A model generated the notes under the pieces. That model was given only the letters and a program-made list of their open reading frames with translations. It ran no database searches and was not told where the DNA came from. Position numbers and translations under genes: made by a program. This document shows positions 1 to 40,840 of a DNA stretch of 40,840 nt, piece by piece. This DNA comes from a virus. Location of the stretch: IMG/VR virus record IMGVR_UViG_3300028829_007974, positions 1 through 40,840 of that record; one strand, written 5' to 3'. Every line of letters begins with the position of its first letter. Positions within the stretch are counted from its first letter, which is position 1.

Positions 1-76
1 GTGGCTGAAGGCGCACGCTTGGAAAGCGTGTATGCGGGAGACCGTATCGAGGGTTCGAATCCCTCTCCCTCCGCCA
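1..76 (+). tRNA. tRNA-Ser (anticodon GGA), 3' portion
   Basis: The window opens inside the D-loop of a class II tRNA. The anticodon stem CACGC/GCGTG (14-18 with 26-30) encloses the loop TTGGAAA, giving anticodon GGA at 21-23, which reads UCC/UCU serine codons. A long variable arm follows, as expected of tRNA-Ser. The T arm has GTTCGAATC between gaggg and ccctc. The acceptor strand ends in TCCCTCC, discriminator G and an encoded CCA (74-76). The 5' part lies outside the window. tRNA 3' ends are common phage integration sites, so this may be the left attachment site, but no second copy is visible. Confidence 0.95.
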
Positions 77-429
77 TTTTTCTAGAGGCAACTGTCTCTC
101 TGCAAGACGGTTGCCGCAGAAAATCCCAGCTTCTGCGCGGTTTTGCGACAACAACTGTGCACTGCACTTTCTTCTCAAAAACCGCATTTTGACCTTTTTC
201 GCTCTCTCCCCGCCCGCATTCTCTGAAGGCTGTGCACTTCGTGGCGAGGTGCCCGTTTTGCGCACCTTAATATTTACTCGTTAAATCAATCAATTACGCC
301 GGAGCACAATGGGCACCGTTCTACGCGACTTTCTCTACCGAAGGGGACTGGTTTCAGAAACGGCCCTTTTAAATAACGGTTTTCAAGCTTTCCGAATTCA
401 CCGATCCAGGTGTATGGCCGCTAGTGTCT
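77..429. other. Intergenic stretch after tRNA-Ser, no gene seen
   Basis: No convincing coding region, start signal or RNA gene is visible. A GGCAAC/GTTGCC inverted repeat lies about 10 bases after the tRNA but lacks a following T run, so it is a poor terminator. TGTGCAC occurs twice (near 157 and 232). The right part, about 265-400, is more AT-rich than the genes around it. If the tRNA is the attachment site, this would be the outer prophage end. The two minus-strand genes to the right end at 430, so their terminator would also lie here, but none is obvious. Confidence 0.5.
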
Positions 430-1485
430 TCAATCCGGAGCCAGTTGGAACCGGCAACGATAGTTTTCGGCTTCCTTGTCCCAAGTGATTGCCTCCCCAT
501 CTATCGCGAAGAATGCGCTGAGCCTTTGGTTCAGGGTCTGCTTTCGCTTCTTGTTCTCTCGCCTAGCCGCCGATGCTTCCCATGTCATCTGCCCATGGCC
601 ATCGGCCAAATTTCCAAGCAACTGCCACTGCACATCCGGGTTTCCGTTCCTGCGGTCGACCATGCCCATCTGGGTATAGTTGAAAGTCCCTCTCTCGGAC
701 TTGCAACGGATGGAGACCGTGTGACCGTCCTCAAACTTGATGGTGACGTCACCCCAAATAGCATCTGGTGGCGTTGGAAATCGTTCAGATGGTCCTCTAT
801 CATCTTCTGGCATTACCGCCGAGTGGAATTCAGCGAGTAAAGTCCTGGCGGCGTCCGTTGCCACAAGCTTTCCCGCGCCGTCGTTTTCAAACAGGTCAGC
901 TAACGCCGTGCCCCTGGCTTTTTGTCGGCCAAGCAGGTCCATCATTGCTAAGTCGGAAAACCGTGTGGTCGGGATCACCAGGATGAAAGCAGTGTCGGTG
1001 GTGGCACAAAGGCGTGTGGCCACGTCACGCAATGAAGCGGGATCAGTCTGAAACGTCAGGAAAAGCGGAAAACGTTTTCCAGCCTGTGGATGGTAATCGC
1101 CAACCCGGTACGTCTGCGAAAAACTTGCGACCTCATTAAAATCCGGGTCAACGCCGAACGCTACGGCAATGGCTGTGCCGAGCTTGCGTGTGTCGAGTTC
1201 ATAGATTGCGATATCCCGTTTGTTCAGCGTCAGCCTGTCGCATCGCTTGGGTTGGTCTCCACACACGGCGACGATCCTGCCGTTACCATGATCGACGATG
1301 CTGCGCGAACACCCGATACCACCTGGGCTGGGGCATGGGTATGCCTCTGCACGCCGATTGGTCAGCCGTAACAATTCCTGACCGGCATCAAAATCCTCGC
1401 CAAGCCGCTCCCGCCATTCCTCAATGACCGCCGCCAGCCCAGGAAGGGCCTCAAGCGCTGGCCACAGCTTGCGCAGGGGCCGCAT
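430..1485 (-). CDS. Cargo protein with a four-cysteine motif, unknown function
   Basis: This 351-residue protein is not recognised. The start at 1485 is chosen because AGGAGG lies 6 bases before the ATG; the upstream gene's stop overlaps it by 35 bases, so the longer upstream extension is unlikely. Residues 51-82 contain C-X7-C-X15-C-X6-C (C51, C59, C75, C82), which could bind zinc. No membrane segment or signal peptide is seen. The central part looks like an alpha/beta domain (FILVIPTTRFSDLAMMDLLG). The basic segment near the C-terminus (ARRENKKRKQTLNQR) could contact nucleic acid. It is the second gene of a two-gene minus-strand operon at the prophage edge, a position where phages often carry defence or other accessory genes. 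That role is inference only. Confidence 0.75.
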   Translation of the reverse strand: MRPLRKLWPALEALPGLAAVIEEWRERLGEDFDAGQELLRLTNRRAEAYPCPSPGGIGCSRSIVDHGNGRIVAVCGDQPKRCDRLTLNKRDIAIYELDTRKLGTAIAVAFGVDPDFNEVASFSQTYRVGDYHPQAGKRFPLFLTFQTDPASLRDVATRLCATTDTAFILVIPTTRFSDLAMMDLLGRQKARGTALADLFENDGAGKLVATDAARTLLAEFHSAVMPEDDRGPSERFPTPPDAIWGDVTIKFEDGHTVSIRCKSERGTFNYTQMGMVDRRNGNPDVQWQLLGNLADGHGQMTWEASAARRENKKRKQTLNQRLSAFFAIDGEAITWDKEAENYRCRFQLAPD

Positions 1486-2641
1486 CAGCTTCCTCCTCTT
1501 GCTCAATAATAAAGCCGCGAGCTGTGAGCCACTTTTCGACCAGTGCACTGTCATCGTCACGGGTAAAAGTCGCCACATTGGGGGGGCGGATTTTCACCGT
1601 CCGGGGATTCTTAGCGTTGTCGAACTTTACGGCGAACGAAGCCAGGATGAGATTAGCGTTCTCCGGGATATTCCGTGAACGCGACGCCAAGGACGCGAGA
1701 TAGTTTTTGGATTTTCGTATTTCAATGTCACCGTAAGGCCCGCCTAATAAACGTTGGAGCTCGGTGAGTTTCACCTCCTCAATTCCCTCAATGTCACCGC
1801 AGGCAAGACAGCTTGGGTCACCGGACTTCAGAGGTTCAAGTGTGTATTTGTCGGTGTCGGGAAAATACTCGGAATCGCCAAACAAATGTCTGCCGAAAGC
1901 GGCAAGGTAGAGCTCCCTCTCACCCTTGGTCCCGGTGTGCACGGACATCTCGTTCGCAATCCTGTCGTAGACAAGAACATCATGAATCTCGGGACGATAA
2001 AAAACGGTTCCCGATTGTCCTTCGTTCAAACTTCCTTCGCGCTTGAACGGCATGCCGTGTCGAACCAGAAAACTGATTTTGTCGCCATAATCAAAATGGA
2101 GCACCTTGCTGCCCGTGCCTCGCTTATGATCCTCGAACCAGAGGTCGAGTTCCTGCTGCAAAGCCTCCTTCGTTTTTTCGTCTGGGGCCGTGAACGTCTT
2201 TGGCCCGAATTCCCGGCTCTTGAAGTGAGTGAATGACTTAGGTTTCATCACCAGGACTTCGGCGTGCATGCTCTCAAGAAGCTCCGGCGCTTTCAACCAG
2301 ACCTGGGCCGCGATATCCGCAGGCGTCGTGTCCGGGTCGTGATCGAGGTCGATTCCCTCATCCCGAGCAGCCTTGATCAGATTGTCCATTTCTTCCGGGG
2401 TCGCCATTTCATGCACAAAATACAGTGCATCGACCATCTTGGTAGGAATCAGGTCATCTGGCTTCATCAGGATGTTGGCCAAGGCGACATAGTCGATCTC
2501 TTCGGAATCGCTCTCGGGCCAAATCATACCCCTGCCGTCAAGATAGTCGTTGTAGGGGGCGAGAAACTGGAGCAGACGATCTGGATTAATCGCCTTTAGT
2601 GCGTCTGGTTGCGCGAATCTGCGCGGGTTCAATGTGGCCAA
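1451..2641 (-). CDS. Cargo protein, unknown function, first gene of two-gene operon
   Basis: This 396-residue soluble protein has no family I can name. It starts at TTG with AGGAG six bases upstream. The middle contains VFYRPEIHDVLVYDR followed by an acidic GDSEYFPDTDKY stretch, and a CLAC pair lies near residue 280. The C-terminal part (about 300-385) looks like a small basic domain ending in a variable acidic Ala-rich tail. The stop overlaps the start of the next minus-strand gene by 35 bases, so the two products are probably made together and may interact. It points away from the integration cassette and would have its own promoter in 2642-2820. A defence role is possible but not shown by any motif. 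Confidence 0.75.
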   Translation of the reverse strand: MATLNPRRFAQPDALKAINPDRLLQFLAPYNDYLDGRGMIWPESDSEEIDYVALANILMKPDDLIPTKMVDALYFVHEMATPEEMDNLIKAARDEGIDLDHDPDTTPADIAAQVWLKAPELLESMHAEVLVMKPKSFTHFKSREFGPKTFTAPDEKTKEALQQELDLWFEDHKRGTGSKVLHFDYGDKISFLVRHGMPFKREGSLNEGQSGTVFYRPEIHDVLVYDRIANEMSVHTGTKGERELYLAAFGRHLFGDSEYFPDTDKYTLEPLKSGDPSCLACGDIEGIEEVKLTELQRLLGGPYGDIEIRKSKNYLASLASRSRNIPENANLILASFAVKFDNAKNPRTVKIRPPNVATFTRDDDSALVEKWLTARGFIIEQEEEADAAPAQAVASA

Positions 2642-2820
2642 GAATATCTCCTAAAACAAATGATCGCCCATAGTGAATATTGCACGGGAAATATAAAACG
2701 CCACAGCGCTTTTGGCGAGTCAAATGTTCCTACATTGTTCCCCGACGATTTCTTCTCTCGCGCGGTAAATATCGGATAAGAGCCGACCATCGTTCGCCGA
2801 ACCCTAGCCGAGAGAAAACA
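2642..2820. promoter_or_regulatory. Divergent promoter region between cargo operon and integration cassette
   Basis: This 179-base AT-richer gap separates the minus-strand cargo operon from the plus-strand integration cassette, so it should hold promoters for both. On the minus strand, AGGAG at about 2647-2651 serves the TTG start at 2641. On the plus strand, only a weak GAGA precedes the ATG at 2821. I could not assign -35/-10 boxes with confidence. Confidence 0.45.
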
Positions 2821-3018
2821 ATGTTGAACGCCCTGCACCCCGACCGCATGACCTCCGCCGAACGCCTCGACGAAGTGGCCACAATCCTCGGCATTGGATT
2901 CCTGCGACTACGGGAAAAACTCAATAAACACAATAAACTGGGAGACGTTTCTCTGGACTTATCCGCGCAGCAGAGCGTGCATGGTGACGGAACCAATGAC
3001 CACGGAGAAAGCCCATGA
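2821..3018 (+). CDS. Small conserved protein of the recombinase cassette
   Basis: This 65-residue protein has a helical core, MTSAERLDEVATILGIGFLR, followed by a polar tail. Small proteins of this type (xMTxxERLxEVAxILaxGxLRL) commonly lie ahead of DUF2924 and serine recombinase genes in alphaproteobacterial prophages; this is recall, not a search. Its stop overlaps the next ATG (ATGA at 3015-3018), so the cassette is translationally coupled. The upstream Shine-Dalgarno is weak (gagagaaaaca). Function is unknown; it may be an accessory of integration or simply co-inherited. Confidence 0.75.
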   Translation: MLNALHPDRMTSAERLDEVATILGIGFLRLREKLNKHNKLGDVSLDLSAQQSVHGDGTNDHGESP

Positions 3019-3461
3019 CATCAAGCGTAACGGCCCAGGTTGCCGCCCTGCCGGACAAATCCACTGAAGAATTAAAGGCAATGTGGGAGGACCTGTTTGG
3101 CACCAAGTCTCCACCCTATAACCGATCTTTTCTGGTCAAGCGGCTCGCCTACAGAATCCAGGAACAGGCCTTCGGCGGAATGAGCGAATCGACGGAAAAA
3201 CGCCTGGAAGCCATGTCGCGCGATCCGGCCTACGCCGACCCGGCAAGAACACGGCGTCGGGTTGTTAACCGCCCGGTATCCGGGACACGCCTGATACGCG
3301 AATGGCAGGGTATCGAGCACCACGTCACCGTCCTTGACGACGGCTTCGAATATCAGGGCTGCAAATACAAAAGCCTCTCTGTCATCGCCCGGACAATCAC
3401 CGGCACCCGTTGGTCGGGACCAGTTTTCTTCGGTCTTAAAAAACCAGGGAGCAAATCATGA
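3015..3461 (+). CDS. DUF2924 family protein
   Basis: This 148-residue protein matches the DUF2924 pattern: LPDKSTEELKAMWEDLFG near the N-terminus, then SFLVKRLAYRIQEQAFGG, and a C-terminal small beta domain (HHVTVLDDGFEYQGCKYKSLSVIA). The family is almost always found directly upstream of a large serine recombinase, and its job is not established. Here it overlaps both neighbours by ATGA junctions, consistent with fixed stoichiometry with the recombinase. A role in DNA binding or recombination directionality is possible but unproven. Confidence 0.88.
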   Translation: MTSSVTAQVAALPDKSTEELKAMWEDLFGTKSPPYNRSFLVKRLAYRIQEQAFGGMSESTEKRLEAMSRDPAYADPARTRRRVVNRPVSGTRLIREWQGIEHHVTVLDDGFEYQGCKYKSLSVIARTITGTRWSGPVFFGLKKPGSKS

Positions 3462-4810
3462 CCTCCAAGCCCACGCGCAAAATTCGTTGCGCCATCTACA
3501 CCCGCAAGTCCAGCGAGGAAGGCCTCGACATGGAATTCAACTCGCTCGACGCCCAGCGTGAATCTTGCGAGTCCTATATCGCCAGCCAAAAGCCCGAGGG
3601 ATGGTTATTGACGCCCGACCATTATGATGACGGCGGCTTTTCCGGCGGCACCCTTGAACGTCCGGCCCTCAAGCGTTTGATTGCGGACATAGAGAATGAT
3701 CTCATTGACTGTGTGGTCGTATATAAAATCGATCGTCTGAGCCGTTCTCTGGTTGATTTCACCAAACTGATTGAGGTGTTTGACCGCCATAACGTTACCT
3801 TTGTCAGCATCACCCAGTCGTTCAACACCACCACATCAATGGGAAGGCTGACTCTCAACATTTTGCTCTCCTTCGCCCAGTTCGAGCGTGAGGTGATTGG
3901 CGAGCGCATACGCGACAAGTTCGCCGCCAGCCGCAAGAAAGGCATGTGGATGGGCGGCAGCCCGCCGCTTGGCTACGATGTCAAGGACCGCAAGCTGGTT
4001 GTCAACGAAACCGAGGCGGCGTTGGTTCGACATATCTTCGATCGGTTCACCCGTATTGGTTCCGCGACAATGTTGGCGGCTGAGTTGAAAAAAGACGGCT
4101 ATCGCACAAAGACCTGGACGACCCAGAAAGGGCGGGTGCGAGAAGGCCGGTCCATCGACAAGGGGTTCCTCTACAAGCTGTTCCGCAACCGGGTTTACCT
4201 GGGAGAGGCGGTTCACAAAGGGGACAGCTTTCCCGGTGAGCACACCGCCATAATAGGCCAACCCATGTGGGACAAGGTCCACACCATTCTGGCGGAGAAC
4301 CCCAAAGCCAGATCCAACAGGACGCGAGCCACGACGCCAGCGCCGCTCAAGGGATTAATCCGTTGCGGTCATTGTGACGCGGCGATGACGCCCAGTCACA
4401 CCCGTCGTAAGGGCAAACTTTATCGCTACTACCTCTGCCTGTCGGCGTCAAAAAATGGCCACCGCACTTGCCCGGTGCGCAGCATTGCCGCCGGAGAGGC
4501 AGAGGCCGCGGTCATTGACAATCTGCGCGCCTTGGTGCGTTCACCGGAACTGATCGTGCGCACTTGGCGTACCGTGAACAAGGATGGTGGTGATGTCGCT
4601 GAGCGTGAGGTCCGGGACGCTTTGGGACGCCTCGATGACATCTGGAATGAATTGTTTCCAGCCGAACAATCGCGCCTTCTCCGCCTGATGGTCGACAAGG
4701 TCCTGCTGACGCCGGATGGCCTCGACATCCGGTTCCGGGGTGACGGCTTAAACACGGTGATTGAAGATCTGAGCACCATCGAGCAGGAACATGATCGGAG
4801 CGCCGCATGA
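3458..4810 (+). CDS. Large serine recombinase (prophage integrase)
   Basis: This 450-residue site-specific recombinase should insert and excise the prophage through a covalent phosphoserine intermediate. The resolvase domain spans about residues 8-160: YTRKSSEEG carries the nucleophilic serine, and YKIDRLSRSLVDF and FAQFEREVIGERIRDK are the conserved catalytic and E-helix motifs. The recombinase DNA-binding domain follows (LGYDVKDRKLVVNETEA to about residue 285). A zinc-ribbon has RCGHCDAAM and later CLSAS...TCP. The C-terminal part (about 370-440) is shorter than in some phage integrases. It starts within the stop of the DUF2924 gene (ATGA) and overlaps the next gene likewise. No tyrosine integrase or excisionase is seen in the window. 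Confidence 0.95.
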   Translation: MTSKPTRKIRCAIYTRKSSEEGLDMEFNSLDAQRESCESYIASQKPEGWLLTPDHYDDGGFSGGTLERPALKRLIADIENDLIDCVVVYKIDRLSRSLVDFTKLIEVFDRHNVTFVSITQSFNTTTSMGRLTLNILLSFAQFEREVIGERIRDKFAASRKKGMWMGGSPPLGYDVKDRKLVVNETEAALVRHIFDRFTRIGSATMLAAELKKDGYRTKTWTTQKGRVREGRSIDKGFLYKLFRNRVYLGEAVHKGDSFPGEHTAIIGQPMWDKVHTILAENPKARSNRTRATTPAPLKGLIRCGHCDAAMTPSHTRRKGKLYRYYLCLSASKNGHRTCPVRSIAAGEAEAAVIDNLRALVRSPELIVRTWRTVNKDGGDVAEREVRDALGRLDDIWNELFPAEQSRLLRLMVDKVLLTPDGLDIRFRGDGLNTVIEDLSTIEQEHDRSAA

Positions 4811-5214
4811 AACCCGAACTTTGCCGCGATGGCCGCACCATCAGGGTCCATGTGCCCATGACCTTCCAGCGCCGGGGAGGCCGCAAGCTCATTATTTCTC
4901 CGAATGACATGGATGCTTGGGTTCCGCCTCAACCCAAACAGGATGACACCCTGATCAAAGCCCTCGCCCGGGCTCTTCGTTGGCGACGCAAGATAGAGAG
5001 CGGCAAAGTTTCTTCAATCCGTCACTTGTCAGAAAAGGAAAAAATCAGCAGTTCCTATCTCGCTCGGATCCTGCGGCTGACATTGCTGGCACCGGACATC
5101 ATCGAAGCTATTCTTGACGGTCGCCAGCCAAAGGGGTTGGCCCTAGCCGATCTCATGGAACCGTTTCCGGTGGATTGGGAACAACAGCGAGAGCTGTTCG
5201 GGTTCACTGGGTAG
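4807..5214 (+). CDS. HTH protein coupled to the recombinase
   Basis: This 135-residue basic protein starts in the recombinase stop (ATGA at 4807). The N-terminal half has a short beta-rich part (IRVHVPMTFQRRGGRKLII). Residues about 55-105 form a helix-turn-helix like that of ParB/KorB proteins: HLSEKEKISSSYLARILRLT then LAPDIIEAILDGRQP. Proteins of this form often follow DUF2924-linked recombinases. Likely roles are a DNA-binding partner of the recombinase, such as a directionality factor, or a transcription regulator; the sequence does not decide between them. Confidence 0.85.
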   Translation: MKPELCRDGRTIRVHVPMTFQRRGGRKLIISPNDMDAWVPPQPKQDDTLIKALARALRWRRKIESGKVSSIRHLSEKEKISSSYLARILRLTLLAPDIIEAILDGRQPKGLALADLMEPFPVDWEQQRELFGFTG

Positions 5215-5371
5215 CAGCGGTTCGCAGTTTCGTGGATATACCCTCGATGAACAGAACGCCTAACGAGGTCCTAAAATTACAACATGGTGCACTTGCAACT
5301 GAAATCTAGGTTGGAATTACTACAAATTATCAATTTGCATTTATAGTGCAACTTCATAGGTGAATCGCCTT
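5215..5371. other. AT-rich convergent intergenic gap
   Basis: This 157-base gap lies between the stops of two convergent genes. It is visibly richer in A and T than the flanking coding DNA. GTGCA-type sequences recur (gtgcacttgcaac near 5286 and gtgcaactt near 5347). No hairpin followed by T residues was found. It may mark a junction where the minus-strand membrane-protein gene was inserted. Confidence 0.4.
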
Positions 5372-6157
5372 CTAGACTTCAAACGTCGTCAGCTGTTCCC
5401 GCATCAGTGGGAACAATTCCTCTTTCGGCATAGCCTTCACGGCTTCCGGAACGAGCTTATACTCTAAAAAGTGCTCACCTTTCGCCTTTACGGTCATGTA
5501 GGCTTTGATTTGATCGAGAACGAGACGCCAGAAATCCAGCGCGAAATCTGTAGACTCGCAAATAGCCTCGCCTTGGCCCGACAACATATTTGAATAGTAG
5601 GCGATGCGTTCGGCGGTCATGCCATCACCTGTCCCGTTTTCGTGTGCGTGCTGAGCGATGAGTGCGTTCCTAGACCTTATCTGTTCGTTTAGTTCCTGCA
5701 TCATTCCCATGGCACGATGCACAAACAACGTTAGCGCGGGCATATCTTTGCTGAGCGACGAATATTCGCCAAACCCCGGTGGGGCCATGACGGAAGTCTC
5801 TGGCAAGCTCATGTAGAAATGGAGCATAGACTCTGAGAGCGCTACGAAGTCCGGAATGTTCTTTGCGCGTTCCGCCACCGGTATTTTGTAAATTTCCTCA
5901 GACGCGGCTTTCATCTTCTCGACTTCGGACCTTAAGTCACTGATGAGTTGCAGCTTACTATTAGCGAGTGCTTCAATATTCGCCCCGGCAGCGGTCGTCA
6001 CCCGGTTGAGTGCGTCAAGAGCGGCCCTCCAGTCATCTTTCTCTTTTTTAGCAGATTGCCGCCGCTGTTGGTGGTGGAATGCAAAGATACCAAGCACGAA
6101 GCCCACGGCGGAACCGATGGTGGTTTGTGCTACGCCAAGCCAAAAATTACATGCCAT
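5372..6157 (-). CDS. Single-pass membrane protein with coiled-coil body
   Basis: This 261-residue protein is of unknown function. The ATG at 6157 is chosen because GAGG precedes it by about 8 bases and because it puts a membrane segment at the very N-terminus (FWLGVAQTTIGSAVGFVLGIFAF). Basic residues follow (HHQQRRQSAKKEK), so the rest is predicted to be cytoplasmic. A long helical body follows (WRAALDALNRVTTAAGANIEAL and ISDLRSEVEKMKAASEEIYK). No catalytic motif is seen. It is a single gene on the minus strand in an otherwise plus-strand region, which suggests lysogen-expressed cargo such as superinfection exclusion. That is inference. Confidence 0.75.
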   Translation of the reverse strand: MACNFWLGVAQTTIGSAVGFVLGIFAFHHQQRRQSAKKEKDDWRAALDALNRVTTAAGANIEALANSKLQLISDLRSEVEKMKAASEEIYKIPVAERAKNIPDFVALSESMLHFYMSLPETSVMAPPGFGEYSSLSKDMPALTLFVHRAMGMMQELNEQIRSRNALIAQHAHENGTGDGMTAERIAYYSNMLSGQGEAICESTDFALDFWRLVLDQIKAYMTVKAKGEHFLEYKLVPEAVKAMPKEELFPLMREQLTTFEV

Positions 6158-6284
6158 GTGACGCCTCGTTGTGAGCTCGTTAGTCCGCCGATACTGACAG
6201 GTGTTTCCCAGAGGGGCAATTGGGCACGGTGAATTTTCACCGGCACTAAAACCGCCAACCGAAATTTTTTTCAAACTTTTTCCA

Positions 6285-6308
6285 CCGCCGCAACCCGGCG
6301 GTTTTCTT
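6285..6308 (+). terminator. Rho-independent terminator-like hairpin
   Basis: CCGCCG (6285-6290), loop CAACC, CGGCGG (6296-6301) and then TTTTCTT form a compact GC stem with a T-rich tail on the plus strand. It sits about 120 bases before the sigma-factor gene. It could stop plus-strand readthrough into the early operon or act as an early attenuator. On the minus strand it would lie upstream of the membrane-protein gene and lacks a clean T run next to the stem. Confidence 0.6.
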
Positions 6309-6386
6309 GTGTTTGGAGCACATCACGCCCCGACGGGGAGGTGGTCGATCCGTCCATCCGGTGAGTTTTCGCGAGTCGAGAGTGAC

Positions 6387-6401
6387 CGGGCCTTGAGCCC
6401 G
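6387..6401 (+). promoter_or_regulatory. Leader hairpin before sigma-factor gene
   Basis: CGGGC (6387-6391), loop CTTGA and GCCCG (6397-6401) form a perfect five-pair stem ending 23 bases before the ATG at 6425. No T run follows, so it is not a terminator. It leaves the AAGGCG ribosome site (about 6413-6418) free. It might affect mRNA stability or translation. Confidence 0.4.
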
Positions 6402-6424
6402 CCACTCAGACCAAGGCGAAAACC

Positions 6425-7006
6425 ATGGAGTCCAAAAACCGTTATGACGGCGTTGAAGCGTATGCCGTGACCAAAATCCGTTTCCAAGCCCGCCAACTGG
6501 CCCGCACCCGGGTCCTGGCTGCATCCGATGTCGAGGATATCGAACAGAACCTAATGCTCGACTTACTCAAAAGGATGCCCGCGTTTGATCCTTCCAAATC
6601 GAGCAAAAACACCTTCATCGCCCGTGTCGTCGAAAACCACGCGGCGACCCTGATCAAGGCTGCGTTGGCCGAAAAGCGTGGTGCGGCAATCACACACGAA
6701 AGCCTCCACAGCGTTATTCACGATGGCGTTGGCGAGCCCATTGAATTGGGCGACACCATTCCCACGGAACGTGGTCTGTGGAACACGACAGAGCGTGACT
6801 GGGACGAGGTTATCGACCTACGTCACGACCTGATCCACGCCATGGGCGGACTGCCACCGGACCTTGTCACCTTGTGCCGCCGGCTCTCCGTCGGGACCGT
6901 GACGGAGGTCTCACGCGCCACCGGCATGTCACGCCCATCCATCTATGACGGCATCGCCAAAATCCGTGCAGTTCTGAAGAAAACAGGTTTCAGCAATTAT
7001 CGCTGA
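6425..7006 (+). CDS. Sigma-70-like RNA polymerase sigma factor (phage)
   Basis: This 193-residue protein has a two-domain sigma layout. A region-2-like segment covers residues about 35-85 (DVEDIEQNLMLDLLKRMPAFDP, then NTFIARVVENHAATLIKAAL, like the polymerase-binding and -10-recognition helices). A region-4-like helix-turn-helix lies at the C-terminus (LPPDLVTLCRRLSVGTVTEVSRATGMSRPSIYDGIAKIRAVLK). It is the first gene of the early/replication block, so it probably directs host polymerase to later phage promoters. Which promoters it reads is not known. Region 2 is divergent, so some other phage regulator of sigma-like fold cannot be excluded. Confidence 0.8.
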   Translation: MESKNRYDGVEAYAVTKIRFQARQLARTRVLAASDVEDIEQNLMLDLLKRMPAFDPSKSSKNTFIARVVENHAATLIKAALAEKRGAAITHESLHSVIHDGVGEPIELGDTIPTERGLWNTTERDWDEVIDLRHDLIHAMGGLPPDLVTLCRRLSVGTVTEVSRATGMSRPSIYDGIAKIRAVLKKTGFSNYR

Positions 7007-7208
7007 TCATTCCGACGATTCCGCGAGCGGCTCGGTATGTATCGATTAGAGGCCAAAAACAGCCGGGCCCTCGCGTGAATACAAAACCTTCGGGGAATAG
7101 CGCGACGGCTTCGCTCCTTGGGCCGCGCAAGGCCCGGTGACCGCATTCGGTTTGGTGACCACGCTGATCCGGTGGCAGTCCGACAACAGACGACACGGAG
7201 TATTTCTC
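7007..7208 (+). promoter_or_regulatory. 202-base structured leader between sigma gene and early operon
   Basis: No gene is seen here. CCGGGCC (7063-7069) can pair over a long distance with GGCCCGG (7131-7137). The 3' arm can instead form a local hairpin, GGGCC (7120-7124), loop GCGCAA, GGCCC (7131-7135). A third option pairs CCTTG (7116-7120) with CAAGG (7128-7132). These are mutually exclusive folds. Two GGTGACC copies (7136-7142 and about 7153-7159) lie just downstream. A GGAG ribosome site precedes the ATG at 7209. A promoter plus a structured 5' leader is the best reading. Confidence 0.4.
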
Positions 7209-7550
7209 ATGAAGCCAACCACCATTGAACGGTTCCCGTTCCACCGACGAATTACAGAAATTGATTTCTGCGCTTGGGCGTCCCAGGCGGAGCCCGGCGA
7301 TGTTCTCGAATACCACCGTGGTTTTCTTTGTGTCGATCTAACGCCATTCGGCAATCCCATGAGTCCGAAATCCCGTGCGGAACTCGCCCGCACCAGCGCC
7401 CGCGCACACGACGTGGCGGAGCGTGGCTTCGCGCATCTGGTTCAGCGCAGGCTAGGCCAGGACATCTTTAGTTATCTGGCCATTGCCCGTCCGGTTTCCA
7501 AACACACGCCCATCTCCTTTGAGACCCTGATGTCCGGGGAGGCTGCCTGA
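7209..7550 (+). CDS. Small early phage protein, unknown
   Basis: This 113-residue soluble protein starts at the ATG preceded by GGAG (about 7196); an upstream in-frame ATG at 7137 lies in the structured leader and is less likely. The N-terminal half contains ITEIDFCAWASQAEPGDVLEYHRGFL, where GDVLEYHRG reads like a small beta-sheet domain. A helical part follows (AELARTSARAHDVAERGFAHLVQRRL). Similar small proteins precede recombination genes in related prophages, but I cannot assign a function. Its stop overlaps a tiny coupled ORF (TGATG). Confidence 0.75.
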   Translation: MKPTTIERFPFHRRITEIDFCAWASQAEPGDVLEYHRGFLCVDLTPFGNPMSPKSRAELARTSARAHDVAERGFAHLVQRRLGQDIFSYLAIARPVSKHTPISFETLMSGEAA

Positions 7551-7609
7551 TGTCCACGCACACCAATCTTTTTTCCCGATTTTCCCTGAACAATGAGGTG
7601 TCATCATGA
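7550..7609 (+). CDS. Tiny coupled ORF, 19 codons
   Basis: The ATG overlaps the stop of the gene before (TGATG), GGGGAGG lies about 7 bases upstream, and the stop overlaps the next start (ATGA at 7606-7609). The predicted product is MSTHTNLFSRFSLNNEVSS. The junctions at both ends and the strong ribosome site suggest real translation, either as a microprotein or merely to carry ribosomes to the next gene. It has no recognisable domain. Confidence 0.45.
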   Translation: MSTHTNLFSRFSLNNEVSS

Positions 7610-7905
7610 CCACCAAAACCAAACTTGAGCGCTTGCGCAAGGCCAACTGCTTTCTCGCCGATATTCCCGACACCATCCTTATCCCGGCGCTGGGCCAGTG
7701 TCAGGACGAAGTGAGCAAACCCATCGAGACGGCGTCGATCGACGACATCGCCTTCGCTCAGTTGGCGCTGCAAGCCCGAGCCTCCGCCCTCTACGGCCAG
7801 ATTGATGCGCTACGACGGATATATGACATGGCGCGCAAGAACGGTGCGCTTGGCGCGGACAACGCCCTCAATGCCATTTCTGACGGAAAGGAACGCCAGG
7901 GATGA
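7606..7905 (+). CDS. Small helical early phage protein, unknown
   Basis: This 99-residue, mostly helical protein (for example LALQARASALYGQIDALRRIYDMAR) has no recognised motif. GAGGTG lies upstream of the ATG at 7606, and the stop overlaps the start of the ATPase gene by ATGA. Its fixed place just before a Sak4-like ATPase suggests a small recombination or replication accessory. That is context only. Confidence 0.75.
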   Translation: MTTKTKLERLRKANCFLADIPDTILIPALGQCQDEVSKPIETASIDDIAFAQLALQARASALYGQIDALRRIYDMARKNGALGADNALNAISDGKERQG

Positions 7906-8735
7906 GCCTTCAAATTGTCACCGCAGACGAGCGCCTGTCCGGCACGTCCGCCAAAACCACAATGGCGATTTTCGGTCCCACGGGTGCGGGAAAAACCTCA
8001 CTGCTTAAAACCCTGCCACCGGCCGACACTCTGTGCCTCGATTTCGAGGCCGGTATGAAGTCTGTCCAGGATTGGAAAGGCGAGAGCATCTCCATCAGGA
8101 CATTTACCGACGCCATCGATATTGCCTGTCTGATCGGCGGCGTTAATCCAGCGGCGGATCCCAGCGGGTTTTACTCCGAGGGCCATTATCAACACCTGAC
8201 CCAGACCTATCCGGACCTGGTTCCGATGATCGACGCCAAGCGGGTTATCTTTGTTGATTCCATCACGGACCTGACTCGTCAGGCTATGGCCTGGGCTAAA
8301 ACCCAGCCCCAAGCCTTTTCCGAGAAAACCGGCAAGCCGGATATCCGGGGTGCTTACGGCCTGCTCGCCAGCGAGGTCATTGGACTGCTCAAGCACCTTC
8401 AGCATGCGCCCGGCAAGACGGTGATCTTTGTCGGCATTCTGGAGAAGGTCGTTGATGAGTTCAATCGAACCAACTGGCAGCCACAGATGGAAGGCGGCAA
8501 GGCGGCGCGCGAACTGCCCGGCATTGTCGATCAGGTTCTGACGCTGAGCCTGTTTGCCCCTGAAGAAGACGGTTGGCGGCACGACCCGGACAAAGCCCAG
8601 GAGCGACGCCTCGTCTGTCAATCCGGCAATCCCTTTGGCCTTCCAGCCAAGGACCGCTCCGGTCGCCTTGATTTGACCGAACCCGCCGATCTCGGCGCTC
8701 TTCTCTCCAAAATCAACATAAGCCCGAAAGGATAA
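7902..8735 (+). CDS. Sak4-like RecA-fold ATPase (phage recombinase)
   Basis: This 277-residue P-loop ATPase resembles the phage AAA_24/Sak4 group of single-strand annealing or strand-exchange proteins. Walker A is FGPTGAGKTSLL (about residues 25-36). A Walker-B-like strand, VIFVDSITDLTRQA, follows near residue 115. Further on are VIFVGILEKV and ELPGIVDQVLTL, which fit a RecA-like core. It overlaps the small gene before it and is followed four bases later by a candidate ssDNA-binding protein, the usual partner of Sak4. It should act in phage recombination and replication-fork repair in the cytoplasm. Confidence 0.88.
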   Translation: MSLQIVTADERLSGTSAKTTMAIFGPTGAGKTSLLKTLPPADTLCLDFEAGMKSVQDWKGESISIRTFTDAIDIACLIGGVNPAADPSGFYSEGHYQHLTQTYPDLVPMIDAKRVIFVDSITDLTRQAMAWAKTQPQAFSEKTGKPDIRGAYGLLASEVIGLLKHLQHAPGKTVIFVGILEKVVDEFNRTNWQPQMEGGKAARELPGIVDQVLTLSLFAPEEDGWRHDPDKAQERRLVCQSGNPFGLPAKDRSGRLDLTEPADLGALLSKINISPKG

Positions 8736-8739
8736 GACC

Positions 8740-9456
8740 ATGACCTTCGATATGAACGACGCCGAACCGCAAAAAACCGGTGATCTGATTCCCGATGGCA
8801 GTTTCGCCAAAATCACTATGACCATTCGCCCCGGCAATGTGGACGGACAGAGTGAAATCGACCAGGGCTTGCTTAAAGCCTCCAACAGTCCCGGCAGCGA
8901 CGTCCTGATGCTGGACGCCGAGTTCACCGTGGTCGAAGGACCGCACGCCAAGCGTAAGTTCTGGCAAATGTTCACGGTCGCCGGTGGCAAGGTCGACGAG
9001 AACGGCGTTTCCATCGGCTGGAAAATCTCCAAGAGCACCTTCCGCGCCATGATCGACAGTGCGCTGGGCTTAAACCCGGACGATATGAGCGAAGAAGCCA
9101 AAACCAAACGGGTGCTGCGCGGGCTCAAAGACCTCGATGGCATTACCTGCGTCGCCAAGATCAAGGTCGAGCCCAGCACCAATCCCCAGTACAGCGACAG
9201 CAACAAGATCGACAAGATCGTGCAGCCGAACGAAGCCGAGTGGCGCAAGGTGATGGATGGCGAGATGGTCGCGGCTGCTCCCGGCAATCGACCTCGTCCC
9301 GCCCAGAAGGCGCAGTCCCCGGCGGCAATCACACCCGCGTGGGGGGCCAGCACGGATTCCGCTCAGGGTTCCCCGGCTCCGGTTCAACGGCAACAGGCCC
9401 AGCCTGCGGCACAGGCTCAGCCTGCCGCTCAGGGACCGGCCTGGTTGAACCCGTGA
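8740..9456 (+). CDS. Candidate ssDNA-binding protein, partner of Sak4-like ATPase
   Basis: This 238-residue protein has an N-terminal beta-rich domain (about 10-165; for example FAKITMTIRPGNVD, DVLMLDAEFTVVEGPHAKRKFWQMFTV) like the phage DUF669 or OB-fold-type proteins found beside Sak4. A disordered Gln/Ala/Pro-rich tail follows (about 180-233), ending in PAWLNP. Bacterial SSBs have the same plan: folded core, flexible linker, short conserved tip that recruits partners, though this tip is not acidic. The assignment rests on architecture and position. GGATAAG provides the ribosome site. Confidence 0.65.
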   Translation: MTFDMNDAEPQKTGDLIPDGSFAKITMTIRPGNVDGQSEIDQGLLKASNSPGSDVLMLDAEFTVVEGPHAKRKFWQMFTVAGGKVDENGVSIGWKISKSTFRAMIDSALGLNPDDMSEEAKTKRVLRGLKDLDGITCVAKIKVEPSTNPQYSDSNKIDKIVQPNEAEWRKVMDGEMVAAAPGNRPRPAQKAQSPAAITPAWGASTDSAQGSPAPVQRQQAQPAAQAQPAAQGPAWLNP

Positions 9457-9680
9457 CCAATGATGAATGGCACGCATACGTCACACGGGAAGCGGCAAAG
9501 GCGATTGGCGAATGGCTCGAAGGCAGAGGACGGCTCCATCAACCCATCCAAAATCTCAAGATGGTCGAGCTCGACGCAATGGCGTCAAACGCCATCAGCC
9601 GCTTCATCGTGTTGGCTTCGAGGCGGATCAAGGAACAACCCGAGGGAAACGAGGACCTCACCCTGCTCTTGCTCGGATGA
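9453..9680 (+). CDS. Small early protein with GTG start, unknown
   Basis: The start is taken as GTG at 9453, overlapping the preceding stop (GTGA); an open frame extends far upstream but only in the shadow of the gene before. The 75-residue product is helical (EWHAYVTREAAKAIGEWLEGR, then MASNAISRFIVLASRRIKE, ending LTLLLLG). Its stop overlaps the next start by ATGA. Small proteins of this kind recur before zinc-finger DUF6511-like genes in alphaproteobacterial prophages as I recall them. Function unknown. Confidence 0.72.
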   Translation: MTNDEWHAYVTREAAKAIGEWLEGRGRLHQPIQNLKMVELDAMASNAISRFIVLASRRIKEQPEGNEDLTLLLLG

Positions 9681-10021
9681 CGTCTTGCGCCATTTGCGGA
9701 CGTCAGTCCCGAGGCTTCGGCTATTGCCACCAGCTGAACTGGGATCGTTTTCCCTATCACCGTTTCTGTTCGATGCGCTGCCTCAAGGCCGGGTCGGCAA
9801 TAGCAAAAAGGAAATTCGGCATGATCGATAAAACCGACATGGAACAAAAAGCCATTATCGACGCCCGCCGGTTTTTCGCTGAGGCGTTGACCGAGTTGGG
9901 TCTGATGGATGCGTTCCATGACCGTAGTGCCGCCGACATCGATCAAATCATCGAAGCCTGTGTCGATGGGTTTCAGGACTCCATGCTGCGCCAATCGCTC
10001 AATGGCGACATCCCATTTTGA
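9677..10021 (+). CDS. Zinc-finger protein resembling DUF6511
   Basis: This 114-residue protein starts in the stop of the gene before (ATGA). The N-terminus carries a cysteine/histidine cluster likely to bind zinc: CAICGR, then GFGYCHQ, then HRFCSMRCL. The rest is helical and acidic (QKAIIDARRFFAEALTELGL and DIDQIIEACVDGFQDSM). The pattern resembles the DUF6511 family of phage proteins, recalled without a search. It may bind nucleic acid. It sits between the ssDNA-binding candidate and the nuclease. Confidence 0.75.
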   Translation: MTSCAICGRQSRGFGYCHQLNWDRFPYHRFCSMRCLKAGSAIAKRKFGMIDKTDMEQKAIIDARRFFAEALTELGLMDAFHDRSAADIDQIIEACVDGFQDSMLRQSLNGDIPF

Positions 10022-10030
10022 GGGCTAACA

Positions 10031-10801
10031 ATGTTTGTTGATTTCAATCATGGGTCCGGTTTTGTCTATGGCTGCGGCTATCCTACCCCGGACGCCAATC
10101 AGCGGATCAACACGCTTGTTGACCGGGCACTTGTTGATGAAAACCAGCGACAAGCTCCCCGCAACTATCTCGGGGCCAGCCGCATTGGTGAGCCTTGTGC
10201 GCGCAAGTTGGTTTATGAGTTCGCCCATACGCCCCCTGATCCCGGAAAGGAATTTGACGGTGGCGTCTTGCGCATTTTCGCCGCTGGTCATGTGTTTGAA
10301 GACCTGTCCATTCGTTGGTTGCGGGCGGCTGGTTTCGATCTGCGCACAAGTAATAACAACGGCGGGCAGTTCGGGTTTGAAACCGCCTCCGGGCGCATCA
10401 AGGGACACATTGACGGTGTCATTGTCGGTGGCCCTGATGTCGGCGTCACTTGGCCCGCACTCTGGGAGCACAAGGCTCTCAACGCCTCATCCTGGAACGA
10501 CACCGTCAAACGGGGCGTGCGTGCATCCAAGCCGGTTTATTACGGCCAATTGCAAATCTACATGGCCTACATGGATCTGCCCGTGGCGCTGTTCACGGCT
10601 CTAAATAAAGACACGCAAGCTCTTCATCACGAAGTGGTGCCATTTGACGCCGTCGAGGCGCAATTGCTGTCCGACAAGGCTGTCGATGTCATTCGCGCGG
10701 CGGACGCTGGTGAACTCCTGCCTAAAATTTCAAATCAATCCGATTTCTATCTTTGTCGTTGGTGCGTCTACGCCCGGCGCTGTTGGGAGTATTCCTCATG
10801 A
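10031..10801 (+). CDS. PD-(D/E)XK (RecB/Cas4-like) nuclease
   Basis: This 256-residue nuclease has the core motif in order: a conserved E in AAGHVFEDLSIRW, D in GRIKGHIDGVIVGG, and E-x-K in WPALWEHKALNASS, followed by the Q-x-x-Y helix GQLQIYMAY. The ASRIGEPCARKLVYEF segment near the N-terminus and FYLCRWCVYARRCW at the C-terminus together supply cysteines that may hold an Fe-S cluster, as in Cas4/AddB-type nucleases. It probably resects or processes DNA ends for the Sak4 pathway. The ATG at 10031 has GAGGG just upstream, and the stop overlaps the helicase start (ATGA). Confidence 0.88.
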   Translation: MFVDFNHGSGFVYGCGYPTPDANQRINTLVDRALVDENQRQAPRNYLGASRIGEPCARKLVYEFAHTPPDPGKEFDGGVLRIFAAGHVFEDLSIRWLRAAGFDLRTSNNNGGQFGFETASGRIKGHIDGVIVGGPDVGVTWPALWEHKALNASSWNDTVKRGVRASKPVYYGQLQIYMAYMDLPVALFTALNKDTQALHHEVVPFDAVEAQLLSDKAVDVIRAADAGELLPKISNQSDFYLCRWCVYARRCWEYSS

Positions 10802-12078
10802 CTTTCACCCCATCCCCCCTGCAAAGCAAAGCCATCGCCCAGATCAAGGATTGGTTTAACAATCAAACCAAAGACCAGCAGGTGTTCCGGGTGTTCGGCT
10901 ACGCGGGCAGCGGCAAAACCACCATCACAAAACACGCCATTGATGAGCTAAGTCTCTCGACTATGAGCCCCAATGGTGGACGGGGTGGTGTCCTATTTGC
11001 TGCTTTTACCGGCAAGGCCGCCCTGGTCATGAGCCGTAAAGGCACCCCGGCCTCCACCATTCACAGCCTCATCTATCGTGTCTCGGAAGCGACGCCCGAA
11101 GAGGTCGCCCGGGTCGAGGAAGAAGCCGCGAAACTGAGTACCAGCATTCTGACCATGCCTGCGTCGGAACGCGCCTTTGCGTCCGAACGCCTCAAACGTC
11201 TGGAACTGCGTCTCGCCGACATTCACAAACCCCAGTTTGTCTTGAATGAACAATCCTTGGTGCGTGACGCCGACCTCGTCGTTCTGGACGAAGTCTCCAT
11301 GGTCGGCGAAGAAATGGCCAGTGATCTTCTCGCCTTTGGCAAACCCGTCTTGGTGCTGGGTGATCCGGGTCAGTTACCTCCCATCAAGGGGGCCGGTGCG
11401 TTCACCGATGTCGAGCCCGACGTCATGCTGACCGAGGTTCATCGTCAGGCCGGGGACAGCGCTATCATCCGTCTAGCCACATTGGCCCGCCAAGGCCTCC
11501 CCATCCCACAGGGTCAACACGACGAACACGTTTGGAAGATGTCGCGCCGGGACGTGTCGCCCGCGCAGATGCTGATGGGCGGCCAGGTTATTTGTGGAAT
11601 GAACGCCACCCGGCGACAACTCAACAACGCCATGCGTCATGCGGCAGGTTTTGCCAACACTTATCCCACGGGCCGCAAAGAGAAACTCATCTGTCTCAAG
11701 AACCGCCACGACCTTGGCCTGATCAACGGCATGTTTATCGACCTCACGGACATTCGTGATGAAGGCCCCCTTGCGTTGAGCGCCGCCGTAAAAACCGAGG
11801 ATGGGGTTTCGATATCTGGCCGGGTCAAAATCTACAAAGGTCATTACGACGACCATGTCGCCTTTGACAGTGAGCGCTCGCGCAGGGACTGGCGCGATAT
11901 ACGAGGCCTGGTGGAGAGTGACTGGGGCTATGCAATCACTTGCCATAAAAGTCAGGGCTCGCAATGGGAAAATGTCCTCGTCTATGACGACGGCCTTGGC
12001 CGAACGTCGGAAGACCGGGCGCGCTGGCTTTATACCTCCATCACCCGTGCCGAGCGAGGGTTGGTGATCCTTGATTGA
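10798..12078 (+). CDS. RecD/Dda-like superfamily 1 DNA helicase
   Basis: This 426-residue helicase starts at 10798, in the nuclease stop (ATGA). Walker A is FGYAGSGKTTIT (about residues 31-42). Walker B is DLVVLDEVSMVGEEM. Motif III is LVLGDPGQLPPIKGAGAF, followed by VMLTEVHRQ (motif IV region). The C-terminal UvrD-like part has YAITCHKSQGSQWENVLVY (motif V) and WLYTSITRAERGLVIL (motif VI). It should unwind DNA 5' to 3' like RecD2/Dda. With the nuclease before it, it could act as a two-subunit end-processing unit; that pairing is inferred from gene order. Confidence 0.93.
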   Translation: MTFTPSPLQSKAIAQIKDWFNNQTKDQQVFRVFGYAGSGKTTITKHAIDELSLSTMSPNGGRGGVLFAAFTGKAALVMSRKGTPASTIHSLIYRVSEATPEEVARVEEEAAKLSTSILTMPASERAFASERLKRLELRLADIHKPQFVLNEQSLVRDADLVVLDEVSMVGEEMASDLLAFGKPVLVLGDPGQLPPIKGAGAFTDVEPDVMLTEVHRQAGDSAIIRLATLARQGLPIPQGQHDEHVWKMSRRDVSPAQMLMGGQVICGMNATRRQLNNAMRHAAGFANTYPTGRKEKLICLKNRHDLGLINGMFIDLTDIRDEGPLALSAAVKTEDGVSISGRVKIYKGHYDDHVAFDSERSRRDWRDIRGLVESDWGYAITCHKSQGSQWENVLVYDDGLGRTSEDRARWLYTSITRAERGLVILD

Positions 12079-14989
12079 TTTTAACGACGTCGTTTCGGGG
12101 CGCGTAAAACCCGTTCACTATGATTTGGACGCCATCGTCGCCCGATTGCGCGACACGGCGGAGCACTGGGTGCCGCAAAGCTTTCCCAACGGTAAGCGCA
12201 ATGGGGACGAGTGGCGGCTGGCCAACATCCGAGGTGATGCTCCGCGCAAAAACGGCTCGTGCGTGATCACCCTAAACGGTGAGCACGCTGGAGACTGGAT
12301 TGATTTTGATGGGGGTCAGGGCGGCGGTCCCTTAAGCACGCTGGAGCAAAGAACGGGGCTTTCGGGTCGCGATCTGTTTGCCCATGCGGCAGGCATGACG
12401 GGATGGACGGCAGGGTCACCACCGCGTCAGGAGCCCGCCGCCGCACCAAAGTCCGGTCGGGATCCGGCCAGTGAAATCGCCTTCATACTATCCCATGCCA
12501 AGGTCATAGAGCATACGCCCGCCGCCAATTTTCTGGCGGGCCGAGGTCTCAATATTCCTGATACAGCGGACCTGCTATTCCATCCCGACCTGACACACTG
12601 GGAAACCAAAACAGGGCTTCCGGCATTGGTCGCCATCGTTCGTGATAACGCTGGCAACGCCGTCGCCATTCATCGAACGTATCTACAAATTGATGCCGCT
12701 TCCGACGCCGTGACCAAGGCCGATGTCTCAAAGCCCCGCATGATGTTGGGCAAGGTCGCGGGCGGTGCCGTGCGTCTGTCGGAGATCGGCTCGGACGGCG
12801 TCATCGGACTTTGCGAGGGCATTGAGACCGGGTTGGCGGCGATGACCGCATGCCCTGATCTTTCCGTGTGGGCGACGTTGTCGGCAACCAATCTTGAGCA
12901 GGTTCACCTCCCTCCCGAGGCGACCCGGGTCGTCATATTGGCGGATCACGACGCATCCGGTGCGGGGTCTCGCGCCGCCGAAACCGCTGCTCGCCGCCTG
13001 CGTTCAGAAGGCCGCGTGGTAAGCATCGCGACGCCCCCACATGAAGGCGAGGATTTTAACGACCTGCTAATGCGTGAAGGTCCAGACGCGATCACGGAGA
13101 TTATGAGATCGACGCAATGGAATGATGCCGAAGATGAACTTGACGTTATAGGACGTCACATTCCCATTGGTTTCGTCCATCCGACCACATCTCTGCCCGC
13201 TCTGCGCGCCGATGAAGGTGATTTGGCACGGGCCGTCGATCGCGCGTGGAGCCTTCTGCTTACATCCAACCAGCCCCCTTGGCTGTTTAGGACCGCCGGG
13301 TTGCCAACCTGGATTGTTCCCGACGACGAAAGCCGTCCGTTCGCGTCAACGGTCACGGAAGAACGCCTGCGCTATATGCTGGCCAAAATCGCCCTGTGGC
13401 GGAGAATAGGACGAACCGGAGAGCTGGTCCCCACATCGCCTCCCACAGTTCTCGTTAAATCGCTCCTGGCGACGCCCGATCCAGGCCTGCCGATCCTGTC
13501 GGGCATCGTCACCACGCCGGTGTTTGGCCGAAGCGGCACGCTCCTGACAGAACCTGGATATCATCCGGACGCCCGGCTTCTATACCACGCCATTCCCGGC
13601 TTTAAGGTACCGCAAATTCCGGAGCATCCCAGCCCTGAGCAAATTGCTGAAGCGCGGAATCTTTTGCAAGACGACCTGTTCGGCGATTTTCCATTCACTT
13701 CACTAGCCGAGCGGGCACACGCCATTTCCCTGCTTCTGCTCGGATTTGTCCGCGCCTTAATTAATGGCTCAACGCCCCTACACCTGATTGAGAAACCGTC
13801 TCCCGGCACCGGTGCCACCCTTATGGTGGATGCGATCTCAACCATCGTCACCGGGACCGGCACCTTGGTCATGACTGAAAGCCGGGACGACGAGGAATGG
13901 CGCAAGCGGATCACCGCCAAGCTACGTCAAATCCCGGCCATCGTGTTGATTGACAATCTGCGGAGCAAGCTCGATTCCTCATCTCTCGCCGCCGCTTTGA
14001 CAGCCCCTTTTTGGGAAGATCGAATCCTTGGTGTGTCGGAAACGGTCCGTCTGCCCATCCGTTGTGTCTGGATCGCCACCGGCAACAATCCGGAATTCTC
14101 CAACGAAATGGCACGGCGTCTGGTGCGCATTCGTCTTGACGCCCGCGTTGACCAACCCTGGCGGCGAGAGGTGTTCAAACACCCGGATTTAATGGGCTGG
14201 GTTCGCGCCAACCGCGCCCGATTGGTTGCCGCCTGCCTAACCCTTTGCCGGGCGTGGATCAGCGCCGGACGACCCCGTGGACAGAGCAGCATCGGCAGTT
14301 ATGAGGCCTGGGCGCAAACCATGGGGGGCATTCTGGAGGTCGCGGGCATTGAGGGCTTCCTCGAGAATCTGGACGACATGATGGCGGCGTCTGACAGCGA
14401 GGGTGCCATGTGGCGTGGCTTTATTTCTTCATGGTGGGACCGGTTCGGCACGGCGGAGGTTAGCAGCGGTGATCTCTATGAATTGGCAATCACATGCGAA
14501 CCACCCCTGCCACTTGGCTCCGGTAATGAACGCTCTCAACGCACTAGGCTTGGCAAGTCGCTCGGGCGCATGCGCGACCGGGTGTTCGCCGTCGATGAGC
14601 GCAGCCTTCGGATTGGCGAGGCGGGAACTTATCAGGGTGCCAAGCGTTGGAACCTGAATATTGATGAAAATATAGGCATAAATCTCGTGAACGTCGTGAA
14701 CGTTGGTGAACGTTGTGCTTCAAACGTTCACGAAGGTAATCCATTGAATAACAACGGCTATTTGGACTCTCGTGAACGTCGTGAACGTGGTGAACGTTTA
14801 CCCCTTTCCTACGCGTATGCGGGGGCGCACGCGCCCGTGAAAGACCCCCCGGAAAAACGTTCACCACGTTCACCACGTTCACAAAGCCTAGGAAATCCAA
14901 GGGCTGTAGACGGTGAACGTTGCGGTGAACGTCAAAACGAACGTTCACCCATCACAAATCCACCCGACTGGCTCAAGGAGGTCCAGTGA
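12071..14989 (+). CDS. Toprim primase fused to AAA-type helicase-like domain
   Basis: This 972-residue protein overlaps the helicase stop by 8 bases and probably starts at TTG (12071). Residues about 30-110 look like a primase-type N-terminal domain (GDWIDFDGGQGG). The Toprim fold has GLCEGIETGLAAMTA (near 247) and VVILADHDASGAG (near 288), with GEDFNDLL after. The C-terminal half is AAA-like: Walker B AIVLIDNLRSKLD and sensor WIATGNNPEFSNEMARRLVRI. The Walker A position reads PSPGTGATL, with alanine 582 where lysine is expected, so ATP hydrolysis there is doubtful. Residues about 873-960 are low complexity because the DNA there carries an iteron-like array. It should prime and help initiate phage replication. 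Confidence 0.85.
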   Translation: MIDFNDVVSGRVKPVHYDLDAIVARLRDTAEHWVPQSFPNGKRNGDEWRLANIRGDAPRKNGSCVITLNGEHAGDWIDFDGGQGGGPLSTLEQRTGLSGRDLFAHAAGMTGWTAGSPPRQEPAAAPKSGRDPASEIAFILSHAKVIEHTPAANFLAGRGLNIPDTADLLFHPDLTHWETKTGLPALVAIVRDNAGNAVAIHRTYLQIDAASDAVTKADVSKPRMMLGKVAGGAVRLSEIGSDGVIGLCEGIETGLAAMTACPDLSVWATLSATNLEQVHLPPEATRVVILADHDASGAGSRAAETAARRLRSEGRVVSIATPPHEGEDFNDLLMREGPDAITEIMRSTQWNDAEDELDVIGRHIPIGFVHPTTSLPALRADEGDLARAVDRAWSLLLTSNQPPWLFRTAGLPTWIVPDDESRPFASTVTEERLRYMLAKIALWRRIGRTGELVPTSPPTVLVKSLLATPDPGLPILSGIVTTPVFGRSGTLLTEPGYHPDARLLYHAIPGFKVPQIPEHPSPEQIAEARNLLQDDLFGDFPFTSLAERAHAISLLLLGFVRALINGSTPLHLIEKPSPGTGATLMVDAISTIVTGTGTLVMTESRDDEEWRKRITAKLRQIPAIVLIDNLRSKLDSSSLAAALTAPFWEDRILGVSETVRLPIRCVWIATGNNPEFSNEMARRLVRIRLDARVDQPWRREVFKHPDLMGWVRANRARLVAACLTLCRAWISAGRPRGQSSIGSYEAWAQTMGGILEVAGIEGFLENLDDMMAASDSEGAMWRGFISSWWDRFGTAEVSSGDLYELAITCEPPLPLGSGNERSQRTRLGKSLGRMRDRVFAVDERSLRIGEAGTYQGAKRWNLNIDENIGINLVNVVNVGERCASNVHEGNPLNNNGYLDSRERRERGERLPLSYAYAGAHAPVKDPPEKRSPRSPRSQSLGNPRAVDGERCGERQNERSPITNPPDWLKEVQ
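14687..14948. repeat. Iteron-like array of 13 GTGAACG heptamers (candidate origin)
   Basis: GTGAACG occurs on the plus strand at 14687, 14696, 14706, 14772, 14781, 14790, 14913 and 14925. Its complement CGTTCAC occurs at 14725, 14858, 14867, 14876 and 14942. Within blocks the spacing is mostly 9 bases, about 0.9 helical turn. The blocks are read in different frames (VNVVNVGER, RERRERGER, RSPRSPRS), so the DNA rather than the protein is being kept. Lambda likewise has its origin iterons inside gene O. A replication origin or initiator/regulator site is the best reading. Confidence 0.75.
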
Positions 14990-15042
14990 TGCTCACCAAC
15001 CTGCCAAGCAACGGAGAAGCGATATGGATAAATCAAGTTTGA
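14989..15042 (+). CDS. Tiny coupled ORF, 17 codons, before RuvC-like gene
   Basis: A perfect AAGGAGGT (14976-14983) lies 5 bases before the ATG at 14989, which overlaps the primase stop (TGATG). The product would be MLTNLPSNGEAIWINQV. It ends inside the RuvC-like gene, 19 bases past that gene's start at 15024, so it may load ribosomes for coupling. The strong site would otherwise have no gene, because the RuvC start is 41 bases downstream and has its own GGAG. Confidence 0.45.
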   Translation: MLTNLPSNGEAIWINQV

Positions 15043-15536
15043 CCAAACCAAAACCAGAACCAAGGGTAATGGCGGTCCTTGCCCTGGACCTGGGCTCCAA
15101 AACTGGGTGGGCACTGCATGGCCAAGACCAAGCTATCACCAGTGGCACCGTCGAATTTAAGAATGACCGATGGCAAGGTGGCGGCATGCGCTTCCTGCGC
15201 TTCAAGCAGTGGCTCACCGAGATCAAGCAAATGGCCGGTGGTCTGGATGCGGTCTTCATCGAGGAAGTCCGTCGCCACGTCGGTGTGGATGCCGCCCACG
15301 CCTATGGCGGTTTCTTAGCCCACGTCACCGCTTGGTGCGAACACCATCAAATTCCCTACGAGGCTGTCCCCGTCGGCACTATCAAACGCCATGCCACCGG
15401 CAAGGGCAATGCCAACAAAGAAGCCATGATCGCGGCGGCGCAAAGCCTCGGCTTTGACCCTGCCGACGACAACGAGGCCGACGCCCTGGCTCTGCTCGGC
15501 TGGGCACAGGACCATCGCATGGGAGACGGGTCATGA
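15024..15536 (+). CDS. RuvC-like Holliday junction resolvase
   Basis: This 170-residue RNase H-fold nuclease has the acidic residues of RuvC in order: D in VLALDLGSKTGWAL, E in VFIEEVRR, and the C-terminal D pair in DPADDNEADALALLGWA. The segment VPVGTIKRHATGKGNANKEAMI is typical of phage RuvC-like resolvases. The ATG at 15024 is chosen for its GGAG at 15012. It should cut branched intermediates made during replication and recombination before packaging. The next gene starts in its stop (ATGA). Confidence 0.9.
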   Translation: MDKSSLTKPKPEPRVMAVLALDLGSKTGWALHGQDQAITSGTVEFKNDRWQGGGMRFLRFKQWLTEIKQMAGGLDAVFIEEVRRHVGVDAAHAYGGFLAHVTAWCEHHQIPYEAVPVGTIKRHATGKGNANKEAMIAAAQSLGFDPADDNEADALALLGWAQDHRMGDGS

Positions 15537-15733
15537 AATGGCACCCCCGAGGCTACGGCGGCGACCGTCGCCCCCCTGACCATGTCAAGCGGGACGGCTG
15601 GCGTGAGCAAGGTGTGCTGGCGGTCTCCATCGAGGACGAGCGCCTGACGTGGCCGGAGAAGGAACTGGTCCGTCAGCTAGGCGAGAAACTCTATGGCAGG
15701 CGGCAGGAAAACGCGGAGAAGCATTATGACTGA
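15533..15733 (+). CDS. Small conserved phage protein, unknown
   Basis: This 66-residue protein is basic at the N-terminus (MKWHPRGYGGDRRPPDHVKRD) and helical after (SIEDERLTWPEKELVRQLGEK). The start overlaps the resolvase stop by ATGA, and the end overlaps the next gene by 8 bases. Proteins of this kind usually sit between resolvase and DUF6362-like genes. No function can be read from the sequence. Confidence 0.75.
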   Translation: MKWHPRGYGGDRRPPDHVKRDGWREQGVLAVSIEDERLTWPEKELVRQLGEKLYGRRQENAEKHYD

Positions 15734-16163
15734 TTGGACGCCAGCCATGGTCGAACAACGTTTAGAGGAAGCGGTCGATACGTTGGATCGGTTGCCGGAA
15801 GAACGAGTGCGCGGTTTTTATAGTTACTGGCCGGATATGATCAGTGATTTTTCTGACAAGGTTGGACAGACCCCTGATCCAATGCGCCGCCCGCCACCGT
15901 CACCGGCGGCGATTTCGCGCATGGACGAGGTGCTGACATGGATGAAATTTCTCGATCCCGAGGATGCCCGTTTGGTTTGGGCACGGGCAGAGAGGACGCC
16001 GTGGAAACAAATCTGTTGGCGTTTTGGGATTGCTCGGGCGACAGCCTGTCGGCGTTGGCAATATGGCATCGCTGTCATTACCCTTCGTCTCAACGGGCAT
16101 CGTGTGGCGACGAAGCGGTCCACCCGATATGTGATTGACCGCGCGAAGAACCTGTCAAGATAA
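15726..16163 (+). CDS. DUF6362-like HTH protein
   Basis: This 145-residue protein starts at the ATG at 15726, overlapping the gene before by 8 bases. The N-terminus MVEQRLEEAVDTLDRLP and then MRRPPPSPAAISRMDEVLTWM, DARLVWARAERTPWKQICWRFG and RATACRRWQYG match the DUF6362 pattern. The last part is a helix-turn-helix (PWKQICWRFGIARATACRRW), so it probably binds DNA. It closes the early operon. Direct repeats at 16171-16195, right after its stop, are candidate targets. Confidence 0.82.
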   Translation: MTDWTPAMVEQRLEEAVDTLDRLPEERVRGFYSYWPDMISDFSDKVGQTPDPMRRPPPSPAAISRMDEVLTWMKFLDPEDARLVWARAERTPWKQICWRFGIARATACRRWQYGIAVITLRLNGHRVATKRSTRYVIDRAKNLSR

Positions 16164-16170
16164 AACGAAG

Positions 16171-16195
16171 CGTGAGACATTTTTTCGTGAGACAT
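16171..16195 (+). repeat. Direct repeat CGTGAGACAT, two copies
   Basis: CGTGAGACAT occurs at 16171-16180 and again at 16186-16195, 15 bases apart start to start, with TTTTT between. They lie eight bases after the stop of the DUF6362-like gene. Tandem ten-base repeats in a regulatory gap suggest a protein-binding site. The T run could also help end the early transcript, but there is no stem. Confidence 0.5.
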
Positions 16196-16378
16196 CGCGA
16201 TGGATGACAGATGCGGGCGCTGGGGACTATAAGTGTGTCAGGCTTCAAAAAGTTGGGTGCGAAATTTTTTTCGCCGACAAGAACAGCCTAAGCCTTTGAT
16301 ATTTTGGTTCCTTCCTGGCGCTAAACGTATGCTGGCGGGCTTTGCTCGGCATTTTCCTAGTGACGAATAATAAAAAAG
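16196..16378. other. Gap before the methyltransferase gene
   Basis: This is part of a 372-base stretch without a gene (16164-16535). GCGAAA (16259-16264) and TTTCGC (16269-16274) flank TTTT, a weak AT-rich stem. The 13-base string CGAAATTTTTTTC here (16260-16272) also occurs at 6260-6272 before the sigma-factor gene. A promoter for the methyltransferase probably lies further right, but no -35/-10 pair is clear. Confidence 0.4.
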
Positions 16379-16506
16379 CCATTTCCATTTCCATTTGAGA
16401 AATAAAAATTCTGCCCCGAAGGCGCGGAACCTTTGTTGTTTTGAAACATTACCCCATGCCCGCAACCGGAAATGGGATGCTGGGTCATTTCCGTTTCAAA
16501 CGGAAA
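16379..16506 (+). promoter_or_regulatory. Cluster of TTTCC half-sites and a 19-base palindrome
   Basis: ATTTCC is repeated in tandem at 16381-16392. CGGAAATG (16467-16474) and CATTTCCG (16486-16493) are inverted eight-base arms 11 bases apart. TTTCCGTTT-C-AAACGGAAA (16488-16506) is a perfect palindrome ending 29 bases before the ATG at 16536. Five or more related half-sites in 130 bases look like an operator region for the ParB-methyltransferase gene. The binding protein is unknown; the DUF6362-like protein or the ParB-methyltransferase itself are candidates. Confidence 0.55.
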
Positions 16507-16535
16507 CGCCCTTAATTTCTGGAAAGCAAACACAC

Positions 16536-17861
16536 ATGACCAAAACCTTTCTGGCTGACGTGGTTGAGCGGGACCCGGCGGAGCTGACGCCCTATGCCCA
16601 CAACGCCAAAACCCATCCCGATGATCAGATCGACAAGATCGCGGGCTCTATTGCAGAGTACGGTTTTGACCAACCCATTGTTGTCGACGCCGACGGCGTG
16701 ATCATCAAGGGCCATGGTCGTCGTTTGGCTGCTGTGCGCCTCGGGCTTGCGTCGGTGCCGGTGATCGTGCGCGATGATCTGACCCCGACACAGGTGAAGG
16801 CCGCACGACTTCTGGACAACAAATCTGCAGAGTCCGATTGGGATCTGGATCAATTGGTGGTCGACCTGCAGGCGCTCAAGGATGATGAATTTGAAGGGCC
16901 ACTCGGGTTCGATGAAAACGAAGTTGCCTCCATGTTGGCGAATGCATTGGGTGAACCCGGTGGCATGGGTGATGACGATGTTCCTGAGCCTCCCGCAACA
17001 CCGGTTTCCAAAGCCGGCGATTTGTGGTTGCTCGGTGATCATCGTCTGCTGTGTGGCGACAGCACCAAAGCGGATGATGTTAAACGCTTGATGAATGGGG
17101 AACGGGCGATCCTGTTCGCCACCGACCCTCCTTACCTCGTTGACTACGACGGCACCAACCATCCGCAAAACAGTGCGCGCAAAGCCAAGGTGGCCAAGGG
17201 CGATAAAAGCGGGACTGATGGTAACAAGGATTGGTCTGAGACCTATGGTGTGACCTGGGATGATTCATCTCAAGGCCCCGAGCTCTATCGTGGATTTATC
17301 AAGGCTGCCATTGCCGAGGCCATCGAGCCCAATGCCGCCTGGTACTGCTGGCATGCTTCACGCCGCCAGGCCATGCTGGAAGAAGTCTGGACGGAGCTGG
17401 GCGCGTTCCAGCATCAGCAGATTATCTGGAATAAAGAAAAGGGTGTGCTCACCCGCTCCAAATATCTCTGGAAACACGAGCCCTGCCTGATGGGCTGGAT
17501 CAAGGGCAATATGCCGCCAAAAATTGAGGGTGCTGATTTTCTGGCATCGGTCTGGGATATTCACGGCCTGAGCGGTGATGAACGCCCGGACCACCCAACG
17601 CCGAAACCGCTGGATTGTTTTGCGATCCCCATGCGCCAGCATGTGGAAATTGGCGGTCTGTGCTACGAGCCGTTTTCTGGATCAGGATCACAGATCGTTG
17701 CCGGTGAAAGCACCGGACGCCGGGTTTACGCCATGGAGATCGGTCCGACTTATGTGGATGTGGCGGTGATGCGGTGGCAAAAAGCCACCGGCAAGACCGC
17801 AACGCTGGAGGACGATGGTCGTTCGTTTAATGAAATCAAGGAAGATAGGCTGGCCGCATGA
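16536..17861 (+). CDS. ParB-domain DNA methyltransferase
   Basis: This 441-residue protein starts at the ATG at 16536; an upstream in-frame extension would run through the operator region and is not supported. Residues about 10-95 form a ParB/sulfiredoxin-like domain (ELTPYAHNAKTHPDDQIDKI, IIKGHGRRLAAVRLG). The rest is an amino-methyltransferase of the beta order: motif IV TDPPYLVDYDG (about 195) and motif I EPFSGSGSQIVAGE (about 378), acting on N6-adenine or N4-cytosine. ParB-methyltransferase fusions are common in prophages and probably protect phage DNA from host restriction or mark it for packaging. No partner restriction enzyme is present. Confidence 0.92.
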   Translation: MTKTFLADVVERDPAELTPYAHNAKTHPDDQIDKIAGSIAEYGFDQPIVVDADGVIIKGHGRRLAAVRLGLASVPVIVRDDLTPTQVKAARLLDNKSAESDWDLDQLVVDLQALKDDEFEGPLGFDENEVASMLANALGEPGGMGDDDVPEPPATPVSKAGDLWLLGDHRLLCGDSTKADDVKRLMNGERAILFATDPPYLVDYDGTNHPQNSARKAKVAKGDKSGTDGNKDWSETYGVTWDDSSQGPELYRGFIKAAIAEAIEPNAAWYCWHASRRQAMLEEVWTELGAFQHQQIIWNKEKGVLTRSKYLWKHEPCLMGWIKGNMPPKIEGADFLASVWDIHGLSGDERPDHPTPKPLDCFAIPMRQHVEIGGLCYEPFSGSGSQIVAGESTGRRVYAMEIGPTYVDVAVMRWQKATGKTATLEDDGRSFNEIKEDRLAA

Positions 17862-18085
17862 GACAATCAAAGCGCATGTCGATGGTGGAATCATTGACCA
17901 ACGTGGCCGTTGGCTATGGCGTTGCCGTATCTGCCCAAATTGTGATCTTTCCCCTGTTTGGCCTTGAAGTAGCATTGGCAGATAATCTTGCCATTGGTGC
18001 AATTTTCACCGGCATTTCGATTTTGCGCAGCTATACGCTTCGTCGGGTGTTTGAAGAAATCCGGGAGCGGAGAGTCTGGGTGTGA
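17858..18085 (+). CDS. Small membrane protein resembling DUF7220
   Basis: This 75-residue protein overlaps the methyltransferase stop (ATGA). It has MSMVESLTNVAVGYGVAVSAQ and two hydrophobic segments (about 15-35 and 40-60), with an Arg-rich C-terminus (RSYTLRRVFEEIRERR) probably in the cytoplasm. The pattern fits small phage proteins of the DUF7220 type, from memory. Function is unknown. Confidence 0.78.
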   Translation: MRQSKRMSMVESLTNVAVGYGVAVSAQIVIFPLFGLEVALADNLAIGAIFTGISILRSYTLRRVFEEIRERRVWV

Positions 18086-18136
18086 TCCTGGCTTACCTGG
18101 AGGGTGCTGTGGTATCGCGCGCCTTGCGGACTTGGA

Positions 18137-18364
18137 TTATTGAGTGGAGCGAACGATCCGCCCGATGAGATCAACCAGCCGCTGGATGACCTGATCATCG
18201 GTTTCGCCCGGAAGTCGTTCCTTTTGTATCTGTCTATAAGTATCGTCTGCAACCTGAATGAGCCTTACGCCGTCTGCCGAGCGTTCCCCTGTTGAGGGAA
18301 ACGGCAAGCTGGCAACGTCGGTGAGGGCGCGGTAAGTCGTCTCGCTGATTTTGAATGTTTTCAT
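18137..18364 (-). CDS. Small minus-strand protein, antitoxin-like
   Basis: The ATG at 18364 gives a 75-residue product. It contains DDTYRQIQKERLPGETDDQVIQRLVDLIGRI, reminiscent of the C-terminal part of VapB-type antitoxins (ETxxxVIxRLL), but no ribbon-helix-helix is clear. It is the second gene of a minus-strand pair inside the otherwise plus-strand phage region, downstream of an operator-like palindrome. It may be lysogen-expressed. Toxin-antitoxin function is only a suggestion, as its partner has no known toxin motif. Confidence 0.6.
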   Translation of the reverse strand: MKTFKISETTYRALTDVASLPFPSTGERSADGVRLIQVADDTYRQIQKERLPGETDDQVIQRLVDLIGRIVRSTQ

Positions 18365-18398
18365 AGGGTCCGGTCGATCCTTATGGCTGGCCTTTAGA

Positions 18399-18647
18399 TC
18401 AAAAGCGTTCTGTGAATGCGTAAAAACGGACGATCTTGCCGTCATGCTGGTTGATGCTGGCAATGGGGAAATCCAGATCGATGTGATCAATATTGATCAT
18501 ATCCAATGCCCGCTTACCGGTCTTTCCGGTGTGGTGAGAAATGTAGGTTTCGATCAATTCAAGAAGCTCATTTTCGCTGGATGCGCGGTTCCATGGGCGC
18601 GGAATTTCCGTGCTGCCGTCGTTCATTAAGATAGCAATATTGGTCAT
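18399..18647 (-). CDS. Small minus-strand protein, unknown
   Basis: The ATG at 18647 is chosen because AAAGGAT lies about 6 bases before it; another in-frame ATG is 21 bases upstream. The 82-residue product has a short strand at the start (MTNIAILMND), an acidic helix (SSENELLELIETYISHH) and a C-terminal DHIDLDFPIASINQ segment. No known motif is seen. It is the first gene of a two-gene unit divergent from the terminase genes. The pair could be a toxin-antitoxin or other lysogen-expressed unit. Confidence 0.6.
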   Translation of the reverse strand: MTNIAILMNDGSTEIPRPWNRASSENELLELIETYISHHTGKTGKRALDMINIDHIDLDFPIASINQHDGKIVRFYAFTERF

Positions 18648-18664
18648 GAGTTTATCCTTTTGGC

Positions 18665-18680
18665 TCAATCATTTGATTGA
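18665..18680. promoter_or_regulatory. Operator-like palindrome
   Basis: TCAATCA (18665-18671), TT and TGATTGA (18674-18680) form a perfect inverted repeat, 18 bases before the minus-strand ATG at 18647. It is in the 102-base gap between divergent transcription units. A dimeric repressor could bind it; the minus-strand pair may regulate itself. Confidence 0.5.
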
Positions 18681-18749
18681 CCCAGTAACGCTCTGAACCA
18701 CCCACACATCAACGTTATTAGACTGCTATTCAAAGGCTTTTGACCGTCC

Positions 18750-19319
18750 ATGGCTGAAAATGCTCAATCCGCCGAGGTGCTGGCAAAGCTGCTCGATATT
18801 ACCGAACGCCGTGTGCGTCAGCTCAGCGCAGAAGGCGTTATCCCCAAGGTGGCACGGGGCCGCTACGAGATGGTTGGAGCCGTGCGCGGCTACATTCGGT
18901 ATCTGCGAGACTTAAACATTCAGGGCGATGTCGGCCCGGCTGACTACGGCACCGAGCGCGCCCGTCTGGTGAAAGCCAGGGCTGACCTGGCCGAAATGGA
19001 AGCTTCACAAATGCGCGGCGACTTGCTGTTTGCCCCTGACGTGACAGCGGCCTGGACGGAGATCGTGGCGCTGATGCGGGCACGACTGCTGGTGCTGCCT
19101 GACAAAATCGCACCGGTGGTTCATGAAACGACAAGTATCAACCAGGCCAAAGACGTCATCAAAAAAGCGGTCTTTGAAGTCCTCACGGAAATCGCCGAGA
19201 CGGAAATCGAAATCACGCCTCGCTCTGACGGGGACGCCAGAACTGCTGAAGGTGGTGACGGCGGCCTGCCGGATGGCGGCACCACCACCAAACCTGACGA
19301 TCAGCCAGTGGGCGGATAG
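18750..19319 (+). CDS. Terminase small subunit (Nu1-like)
   Basis: This 189-residue DNA-recognition subunit of the packaging motor has an N-terminal winged helix like Nu1: LAKLLDITERRVRQLSAEGVIPK, then YEMVGAVRGYIRYLRDL. A central helical part (ERARLVKARADLAEME) likely mediates oligomerisation, followed by MRARLLVLPDKIAPVV. The disordered acidic C-terminus likely contacts the large subunit. The ribosome site is weak (AAAGG about 14 bases upstream). The large-subunit frame overlaps its 3' end. Confidence 0.9.
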   Translation: MAENAQSAEVLAKLLDITERRVRQLSAEGVIPKVARGRYEMVGAVRGYIRYLRDLNIQGDVGPADYGTERARLVKARADLAEMEASQMRGDLLFAPDVTAAWTEIVALMRARLLVLPDKIAPVVHETTSINQAKDVIKKAVFEVLTEIAETEIEITPRSDGDARTAEGGDGGLPDGGTTTKPDDQPVGG

Positions 19320-21162
19320 TTACCGTAAGCTTAGCTCTGAATCCTGTTCTGAGCCGGGGCAATGGCATACGGACCGGGCCGAGTATCAGCGCGGCATCAT
19401 GGATGCGGTCTCAGATGCCGCTGTTGAAACCGTGGTCATCAAATCCTCGTCACAGGTCGGAAAATCAGAAATCGGCCTCAATATGGTTGGATACCATATC
19501 GATCAGGACCCGGCACCGATCATGGTGGTGTTGCCAACAGAACGAGATGCGGAATCCTGGTCCAAGGACAGGTTTGCACCCATGGTCCGAGATACGGAAC
19601 GCCTGCGTGGCAAACTGTCGGATCCTAAATCGCGGGATGGATCTAACAAGATCCTGCACAAAAAATTTACCGGCGGTCAACTGACCCTGGTTGGTTCCAA
19701 TGCTCCGTCTGGTCTGGCCATGCGGCCGATTCGGATTTTGTTGTTTGATGAAGTGGATCGTTATCCGGCCAGTGCCGGAGCCGAAGGTGATCCGGTAAAT
19801 CTGGCCAAGAAACGCACGGTCACCTTTTGGAATCGCAAGATCATCATGGTTTCGACCCCGACGATCAAGGGGGCGAGCCGGATCGATGCGGCTTGGGAGG
19901 ACAGTGATCAACGGTTGTTCTGGGTGCCTTGCCCCGATTGTGGCGAGCATCAGGTTTTACGATGGGAACAGGTCCATTGGGACAAGGATAAAACCGGCAA
20001 GCATTTACCGGAAACTGCACATTACACCTGCCAGCATTGTGGTGTGGTTTGGAGTGACCCAAAACGCTGGGCAGCGGTGCGTTTAGGTGAATGGCGGGCA
20101 GAAAAGCCTTTTGCCGGAGTTGCCGGGTTTCATCTAAACGAAATTTATTCGCCGTGGATCCGTCTGGAAGAAATGGTTCAGTCTTTCTTGTCAGCTAAGG
20201 CGCAAGGTGCCGAAGGTATGAAAACCTTTGTCAATACGTCCCTTGGAGAAACCTGGGCGGAAACCGGTGAAGCACCGGACTGGCAGCGGCTTTATGATCG
20301 GCGCATAGCGTGGAAGACAGGAACGGTGCCAAACGGTGCCCTGTTCCTGACCGCAGGTGCGGATGTTCAAAAAGACCGTATTGAAATTGATGTCTGGGCC
20401 TGGGGGCGCGGGCTGGAAAGCTGGCTCATTGATCATGTGATCATTGAGGGCGGTCCCGGTGACGCCAATGCCTGGAATGAGCTCAACCAATTGCTGGATC
20501 GCACATGGATCCATGAAACAGGAGCCGCTCTTCGCATTGCCAAGCTGGCCATTGATACGGGCTATGAGACTCCGGCTGTTTACAGTTGGGCGCGCTCGAG
20601 CGGTTTTGCTCAAGTGGCACCGGTTAAAGGCGTTGAAGGATTTAATCGCTCAAGTCCAGTCTCGGGACCAACCTATGTGGATAGCTCAAACGCAGGCAAG
20701 CGCCTGCGTCGTGGGGCGCGTCTTTGGACCGTGGCCGTTTCCACTTTCAAGGCAGAGACATATCGGTTTTTAGGCTTGGCCCGTCCGACTGATGAAGAAC
20801 AGGCAGGCGGTGCGAAGTTTCCGCAAGGCTCCGTTCATTTGCCGAGCTGGATTGAATCTGAGTGGATCAAACAACTGGTTGCCGAGCAATTGGTGACAGT
20901 GAGAACCAAGCGTGGGTTCCCCCGCCTTGAGTGGCAGAAATTACGCGAACGCAATGAGGCTCTTGATTGTCGGGTGTATGCCCGGGCAGCAGCCTGGATT
21001 GCCGGTGCGGACCGATGGTCGGATGCCAAATGGGATGATCTGGAAGAACAACTGGGGGCTGAAGCCTCTTTTGACAGCGCCGGTTTGATATCCAGGCAGC
21101 CTCCGGAACCGAAGGCCAAACGGCAATCTGACTGGATTGGGCGGCGCGGAAGCTGGTTTTAG
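19252..21162 (+). CDS. Terminase large subunit (GpA family)
   Basis: This is the packaging ATPase/nuclease. The start is uncertain: the frame is open from 19123, but that would overlap the small subunit by about 200 bases, so GTG at 19252 or ATG at 19273 is preferred; the conserved ISQWADSYRKLS begins just after. The ATPase part has KSSSQVGKSE (Walker A), ILLFDEVDRYP (Walker B) and MVSTPT (motif III). CPDCGEHQ and CQHCG form a zinc-binding pair. The nuclease part includes LTAGADVQKDRIEIDVWAWG and a late RNEALDCRVYA. All fit lambda GpA, so packaging is probably of the cos or related type. Confidence 0.93.
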   Translation: MVTAACRMAAPPPNLTISQWADSYRKLSSESCSEPGQWHTDRAEYQRGIMDAVSDAAVETVVIKSSSQVGKSEIGLNMVGYHIDQDPAPIMVVLPTERDAESWSKDRFAPMVRDTERLRGKLSDPKSRDGSNKILHKKFTGGQLTLVGSNAPSGLAMRPIRILLFDEVDRYPASAGAEGDPVNLAKKRTVTFWNRKIIMVSTPTIKGASRIDAAWEDSDQRLFWVPCPDCGEHQVLRWEQVHWDKDKTGKHLPETAHYTCQHCGVVWSDPKRWAAVRLGEWRAEKPFAGVAGFHLNEIYSPWIRLEEMVQSFLSAKAQGAEGMKTFVNTSLGETWAETGEAPDWQRLYDRRIAWKTGTVPNGALFLTAGADVQKDRIEIDVWAWGRGLESWLIDHVIIEGGPGDANAWNELNQLLDRTWIHETGAALRIAKLAIDTGYETPAVYSWARSSGFAQVAPVKGVEGFNRSSPVSGPTYVDSSNAGKRLRRGARLWTVAVSTFKAETYRFLGLARPTDEEQAGGAKFPQGSVHLPSWIESEWIKQLVAEQLVTVRTKRGFPRLEWQKLRERNEALDCRVYARAAAWIAGADRWSDAKWDDLEEQLGAEASFDSAGLISRQPPEPKAKRQSDWIGRRGSWF

Positions 21163-21180
21163 TTTTAAAGGTAATGGTCA

Positions 21181-21390
21181 ATGACACAATGGACGGAAGC
21201 CGAACTGGCCGCTCTCAAGCGGGCCTATGCCAGCGGCACCTTGCGTGTAATCTATGACGGCAAGTCCGTTGAGTATGGCTCTGCTGATGATCTGCTTTCT
21301 CGCATCCGCACCATTGAGCGCGAAATGTCCGCCACGGCCCGCCCCCTTCCCATTGCCGGGTTTGCTGGCTTTCGTCGAGGGAACACTTAA
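21181..21390 (+). CDS. Head-tail joining protein, gpW family
   Basis: This 69-residue protein matches lambda gpW: ELAALKRAYASGTLRVIYDGKSVEYGS, then LLSRIRTIERE. gpW binds the portal vertex after packaging and helps seal the head. The length is normal for the family. AAAGG precedes the ATG, and the stop overlaps the portal start by one base (TAATG). Confidence 0.93.
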   Translation: MTQWTEAELAALKRAYASGTLRVIYDGKSVEYGSADDLLSRIRTIEREMSATARPLPIAGFAGFRRGNT

Positions 21391-22928
21391 TGAAATCCAA
21401 TTGGTTTGATCGGACCCTGGCGTCTGTGGCACCCGGTATGGCGGCGCGGCGAGTACTTGCCCGCCAGGCATTTGAGACCTTGTCCCAAGCGAGCTTGTCT
21501 CGGGGATATGACGGGGCATCAAAGGGACGCCGCACGGATGGTTGGCGAACGTCGGCTGCTTCAGCCGATACCGAGATTGCTATGGCGGGCGCGCTTTTGC
21601 GAGATCGTATGCGTGATCTTGTCCGCAACAATCCGCACGCGGCTAAAGCTGTCTCGGTGTTGGTCAATAACATTGTTGGAGCGGGTATTATGCCCCGCGC
21701 CGCAACGGGTAATGAAAATCTGGATAAGACCGTCAATGCGCTCTGGGATCGATGGACGCGCAAATGCGATGCCGATGGGCAATTAAACTTTTATGGCCTG
21801 CAAACCCTGATTTGTCGGGAAATGGTAGAAGGCGGAGAAGTGATGGTGCGCCGTCGCATGCGCAAGCCGGTTGATGGTTTGGAAGTGCCATTGCAATTGC
21901 AAATTCTGGAATCTGATTTTCTCGATGCAAGTCGAAACGGAATTACCTCTGGTAATCGACGTAGCGTGCAAGGTGTCGAGTTTGATGCCATCGGCACCCG
22001 TCAATCCTATTGGCTGTTCCCGGAGCATCCGGGGAACGCTTTCGCTACATTAAACGGACGGCTACAAAGCAAGCCTGTCCCGGCTCGGGACATCGCCCAC
22101 ATTTATGAAAAACAGCGGGTTCAGGTTCGTGGCGTTCCCTGGGGTGCACCGGTTATTCGTACCCTTCGTGATCTGGACGACTATGAGGTCGCAGAGATTG
22201 TGCGCAAGAAAACCGAGGCCTGCGTCACCGCTATCGTCTTTGGTGATGACGAGAGCCAACAAGGCATTGCTCCGACTGTGGTTGATGCTGATGGCAATCA
22301 GGTTGAGCAGTTTGAACCGGGGTTGATCGCTTATGCCCGTGGTGGCAAAGACATACGGTTTAATCAGCCAGCCGCGACCGGTGGTTACGCCGAGTACAAA
22401 CGGGCCAATTTACATACGGTGGCAGCTGGTTTCCGGGTGCCATACGAATTGCTCACGGGTGACTTGAGCCAGGTGAACTATTCCTCAATTCGGGCCGGAC
22501 TTGTGGAGTTTCGGCGCATGATTGACGCTGTTCAATGGCAGCTTTTTGTCCCCATGGTTTGCCAGCCCATTTGGGATTGGTTCACCGAGGCTGCATGGGC
22601 AGCCGGGAAAATTCCTGACGCAAACGTTTCTGTGGAATGGTCGCCACCCAAGTTTGAGGCGGTTGATCCTTTGAAAGATGCCATGGCAGCACTTCTGGCC
22701 ATGCGATCCGGCACGATGACGCTGGCTGAAGCCATCGCTATGCAGGGGCGTAACCCAGACGCTGTTCTGGCAGAAATCGCCAGCATGAACGCCAAGCTGG
22801 ATGAATTGGGCATTGTGCTGGACAGCGATCCACGACGGGTCACCAAAACCGGCGTTGCCCAAGTCAACGATACTTTTGACGACGCTGATCAGGTGGCTAG
22901 CGCTGCCCAACTTGTTTCCAACGACTAA
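21390..22928 (+). CDS. Portal protein (lambda gpB family)
   Basis: This 512-residue protein forms the dodecameric ring through which DNA passes. Diagnostic parts are the N-terminal LLRDRMRDLVRNNPHAAKAVSVLVNNIVGAGI, HIYEKQRVQVRGVPWGAP, and DLSQVNYSSIRAGLVEFRRMID with FVPMVCQPIWDWF, all typical of the lambda portal family. Its start overlaps the gpW stop. The C-terminal tail after about residue 470 is variable. The capsid-protease gene follows 14 bases later. Confidence 0.94.
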   Translation: MKSNWFDRTLASVAPGMAARRVLARQAFETLSQASLSRGYDGASKGRRTDGWRTSAASADTEIAMAGALLRDRMRDLVRNNPHAAKAVSVLVNNIVGAGIMPRAATGNENLDKTVNALWDRWTRKCDADGQLNFYGLQTLICREMVEGGEVMVRRRMRKPVDGLEVPLQLQILESDFLDASRNGITSGNRRSVQGVEFDAIGTRQSYWLFPEHPGNAFATLNGRLQSKPVPARDIAHIYEKQRVQVRGVPWGAPVIRTLRDLDDYEVAEIVRKKTEACVTAIVFGDDESQQGIAPTVVDADGNQVEQFEPGLIAYARGGKDIRFNQPAATGGYAEYKRANLHTVAAGFRVPYELLTGDLSQVNYSSIRAGLVEFRRMIDAVQWQLFVPMVCQPIWDWFTEAAWAAGKIPDANVSVEWSPPKFEAVDPLKDAMAALLAMRSGTMTLAEAIAMQGRNPDAVLAEIASMNAKLDELGIVLDSDPRRVTKTGVAQVNDTFDDADQVASAAQLVSND

Positions 22929-22942
22929 CACCCGAGGATCAT

Positions 22943-24982
22943 ATGGATAATACCATCGAACTCCCGGCCATGCGCCGGGCGGCGGAGCTTGCGCCAAATT
23001 CAACGAATAAGGAAACCCGAACCATTGATGTTGTCTGGTCGACCGGGGCTCGGGTTCGGCGCTCACCGTTTTTTGGTGATGCCTATGATGAAGAGCTTAG
23101 CCTTGAACCCGAACATGTCAGGTTAGAGCGCCTTAATGGCGGTGCACCGTTTTTGAAGGTTCATGAAACCGGAGAATTAGGGGCCGTCATCGGCTCTGTC
23201 GTTCCTGAAACTGTTCGTATTGAGAACGGCAAAGGGATCGCCACCATCCGCATCTCGGAGCGCGATGATGTCGAGCCCATCTGGCGCGATATTCAAGCCG
23301 GTCATATCCGCGCCGTGTCCATTGGTTATCAGGTTCATCGCTACGAAGTCAGCAAGCCAGAAGGTGCGCGCGAAGTCTGGCGGGCTGTTGATTGGACCCC
23401 CTTTGAAATCTCCGCCGTGCCCGTCGGCGCTGATCCTGCCGCTGGATTTAGATCCGTTGAAGACCTCCACGATTGCGTCGTGCACCGAAGCGACATCACC
23501 CCCACCCATAAAAGGAATATGACTATGCCCGATGATACCCAGACCCGTACCGATGACGCGGTGACCGCGCCCGGCAAAACAACCGATGCAGCTGCACCGG
23601 AAACAACGGTGACGAAAAGCACTCCCTCGCCAAAAGAAGCGGTCGACAAAAAGCGTGACCTTACGCTTGATGCTTCTTCGGTGCAGGACACAGATGCCCT
23701 GATGTCACAGACACGCGATGTTGAACGCGAGCGGGTCTCGACCATTTTTGATCTGGCAAGCAAACTTGATCTGGAGCGCTCATTTGCTGAGGATCTTGTC
23801 AAACGGGGCATTACCCTTGATGAGTCCAGACGGTTGATCCTTGATCAAGTTGCCAGCAAGACCGAAGAGACGCGCACGTTCCCCCATGTCACCATGCCTC
23901 TTGGCGGGCAGGACGAAACTGTCACACGTCGTGATGGCGTTGCCAGTGCATTGCTCCATCGTTACAGCCCGACGCTGTTTCCCATGGAAGATGCCGCGCG
24001 CCAGTATCGTGGCATGACGCTGATGGAACTGGCCCGCGAAAGTCTGAGCAACACCGGCGTTAATACGCGCGGCCTTTCCCGCGATGAAGTCGCGACACGC
24101 GCCTTGAACTCAACGTCTGATTTTCCGGAAATTCTTGCAGCGGTCACCAATAAAACCCTGCGACAGGCTTACGAAACCTATCCACGAACCTTTTCGCTTT
24201 TCTGCCGCCAGGTATTGGCCACAGACTTTAAAGCCATGCACCGGGTACAACTGGGGGAAGCGCCTCAGCTTTTGAAGGTTGAGGAAAGTGGCGAATTCAA
24301 ACGAGGCAGCTTGGGCGAGGCCAAGGAAAGTTACCGCATTGAGACCTATGGCCGTGTGGTTGCCATCACCCGCCAAGTCTTGATCAACGACGATCTTGAT
24401 GCCTTCACCCGAATTCCAGCCATGTACGGCAATGCCATTGCCCAGCTTGAAAGCGATGTAGTCTGGGGCATTATCACGGCCAATCCGGCCATGGGTGATA
24501 ACAAAGCCCTGTTCCATGGCGATCATAAAAACCTGGCAGGGACAGGCACGGCATTATCTGTCGATGCCATCGGTGCGGCACGCGCAGCCATGGCAAAGCA
24601 GACCGGGCTTGATAAAAAGACCGTCCTCAACATCCGCCCTGCATTCCTGATCATTCCGGCATCGCTAGAGCTGAAAGCCGAGCAATTACTCGCCCAAAAC
24701 CTCGTGCCTGCGGATACGCAAAATGTTGTGCCCCAATCTATTCGCACCCTCTCGCCAATTTCTGAGCCGAGGCTTGACGCGCTTAGTGAGAAAACATGGT
24801 TCCTGGCGGCGAACCCAAACCAGATCGACACCATTGAGTATGCCTACCTTGAAGGCCAGCAAGGCGCTTATGTGGAGACCCGTAACGGCTTCGATGTGGA
24901 TGGCATGGAGATCAAGTGCCGTCTCGACTTTGGTGCCAAGGCGATTGATTGGCGCGGTCTTTATAAAAACCCGGGTGCGTAA
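22943..24982 (+). CDS. Prohead protease fused to major capsid protein
   Basis: One 679-residue frame holds two functions usually encoded separately. Residues about 20-175 form a U35/S78 prohead protease: H in APFLKVHETGELGAVIGSV and S in IRAVSIGYQVHRYE are the likely catalytic pair. A charged, low-complexity linker (about 190-290) probably acts as scaffold. Residues about 300-679 form an HK97-fold capsid subunit of the Mu-gpT-like type (EAKESYRIETYGRVVAITRQVLIND; IEYAYLEGQQGAYVETR). Self-cleavage would free mature capsid protein. An in-frame ATG at 23521, near the linker, could allow a shorter product. GAGGAT gives the ribosome site. Confidence 0.93.
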   Translation: MDNTIELPAMRRAAELAPNSTNKETRTIDVVWSTGARVRRSPFFGDAYDEELSLEPEHVRLERLNGGAPFLKVHETGELGAVIGSVVPETVRIENGKGIATIRISERDDVEPIWRDIQAGHIRAVSIGYQVHRYEVSKPEGAREVWRAVDWTPFEISAVPVGADPAAGFRSVEDLHDCVVHRSDITPTHKRNMTMPDDTQTRTDDAVTAPGKTTDAAAPETTVTKSTPSPKEAVDKKRDLTLDASSVQDTDALMSQTRDVERERVSTIFDLASKLDLERSFAEDLVKRGITLDESRRLILDQVASKTEETRTFPHVTMPLGGQDETVTRRDGVASALLHRYSPTLFPMEDAARQYRGMTLMELARESLSNTGVNTRGLSRDEVATRALNSTSDFPEILAAVTNKTLRQAYETYPRTFSLFCRQVLATDFKAMHRVQLGEAPQLLKVEESGEFKRGSLGEAKESYRIETYGRVVAITRQVLINDDLDAFTRIPAMYGNAIAQLESDVVWGIITANPAMGDNKALFHGDHKNLAGTGTALSVDAIGAARAAMAKQTGLDKKTVLNIRPAFLIIPASLELKAEQLLAQNLVPADTQNVVPQSIRTLSPISEPRLDALSEKTWFLAANPNQIDTIEYAYLEGQQGAYVETRNGFDVDGMEIKCRLDFGAKAIDWRGLYKNPGA

Positions 24983-24999
24983 GGTATTCGGGGCTTTCG

Positions 25000-25046
25000 C
25001 TCAGCTGATGTTTGGGGCTTCGCCCCAGGCCCCACCAAGGGCTGAG
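25000..25046 (+). promoter_or_regulatory. Hairpin between capsid and decoration genes
   Basis: An outer stem CTCAGC (25000-25005) with GCTGAG (25041-25046) encloses a tight hairpin, GGGGC (25014-25018), loop TTC, GCCCC (25022-25026). No T run follows at once. It lies between the highly expressed capsid gene and the next gene and could stabilise mRNA ends or cause partial termination. Confidence 0.5.
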
Positions 25047-25084
25047 TCCTCGGAACTCATGATATTTTTGATTGGAGAAACGAT

Positions 25085-25420
25085 ATGAAGAATTTTGTTC
25101 AGCCTGGGAACACGGTCACTTTGACTGTGCCCTACGATGTTGTGTCCGGGAACGGATTTTTGCTTGGCGCTGTCTTTGGTGTTGCTGCCGGTGACGCCTT
25201 GGGCGGTGCAAATGTGGAAGCCAATCTGGTTGGCGTCTTTGACCTCACGAAAGCCGCCTCCCAGGCATGGGTCGTTGGCGACAAGGTCTATTGGGATGAT
25301 ACCAACAAGGTTGCGACCAAGACGGCCACGGCGAACACTTTGATCGGTGTTGCCATTGTTGCGGTCGGCGGTGGAGCGACGGAGACCATTGGTCGTGTCC
25401 GACTGAATGGCAGCTTCTAA
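25085..25420 (+). CDS. Capsid decoration (cement) protein, DUF2190 family
   Basis: This 111-residue, beta-rich protein fits DUF2190: a start of the form NFVQPGNTVTLTVPYDVVSG, GVFDLTKAASQAWVVGDKVYWDD, and an end VGGGATETIGRVRLNG. DUF2190 proteins follow the capsid gene and are thought to decorate and stabilise the head. GGAGAAACGAT gives the ribosome site. The next gene overlaps by one base. Confidence 0.9.
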   Translation: MKNFVQPGNTVTLTVPYDVVSGNGFLLGAVFGVAAGDALGGANVEANLVGVFDLTKAASQAWVVGDKVYWDDTNKVATKTATANTLIGVAIVAVGGGATETIGRVRLNGSF

Positions 25421-25731
25421 TGTCCGCTTTCGGCGCGGCGCTTGATACTCTGTTTGCAGACTCCAATCTTGGGCGTGATGCTGTTTATCATGCCCAGGGC
25501 TCAAGCCCTGTGACCATTCGGGTTATGGCACGTCGCGCCGATCAGGTTTTGGACTTTGGCGATACCCGTGTTCATACCGGCAACATCATGTTTGATGTTC
25601 GGGTTTCTGAGGTTCCAGATCCCGGTCCCGGTGATGTACTGGAAATCAATGGTGAGAGTTTCTCCATTCAGGGCGAGCCGGTACGTGACCAGGAACGATT
25701 GGTTTGGACGCTGGATGTAAGACCAGCATGA
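25420..25731 (+). CDS. Head-tail connector / joining protein
   Basis: This 103-residue protein starts in the stop of the decoration gene (TAATG). It is beta-rich (SPVTIRVMARRADQVLDFG; NIMFDVRVSEVPDPGPGDVLEINGESFSI), as are gpFII-like and other head-tail connectors at this place in siphovirus operons. The position between decoration protein and DUF6441 supports the role. The next gene overlaps by ATGA. Confidence 0.75.
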   Translation: MSAFGAALDTLFADSNLGRDAVYHAQGSSPVTIRVMARRADQVLDFGDTRVHTGNIMFDVRVSEVPDPGPGDVLEINGESFSIQGEPVRDQERLVWTLDVRPA

Positions 25732-26375
25732 AACTTGGTGCTGCCATTGTTGGCTCCCTCATGGCTGATATACAGGCTGAAGCAAAACGCATTGAACGTG
25801 GTGTCGCGGCTGGCGTCAAAGAGGCTGGTGCTGGCCTAAAGGGCGATCTTCGTAAACAGGTGGTTGCTGCCGGTTTAGGGCCGAGGTTGGCTAGAACCTG
25901 GCGGAGCCGCGCGTATCCCAATAAGGGGTATGACGCAGCAACACTGGTTTGGTCCAAAGCCCCGCAGATCATTCGCACCTTTGATGAAGGGGCGGTGATC
26001 CGAAGCAACTCTGGTCTCTGGCTGGCGATCCCGACACCAGCAGCTCCGAAACGAGGCGTTGGTGGCAAGAGGATCAATCCAAGAAATTTTCCGGAGCATA
26101 GGTTTGGGCCTCTGCGGTTTGTTTATCGGCGTGGCCGTCCGTCACTTCTGGTGGTGGATGGCGTTCGTATCAATAAATCAGGGCGGGTGGGTCGTCGTGC
26201 CAAGGGTGGCGCGTTCACCAAAACCGGTCGCATGAAGCAGGGTATCACCACGGTGGTCATGTTCATCATGGTGCCTCAGGTTCGGCTAAAGAAACGTCTG
26301 GATGTGGTGCGAGAAGCCAAACGTTGGGAAAGACGGGTTCCGGAACTGATCAGCAAACAAATGCGATTGGATTAG
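25728..26375 (+). CDS. DUF6441-like head-tail / neck protein
   Basis: This 215-residue basic protein starts at the ATG in the stop before it (ATGA, 25728). It begins with an amphipathic helix (ADIQAEAKRIERGVAAGVKEAG), then LARTWRSRAYPNKGYDAATLVWSKAP and an Arg-rich C-terminal half. The pattern fits the DUF6441 family, which lies between head-completion and tail-terminator genes. It could be the equivalent of the HK97 gp10-like neck protein. Confidence 0.8.
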   Translation: MKLGAAIVGSLMADIQAEAKRIERGVAAGVKEAGAGLKGDLRKQVVAAGLGPRLARTWRSRAYPNKGYDAATLVWSKAPQIIRTFDEGAVIRSNSGLWLAIPTPAAPKRGVGGKRINPRNFPEHRFGPLRFVYRRGRPSLLVVDGVRINKSGRVGRRAKGGAFTKTGRMKQGITTVVMFIMVPQVRLKKRLDVVREAKRWERRVPELISKQMRLD

Positions 26376-26378
26376 ACA

Positions 26379-26816
26379 TTGCCAAGCAGCAAATCAGAAC
26401 AGGTTCTTGAAGCCATCAAGGAGCTTCTGCTAACCGTGCCGGGTTCCAAGACCGAGCGCAACACAGCTGCCCCTGAGAAAATACCAACTGGCGGCCTGAT
26501 CGTACTGCGTGACGGAGATCCGGGCGAACCGGAAACCGCTCTTGGTGGGTTTAGCGGTGTTTACTACAGCCACAATGTAGAGATCGAACTTTACATCGAA
26601 GATGGCGACGCCACGGTTCGTGATGCTGCCTTCGATACCTTAGTGCGATTCATTGGCACCGTTCTGGAAACCGACCTCACCCTCGGCGGTCTTGCCTTCG
26701 GCATGTCCTATGCCCGACCTGAGATCGATACCGAAGCTGTGGCCGGAGCCCCGGCCATCAAAACCGGTACGATCATCGTGACCGTCGAATACGAAACTAC
26801 CAGCCCACTCGGCTGA
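26379..26816 (+). CDS. Tail terminator-like minor tail protein
   Basis: This 145-residue protein starts at TTG (26379), three bases after the stop before it. It has a helical start (SEQVLEAIKELLLTVPG) and a beta-rich body (GVYYSHNVEIELYIEDGD; GTIIVTVEYETT), like gpU-type tail terminator proteins, which cap the tail tube and join the head. The place directly before the tube gene supports this. No strong ribosome site precedes the TTG, so coupling is likely. Confidence 0.75.
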   Translation: MPSSKSEQVLEAIKELLLTVPGSKTERNTAAPEKIPTGGLIVLRDGDPGEPETALGGFSGVYYSHNVEIELYIEDGDATVRDAAFDTLVRFIGTVLETDLTLGGLAFGMSYARPEIDTEAVAGAPAIKTGTIIVTVEYETTSPLG

Positions 26817-26843
26817 TCATAATCCGAAAACAGGAGACGTTCT

Positions 26844-27794
26844 ATGTCGCGAGCCTACGGTTCGAGCGCAACACTGCTGCTCAAACGAGAAACCACCTAT
26901 GGCACATCGCCGTCTGGCGACTATATCCGGATGCCATTCAACAGCGTCTCTCTGGGTTCCGAACAGGGCCTGATTGACGATCCGGTATTGGGTCAGGGGC
27001 GTGATCCTCTGGCTCCCTTGCAGGACGTCATCAATGACGAGGGCGATATCACGGTTCCCATGGATCCGCGTTATTTAGGCATCTGGCTCACCGGCTTGTT
27101 TGGTGATCCCGCCAGCACCGATAATCTGGACGGCACCTTTGATCATGTGTTCGTTTCGGGCATGGATCTACTGCCCAGCTATTCCCTCGAAGTCGGCATG
27201 GCTCAAGTGCCCGCTTTTTTCATGCATACAGGCGTGGTTCTGGGTTCTATCGCTTTGGACTTTCAACGCTCCGGTGCGGCGGCGGCGACCATTAATGCCA
27301 TCGCCCAGGGAGAGGCCCGTAACGGTACATCTCAGGGCGGCACACCAAGCACACTTGCTTTCAACCGGATCAGTCAATTCCAAGGGTCTATCAAACAAGC
27401 AGGTGCGGCGGTTGCAAACCTCACATCCGGGTCACTGACCTATTCCAACAACCTGGAAAAAATCGAGACCATCCGCTCTGACGGATTAATTGATGGGGCC
27501 GATCCTACGGTGGCATCCCTGTCTGGCCGCATCGATGTGCGGTTTGCCGATACCACCTTGATCGACGCGGCCTCCAGTGGAACACCCGTGGATTTGGAAT
27601 TTGGTTACACCGTCGGCAATTCCAGCGTCATGTTCACTGCCCATGAAGTCTATCTGCCTAAACCGAAACTGGCCGTGGAAGGCCCGGGCGGCATTCAAGC
27701 GAGCTTTGATTTTCAAGGAGCTAAAAATGAGGCGGCTGGCCGCATGCTGACGGTGACGTTGGTCAACGATCTGGATGGAACCGAATACTTATGA
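26844..27794 (+). CDS. Phage tail tube protein
   Basis: This 316-residue protein fits siphovirus tube proteins: LLLKRETTYGTSPSGDYIRMPF at the start, DEGDITVPMDPRYLGIWLTGLFGDP, and LTSGSLTYSNNLEKIETIRSDG. Tube proteins stack as hexamers around the tape measure. GGAG precedes the ATG. Its stop overlaps the chaperone start (ATGA). It should be one of the most strongly made tail proteins. Confidence 0.92.
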   Translation: MSRAYGSSATLLLKRETTYGTSPSGDYIRMPFNSVSLGSEQGLIDDPVLGQGRDPLAPLQDVINDEGDITVPMDPRYLGIWLTGLFGDPASTDNLDGTFDHVFVSGMDLLPSYSLEVGMAQVPAFFMHTGVVLGSIALDFQRSGAAAATINAIAQGEARNGTSQGGTPSTLAFNRISQFQGSIKQAGAAVANLTSGSLTYSNNLEKIETIRSDGLIDGADPTVASLSGRIDVRFADTTLIDAASSGTPVDLEFGYTVGNSSVMFTAHEVYLPKPKLAVEGPGGIQASFDFQGAKNEAAGRMLTVTLVNDLDGTEYL

Positions 27795-28294
27795 TCTCCT
27801 TAAAACAACCCAACGAACCATTTGACATTGATCTTCCCTACGGCATCACCGTCACGGTTAATCCTTTAACCACGACGGCAATGGCAGCGGCGCAGGCCGG
27901 TGCCCGGCGGCGTGTTGAAGCCGTGGAAGCGCAGGTGCGAGATCGTAAAGACTCAGGTCTGTCATTGGACGGACTTCCTGATCTCAGCATTGAAGAGGAA
28001 CGGGACGGCTTCCTGCAATGTCAGGTCGTTTATGAATTAGCGACGCGCCAAATTACCGCATGGATGGGCATCGAGGATGACCCGCCGGTCACACAAGACA
28101 ATATCATCGCGGTGATGGATCTCTATCCGGTCGGAGAGCAGTTCCTGCAAAAGCTGACCTTGCAGCAGATGTTGCTCAATGCCGCAAAAAACGCATCAGG
28201 GCTCTCTGCCTCTGGCACTTCAAGCCAGGTGGAGGGCCCGGATATTGCCAAGGGTGCGAAGATGAAGACGCCGCTTGTTCAACAAAAAAACTAA
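27791..28294 (+). CDS. Tail assembly chaperone, G-type
   Basis: This 167-residue protein lies between the tube and tape-measure genes, the fixed place of the lambda G protein. It starts in the stop of the tube gene (ATGA). It has a beta-rich N-terminal part (FDIDLPYGITVTVNPLTT) and a helical rest (EQFLQKLTLQQMLLNAAKN). Its final codons cover the heptamer A AAA AAC at 28285-28291, right before TAA, where a fraction of ribosomes should slip -1 to make the longer GT-type product. It is made in excess over GT and coats the tape measure during assembly. Confidence 0.88.
   Translation: MISLKQPNEPFDIDLPYGITVTVNPLTTTAMAAAQAGARRRVEAVEAQVRDRKDSGLSLDGLPDLSIEEERDGFLQCQVVYELATRQITAWMGIEDDPPVTQDNIIAVMDLYPVGEQFLQKLTLQQMLLNAAKNASGLSASGTSSQVEGPDIAKGAKMKTPLVQQKN
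28285..28291 (+). promoter_or_regulatory. -1 ribosomal frameshift slippery site
   Basis: In the chaperone frame the bases read caA AAA AAC taa, so the heptamer A AAA AAC fits the X XXY YYZ rule exactly and is directly followed by the zero-frame stop. The -1 frame is open from 28291 to the stop at 28546-28548. Programmed frameshifting here is the rule in long-tailed phages. I saw no strong downstream stem. Confidence 0.88.
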
Positions 28295-28548
28295 ATCCGG
28301 GCGACCGCCAGTGTCCCTACCAGGAACATGCTCTGCAATCGGCAGAAGAACACCAGGCCTGGGACGTGCTCAGCGCCTGCCTCGGGCAACTACGATTCAC
28401 ACCATCTGGCCATGTGGCGGGCATCGATATGAATGCAGCCCTTAAAATTGCTGAGGCTCGAGGTTTCGAGCTGGGCGTTATGTCCGAGCTTCTGAGTGCA
28501 GCAGAGAATGGCCTGATTGAAGCAATGAACCAGAAAGAAGCAGATTAA
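28291..28548 (+). CDS. Tail assembly chaperone, T extension made by -1 frameshift
   Basis: These 85 codons have no good start of their own and are read after a -1 slip at 28285-28291, giving a GT-type fusion of about 252 residues. The extension (QEHALQSAEEHQAWDVLSAC; NAALKIAEARGFELGVMSEL) is helical, like lambda T domains that bridge the chaperone to the tube protein. A GTG at 28366 lies in this frame and could be mistaken for a start. The stop overlaps the tape-measure ATG (TAATG). Confidence 0.85.
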   Translation, partial: LNPGDRQCPYQEHALQSAEEHQAWDVLSACLGQLRFTPSGHVAGIDMNAALKIAEARGFELGVMSELLSAAENGLIEAMNQKEAD

Positions 28549-31466
28549 TGGCAAAAGCCAAACATACCTATGCAATCCGTCTCAGCGTTGACGGCGGCGG
28601 CAAGGTCAAGGCTGAGCTCTTGGATGTGGGTCGCGCTGGTGATAGGTCCCTCAAGAAAATTGAGAAGGCTGGTGGCAAAGCATCTCTCGGCCTTACTAAG
28701 CTATCTGACCGGGCTCAAGCCTTGGGTCGCAATATGAAGTTCCTCTACGGCGCAATTGCCGCCGCCGGGGCCATTCGTGGCTTGCAGGAAATGGTGAAAC
28801 TCTATGCCGACTTTGAAGCTGGCCTTATCGGTGTAGGAAAAACAGCAAACCTGTCCAAAACGGAACTGGCCTCACTGGGCCAGGACATCGACGCCCTTTC
28901 CAAACGCATCCCGGTGGCGACCGATGAACTACTGGCCATTGCCCAAAGTGCTGGGCAGCTGGGCGTGAAGGGATCTGCCAATATTCTCAGGTTTACCGAG
29001 ACCGTGGCCAAGCTTGGCACGGCAACGGATTTATCAGGTAATGATGCGGCCATGGCTCTGGCGCGCATTCTGAATGTTACCGGTGAGACCATGGATACCG
29101 TGGATGTACTGGGATCGGTGATCGTGGCTCTCGGCAATAATTTTGCCGCCACGGAAAGTCAGATTACAGAAATGACCACCGAGATCGCCCGAGCCACCGC
29201 CGTCTTCGGCGTAAGCTCTGCCCAGGCCTCAGCATTGGCAGCGGCATTGGCATCCGTCGGTGTTAAATCAGAAGTGGCAGGCACGTCGGTTGGGCGGGTT
29301 ATGCATATGATGGATGCCGCTGTGCGTAGTGGCGGTAAACATCTGGATATTCTCTCAAAGATCACCGGCCAAACCGGTGCACAAATTAAAACCTTGTTTG
29401 CTCAAGACTCTACGGCGGCCTTCGTGTTGTTCATCGAAGGGCTGAAACGGATCAGCGATGCTGGTGGATCAGCGGCGGAAGCCATGGCTGCATTAGGGCT
29501 GTCTGACCAACGTTTGTTAAAAACACTGCCCGTGTTGGCAAACCGTGCCGATCTATTGGCCACAGCGCTTAATCTTGCCAGCCGTGAGACCGAAAACGCC
29601 ACGGCCTTGAACGAGGAAGCGGTAAAGGCGTTTGAGAGCCTGAACAGCCAGACGGAGCTGATGTGGAACAACATCAAATCATTGGCGCGTTCTATCGGTG
29701 AAGATCTGGCCCCCGGTGTGACCACAGCGGTCAAGGAGCTGGGCAGTCTGGCCAATCAGGCCGGCGTCGCCTATGAGCAATTAAAACTGCTGGCCCAGGG
29801 CGATTTCAACCTCGACGGTCTCAGTCTTGGCAGCACCCGTTCCATTGTCGCAGAACGCCGCGCCGAGCTTCAGGAAATTGCCCGCGAATTAAACGAACTG
29901 GGCGACGTCGGGTTTATGGACGATCCCCTTGGCTGGGGCCGCAAGGTGGCATTGGAACGTCAGCTCAAGGAAAAGACGGCCATTTATCAGCAATGGTCGA
30001 CAAAGCTTGCCTGGATGCAAAGAGATATGGGTGGCAAGCCCGATCCAGAAACCAGTACACCCATACCTGAAGGCACTGTGGAGATTGATATCAAGGCGGC
30101 TCAAGTCAGAACAGATCGCATCACCAAGCTTGAAAAAGACCTGCAGCGGCAATTGTTCACTCTGACCCATCAGGGGGCGGACCGCATTCGGGCAGAATAT
30201 GAACAACTGGCAAAAGACGTTGAGGCCTTGCTGGCCCCGGATGGAAGCAACCGCCCTCAGGTTGATGCCTTGATGGATCAAGCAGCCTCTGTACGGGACG
30301 CCAAGTTGGCAAGGCTGGCAGCCAAGGCACAGGAAGCGGCGGATCGCATTGCTGAGGCAAATCGTAAGGTTGTTGATGGATTGCGCGCCGAGCATGATGC
30401 TCTGGCCATGACAGACAAGCAGCGTTATGTCTCTCAGGCTTTGCGGCGATTGTCGGCAGAGGCAACGGACGTTGAACAGCAACAGGTGCGGGAACTGGCC
30501 GGTACCTTGTTTGATGAGCAACAAGCCATTGAAGCCCGCAATAAGGCGGAAGAAGAATCTGCGAAGTTAAAAGAAAAGGGCCGCGCTCTTACGGAAAGTC
30601 TGCGGACGGCACAGGAAGTGTACAAGGCCGAGATTGCTGATCTCAATCGCCTGCTTGATGAAAGAGCGATTTCTCAGGAGACTTTTGCCCGTGCGTCCGA
30701 GGAAGCCTATGGCCGCATGCTCAGCGCCAGTCGGGAATGGTCGGACGGTGTCACGCGGGCATTGCGTGATTATGCTGATGAGGCTGGCAACGCCGCCAAG
30801 CAGTTTGAGCAGGTCACCACCCGGTCATTGAACGCTGGGGAAGATGCCTTTGTTCAATGGGCCAAGACCGGAAAGTTCAATGCTGCTGATTTGTTCAACA
30901 CCATTGCTGAAGAGGCGATGCGTGCGGCGATTCGCATGTCGGTGATCAAGCCCTTTAGTGGTTTTTTGGAAAACGTGTTCAGCACAATTGGAGCCAATCT
31001 GTTTAGCGGCGGATCATCCGCGCCGGTGGGAGACTTCCCCGCAGCCGGTCCGGTGATGGTTGCCCATACGGGTGGCGTCATTGGCATGGACACCCTTGCA
31101 AGCCGTTCCGTTGATCCGGTGGTGTTTGCTTCTGCGCCGCGCTTTCATGGCGGTGGTGTGGTCGGCGGCGAGGTCCCCATCATTGCCAAGCGTGGTGAGA
31201 CCGTATTTACGGCGGGCCAGATGCGGATGCTGGGATCTGAATTAGGACAAAAGCCGGAAGTTAAAGTTGTCGTCAACATCGATAACCGGGCTCCTGGTAC
31301 GGAGGCTACGGTTCAATCTCGCCGTGATGCCAGCGGCAACCTTGGCCTGGATATCGTTGTTGAAAAGGTCGAGGGAAAACTGGCACGCAATATCGGGCGT
31401 GGTGAAGGCTTGGCCCCGACACTTGAGCGACGCTATGGACTTAACCCGGCGGCAGGGAGTTACTGA
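28548..31466 (+). CDS. Tail tape measure protein
   Basis: This 972-residue protein sets tail length; at about 1.5 angstroms per residue, a tail near 145 nm is expected. The N-terminal third has the TP901-type core (FEAGLIGVGKTANLSKTELA; LAIAQSAGQLGVKGSANILR; MMDAAVRSGGKHLDILSKI). The middle is long coiled coil (about 430-780). The C-terminus has the lambda-like part (HTGGVIGMDTLASRSVDP, FHGGGVVGGEVPIIAKRGETVF). Its start overlaps the chaperone-extension stop, and its stop overlaps the next start (TGATG). Confidence 0.95.
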   Translation: MAKAKHTYAIRLSVDGGGKVKAELLDVGRAGDRSLKKIEKAGGKASLGLTKLSDRAQALGRNMKFLYGAIAAAGAIRGLQEMVKLYADFEAGLIGVGKTANLSKTELASLGQDIDALSKRIPVATDELLAIAQSAGQLGVKGSANILRFTETVAKLGTATDLSGNDAAMALARILNVTGETMDTVDVLGSVIVALGNNFAATESQITEMTTEIARATAVFGVSSAQASALAAALASVGVKSEVAGTSVGRVMHMMDAAVRSGGKHLDILSKITGQTGAQIKTLFAQDSTAAFVLFIEGLKRISDAGGSAAEAMAALGLSDQRLLKTLPVLANRADLLATALNLASRETENATALNEEAVKAFESLNSQTELMWNNIKSLARSIGEDLAPGVTTAVKELGSLANQAGVAYEQLKLLAQGDFNLDGLSLGSTRSIVAERRAELQEIARELNELGDVGFMDDPLGWGRKVALERQLKEKTAIYQQWSTKLAWMQRDMGGKPDPETSTPIPEGTVEIDIKAAQVRTDRITKLEKDLQRQLFTLTHQGADRIRAEYEQLAKDVEALLAPDGSNRPQVDALMDQAASVRDAKLARLAAKAQEAADRIAEANRKVVDGLRAEHDALAMTDKQRYVSQALRRLSAEATDVEQQQVRELAGTLFDEQQAIEARNKAEEESAKLKEKGRALTESLRTAQEVYKAEIADLNRLLDERAISQETFARASEEAYGRMLSASREWSDGVTRALRDYADEAGNAAKQFEQVTTRSLNAGEDAFVQWAKTGKFNAADLFNTIAEEAMRAAIRMSVIKPFSGFLENVFSTIGANLFSGGSSAPVGDFPAAGPVMVAHTGGVIGMDTLASRSVDPVVFASAPRFHGGGVVGGEVPIIAKRGETVFTAGQMRMLGSELGQKPEVKVVVNIDNRAPGTEATVQSRRDASGNLGLDIVVEKVEGKLARNIGRGEGLAPTLERRYGLNPAAGSY

Positions 31467-31945
31467 TGCCAATTACCTGGCCAACAACTCTGCCATTGCC
31501 CAGTATTCAAGGCTACGGCGTCCAACAAGGCGAAGCAATTCTGCGTACTGAGATGGAGGCTGGTCCTGCCCGGCAACGCCGTCGATACACCCAGGTGCCG
31601 AGCCAGATTGCCGTGCGCTGGACCTTCCGCCGCGACCAGTTCGCGTTGTTCGAGTCCTGGTATCGCTGGCACGCCAAGGAAGGCGGCGAATGGTTCGAGA
31701 TCGAACTTCTGGGCGGTATTGGAATGTCTGTCCACGAGGCCAGATTCACCAAACCCTTCGATGCCAAACCACGATCCGGAGTTTTATGGGAAGTCACCTC
31801 TGAATTGGAAATCCGTGAGCGTCCCGTTTTGACAGAGGACGCCCTGGCCATCGCGCTCGACAGCGACCTTTCCGCTTTATTCGCCAGCGTTGATCGGTTG
31901 CACGGGCTGGTGAACGTCTCACTCTTCAGCCCTTATTCTTGGTAG
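31466..31945 (+). CDS. Minor (distal) tail protein
   Basis: This 159-residue protein starts in the tape-measure stop (TGATG). It has the form of small distal-tail proteins: MPITWPTTLPLPSIQGYG, then IAVRWTFRRDQFALFESWYRW, GEWFEIEL and WEVTSELEIRERP. Similar proteins follow the tape measure in many siphoviruses of Proteobacteria and start the tail tip. In related phages the DUF1833 and NlpC/P60 genes come next; here the fibre/radical SAM block stands between. Confidence 0.78.
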   Translation: MPITWPTTLPLPSIQGYGVQQGEAILRTEMEAGPARQRRRYTQVPSQIAVRWTFRRDQFALFESWYRWHAKEGGEWFEIELLGGIGMSVHEARFTKPFDAKPRSGVLWEVTSELEIRERPVLTEDALAIALDSDLSALFASVDRLHGLVNVSLFSPYSW

Positions 31946-31956
31946 GAGAACTCCAA

Positions 31957-33162
31957 ATGACAATGCAGACCGATCTGCAGGCGGCTGTAGATAAGGCCAC
32001 GGCTGCCAGCGCCAAGCTACATGACGTCGTTCATGGCGATGACACTTCCACCGTCGCAACCGACTCTGGTTCGGTCAAAACGGTGGCCAAGGCGGTTGCC
32101 GACATCGAGGCCGATATTGATGCCAGCCGCATTGAGCTCGATCAAAAGGTTGCCGATGCTGCAGCCAGCGCCACGGCTTCTCAAGCCGCCAGAATTGCAT
32201 CGGAAACGGCTGAAACCGCATCAGAGACAGCCCAGTTAGGTGCCGAGATTGCCGAAGCCGGAGCGCTTGCTTCGGAGACAAACGCGAACGCGGCAAAAGC
32301 CGCTGCTGAAATAGCCCGCGATGCGGCCAGCGTCAGTGCCGGTCAGGCCGCGACAAGCCAGTCGGCGAGCGCTGCTTCAGAATCAGGCGCCGCTGCAAGT
32401 GCCCTGGCGGCTGTCACTTCCGAAAACAACGCCGCGACCAGCGACGGCATTGCAACCACAAAAGCCATAGAATCTTCCGCCAGCGCCGATGCTGCCGCCC
32501 TTTCCGCAACGGCCTCCGCCGCCAGCGCCTCAGAGGCCAGCGGTGCCGCCGCTTCCTTGAACCTGCCGACCGCGACTGGACAGGCGGGACAGTACCTTAG
32601 GCAAAAACAGGATGAAACGGGCCTTGAATATGCCCAGGTCGATCTTGCCAGCAGGGTAGACAAGACCGGCGATACCATGACGGGCGATCTGAACCTGCCC
32701 AACCTGGTCGCGACAGGTAATCTTCAGTCAGGGGCTGTCGGTGATAATGCCCGTAGCACTGGGTTCAAGATTGCTGACGGCACGGATATTGGTGAGCTTA
32801 ACCGGGTTAGCCAGTATTACGACGACCTTGCTGATAATTGCGCAGGCTATATTCCGACCGGCAATTGTAACTCTGATCTTCGGTGGACACCGCCCAATGG
32901 GGATTGGTGGAACTGGGGTCTTGGCTTCTCGCCCGCTAATCCCAACGGCTATGATTTTGCCGGAGGACAGACCATTGGTTACCAGGTCGTCCCGGTTGGC
33001 TTCGTCTACGGATCTTACAATCTCGCCGCCGATGAGATCGGTGGCGGCGAATACCGCCGGGATTACAACAACTGCAATTGCGGCGGCTTTAATTGTTACT
33101 CGAACTGCAATTGTAACTGTAACTGCAACTGTGCCTGCGACTGCAATTGCGGCGACGCCTGA
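31957..33162 (+). CDS. Tail fibre with Cys/Asn-rich C-terminus, candidate maturase substrate
   Basis: This 401-residue protein starts at the ATG with TAGGAGAA upstream. Residues about 60-210 are Ala/Ser/Glu-rich with repeated ASET and AA patterns, like trimeric fibre shafts. VDKTGDTMTGDLNLPNL (about 235-252) is a motif common in tail fibres. Then comes a Gly/Trp/Asn-rich domain (WTPPNGDWWNWGLGF). Residues 373-398 hold 11 cysteines: C373, 375, 380, and 384 to 398 at every second place, alternating mostly with Asn. Codons for Cys (TGC/TGT) and Asn (AAC/AAT) vary along the run, so the protein sequence is kept, not a DNA slip product. Two radical SAM genes lie downstream in the same string. A metal-binding tail is the alternative. 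Confidence 0.85.
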   Translation: MTMQTDLQAAVDKATAASAKLHDVVHGDDTSTVATDSGSVKTVAKAVADIEADIDASRIELDQKVADAAASATASQAARIASETAETASETAQLGAEIAEAGALASETNANAAKAAAEIARDAASVSAGQAATSQSASAASESGAAASALAAVTSENNAATSDGIATTKAIESSASADAAALSATASAASASEASGAAASLNLPTATGQAGQYLRQKQDETGLEYAQVDLASRVDKTGDTMTGDLNLPNLVATGNLQSGAVGDNARSTGFKIADGTDIGELNRVSQYYDDLADNCAGYIPTGNCNSDLRWTPPNGDWWNWGLGFSPANPNGYDFAGGQTIGYQVVPVGFVYGSYNLAADEIGGGEYRRDYNNCNCGGFNCYSNCNCNCNCNCACDCNCGDA

Positions 33163-33174
33163 GGAGTTCTCTCG

Positions 33175-34065
33175 ATGATCCAACCTTTTACGCGGCACTT
33201 CCCAGGATTAGGCGTGCCGGTTCTTCTATCTGTCCTTCGCGATCAGCGTCAGGTAACTCTCAGAACATTCCGGCAAGTCGCAAATGCTAACGCCCTAAAG
33301 GACGGTACCCGCACGGCTGACCCAAAAGAAATCACCGAACGCCTTGTTCGCCATGCGGCGTCCGATGCCGATTGGGAATACCGCTCAAAGTTGATTGACG
33401 GCGCAATCCTTGATCAGCGTTTCGCAGACAGGACCTACGAGCCTCTTGGCGGTGTCTGCCTGGATCTGGATTCAGCTCTCGGCATTGCCGAATGGAGCGA
33501 TTACGCAAACTGGGTATTCCCACTGGATCAGCAAGGAGCGCCGGGAACGCCTTTTAACCGTTATATAGAAACGACCAACACCAAGGCTCGCACTCCGCGC
33601 CTTCTTCAATTGAAGAAAGTTAACTGCGCCCTGCAGATTTATGTGCCTTTTGGATCCTGTGATTTTGCAAATTGCAGCTTCAGCATCGCGCTTCACCCTG
33701 ACTTCGGAATGATTGGCAATCTTGATCCAGGAGCCAAAGTTACCTTTGCCGAAGTGCTCAAAGGCGCATCCCGGGCCTTCCCCAAACTCGCGATCTCGGG
33801 GCCCACAGAAGTAACAGCTGATGGAAGCGCCTTGCTGACACTATCGCTCAAAACCATAAGCGGCACCCTGATCAGAGATGCCATGCCACAGGTCTATATT
33901 GAGCAGACCGCAGGATATCTGCCCAAAAGCCGATTGGTGCCACAGGATGGAAAAGCTCAGTTCAAGGTGATGGCGCTCGGCCTTGAGGTCGGCGACAGCA
34001 TTAGGGTCAAGGCCGGGTTCCGACATTACGGCGGGCTCGCCGATCATACGCTCCGGGTTGTCTGA
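33175..34065 (+). CDS. Unknown protein between fibre and radical SAM genes, Ig-like C-terminus
   Basis: This 296-residue protein follows the fibre by 12 bases with GGAG before the ATG, and its stop overlaps the first radical SAM gene (TGATG). I do not recognise the N-terminal 180 residues, which include GGVCLDLDSALGIAEWSDYANWVF and CALQIYVPFGSCDFANCSF. Residues about 195-296 look like a bacterial Ig-like/invasin fold (LAISGPTEVTADGSALLTLSL; GDSIRVKAGF). There are four cysteines in all. It may be a fibre-associated adhesin or a substrate-presenting partner for the enzymes. No RiPP recognition element could be made out by eye. Confidence 0.75.
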   Translation: MIQPFTRHFPGLGVPVLLSVLRDQRQVTLRTFRQVANANALKDGTRTADPKEITERLVRHAASDADWEYRSKLIDGAILDQRFADRTYEPLGGVCLDLDSALGIAEWSDYANWVFPLDQQGAPGTPFNRYIETTNTKARTPRLLQLKKVNCALQIYVPFGSCDFANCSFSIALHPDFGMIGNLDPGAKVTFAEVLKGASRAFPKLAISGPTEVTADGSALLTLSLKTISGTLIRDAMPQVYIEQTAGYLPKSRLVPQDGKAQFKVMALGLEVGDSIRVKAGFRHYGGLADHTLRVV

Positions 34066-35081
34066 TGCTTAACGTTTTTCTGGGGTACGCCTGTAATTTC
34101 AAGTGCGGTTATTGTCTGCAATCGCCGGGGTCGCCACCGGCACGGAATAAACAAGACGACGTGGAGAAATTCGTCGATGAGGTCGTTCCTTTTCTGCAAA
34201 AGAACGGCATCGACGAGATCGCCTACTGGGGCGGCGAGCCACTTCTTTACTGGCCTCAGATCGAGATCATTCATGAGGAATTATTGCGTGCTGGTTTGAC
34301 ATTCCAGTTCGTCAAATTCGTCACCAACGGCTCGCTTCTTGATGATCATTATGTTGAAACACTGAACCGCTGGGGAGCCTATGTCGTCGTCAGCAGGCAT
34401 AATGTGGAGAGTGAGCCAAGCTGGAACAATGTTGCAAAATTACGCCGCTCCAGCGTCTCGTTCCTGTTTACTCATAAAGAGTTATACGCATGGCCATGGT
34501 TCCATGCCTTGGACACGTTGGAGCAGCGTTGGGGACGGCCATTCTTTCCCTACGTTCACTGGGTGCGGGCGACAGCGGGGTGCGCTTCGGGGTTCTATCT
34601 GACCCACAATGACCTTGATCATCATGTTCCCCATCTCTGGGAACTGGCGGAACGGCGCTTGGCTGGAGACCGGTATGCACGGTCCATGTTCGAAGGGCAT
34701 CTTCGTGACTGGCAACGGGATCTGGTTCCCGGCGGCGACGGCATTCCCATGTGCCATGGCGACCATCATATCTCGGTTGATCTTGCCGGCAACCGGTATG
34801 GCTGTCATCACTCGGCCCGGAGTGAACTCAGGACCGGTAGTATCTTCGGCTCAGAAGAAGCGACACCGGAAACAAAGCGTGCAATTGCGCATGTCGAGAA
34901 ATTCGTAAAGAGCGGCGAGTGCATGACTTGCCCCATACGGTCCTGGTGCCGGGGTAACTGCCATCTCTCCGACACTCATGATGTCGACTGCCGCCTCGCC
35001 AAGGAAAAACACAAATTACTCGCCTGGATCGACGCCCAGGAAAGCGGCTCCAACGACCGAAACTCCATAAAGGTTCCCTGA
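34065..35081 (+). CDS. Radical SAM/SPASM enzyme 1
   Basis: This 338-residue enzyme has the radical SAM motif at the very N-terminus, C10-NFK-C14-GY-C17, binding the [4Fe-4S] cluster that cleaves S-adenosylmethionine. YWGGEPLLYW is the SAM-binding GGE motif, and FVTNGSLL follows. The C-terminal SPASM domain is complete: C before ISVDLAGNRYGC (the GX4C motif), then CMTCPIRSWCRGNC (CX2CX5CX3C) and a last C nine residues on, enough for two auxiliary clusters. SPASM enzymes typically modify peptides or proteins. It is coupled to the gene before it and three bases from the next enzyme. Likely substrate: the fibre tail. The product is unknown. Confidence 0.93.
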   Translation: MLNVFLGYACNFKCGYCLQSPGSPPARNKQDDVEKFVDEVVPFLQKNGIDEIAYWGGEPLLYWPQIEIIHEELLRAGLTFQFVKFVTNGSLLDDHYVETLNRWGAYVVVSRHNVESEPSWNNVAKLRRSSVSFLFTHKELYAWPWFHALDTLEQRWGRPFFPYVHWVRATAGCASGFYLTHNDLDHHVPHLWELAERRLAGDRYARSMFEGHLRDWQRDLVPGGDGIPMCHGDHHISVDLAGNRYGCHHSARSELRTGSIFGSEEATPETKRAIAHVEKFVKSGECMTCPIRSWCRGNCHLSDTHDVDCRLAKEKHKLLAWIDAQESGSNDRNSIKVP

Positions 35082-35084
35082 CCC

Positions 35085-36461
35085 ATGACCGATAATCTCC
35101 AATACCGCCTCACCATGCGGGGGCGGAACGGCTACCTGCGCCATTTACTCTACCGGCCTCACGAGTCACGACTGAACTGGGAGGATAACGGCGAGCGCGT
35201 TTCTCTGAATGCGGTCAGTATGGGATATAAAGACCGGGACCGCACTTGGAAACCGGCGTTCCCGATGAGCCCGGAGAACCCGGCCCGTAAATCGAGGGCC
35301 GTGCGCACCCTCAAAATCCAGATGGGCCTCAAGTGCAACTTCTCATGCGCTTATTGCAACCAGGCGAGCCAAGGAGGGCAAGCCAACGGCAACGTCGCAG
35401 ATGCCAAGGCGTTTCTGGAAAACCTTCCGGACTGGCTTCATGCGGATCCAGACAATCTCCGGGTTGAGTTCTGGGGCGGTGAGCCGTTTGTTTATTGGAA
35501 AGCGCTCAAAGTTCTGGGCGATGGATTGCGGGAAAGATTACCCAAGGCACAATTTAACATCATCACCAATGGCTCGCTGCTCGACAACGACAAAATCAAT
35601 TGGCTGGATGAACTGGAGTTTGGCGTCAGCATCAGTCACGACGGTCCTGCCCATAAAGCCACACGCGGTCCCGACCCGCTGGAAGTCCCGGCAACGCGGC
35701 AAACCATCCGTAAGCTTTATGATCGGCTGTTTCCCAAGGGTAAGATTGGATTCGGCTGTGTGCTGACCAAGGACAATCGGTCCCTTGTGGCTGTCCGTGA
35801 ATACATCGGAGAAAGGCTCGGCATTCCGGCCCATGATATCCCGTTGTCGACTGAAGAAATCCTGCTTCCCTATGATCAGGGCGGCATGGCGTTATCACCC
35901 TCGACGGATGAAGAGCACGAGCAGTTCCTAACTGACGTATTTTGGGAGGCCGTTCGTGGCGGTTCCATGCCGGTGGGTGCTGTTCGCGGAAAATGCGAGG
36001 ATTTTTACAGGTCCCTGGCCCAAGGCCGCCCAACCCGAACACTCGGCCAGAAATGCGGCATGGACAAGCCCGAGCATCTGGCCGTCGATCTAAAGGGCAA
36101 TGTGCTCACCTGCCAGAACACCAGTGCCACCATGAGGCATGGTATAGGCAGTGTTGAAGCCTTCGATGATATTCGCCTGACCACGTCGCGGCATTGGTCA
36201 ACACGGCCCGAATGCAACCGTTGTCCCGTTGTCCAGCTTTGCAAAGGCTCCTGTATGTTCCTGGAGGGCGATCTGTGGGATCAGGCTTGTGACAATAGCT
36301 ACACCTGGAACCTCTCCATGTTGGCGGTCGCGCTCTATTGGTTGACCCGACTGGTGCTGGTCGAAATTGAGGGGCCATCGCGACGTCCGGGTTTGCCGAA
36401 CAAAATGTCGGTCATTGCGTTAACGGACTTGCAGGATGGTGCCGGAGGCCCTGATGCCTGA
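35085..36461 (+). CDS. Radical SAM/SPASM enzyme 2
   Basis: This 458-residue enzyme is distinct from its neighbour. About 80 residues precede the radical SAM motif C84-NFS-C88-AY-C91 and may bind substrate (RGRNGYLRHLLYRPHESRL). FWGGEPFVYW is the GGE motif and IITNGSLL follows, then VSISHDGP. SPASM: C before GMDKPEHLAVDLKGNVLTC (GX4C), then CNRCPVVQLCKGSC (CX2CX5CX3C) and C 12 residues later. A hydrophobic stretch near residue 413 (MLAVALYWLTRLVLVEI) follows. Two SPASM enzymes with a dipeptide-repeat target recall the His-Xaa-Ser (Hxs) systems. Its stop overlaps the DUF1833 start by 8 bases, so the block is embedded in the tail operon. Confidence 0.93.
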   Translation: MTDNLQYRLTMRGRNGYLRHLLYRPHESRLNWEDNGERVSLNAVSMGYKDRDRTWKPAFPMSPENPARKSRAVRTLKIQMGLKCNFSCAYCNQASQGGQANGNVADAKAFLENLPDWLHADPDNLRVEFWGGEPFVYWKALKVLGDGLRERLPKAQFNIITNGSLLDNDKINWLDELEFGVSISHDGPAHKATRGPDPLEVPATRQTIRKLYDRLFPKGKIGFGCVLTKDNRSLVAVREYIGERLGIPAHDIPLSTEEILLPYDQGGMALSPSTDEEHEQFLTDVFWEAVRGGSMPVGAVRGKCEDFYRSLAQGRPTRTLGQKCGMDKPEHLAVDLKGNVLTCQNTSATMRHGIGSVEAFDDIRLTTSRHWSTRPECNRCPVVQLCKGSCMFLEGDLWDQACDNSYTWNLSMLAVALYWLTRLVLVEIEGPSRRPGLPNKMSVIALTDLQDGAGGPDA

Positions 36462-36996
36462 TCCGGCTCTTTCTCAGGCAATCAAGGAGGCTTACGCTGC
36501 CGCTCCGTCCGACGTGGTGATCCTGCATACGCTGGAACTGCGGCATCCGGCCTTTGTTGATGACGATGGCATTGTCACTGCCATCCGGGTGGTGCGAGAT
36601 CATGTAAATATGGCTGTTCGGTTGGAATCAGGTGCTCCATTGGATGGAGGAGCCATGGTGACGTTTGTGGCGCTGGCGTTTGATCTGTCATTGCCACCCA
36701 TCGACACCGCTCCCGTGCCGGAGATCACGGTGACGCTGGATAACGTGTCTCGTGAAATTGTCCGGCATCTGGATGCGGCGGTGGCAACACAGGACAAAAT
36801 TGAGATTACCTATCGACCTTATCTATCCACTGATCTGGAGGGGCCGCAGATGGATCCGCCGATCACCCTGGTTCTGACCGAGGTCGAGGCAAACGCGCTG
36901 CAGATTACTGGCCGGGCTCGGATGCTCGATATCGGCAACAAAGCGTTTCCGGCGGAGATCTATACGGCGAAGCGGTTTCCAGGGTTAGCGAGATAA
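36454..36996 (+). CDS. DUF1833 tail protein
   Basis: This 180-residue protein starts at the ATG with GGAGG about 7 bases upstream, overlapping the radical SAM gene. It matches DUF1833: PDVVILHTLEL-type strand (SDVVILHTLELRHPAF), IRVVRDHVNMAVRL, MVTFVALAFDLSLPP and DNVSREIVRHLDAA. DUF1833 proteins lie in the tail-tip region between the distal tail and NlpC/P60 genes, equivalent to lambda L. It marks the return to the normal tail order after the inserted fibre/enzyme block. Confidence 0.9.
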   Translation: MPDPALSQAIKEAYAAAPSDVVILHTLELRHPAFVDDDGIVTAIRVVRDHVNMAVRLESGAPLDGGAMVTFVALAFDLSLPPIDTAPVPEITVTLDNVSREIVRHLDAAVATQDKIEITYRPYLSTDLEGPQMDPPITLVLTEVEANALQITGRARMLDIGNKAFPAEIYTAKRFPGLAR

Positions 36997-36999
36997 ATC

Positions 37000-37395
37000 A
37001 TGCATTGGGCAGAAACGTATATTGGCATTCCTTGGTCGGCGACAGGGGAAGGACCGGACAACTATCACTGCTGGGCCTTTGTTCGCCATATCCAGAAAGA
37101 GCACTTTGGACGAACTTTGCCGGGCATTCCCAATCCCGAAGATGTCCTCGCTATTGCTCGCGGGTTCAGGGATCACCCAGAACGGCGGCGTTGGAAATTG
37201 GCAAAGGAGGCATTCGCAGGCGATTGCGTGCTTATGCGCCAGGCTCGCTATCCAATTCATGTGGGCATTTGGCTTGATGTTGATAATGGCGGTGTTTTGC
37301 ATTGCTCCCAAGACGCTGGGGCGGCGTTTCAAACTTTAAATTCTCTGTCTTTGAACGGCTGGGCCGTCGAAGGCTTTTACAGGTTTACCGGATAA
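37000..37395 (+). CDS. NlpC/P60-family tail peptidase
   Basis: This 131-residue protein is a tail-tip peptidoglycan hydrolase of the NlpC/P60 type, equivalent to lambda gpK's C-terminal part. Catalytic cysteine is in DNYHCWAFVRHIQ and histidine in YPIHVGIWLD. It begins four bases after the DUF1833 stop and overlaps the J start by one base (TAATG). It probably helps DNA cross the cell wall at infection. It lacks the JAB domain that lambda gpK carries. Confidence 0.9.
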   Translation: MHWAETYIGIPWSATGEGPDNYHCWAFVRHIQKEHFGRTLPGIPNPEDVLAIARGFRDHPERRRWKLAKEAFAGDCVLMRQARYPIHVGIWLDVDNGGVLHCSQDAGAAFQTLNSLSLNGWAVEGFYRFTG

Positions 37396-39335
37396 TGCTG
37401 GCTTGCGTCTTCATGATAAATAACCCGTTCCAACCGGGGCGGAGCCGAGAAGCCTTGCCCGTGGCACAGTCGGTATCTGTGCGGGGATGGTTGGATGGTG
37501 AGGGCATCGATGAATTCGACCGCCCGACAATTTGCCTGCACAATGGACGGGCCTTATTGCGGGCTGACTGGAATTCCACCCTCATCAACGAGGGGGATGT
37601 GGTCACCTTTGTAGCATTGCCCCATGGCGGTGGTGGTGGGGGCGGCAAAAACCCTCTTAAAACGGTTCTCTCCATTGCTTTGATGGTGGCAGCACCCGCC
37701 TTGGGTGGTCCGCTTGCGGGGTCCATGGGACTGACCGGTAGCCTGTTTGCCGGAACGGCCTTTGAAATTGGCTGGGGTACGGTTCTGGGCGGTGTTGTGT
37801 CTCTGGCCGGATCGGCCTTAATCAATGCCGTTATTCCGTCGCCACGCACATCTGTTCCAAGTACGAACTTCAGCTCTGTTGGATCACCTCCAGCACCGAG
37901 CCCTACTTATTCGTTATCGGCACAAGGCAATGAAGCCCGGTTGGGTCAACCCATCCCGGTTCTCTATGGTCGGCACCTGATTTATCCGGATTTGGCCTCC
38001 CATCCCTATCAGGAGTTTCTGGGCAATGAGCAGTACATGTTCCAACTGCATGTCATTGGCCAGGGGGAATATGATCTGGAACAGGTGCGCATTGAAGACA
38101 CACCCATTTCCTCATTTGAAGAAGTGCAAACTGAGGTCGTTGGCCCAGGCGGCAGCGTCACCTTGTTTGAGACCGACGTGGTCACCGCGCCCGAAGTGGC
38201 AGGACAGGAATTGCTCAGCTCCGCTGATGGTGGTGGCTGGATTGGTCCGTTTACGGCCAACCCGGCGGCGACACAGGCAGGAAGCCTTGATATTGATGTG
38301 ATCTTCCCGCGAGGTCTCTATTACGCCAATGATGCGGGTGGGCTTGATACACGTAGTCTTCAATGGAAAGTCCAGGCCAGAAGCATTGATGACGATGGCA
38401 TTGCGGTTGGTAGTTGGGTGACCTTGGGCAGCGAGAGTTATTCTGCGGCCACCAATACGGCGCAACGCCAAAGTTTTAAGTACACTGTTACGCCGGGTCG
38501 ATATGAAGTGCGCTTGCAACGGTTAGATACTAAAGACTCCTCGTCTCGCGCCGGTCATGAAATCCGCTGGGGTGCGCTTAGGTCCTATTTGGACGGCGCG
38601 CCTGATTTTGGCGACGTGACTTTGTTGGCAGTTAAGATGCGGGCCACCGATAATCTGTCGCAACGCTCATCCCGCATGATCAACTGTATTGTCACCCGCA
38701 GGCTTCCTGTCTGGAACTCTGTAACCGGGTGGAGCGCGCCGGTGCCCACACGTTCCATTGCCTGGGCCTTTGCCGATGCTTGCCGATCCCAATATGGTGC
38801 CAAGCTGGCAGATGCCAGAATTGACCTGAATGCCTTGGTCGCACTTGATCAAACTTGGGCTGATCGTGGTGACGAGTTTAGCGGCATCTTCGATAGCTCC
38901 ATGACCGTGTGGGAGGCGCTTAATCGTATCGCCCGCTGTGGTCGCGCCGTGCCAGTGCTTCAAGGGGGTGTCGTTCGCATCTTCCGAGACGCGGTTCAAA
39001 CATTGCCCATAGCCATGTTCGGCCCCCGCAACATCGTTAAAGGATCGTTCAAAATCCAGTACATCATGCCGGGCGAGGAAACGGCAGACTCTGTGACGGT
39101 CACCTTCTTTAATGCCCGCACATGGAAGCCAGATGAAGTCACGGCGGCATTGTCTGACAGCGCCATTGAGAAACCAGCCAAGGTTTCGTTGTTCGGCTGC
39201 ACCGGAGAGGCTCAGGCCCAACGGGAAGGTCTCTACATGGCCGGACAACCGGTATCGACGCAAGTTGGTCTCCTGGTCAACGGAACTCGAAGGGATGATC
39301 CCCACCTATGGCGACCTGGTTGTGATCACCCATGA
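37395..39335 (+). pseudogene. Tail-tip/host-specificity protein J-like, frame 1 (frame disrupted)
   Basis: The frame starts at the ATG in the NlpC/P60 stop (37395). It begins MINNPFQPGRSREALPV, REWL-like RGWLDG, PTICLHNGRALLRADW and a GGGGGGGKNPL run before hydrophobic segments, the usual start of gpJ-like proteins in these phages. Hub-type domains follow (GQPIPVLYGRHLIYPD; WEALNRIARCGRAVPVLQGG). Near 39237-39243 the match moves to the +1 frame: frame 1 reads GLYMAGQPVSTQ and soon stops, while the expected NRYRRKLVSWSTELEG is in frame 2. One extra base (or a loss of two) explains it. It is a mutation, a sequence error or, less likely, a programmed shift. Confidence 0.8.
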
Positions 39336-39711
39336 TATGCCGCACTGGGGACAGGGTGGAGAAGTGGTGGACTGGGATGACCAGGCACAAATAATGACGC
39401 TTTCAGAGCCGGTTGTCTTGGAGCCAAACACCAGTCATTACATTGCCCTACGTCGCCGTGACGGGTCTCTTTCCGGACCGTTTGCCGTGGAAGCTGTGGT
39501 TGGGAATGACGCCCAGGTCCATCTGCTGGAGGCGATTGAGATCACCCCCTATACCGACACATCGGAAGAGCGCACACATTTTGCCTTCGGCATGGGCGAT
39601 GCCTGGGGCACCAAGGCCCGGGTCATTGCCGTCAAACCCCGTGGTGAGCATGTGGAAATTACCGCCGTTGCTGAGGACGTTCGCGTTCATGAAGCTGATC
39701 TCGCCGCCTGA
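39238..39711 (+). pseudogene. J-like tail-tip protein, C-terminal part in the +1 frame
   Basis: This frame continues the J-like protein: DNRYRRKLVSWSTELEGM, PTYGDLVVITHDMPHWGQGG and LEPNTSHYIALRRRDGSLSGPF, ending near HEADLAA. These match the middle/end of gpJ-like proteins, which run directly on from the segment encoded in frame 1. The frame is open further left (from 39112) but only as a shadow. An ATG at 39293 has GAAGGG just before it, so a separate short product is possible though unlikely. Without a repair the tail tip would not be assembled. Confidence 0.75.
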
Positions 39712-39740
39712 TTAATTTCTCAATTTAAAGGAATAAAATA

Positions 39741-40031
39741 ATGAACCGACCGTCCATGGAGGACGGGCATGTCCGCATGCCCGAAGAGGAGTTTGAAGAA
39801 CTCTTGGAACTGGCCGCCGAGCGAGGGGCCAAACGAGCCCTTGCCAACGTTGGCCTGGTTGATGAGCACGCCGCCAATGACATTCGCGATTTGCGCTCCC
39901 TGTTGGGGGCGCTGCGTGTTGCCAAGCACACTGCCTGGTCGACCGTCATCAGGTTGATCACCACTGGGTTGATTCTGGCCCTCATGGCTGGCGTTGCCAT
40001 TAAGCTCAAACTGTTTGGAGGGATGCCGTGA
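39741..40031 (+). CDS. Small membrane protein resembling DUF6127
   Basis: This 96-residue protein begins MNRPSMEDGHVRMPEEEFEE, has a helical middle (LLELAAERGAKRALANVGL; DIRDLRSLLGALRVAKHTAW) and one C-terminal membrane segment (LITTGLILALMAGVAI). The pattern fits DUF6127, a family found next to phage lysis genes. AAAGGAATAAAATA gives the ribosome site. It may help holin action, but this is from context. Confidence 0.8.
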   Translation: MNRPSMEDGHVRMPEEEFEELLELAAERGAKRALANVGLVDEHAANDIRDLRSLLGALRVAKHTAWSTVIRLITTGLILALMAGVAIKLKLFGGMP

Positions 40032-40426
40032 TGCCAAATTTTTCTGAGAAATCCCTGAACCGGCTTGCCACCTGCGATGGCCGCTTGAAACGTGTGTTTC
40101 AACAGGTCGTTCAAGATTTTGACTGTTCAATCATCGAAGGGCATCGCGACAAGGATCGCCAAAACCAGATGGTCGCCGAAGGTAAAAGTCGGGTTCTCTG
40201 GCCGGATGGCAAGCACAATACCGTGCCGTCTCTCGCGGTCGATGTGACGCCTTATCCCATCAAATGGGATGACCGGGAACGCCAGACATTGTTCGCGGGG
40301 TATGTCCTCGCCACTGCCAGGGCCACGGGCGTGACACTGCGCTGGGGCGGTGACTGGGACCGGGACACCGAGGTCAGAGACAACAGTTTCGACGACCTCG
40401 TCCATTTTGAAATCGTGGAGGACTGA
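40031..40426 (+). CDS. Endolysin, M15-family peptidase
   Basis: This 131-residue enzyme (or 132 if GTG at 40028 is used) should cut peptidoglycan cross-links or stems at lysis. Zinc ligands are visible in order: H in SIIEGHRDKDRQN-type entry, SLAVDVTPYP (D), and H in DLVHFEI, with LRWGGDWDRD between, as in L-Ala-D-Glu endopeptidases of phages T5 and relatives. There is no signal peptide, so it needs the holin encoded next. The start overlaps the gene before. Confidence 0.9.
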   Translation: MPNFSEKSLNRLATCDGRLKRVFQQVVQDFDCSIIEGHRDKDRQNQMVAEGKSRVLWPDGKHNTVPSLAVDVTPYPIKWDDRERQTLFAGYVLATARATGVTLRWGGDWDRDTEVRDNSFDDLVHFEIVED

Positions 40427-40429
40427 GAC

Positions 40430-40840
40430 ATGTTGGATAAACTGATCGGCGGAGGTCTCGTCACTGCGGCAGAAGGCGTTGCGAACATTATCGACCGTTT
40501 CGTTGAGACCGATGAAGAAAAACAGGCTGCCGACTTGATCAAGGCCAAGCTGATGATGAAACCGAGCCTAGCCCAGATTGAACTCAATAAGGTTGAGGCC
40601 GGGCACCGCTCTATCTTCGTTGCTGGCTGGCGTCCCTTTATCGGTTGGGTTTGCGGGTTCGCGCTACTCTGGCACTTCATCCTGTTCGACCTGCTGACCT
40701 GGGTGACAGTGAACTTCTTCACTCATGTGACGGCTCTCCCGGAGCTCACTGGGACGGAAACCCTGGTCACCGTGTTGTTGTCTCTGCTTGGCCTTGGAGC
40801 CATGCGTACGGCAGAGAAGTTTGGAGGAAGAGCGAGATGA
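40430..40840 (+). CDS. Holin of the 3TM family
   Basis: This 136-residue protein ends with the window (TGA at 40838-40840). It has LIKAKLMMKPSLAQIELNKVEAGHRSIFVAGWRPFIGW, the signature of three-transmembrane phage holins, then hydrophobic segments (VCGFALLWHFILFDLLTW and LVTVLLSLLGLGAMR). It should form membrane lesions that release the endolysin. It follows the endolysin by three bases with GAGG-like bases (gtggaggac) upstream. Confidence 0.9.
   Translation: MLDKLIGGGLVTAAEGVANIIDRFVETDEEKQAADLIKAKLMMKPSLAQIELNKVEAGHRSIFVAGWRPFIGWVCGFALLWHFILFDLLTWVTVNFFTHVTALPELTGTETLVTVLLSLLGLGAMRTAEKFGGRAR

Follow-up and report, generated by a model that had tools for sequence, protein, structure and literature searches.

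Cysteine-repeat ends of phage tail-fibre-type proteins co-occur with a radical SAM/SPASM enzyme and are its probable substrate

In known families of radical SAM/SPASM peptide maturases, a Cys-rich target is encoded together with the enzyme, and the product of PapB is a thioether between Cys and a non-alpha carbon. The models of PapB/ranthipeptide and kindred maturases (NF047865, TIGR04064 and TIGR03906 QhpD) are the nearest curated ones to the locus described here, with a shared radical SAM core and SPASM domain, whereas here the C-terminal end of a fibre-type protein would take the place of the short precursor as target, with Cys that recur at a period of two. The CefB (NF038107), CXXX-repeat (TIGR04115) and SCIFF (TIGR03974) systems likewise pair an enzyme with a target in which Cys are clustered or occur at regular intervals, although their spacing, judged by the model names, differs from this period. 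RiPPs derive from a short precursor whose leader is cleaved from the modified core; the carriers found here span 67 to 1082 aa. The His-Xaa-Ser (Hxs) systems resemble the locus locally, as a repeat protein with two radical SAM enzymes; however, the tract lacks the His-Xaa-Ser repeat, being made of x-Cys units with x mainly Asn, and the second enzyme is not part of the core.

Radical SAM gene cassettes are described as a variable part of the pelagimyophage host-recognition cluster, together with tail fibres, in the sections of that paper covered here, which propose neither a target nor a tail modification for them; the word 'cysteine' is absent from its main text (PMC7029224). Full-text literature searches, mostly of sources other than subscription journals and bioRxiv, found no description of a Cys-tract fibre paired with a radical SAM enzyme among the papers listed.

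The cassette and its two radical SAM/SPASM enzymes

The window, that is, the whole stretch of DNA analysed, is the IMG/VR virus record IMGVR_UViG_3300028829_007974 (40,840 nt), and the features of its cassette are collected in Table 1. The spacing given in the original prediction was exact (12 bases, a TGATG overlap, 3 bases and then an 8-base overlap, with the ATG at 36454), and so was its count of 11 Cys in residues 373-398 of the carrier, a stretch that reads CNCGGFNCYSNCNCNCNCNCACDCNC and holds all but two of the 13 Cys of the 401-aa protein. The two radical SAM/SPASM enzymes it claimed are both complete, each with CxxxCxxC and a full SPASM set.

Table 1. Position of the cassette features in the window
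Feature	Position	Strand	Basis
Tail-fibre-type carrier protein, 401 aa, ending in the x-Cys tract	31957..33162	+	Cys positions, weak tail fibre PHROGs
Cys tract, residues 373-398, proposed substrate	33073..33150	+	11 Cys/26, mostly Asn-Cys
C-terminal Gly-Asp-Ala after the last Cys, a Cys-x-Asp(-x) ending	33151..33159	+	Ending accompanies rSAM-1
X, 296-aa partner protein	33175..34065	+	Cluster in 67/111 loci; predicted model, Ig-like C-terminal domain
rSAM-1, accessory radical SAM/SPASM enzyme, 338 aa	34065..35081	+	Pfam, NCBIfam, motifs
rSAM-2, core radical SAM/SPASM enzyme, 458 aa, phrog_1802 type	35085..36461	+	NCBIfam, PHROG, invariant Cys
DUF1833/phrog_396 minor tail protein (context, outside the cassette)	36454..36996	+	Pfam, PHROG

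The carrier owes its fibre label to PHROG matches that are weak (best E 1.5e-6), together with the place of its gene in the tail module, between the phrog_384 and DUF1833/phrog_396 genes. Cys make up 58 of 7627 residues (0.76%) in 19 other long ORFs of the window, picked by hand, and against this background the binomial probability of 11 Cys in 26 residues at one given place is about 3e-17.

The radical SAM motif is CNFSCAYC in rSAM-2 and CNFKCGYC in rSAM-1. With Pfam PF04055 (cut-off 29.5), rSAM-1 scored 49.7 and rSAM-2 just under the cut-off, at 28.2, and both enzymes exceeded the cut-off of 27 for the SPASM model TIGR04085 (35.5 and 33.1 bits). In the rSAM-2 family (32 members), the three radical SAM Cys and the seven SPASM Cys are all invariant; the rSAM cluster as a whole is redundant, its 116 members being reduced to 68 at 90% identity and to 14 at 50%. 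From their CxxxCxxC and seven-Cys SPASM arrangement, both enzymes are members of the radical SAM/SPASM superfamily. In PHROG, a library without curated cut-offs, phrog_1802 matches residues 36-419 of rSAM-2 (E 1.3e-56) and rSAM-1 at E 1.9e-25, with the best stretch limited to residues 2-110; this family is filed there under 'other', with no target named.

The nearest NCBIfam models are mostly those of peptide maturases (nif11-type, PapB, QhpD and geopeptide), and the cut-off of every named maturase model in the match lists was missed by a wide margin. With the PapB model (cut-off 340 bits), rSAM-2 and rSAM-1 scored 60.9 and 54.4, the highest value seen being 111.4 for a distant enzyme at another locus (L080). 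The CefB, CXXX-repeat and SCIFF models, where matched, also missed their cut-offs, with scores of 45.9 and 41.7 for SCIFF/six-Cys maturase (cut-off 425 bits) and of 30.6 and 27.7 for the Cys-every-fifth CefB (cut-off 600 bits). By these cut-offs, the system is neither PapB nor SCIFF. With the HxsB and HxsC models, rSAM-2 reached 52.9 of 370 and 32.5 of 267.9, and rSAM-1 23.1 in both, so that the kinship with the His-Xaa-Ser system suggested earlier was not borne out and membership is ruled out.

Association of the tract with rSAM-2

The scan of IMG/VR for the tract gave at least 119 stretches with 123 match places; 31 places with less than 3 kb downstream, at which the tract was C-terminal or the ORF ran past the end of the locus, were excluded, as were 8 further places with less than 3 kb downstream that were internal or without an ORF. 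Among the matches listed, 67 (Asn-Cys)4 tracts were C-terminal and followed by 3 kb or more of sequence; 66 of these had a radical SAM gene downstream on the same strand, the single exception being a cassette interrupted by the locus end, whereas such a gene was found for 1 of the 17 internal or non-coding matches, one in which a Hint-like sequence follows the tract. The radical SAM profile was built from 84 enzymes (loci L001-L153 plus the window), so the positive loci contributed to it, and it also served to score the control places; the best score was below 200 bits in 5/66 positives. In the reverse direction, a count that drew on 80 of the at least 119 scanned loci, the tract was present in 60/67 viral loci found via rSAM-2, and the remaining seven were Hint-fused, cut, truncated or decayed. 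In virus records, tract and rSAM-2 thus co-occur almost without exception, and the claim that enzyme and Cys tract belong together was supported both ways. Phages with the enzyme and no Cys-rich tail, named beforehand as the counter-example, were hardly met in these records.

In bacterial genomes, 62 of the 80 loci carried a tract, although that of L274, a short internal match, is doubtful. Sixteen of the 80 had no tract in reach: five with less than 2 kb upstream, seven in two tract-less groups and four unexplained (L238, L254, L260 and L270). Two tract-less relatives adjoin genes familiar from peptide natural product clusters, YcaO (L252) and a C39-peptidase ABC exporter (L200). In a third (L210), the neighbouring large ORF leaves the locus before its C-terminus, and a loose Cys-period pattern gave two overlapping matches in that genome and one with the reversed control. 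A broken radical SAM gene was found together with an eroded tract in one prophage (L065/L273). In eight whole genomes, whose contig numbers were tied to named contigs by coinciding positions, all (Asn-Cys)3 matches lie inside such cassettes; the reversed control pattern gave two matches in one genome (G005) and none in the other seven.

Carriers, rSAM-1 and other neighbours

The C-terminal part of the window carrier has homologues in 38 further proteins (alignment of 31 rows). In the three pairwise comparisons between the window, L003 and L196, none of the 11 tract Cys was replaced, while the interleaved residues vary among N, A and D; this conservation suggests that the tract Cys are under selection. 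Excluding loci L154-L195, 160 distinct tract proteins were found, with a periodicity of two residues over 3-10 units. The carriers form 10 single-linkage families, one of which holds 119/157 proteins, joined partly via repetitive fibre segments, and five of which are singletons. The tract lies within 10 residues of the end in 148/160 proteins, most of the others having a Hint domain after it. By these comparisons, the tract is a portable C-terminal tag, kept on several unrelated carrier proteins. Hint domains scored above the Pfam cut-off in L001 and L093 only and below it in L056, L211, L222 and L275, and were assigned by reading of the sequence in L002, L185 and L212-L214; these fused forms suggest that the carrier is cleaved in some phages.

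The accessory enzyme rSAM-1 was present in 10 loci in total (8 at first, with L154-L195 left out, and 2 more on checking L154-L192), the count excluding an 88-aa ORF in L157 with a 23.7-bit match. The Cys-x-Asp(-x) ending was seen in 8/8 distinct tails with rSAM-1 vs 1/118 without it, and in the later loci in 1/1 new tail with full-length rSAM-1 and 0/18 without, the L190 tail being a repeat of that of L063. The rule emerged first from the window plus five further loci, and L196, L207 and L186 were later confirmations; as the rows are related, the Fisher value of 7e-12 is not a true probability. rSAM-1 is a rare accessory enzyme that tracks Cys-x-Asp(-x) tails, and only rSAM-2 is core. This rarity rules out two enzymes as a general feature, and the two-enzyme arrangement was rejected as a rule.

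X is the most widespread neighbour (67/111 loci); it was not found in 44/111 loci, some of them cut, of which 25 carry a different partner (c6). It had no Pfam match, and its predicted model (pLDDT 93.6) has an Ig-like C-terminal domain (residues 202-296), on which the PDB fold-search rows for the full-length protein fall almost wholly. As a candidate Big-1/invasin-type Ig domain, this part matched intimin (1f00), invasin (1cwv) and FdeC (4e9l) with Z 10.1-11.1 and rmsd 2.1-2.3 over 87-89 residues, and the Ig-like domains of GH2 enzymes better (Z up to 12.9). Cassettes of other phages contain 2OG-Fe(II)-oxygenase-like proteins, and a few a tryptophan-halogenase-like gene. Two neighbours (c63 and c64) had no Pfam match and matched phrog_35201, of unknown function in that library (E 3.9e-7 and 6.2e-9); no match was found for c22, c48, c65, c75 and the 335-aa protein of L039. 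By eye, some neighbours are desaturase-, ATP-grasp- or asparagine-synthase-like, and ORF cluster c16 probably comes from reading the oxygenase-like gene c9 in a wrong frame.

Proposed maturation and alternatives

The cassette is best read as a virus-encoded protein maturation system in which rSAM-2 modifies the x-Cys tract of the carrier, to which we give a probability of roughly 0.75. In the earlier claim of a phage-encoded fibre-tip maturation, the pairing of enzyme and tract proved real and general, and the two enzymes and the Hxs kinship did not stand. rSAM-2 would bind the Cys-rich C-terminus and carry out radical chemistry there, before or during fibre assembly, the likeliest product being thioethers from Cys to adjacent Asn, Ala or Asp. 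That the tract is the substrate of rSAM-2 is very likely on the comparative evidence; its location at the fibre tip is somewhat probable, the predicted structure of the fibre C-terminus (pLDDT 42.5) being unusable for tip geometry; and the thioether is a tentative assignment. In the subset that includes the window, rSAM-1 would target the Cys-x-Asp ending and might link Cys to Asp there. Where a Hint domain follows the tract, it may excise itself and expose the C-terminus, and X, or elsewhere the 2OG-Fe(II)-oxygenase-like proteins, would be partner or tailoring proteins. The end product would be a fibre tip that is covalently stiffened or specially shaped.

On the association alone, X or a third molecule may also be the substrate of rSAM-2. 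The tract would then bind a metal or Fe-S, or zip up the fibre end by disulphides, and an enzyme directed at X, tRNA or a host factor would travel with it in a host-recognition module. Alternating Cys in a strand would suit metal thiolates, plain disulphides fit too, and X is the commonest neighbour; yet tract and rSAM-2 seldom separate in virus records even though X is so often not found, and unrelated carriers retain the tract, and we consider this explanation improbable. Mere coincidence between a Cys-rich low-complexity tail and a nearby auxiliary radical SAM gene might draw on the cassettes already noted in a phage host-recognition cluster (PMC7029224), but it is contradicted by the genome loci and ruled out by the two-way association and the whole-genome specificity, leaving it a negligible likelihood.

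rSAM-2 might also act on the tract by other chemistry, such as epimerisation of every second residue, which would yield a D/L beta-helix, the formation of C-C links or a change to the backbone. The period of two residues over several units fits alternate-residue epimerisation, and YydG, an epimerase, is among the PDB sequence matches; however, that match is limited to the core radical SAM stretch and is weaker than those to anSME or 5wgg. Of the 827 x positions, few hold an aromatic partner for a cyclophane (Y 13, F 3 and H 1). Because Cys is invariant and the interleaved residue is variable, a chemistry that requires Cys is favoured, and these alternatives appear rather unlikely.

Because the tract and the downstream radical enzyme co-occur, phages with this cassette probably complete their tail tips themselves, by chemistry of a natural-product-like kind. 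A wider and more speculative reading is that tailed phages of many Proteobacteria make natural-product-like tips, in which an x-Cys tag and a multi-enzyme cassette would give a cross-linked or D/L-alternating tip that binds or pierces the host envelope. The parts that this reading takes in are rSAM-2, the optional rSAM-1, the 2OG-Fe(II)-oxygenase-like and few halogenase-like proteins, and Hint.

The proposal can be tested directly, the carrier being one protein and the tract about 26 residues, and the material is at hand, as the cassette occurs in isolated phages and in prophages of named strains. A relative is carried by the Achromobacter phages JWF and 2-1, and in JWF gp028 a Hint domain follows the tract; the genome matches include a marine member of the Rhodobacteraceae, Thalassobacter stenotrophicus CECT 5294, as well as Nereida ignava CECT 5292. 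The proposal also supplies a putative target for one family of phage radical SAM genes. Should it hold, virions would be built in part by radical chemistry, phage-host recognition would have an additional layer, and these cassettes would be a source of new enzymes that alter protein ends.

The tail cassette and its two enzymes

The cassette opens with a fibre-type protein that carries a C-terminal x-Cys tract, followed by a partner protein (X), an accessory radical SAM/SPASM enzyme (rSAM-1) and a core one (rSAM-2). The window as a whole is an IMG/VR virus record of 40,840 bases. When the cysteines were recounted, residues 373-398 held 11 of the carrier's 13, as claimed in the original prediction, a cluster far above chance given the 58 Cys in 7627 residues of 19 other long window ORFs (hand-picked). 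The proposed gene spacing (gaps of 12 bases and then 3, with the TGATG overlap between them and 8 overlapping bases at the end) and the completeness of both enzymes were likewise borne out. The carrier was taken as a fibre because of weak PHROG tail-fibre matches (best 1.5e-6) and its position inside the tail module, with a phrog_384 structural gene upstream and DUF1833/phrog_396, NlpC/P60 and TipJ-type genes 3' of the cassette.

Coordinates of the window cassette and of features in related loci (numbered L)
Feature	Location	Basis or remark
Tract carrier, fibre-type, 401 aa, 13 Cys	window 31957-33162	ORF reading
X, 296 aa	window 33175-34065	ORF reading
rSAM-1	window 34065-35081	CxxxCxxC and seven-Cys SPASM set complete; TIGR04085 above cut-off
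rSAM-2	window 35085-36461	CxxxCxxC and seven-Cys SPASM set complete; TIGR04085 above cut-off
DUF1833 gene	window, start 36454	overlaps the end of rSAM-2 by 8 bases
Hint at or just past tract end	L001 6712-8163 (phage JWF gp028); L002, L211-L214, L222, L275, L185, L093	Pfam or reading
Broken enzyme, eroded tract	L065 5533-9209	
Tandem tract genes	L019 5480-6411; L051 5876-6955	
Distant class	L080 3051-11662, minus strand	
Extra genes between X and rSAM-2	L016 3600-6516	
Halogenase-like gene	L104 1-624, minus strand	Trp_halogenase above cut-off
YcaO neighbour	L252 4349-9260	
ABC exporter neighbours	L200 3584-9344; L210 5786-9374	

The parallel with Hxs systems drawn originally was not upheld as kinship; rSAM-2 matched phrog_1802 and the SPASM superfamily, and scored below the cut-offs of the Hxs, PapB, SCIFF and CefB models. 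Peptide maturases (nif11-type, PapB, QhpD, geopeptide) made up most of the closest curated models, every one of which, among the matches listed, fell well short of its cut-off; the solved relatives found by sequence were headed by 8vpo, anSME and 5wgg. Across 32 representatives, with identity to the window enzyme down to 33%, the three radical SAM and seven SPASM Cys of this family were invariant.

Pairing of the tract with the core enzyme

In the phage collection, rSAM-2 matched 24 records at an E-value of 1e-5, only three of them along most of the enzyme, from Achromobacter phages JWF and 2-1 (44% and 43% identity), and the remainder partial (23-33% identity); two other family members used as queries returned the same three records. 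Both phages have a Hint- or fibre-type gene upstream of the enzyme, as in the window.

A scan of viral contigs with rSAM-2 yielded 66 loci. In the forward count, which takes in 67 loci of L001-L068 with a radical SAM score above 100 bits, 60 had an upstream ORF with an alternating, Asn-Cys-rich x-Cys C-terminus. Of the seven exceptions, three (L001, L002 and L056) have a Hint domain after a Cys-rich stretch, and two (L005 and L017) have little upstream sequence. In L029 the enzyme is shortened and the genes it is joined to are unrelated; in L065 the enzyme gene is split over several frames, and erosion has left NCNCDRNCGC of the tract. A locus on the Polynucleobacter necessarius chromosome (L273) showed the same combination, and in both loci enzyme and tract have apparently decayed jointly.

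For the reverse test, an (Asn-Cys)4 DNA pattern that takes no account of enzymes was run against viral contigs and gave at least 119 loci; the 119 listed were all classified by script. Among the matches listed, a same-strand radical SAM gene followed the C-terminal, in-frame pattern in 66 of 67 cases with at least 3 kb downstream, and in 11/27 with less than 3 kb. The sole miss, L181, has the gene order of L016 and L027 and is cut short of where the enzyme would be expected. As the internal control, matches that lay inside an ORF or outside any ORF and had at least 3 kb downstream were used: among those listed, 16 of 17 lacked the enzyme, and the one that had it (L185) carries Hint-like sequence after the tract.

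In six of the eight bacterial genomes behind titled loci, (Asn-Cys)3 was found at nine places, some overlapping and three of them in Thalassobacter stenotrophicus, and all nine coincide with the tract of a radical SAM cassette; reversing the pattern as a control gave two matches, both in a single genome (G005). The pattern had no match in Rhodoplanes tepidamans, whose tract is Asn-poor, or in Variovorax, where no tract was found either.

A GTDB scan, of which the best 80 of 161 were kept, gave 80 loci, with a tract in 62 (L274 being doubtful); counted beside these are L215, which bears ACDCACACDCACNC, and L273, described above. No tract was found in 16 of these best 80: five have less than 2 kb upstream (L198, L203, L209, L229, L256), two adjoin ABC exporters (L200, with a C39 peptidase, and L210), five form one clade (L228, L241, L252, L255, L271), and four fall in none of these groups (L238, L254, L260, L270), L260 seeming rearranged. 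In L252 a YcaO gene lies alongside the enzyme, and ATP-grasp is matched weakly there, under its cut-off. YcaO, ATP-grasp and C39-peptidase ABC exporters are characteristic of gene clusters that make peptide natural products. A midpoint-rooted tree gives 100/99 support both to the five-member clade and to the pair L200/L210, and sets them among tract-bearing rows.

Tract anatomy and partner genes

The 174 loci outside L154-L195 gave 160 distinct tract proteins, with tracts of 3 to 10 units that lie within 10 residues of the protein end in 148. The x residue was Asn in 601 of 827 cases, Ala in 85, Asp in 67 and Arg in 16, others being fewer. Without their tracts, the carriers fell into 10 single-linkage families, the largest with 119/157. 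In no pairwise comparison of three 401-aa fibres (window, L003, L196) was any of the 11 tract Cys replaced, while the residues between them varied, being Asn, Ala or Asp; what is conserved is thus a Cys in every other place. Three small tandem tract genes precede a single rSAM gene in each of L019, L051 and L138. In a distant class (L080, L121, L145), the tract lies on proteins of 67-79 aa, in which the motif HTH-(I/V)-F-(F/Y)-DDY precedes it; in L080, several different rSAM-like genes follow.

By script, a Hint domain follows the tract in 7 of the 160 proteins, and by Pfam or reading also in L093, L275 and L185. This domain is placed as though its self-processing would uncover the tract as a new end of the protein.

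Among 111 loci examined for gene order, X homologues were present in 67, often as the gene next to that of the tract protein on its downstream side; another partner (cluster c6) was present in 25, and either one in 92. The predicted structure of X is confident (pLDDT 93.6), including its N-terminal 200 residues, and residues 202-296 are modelled as an Ig-like domain, with Z of 10-13 in the best rows; the viral proteins that X matches best, at E down to 1.7e-24, are uncharacterised and come from phages. Clusters resembling 2OG-Fe(II)-oxygenases occur in 36/111 loci; four representatives scored at or under the Pfam cut-off, the L042 protein scored above it, and cluster c9 is backed by phrog_81. 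A Trp_halogenase cluster occurs in 4/111 loci, its L104 member adjoining the tract-rSAM-X cassette. A tryptophan-halogenase-like gene likewise adjoins this cassette in the L118/L134/L137 group. Two of several extra genes in L016 are desaturase-like by eye, have no Pfam match and match phrog_35201 (function unknown).

Proposed maturation of the fibre tip

Several features in combination point to the tract as the likely substrate of rSAM-2: it is paired with the enzyme, portable between carriers and C-terminal, its Cys are invariant, and the enzyme is akin to peptide maturases. Since Cys is the residue kept, formation of thioethers on the tract would be the most economical chemistry. Asn, Ala and Asp serve as partners for sactipeptide and ranthipeptide enzymes. 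Epimerisation or another change of the tract may occur instead of thioether formation.

rSAM-1 proper is present in 8 loci (counted outside L154-L195), and all eight tails end in Cys-x-Asp plus at most one residue, versus 1 of 118 distinct tails elsewhere. Two more rSAM-1 loci were found within L154-L195, L186 with a new tail ending in CGDA and L190 with a tail already seen, and the rule fitted none of the 18 new tails without rSAM-1 there. That rSAM-1 tracks such tails suggests that it may act on the Cys-x-Asp end.

Among the papers listed in full-text searches, none described Cys-tract fibres with radical SAM enzymes; the nearest notes that the host-recognition cluster of pelagimyophages includes radical SAM cassettes (PMC7029224).

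From the C-terminal position and the carrier type, any product of rSAM-2 on the tract would sit at the fibre tip. Maturation of a Cys-rich target by a radical SAM enzyme encoded beside it is of a known kind, whereas the target proposed here is a virion protein, which would make this cassette unusual.

Follow-up and report, generated by a model that had tools for sequence, protein, structure and literature searches.

The closest described relatives of the system reported here are peptide-maturation systems built around radical SAM/SPASM enzymes. Freyrasin carries six Cys-Asp S-Cβ links (PMC8172795), the TVG gene cluster includes an Fe/2OG oxygenase (PMC9062424), and SSN cluster 59 comprises a RiPP of unknown modification in which an Asp-Cys motif, repeated up to six times, is encoded beside a radical SAM gene (PMC9062424). 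Such genes have been noted in phages as well: pelagimyophages possess radical SAM cassettes in their host-recognition cluster beside the tail fibres (PMC7029224), and radical SAM genes have been recorded in Campylobacter phages (PMC3322345).

The DNA analysed here (the window) is the entire IMG/VR record IMGVR_UViG_3300028829_007974, 40,840 bases in length, whose tail genes are siphovirus-like. It is best read as a siphovirus-like phage or prophage that carries a RiPP-like maturation cassette within its tail operon, the presumed substrate being the Asn-Cys repeat with which a tail fibre ends.

The tail operon and its fibre gene

The tail operon of the window contains the following features:

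28548..31466, plus strand: tape-measure-like tail protein, proposed from its length and position and inferred from synteny
31466..31945, plus strand: virion structural protein (phrog_384, by PHROG match), 5' of the fibre gene
31957 (ATG)..33162, plus strand: tail-fibre protein of 401 residues with an Ala-rich coiled-coil-like N-terminal part, a C-terminal head and an Asn-Cys tail (phrog_24159, tail fiber, E 1.5e-6)
33061..33162, plus strand: C-terminal Asn-Cys tract DYNNCNCGGFNCYSNCNCNCNCNCACDCNCGDA plus stop codon (from codons and homologue comparison)
33175..34065, plus strand: protein X, 296 residues, a conserved partner gene (from its model and the presence of its family)
34065..35081, plus strand: radical SAM/SPASM enzyme 1, 338 residues (PF04055, E 6e-13; TIGR04085 above cut-off)
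35085..36461, plus strand: radical SAM/SPASM enzyme 2, 458 residues, phrog_1802, the constant enzyme of the cassette (PHROG and SPASM profile)
36436..36996, plus strand: DUF1833 minor tail protein, 3' of the cassette (profile match)
37000..37395, plus strand: NlpC/P60 minor tail protein (profile match)
37302 onward: tail-tip protein, in the tail operon

Similarity to a tail-fibre family, together with position and synteny in the tail operon, identifies the 401-residue protein as a phage tail fibre; it matched no Pfam or NCBIfam model and, as a query against named phages, returned no match. Both radical SAM/SPASM genes are situated 0.9-3.3 kb 3' of the tract in the same operon.

Several other features of the window deserve mention. 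The tail-tip (gpJ-like) gene is split between two ORFs, 37302-39335 and 39112-39711, which overlap and differ in frame; a single 777-residue ORF (8336-10666) spans both in the related locus L001, which suggests a frameshift or an assembly error in the window. At the left end, Rfam detects a 5'-truncated tRNA (1-73) while ARAGORN reports none, and the ORF at 3458-4810 resembles, by eye, a large serine recombinase; the two might possibly mark a prophage attachment site. Clustered 9-bp repeats in opposite orientations (TCGTGAACG / ACGTTCACC), iteron-like in appearance, are found at 14685-14882, towards the 3' end of the long primase/helicase-like ORF at 12071-14989.

The Asn-Cys tract: selection, grammar and linkage to an enzyme

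The C-terminus of the fibre reads NNCNCGGFNCYSNCNCNCNCNCACDCNCGDA, and the translation of its ORF (31957-33162) closes with ...EYRRDYNNCNCGGFNCYSNCNCNCNCNCACDCNCGDA and the stop. The uninterrupted X-Cys run extends over eight units (33103-33150) and is preceded by three more NC pairs, which gives 11 Cys in total. An earlier note on this DNA had correctly reported the coordinates of the tract, the length of the fibre and the mixed use of AAC and AAT for Asn and of TGC and TGT for Cys, and it had argued from the latter, and from the lack of a simple period, that the tract is maintained by selection on the protein. The statement on periodicity needs qualification: Tandem Repeats Finder reports 6-, 12- and 18-bp arrays in the tract, but these are imperfect and match to only 72-79%, a degree of periodicity that codon constraint alone would yield. 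This weak signal is what could be said for the tract being a neutral or recent product of repeat slippage that has no function.

The comparison of synonymous and non-synonymous changes, which the earlier note had proposed beforehand, decided this matter. Among the window and its nearest homologues in IMG/VR (L001, with 86% identity in enzyme 2, as well as L183, L098 and L129), pS in the tract is saturated (0.47-1.17) while pN is merely 0.06-0.10. All Cys residues that can be aligned between these five sequences are conserved and Asn is replaced by Ala or Asp only, which bears out the reading of the note; insertions and deletions among the relatives are mostly two codons long, and neither random loss or frame-shifting of the tract nor units identical at the DNA level were seen in the homologues. 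In L098 and L129 the first 300 residues of the fibre form a different scaffold, and the head and the tract stay alike. Recurrence of the tract at the C-terminus of many unrelated scaffolds likewise speaks against slippage, which is refuted by the pN/pS comparison and to which we assign a negligible probability. Residue-shuffled ORFs from the loci yielded a comparable tail in 0 of 20,051 cases, and real ORFs with such a tail numbered 198 on the strand of the enzyme and 0 on the opposite strand. The pN/pS values, the shuffles and the homologues together rule out a chance origin; computationally, the tract is under protein-level selection.

A common grammar is apparent in 132 non-redundant terminal tracts. 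The residue preceding Cys is Asn in 73%, Ala in 12% and Asp in 8% of the units; Asn occupies the first X position in 122, the second in 119 and the third in 104 of these tracts, and later positions are relaxed. Half of the tracts without a Hint domain end exactly at the C-terminus of the protein, and most others end no more than four residues from it. The scaffolds that carry them match many different PHROG tail-fibre families. Many unrelated fibre scaffolds carry the tract at their very C-terminus or close to it, and it appears to have moved between them, always together with the enzyme.

Some loci display unusual arrangements. Three tandem proteins with such tails are encoded in L017 and L049, and two copies of enzyme 2 accompany two NC-tailed proteins in L174 (2697-9000). 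Proteins of 128-137 residues that are Cys-rich both in an internal stretch (CACNACNSACNCNCGNC) and at the C-terminus (NCNCNCACNCNCACNCNC) are encoded near enzyme 2 in L004 (4440-4823) and its relatives L005-L013, on viral contigs that are often large.

When enzyme 2 was used as a query in IMG/VR, 66 viral loci were recovered, and an upstream ORF with an NC tract, usually C-terminal, was found on the strand of the enzyme in 59 of them; the loci without a tract are mostly those without upstream DNA. Grouped at 70% identity, the enzymes form 40 clusters, nearly all of which show the tract, mostly at a distance of 0-3 kb. Prokaryote genomes gave a similar picture: the tract is present at 63 of 80 enzyme loci, most of the misses are cut by contig ends, and two further loci with full flanks possess a YCSYCSYCTCACSDCSC variant. 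Most named hosts belong to the Alpha- or Betaproteobacteria, and a small number of MAG contigs bear the labels of other phyla; prophage hosts with the cassette include Thalassobacter stenotrophicus CECT 5294, Limnohabitans strains and Magnetospirillum molischianum DSM 120. In plasmids, no enzyme 2 was detected at E 1e-30.

To avoid circularity, an independent scan of IMG/VR DNA started from the tract and not from the enzyme, and it found at least 119 stretches with NCNCNCNC codons (AAYTGY x4). Among the matches listed, the enzyme lies downstream on the same strand for 62 of 63 C-terminal tracts (those that end an ORF of at least 60 residues and have at least 3 kb downstream), as opposed to 1 of 12 other hits, found at other positions of an ORF or in a spurious frame (Fisher p about 3e-11, counted over a sample of partly non-independent loci with 60 distinct C-terminal tails). 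The sole enzyme-bearing member of the latter group among these matches, L182, has a tract of the window type followed by a Hint-like domain. The single exception among the C-terminal tracts, L178, lacks an enzyme within 3.6 kb and encodes protein X just downstream. A different arrangement is seen in L082 (44-943), where enzyme 2 is upstream, not downstream, of the tract and where a further 169 residues, hydrophobic in places and not recognised as a Hint domain, come after the tract; a gene fusion or a sequencing error is possible. In phages that share the flanking tail genes and do not carry the enzyme, the corresponding fibre is poor in Cys. From both search directions, therefore, the tract co-occurs with the phrog_1802-type radical SAM/SPASM enzyme almost without exception.

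This association weighs on two explanations that dispense with modification of the tract. In the first, the alternating Cys residues, which would be good ligands, form a tip that binds Zn, Fe or an iron-sulfur centre like the metal-bearing needle tips of some phages, with the radical SAM enzyme acting elsewhere or loading the cluster; the variable length of the tract and its fixed Cys spacing fit such a role, but it accounts neither for the near-constant need for a radical SAM/SPASM enzyme nor for the bias towards Asn, Ala and Asp at the positions that alternate with Cys, and we regard it as unlikely. In the second, inter-chain disulfides staple the C-termini of a fibre trimer as a cystine knot and the radical SAM gene is a hitchhiker. 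Most tail fibres are trimers, and both the C-terminal position and the many Cys residues are in keeping with this idea; the near-perfect two-way association with the enzyme, the folding of fibres in the reducing cytoplasm and the apparent transfer of the tract between scaffolds, always with the enzyme, render it improbable.

The radical SAM/SPASM enzymes, their partner genes and the Hint domain

Enzyme 1 contains a CxxxCxxC motif (GYACNFKCGYC) and was found in only nine fetched loci, that is, in a minority of the cassettes. Enzyme 2, assigned to phrog_1802 with an E-value of 1e-56, belongs to the radical SAM/SPASM superfamily, since it possesses the CxxxCxxC motif and the SPASM Cys set (CX13GX4C ... 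CX2CX5CX3C ... C) and scores above the TIGR04085 cut-off. In 27 diverse homologues the residues C84, C88, C91, C324, G338, C343, C377, C380, C386, C390 and C402 are invariant, and thus the CxxxCxxC motif and seven SPASM Cys residues. Its AlphaFold (AF2) model has a mean pLDDT of 90 and a fold that matches SPASM enzymes; the nearest PDB entries (anSMEcpe, CteB, ChlB, SuiB and TigE) are mostly peptide or protein maturases, and the top profile match is TigE (8vpo). The N-terminus is modelled as a beta hairpin, and an RRE-type domain was not recognised in this prediction. The Campylobacter phage radical SAM protein is weakly similar to the enzyme.

Comparison with NCBIfam placed enzyme 2 in no named maturase family, as no such cut-off was reached. 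The PapB model (NF047865) ranked first or second for every copy of enzyme 2 that was scored, and first for enzyme 1; nevertheless, an assignment of enzyme 2 as a PapB-type ranthipeptide maturase is rejected at 61 bits against a cut-off of 340 (other members, 56-65). An identity as a SCIFF, sactipeptide or nif11 maturase (TIGR03974, TIGR04064, TIGR04068) fails as well, with at best 74 bits versus 519, and so does that as an anaerobic sulfatase maturase (TIGR03942), with 40 bits versus 349. The last value bears on a proposal in which Cys residues would be converted to formylglycine, so that a row of aldehydes at the tip could bond covalently to amines on the host surface. This proposal draws on anSMEcpe being among the nearest solved structures in both sequence and fold, and on the annotation of the copy in phage JWF as an anaerobic sulfatase-maturating enzyme. 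Apart from the low score, the preference for Asn, Ala and Asp is unlike the CxPxR-type motif of sulfatases, and a nearly invariant Gln aligns with Asp277 of anSMEcpe, the catalytic base, which comes after the SPASM Cys in that enzyme. Sulfatase-maturase chemistry on the tract is consequently weakened, and we consider it unlikely.

The family of protein X is present in 156 fetched loci. Its model (pLDDT 94) predicts a mixed alpha/beta protein with a confident, novel-looking N-terminal part and a C-terminal Ig-like domain; it has no Pfam, NCBIfam or PHROG match and no full-length match in the PDB, and its viral fold matches are uncharacterised phage proteins. A role as an RRE-like binder of a leader is unsupported by the predicted fold; protein X may serve as a virion component, as a chaperone or in presenting the substrate. 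Members of a 2OG-Fe(II) oxygenase family occur in 99 fetched loci, and the copy that was tested matches PF13759. The peptidase and exporter models matched none of the cassette genes.

In fibres of several prophages and of two cultured Achromobacter phages, JWF and 2-1, the tract is immediately followed by a Hint domain. In JWF and 2-1 the fibre reads ...NCNCDCNCNCSC-FPAGTMVLMADG..., and the first Cys of the Hint domain (Hom_end_hint, PF05203; E 3e-12 and 5e-12, 47.5 and 46.6 bits versus a Pfam cut-off of 32.1) is the last Cys of the tract. These fibres (L070, 6712-8163; L071, 6685-8127) combine a Shufflon_N-like segment with the NC tract and the Hint domain. The same succession is seen with weaker Hint scores in L182, L203-L206, L216 (Burkholderia paludis MSh1) and L260, the scores of L182, L203, L204, L216 and L260 being below the cut-offs. 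On the enzyme tree, the Hint trait needs four changes, at least two of which are forced by supported branches. Self-cleavage is established for the Hint family; by analogy, it would make the tract the C-terminus, as it is in other phages.

Partner genes and Hint domains also bear on whether the tract might be a true RiPP core for which the fibre serves as leader and which proteolysis would set free to act as a bacteriocin or signal. The radical SAM/SPASM neighbours and the C-terminal core position are RiPP-like, and the Asp-Cys repeat peptide of the survey cited above, whose product is unknown, offers a parallel (PMC9062424). Nonetheless, the lack of any match of the cassette genes to peptidase or exporter models, the nature of the carrier as a structural fibre from diverse tail-fibre families and the placement of the Hint domain after the tract, not before it, make such a release improbable.

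Proposed maturation of fibre tips and its relation to known systems

We suggest that phages widely encode a RiPP-like maturation of tail-fibre C-termini for which the XC repeats are the substrate, a reading drawn from sequence comparisons to which we attach a probability of about 0.8. Since a gene for a dedicated radical SAM enzyme almost invariably lies a short way downstream of the tract, the fibre tips are probably altered chemically, and enzyme 2 very probably modifies the tract. The fibre would be made first; enzyme 2, sometimes joined by enzyme 1 or the oxygenase, would then work repeatedly along the tract, as has been described for TvgB on its repeats (PMC9062424), and the modified tail would become the fibre tip, in the Hint-bearing versions after cleavage. 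As to the chemistry, our first guess, with an even chance of being right, is that multiple Cys residues become joined through thioethers to the alpha or beta carbon of nearby Asn, Asp or Ala residues in the manner of ranthipeptides and sactipeptides, and that the 2OG-Fe(II) oxygenase or the second radical SAM enzyme sometimes introduces an additional oxidation; this guess is based on the fixed Cys positions, on the alpha and beta C-H bonds that Asn, Asp and Ala all offer, and on the presence of CteB among the closest structures. Modified tips might be rigid, protease-resistant or crosslinked, and might assist in host binding or in the locking of fibre trimers. It should be noted that radical SAM chemistry is oxygen-sensitive and that the hosts are often aerobic, which counts against our reading. 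The same applies to the RRE-type domain that was not recognised in enzyme 2, to its scores below every NCBIfam maturase cut-off, and to the loci L178 and L082.

The earlier note had likened the tract to the core peptide of a RiPP precursor. This comparison gains from the two radical SAM/SPASM maturase-like genes in the operon, to which the note made no reference and which provide a clustered enzyme beside a C-terminal core-like tract; it does not extend to a canonical RiPP, because the tract forms the end of a structural protein, a short precursor or leader is absent, and peptide release is not indicated.

Tail fibres set the host range of phages, and their diversity is thought to be one of sequence and fold. 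In its broadest form, which we hold to be somewhat better than an even bet, our proposal is that a new radical SAM/SPASM family adds repeated covalent links to C-terminal (Xaa-Cys)n fibre tails, exposed by Hint domains in some lineages, so that a hardened or reactive virion tip would decide host attachment in phages of several proteobacterial groups and possibly of others. If dozens of phage lineages do keep a dedicated modifying enzyme beside the fibre tip, the chemistry of the receptor-binding tip could not be read from the genome sequence by itself. The system provides an enzyme family whose substrate motif is clear and which is represented in cultured phages and prophages; it suggests a likely function for the phage radical SAM genes that had been seen in host-recognition regions with no role assigned, and it might be used to staple protein fibres at their ends. 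Searches of an open-access library returned no report of tail fibres modified by radical SAM enzymes, and within this scope the novelty is provisional.

Among the known systems, the ranthipeptide (PapB) and SCIFF (CteB) maturases resemble that of the phages in that a radical SAM/SPASM enzyme adjoins a Cys-rich C-terminal substrate, and CteB is one of the solved structures closest to enzyme 2. The phage enzymes differ in that they fall well short of the family cut-offs (about 60 of 340 bits) and that no RRE is recognised in them, and their substrate is a fibre tail with alternating Xaa-Cys in place of the spaced Cys-X3-Asp arrangement. With the TVG/TIG systems (TvgB, TigE) the phages share the use of one enzyme for many copies of a short repeat and, in some cassettes, a 2OG-Fe(II) oxygenase; the TVG repeat, in contrast, is Cys-less, belongs to a small free peptide and receives a C-C bond on Val. 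SSN cluster 59 could be a distant relative, compared here by its description only; it is a three-gene cluster of peptide, radical SAM enzyme and recombinase, and the article text mentions neither phages nor Asn-Cys (PMC9062424). The pelagimyophage and Campylobacter phage papers, in their available portions, name no substrate and do not mention a link to a fibre tract (PMC7029224, PMC3322345). Hedgehog and intein proteins share the Hint domain, which in several fibres directly follows the tract; in the phages it stands behind a tail-fibre repeat, and its cleavage would uncover a C-terminus that is modified. Radical SAM/SPASM peptide maturation is a known kind of process; what appears new is the substrate on which it would act, the location of this substrate on virions and how widely the system occurs.
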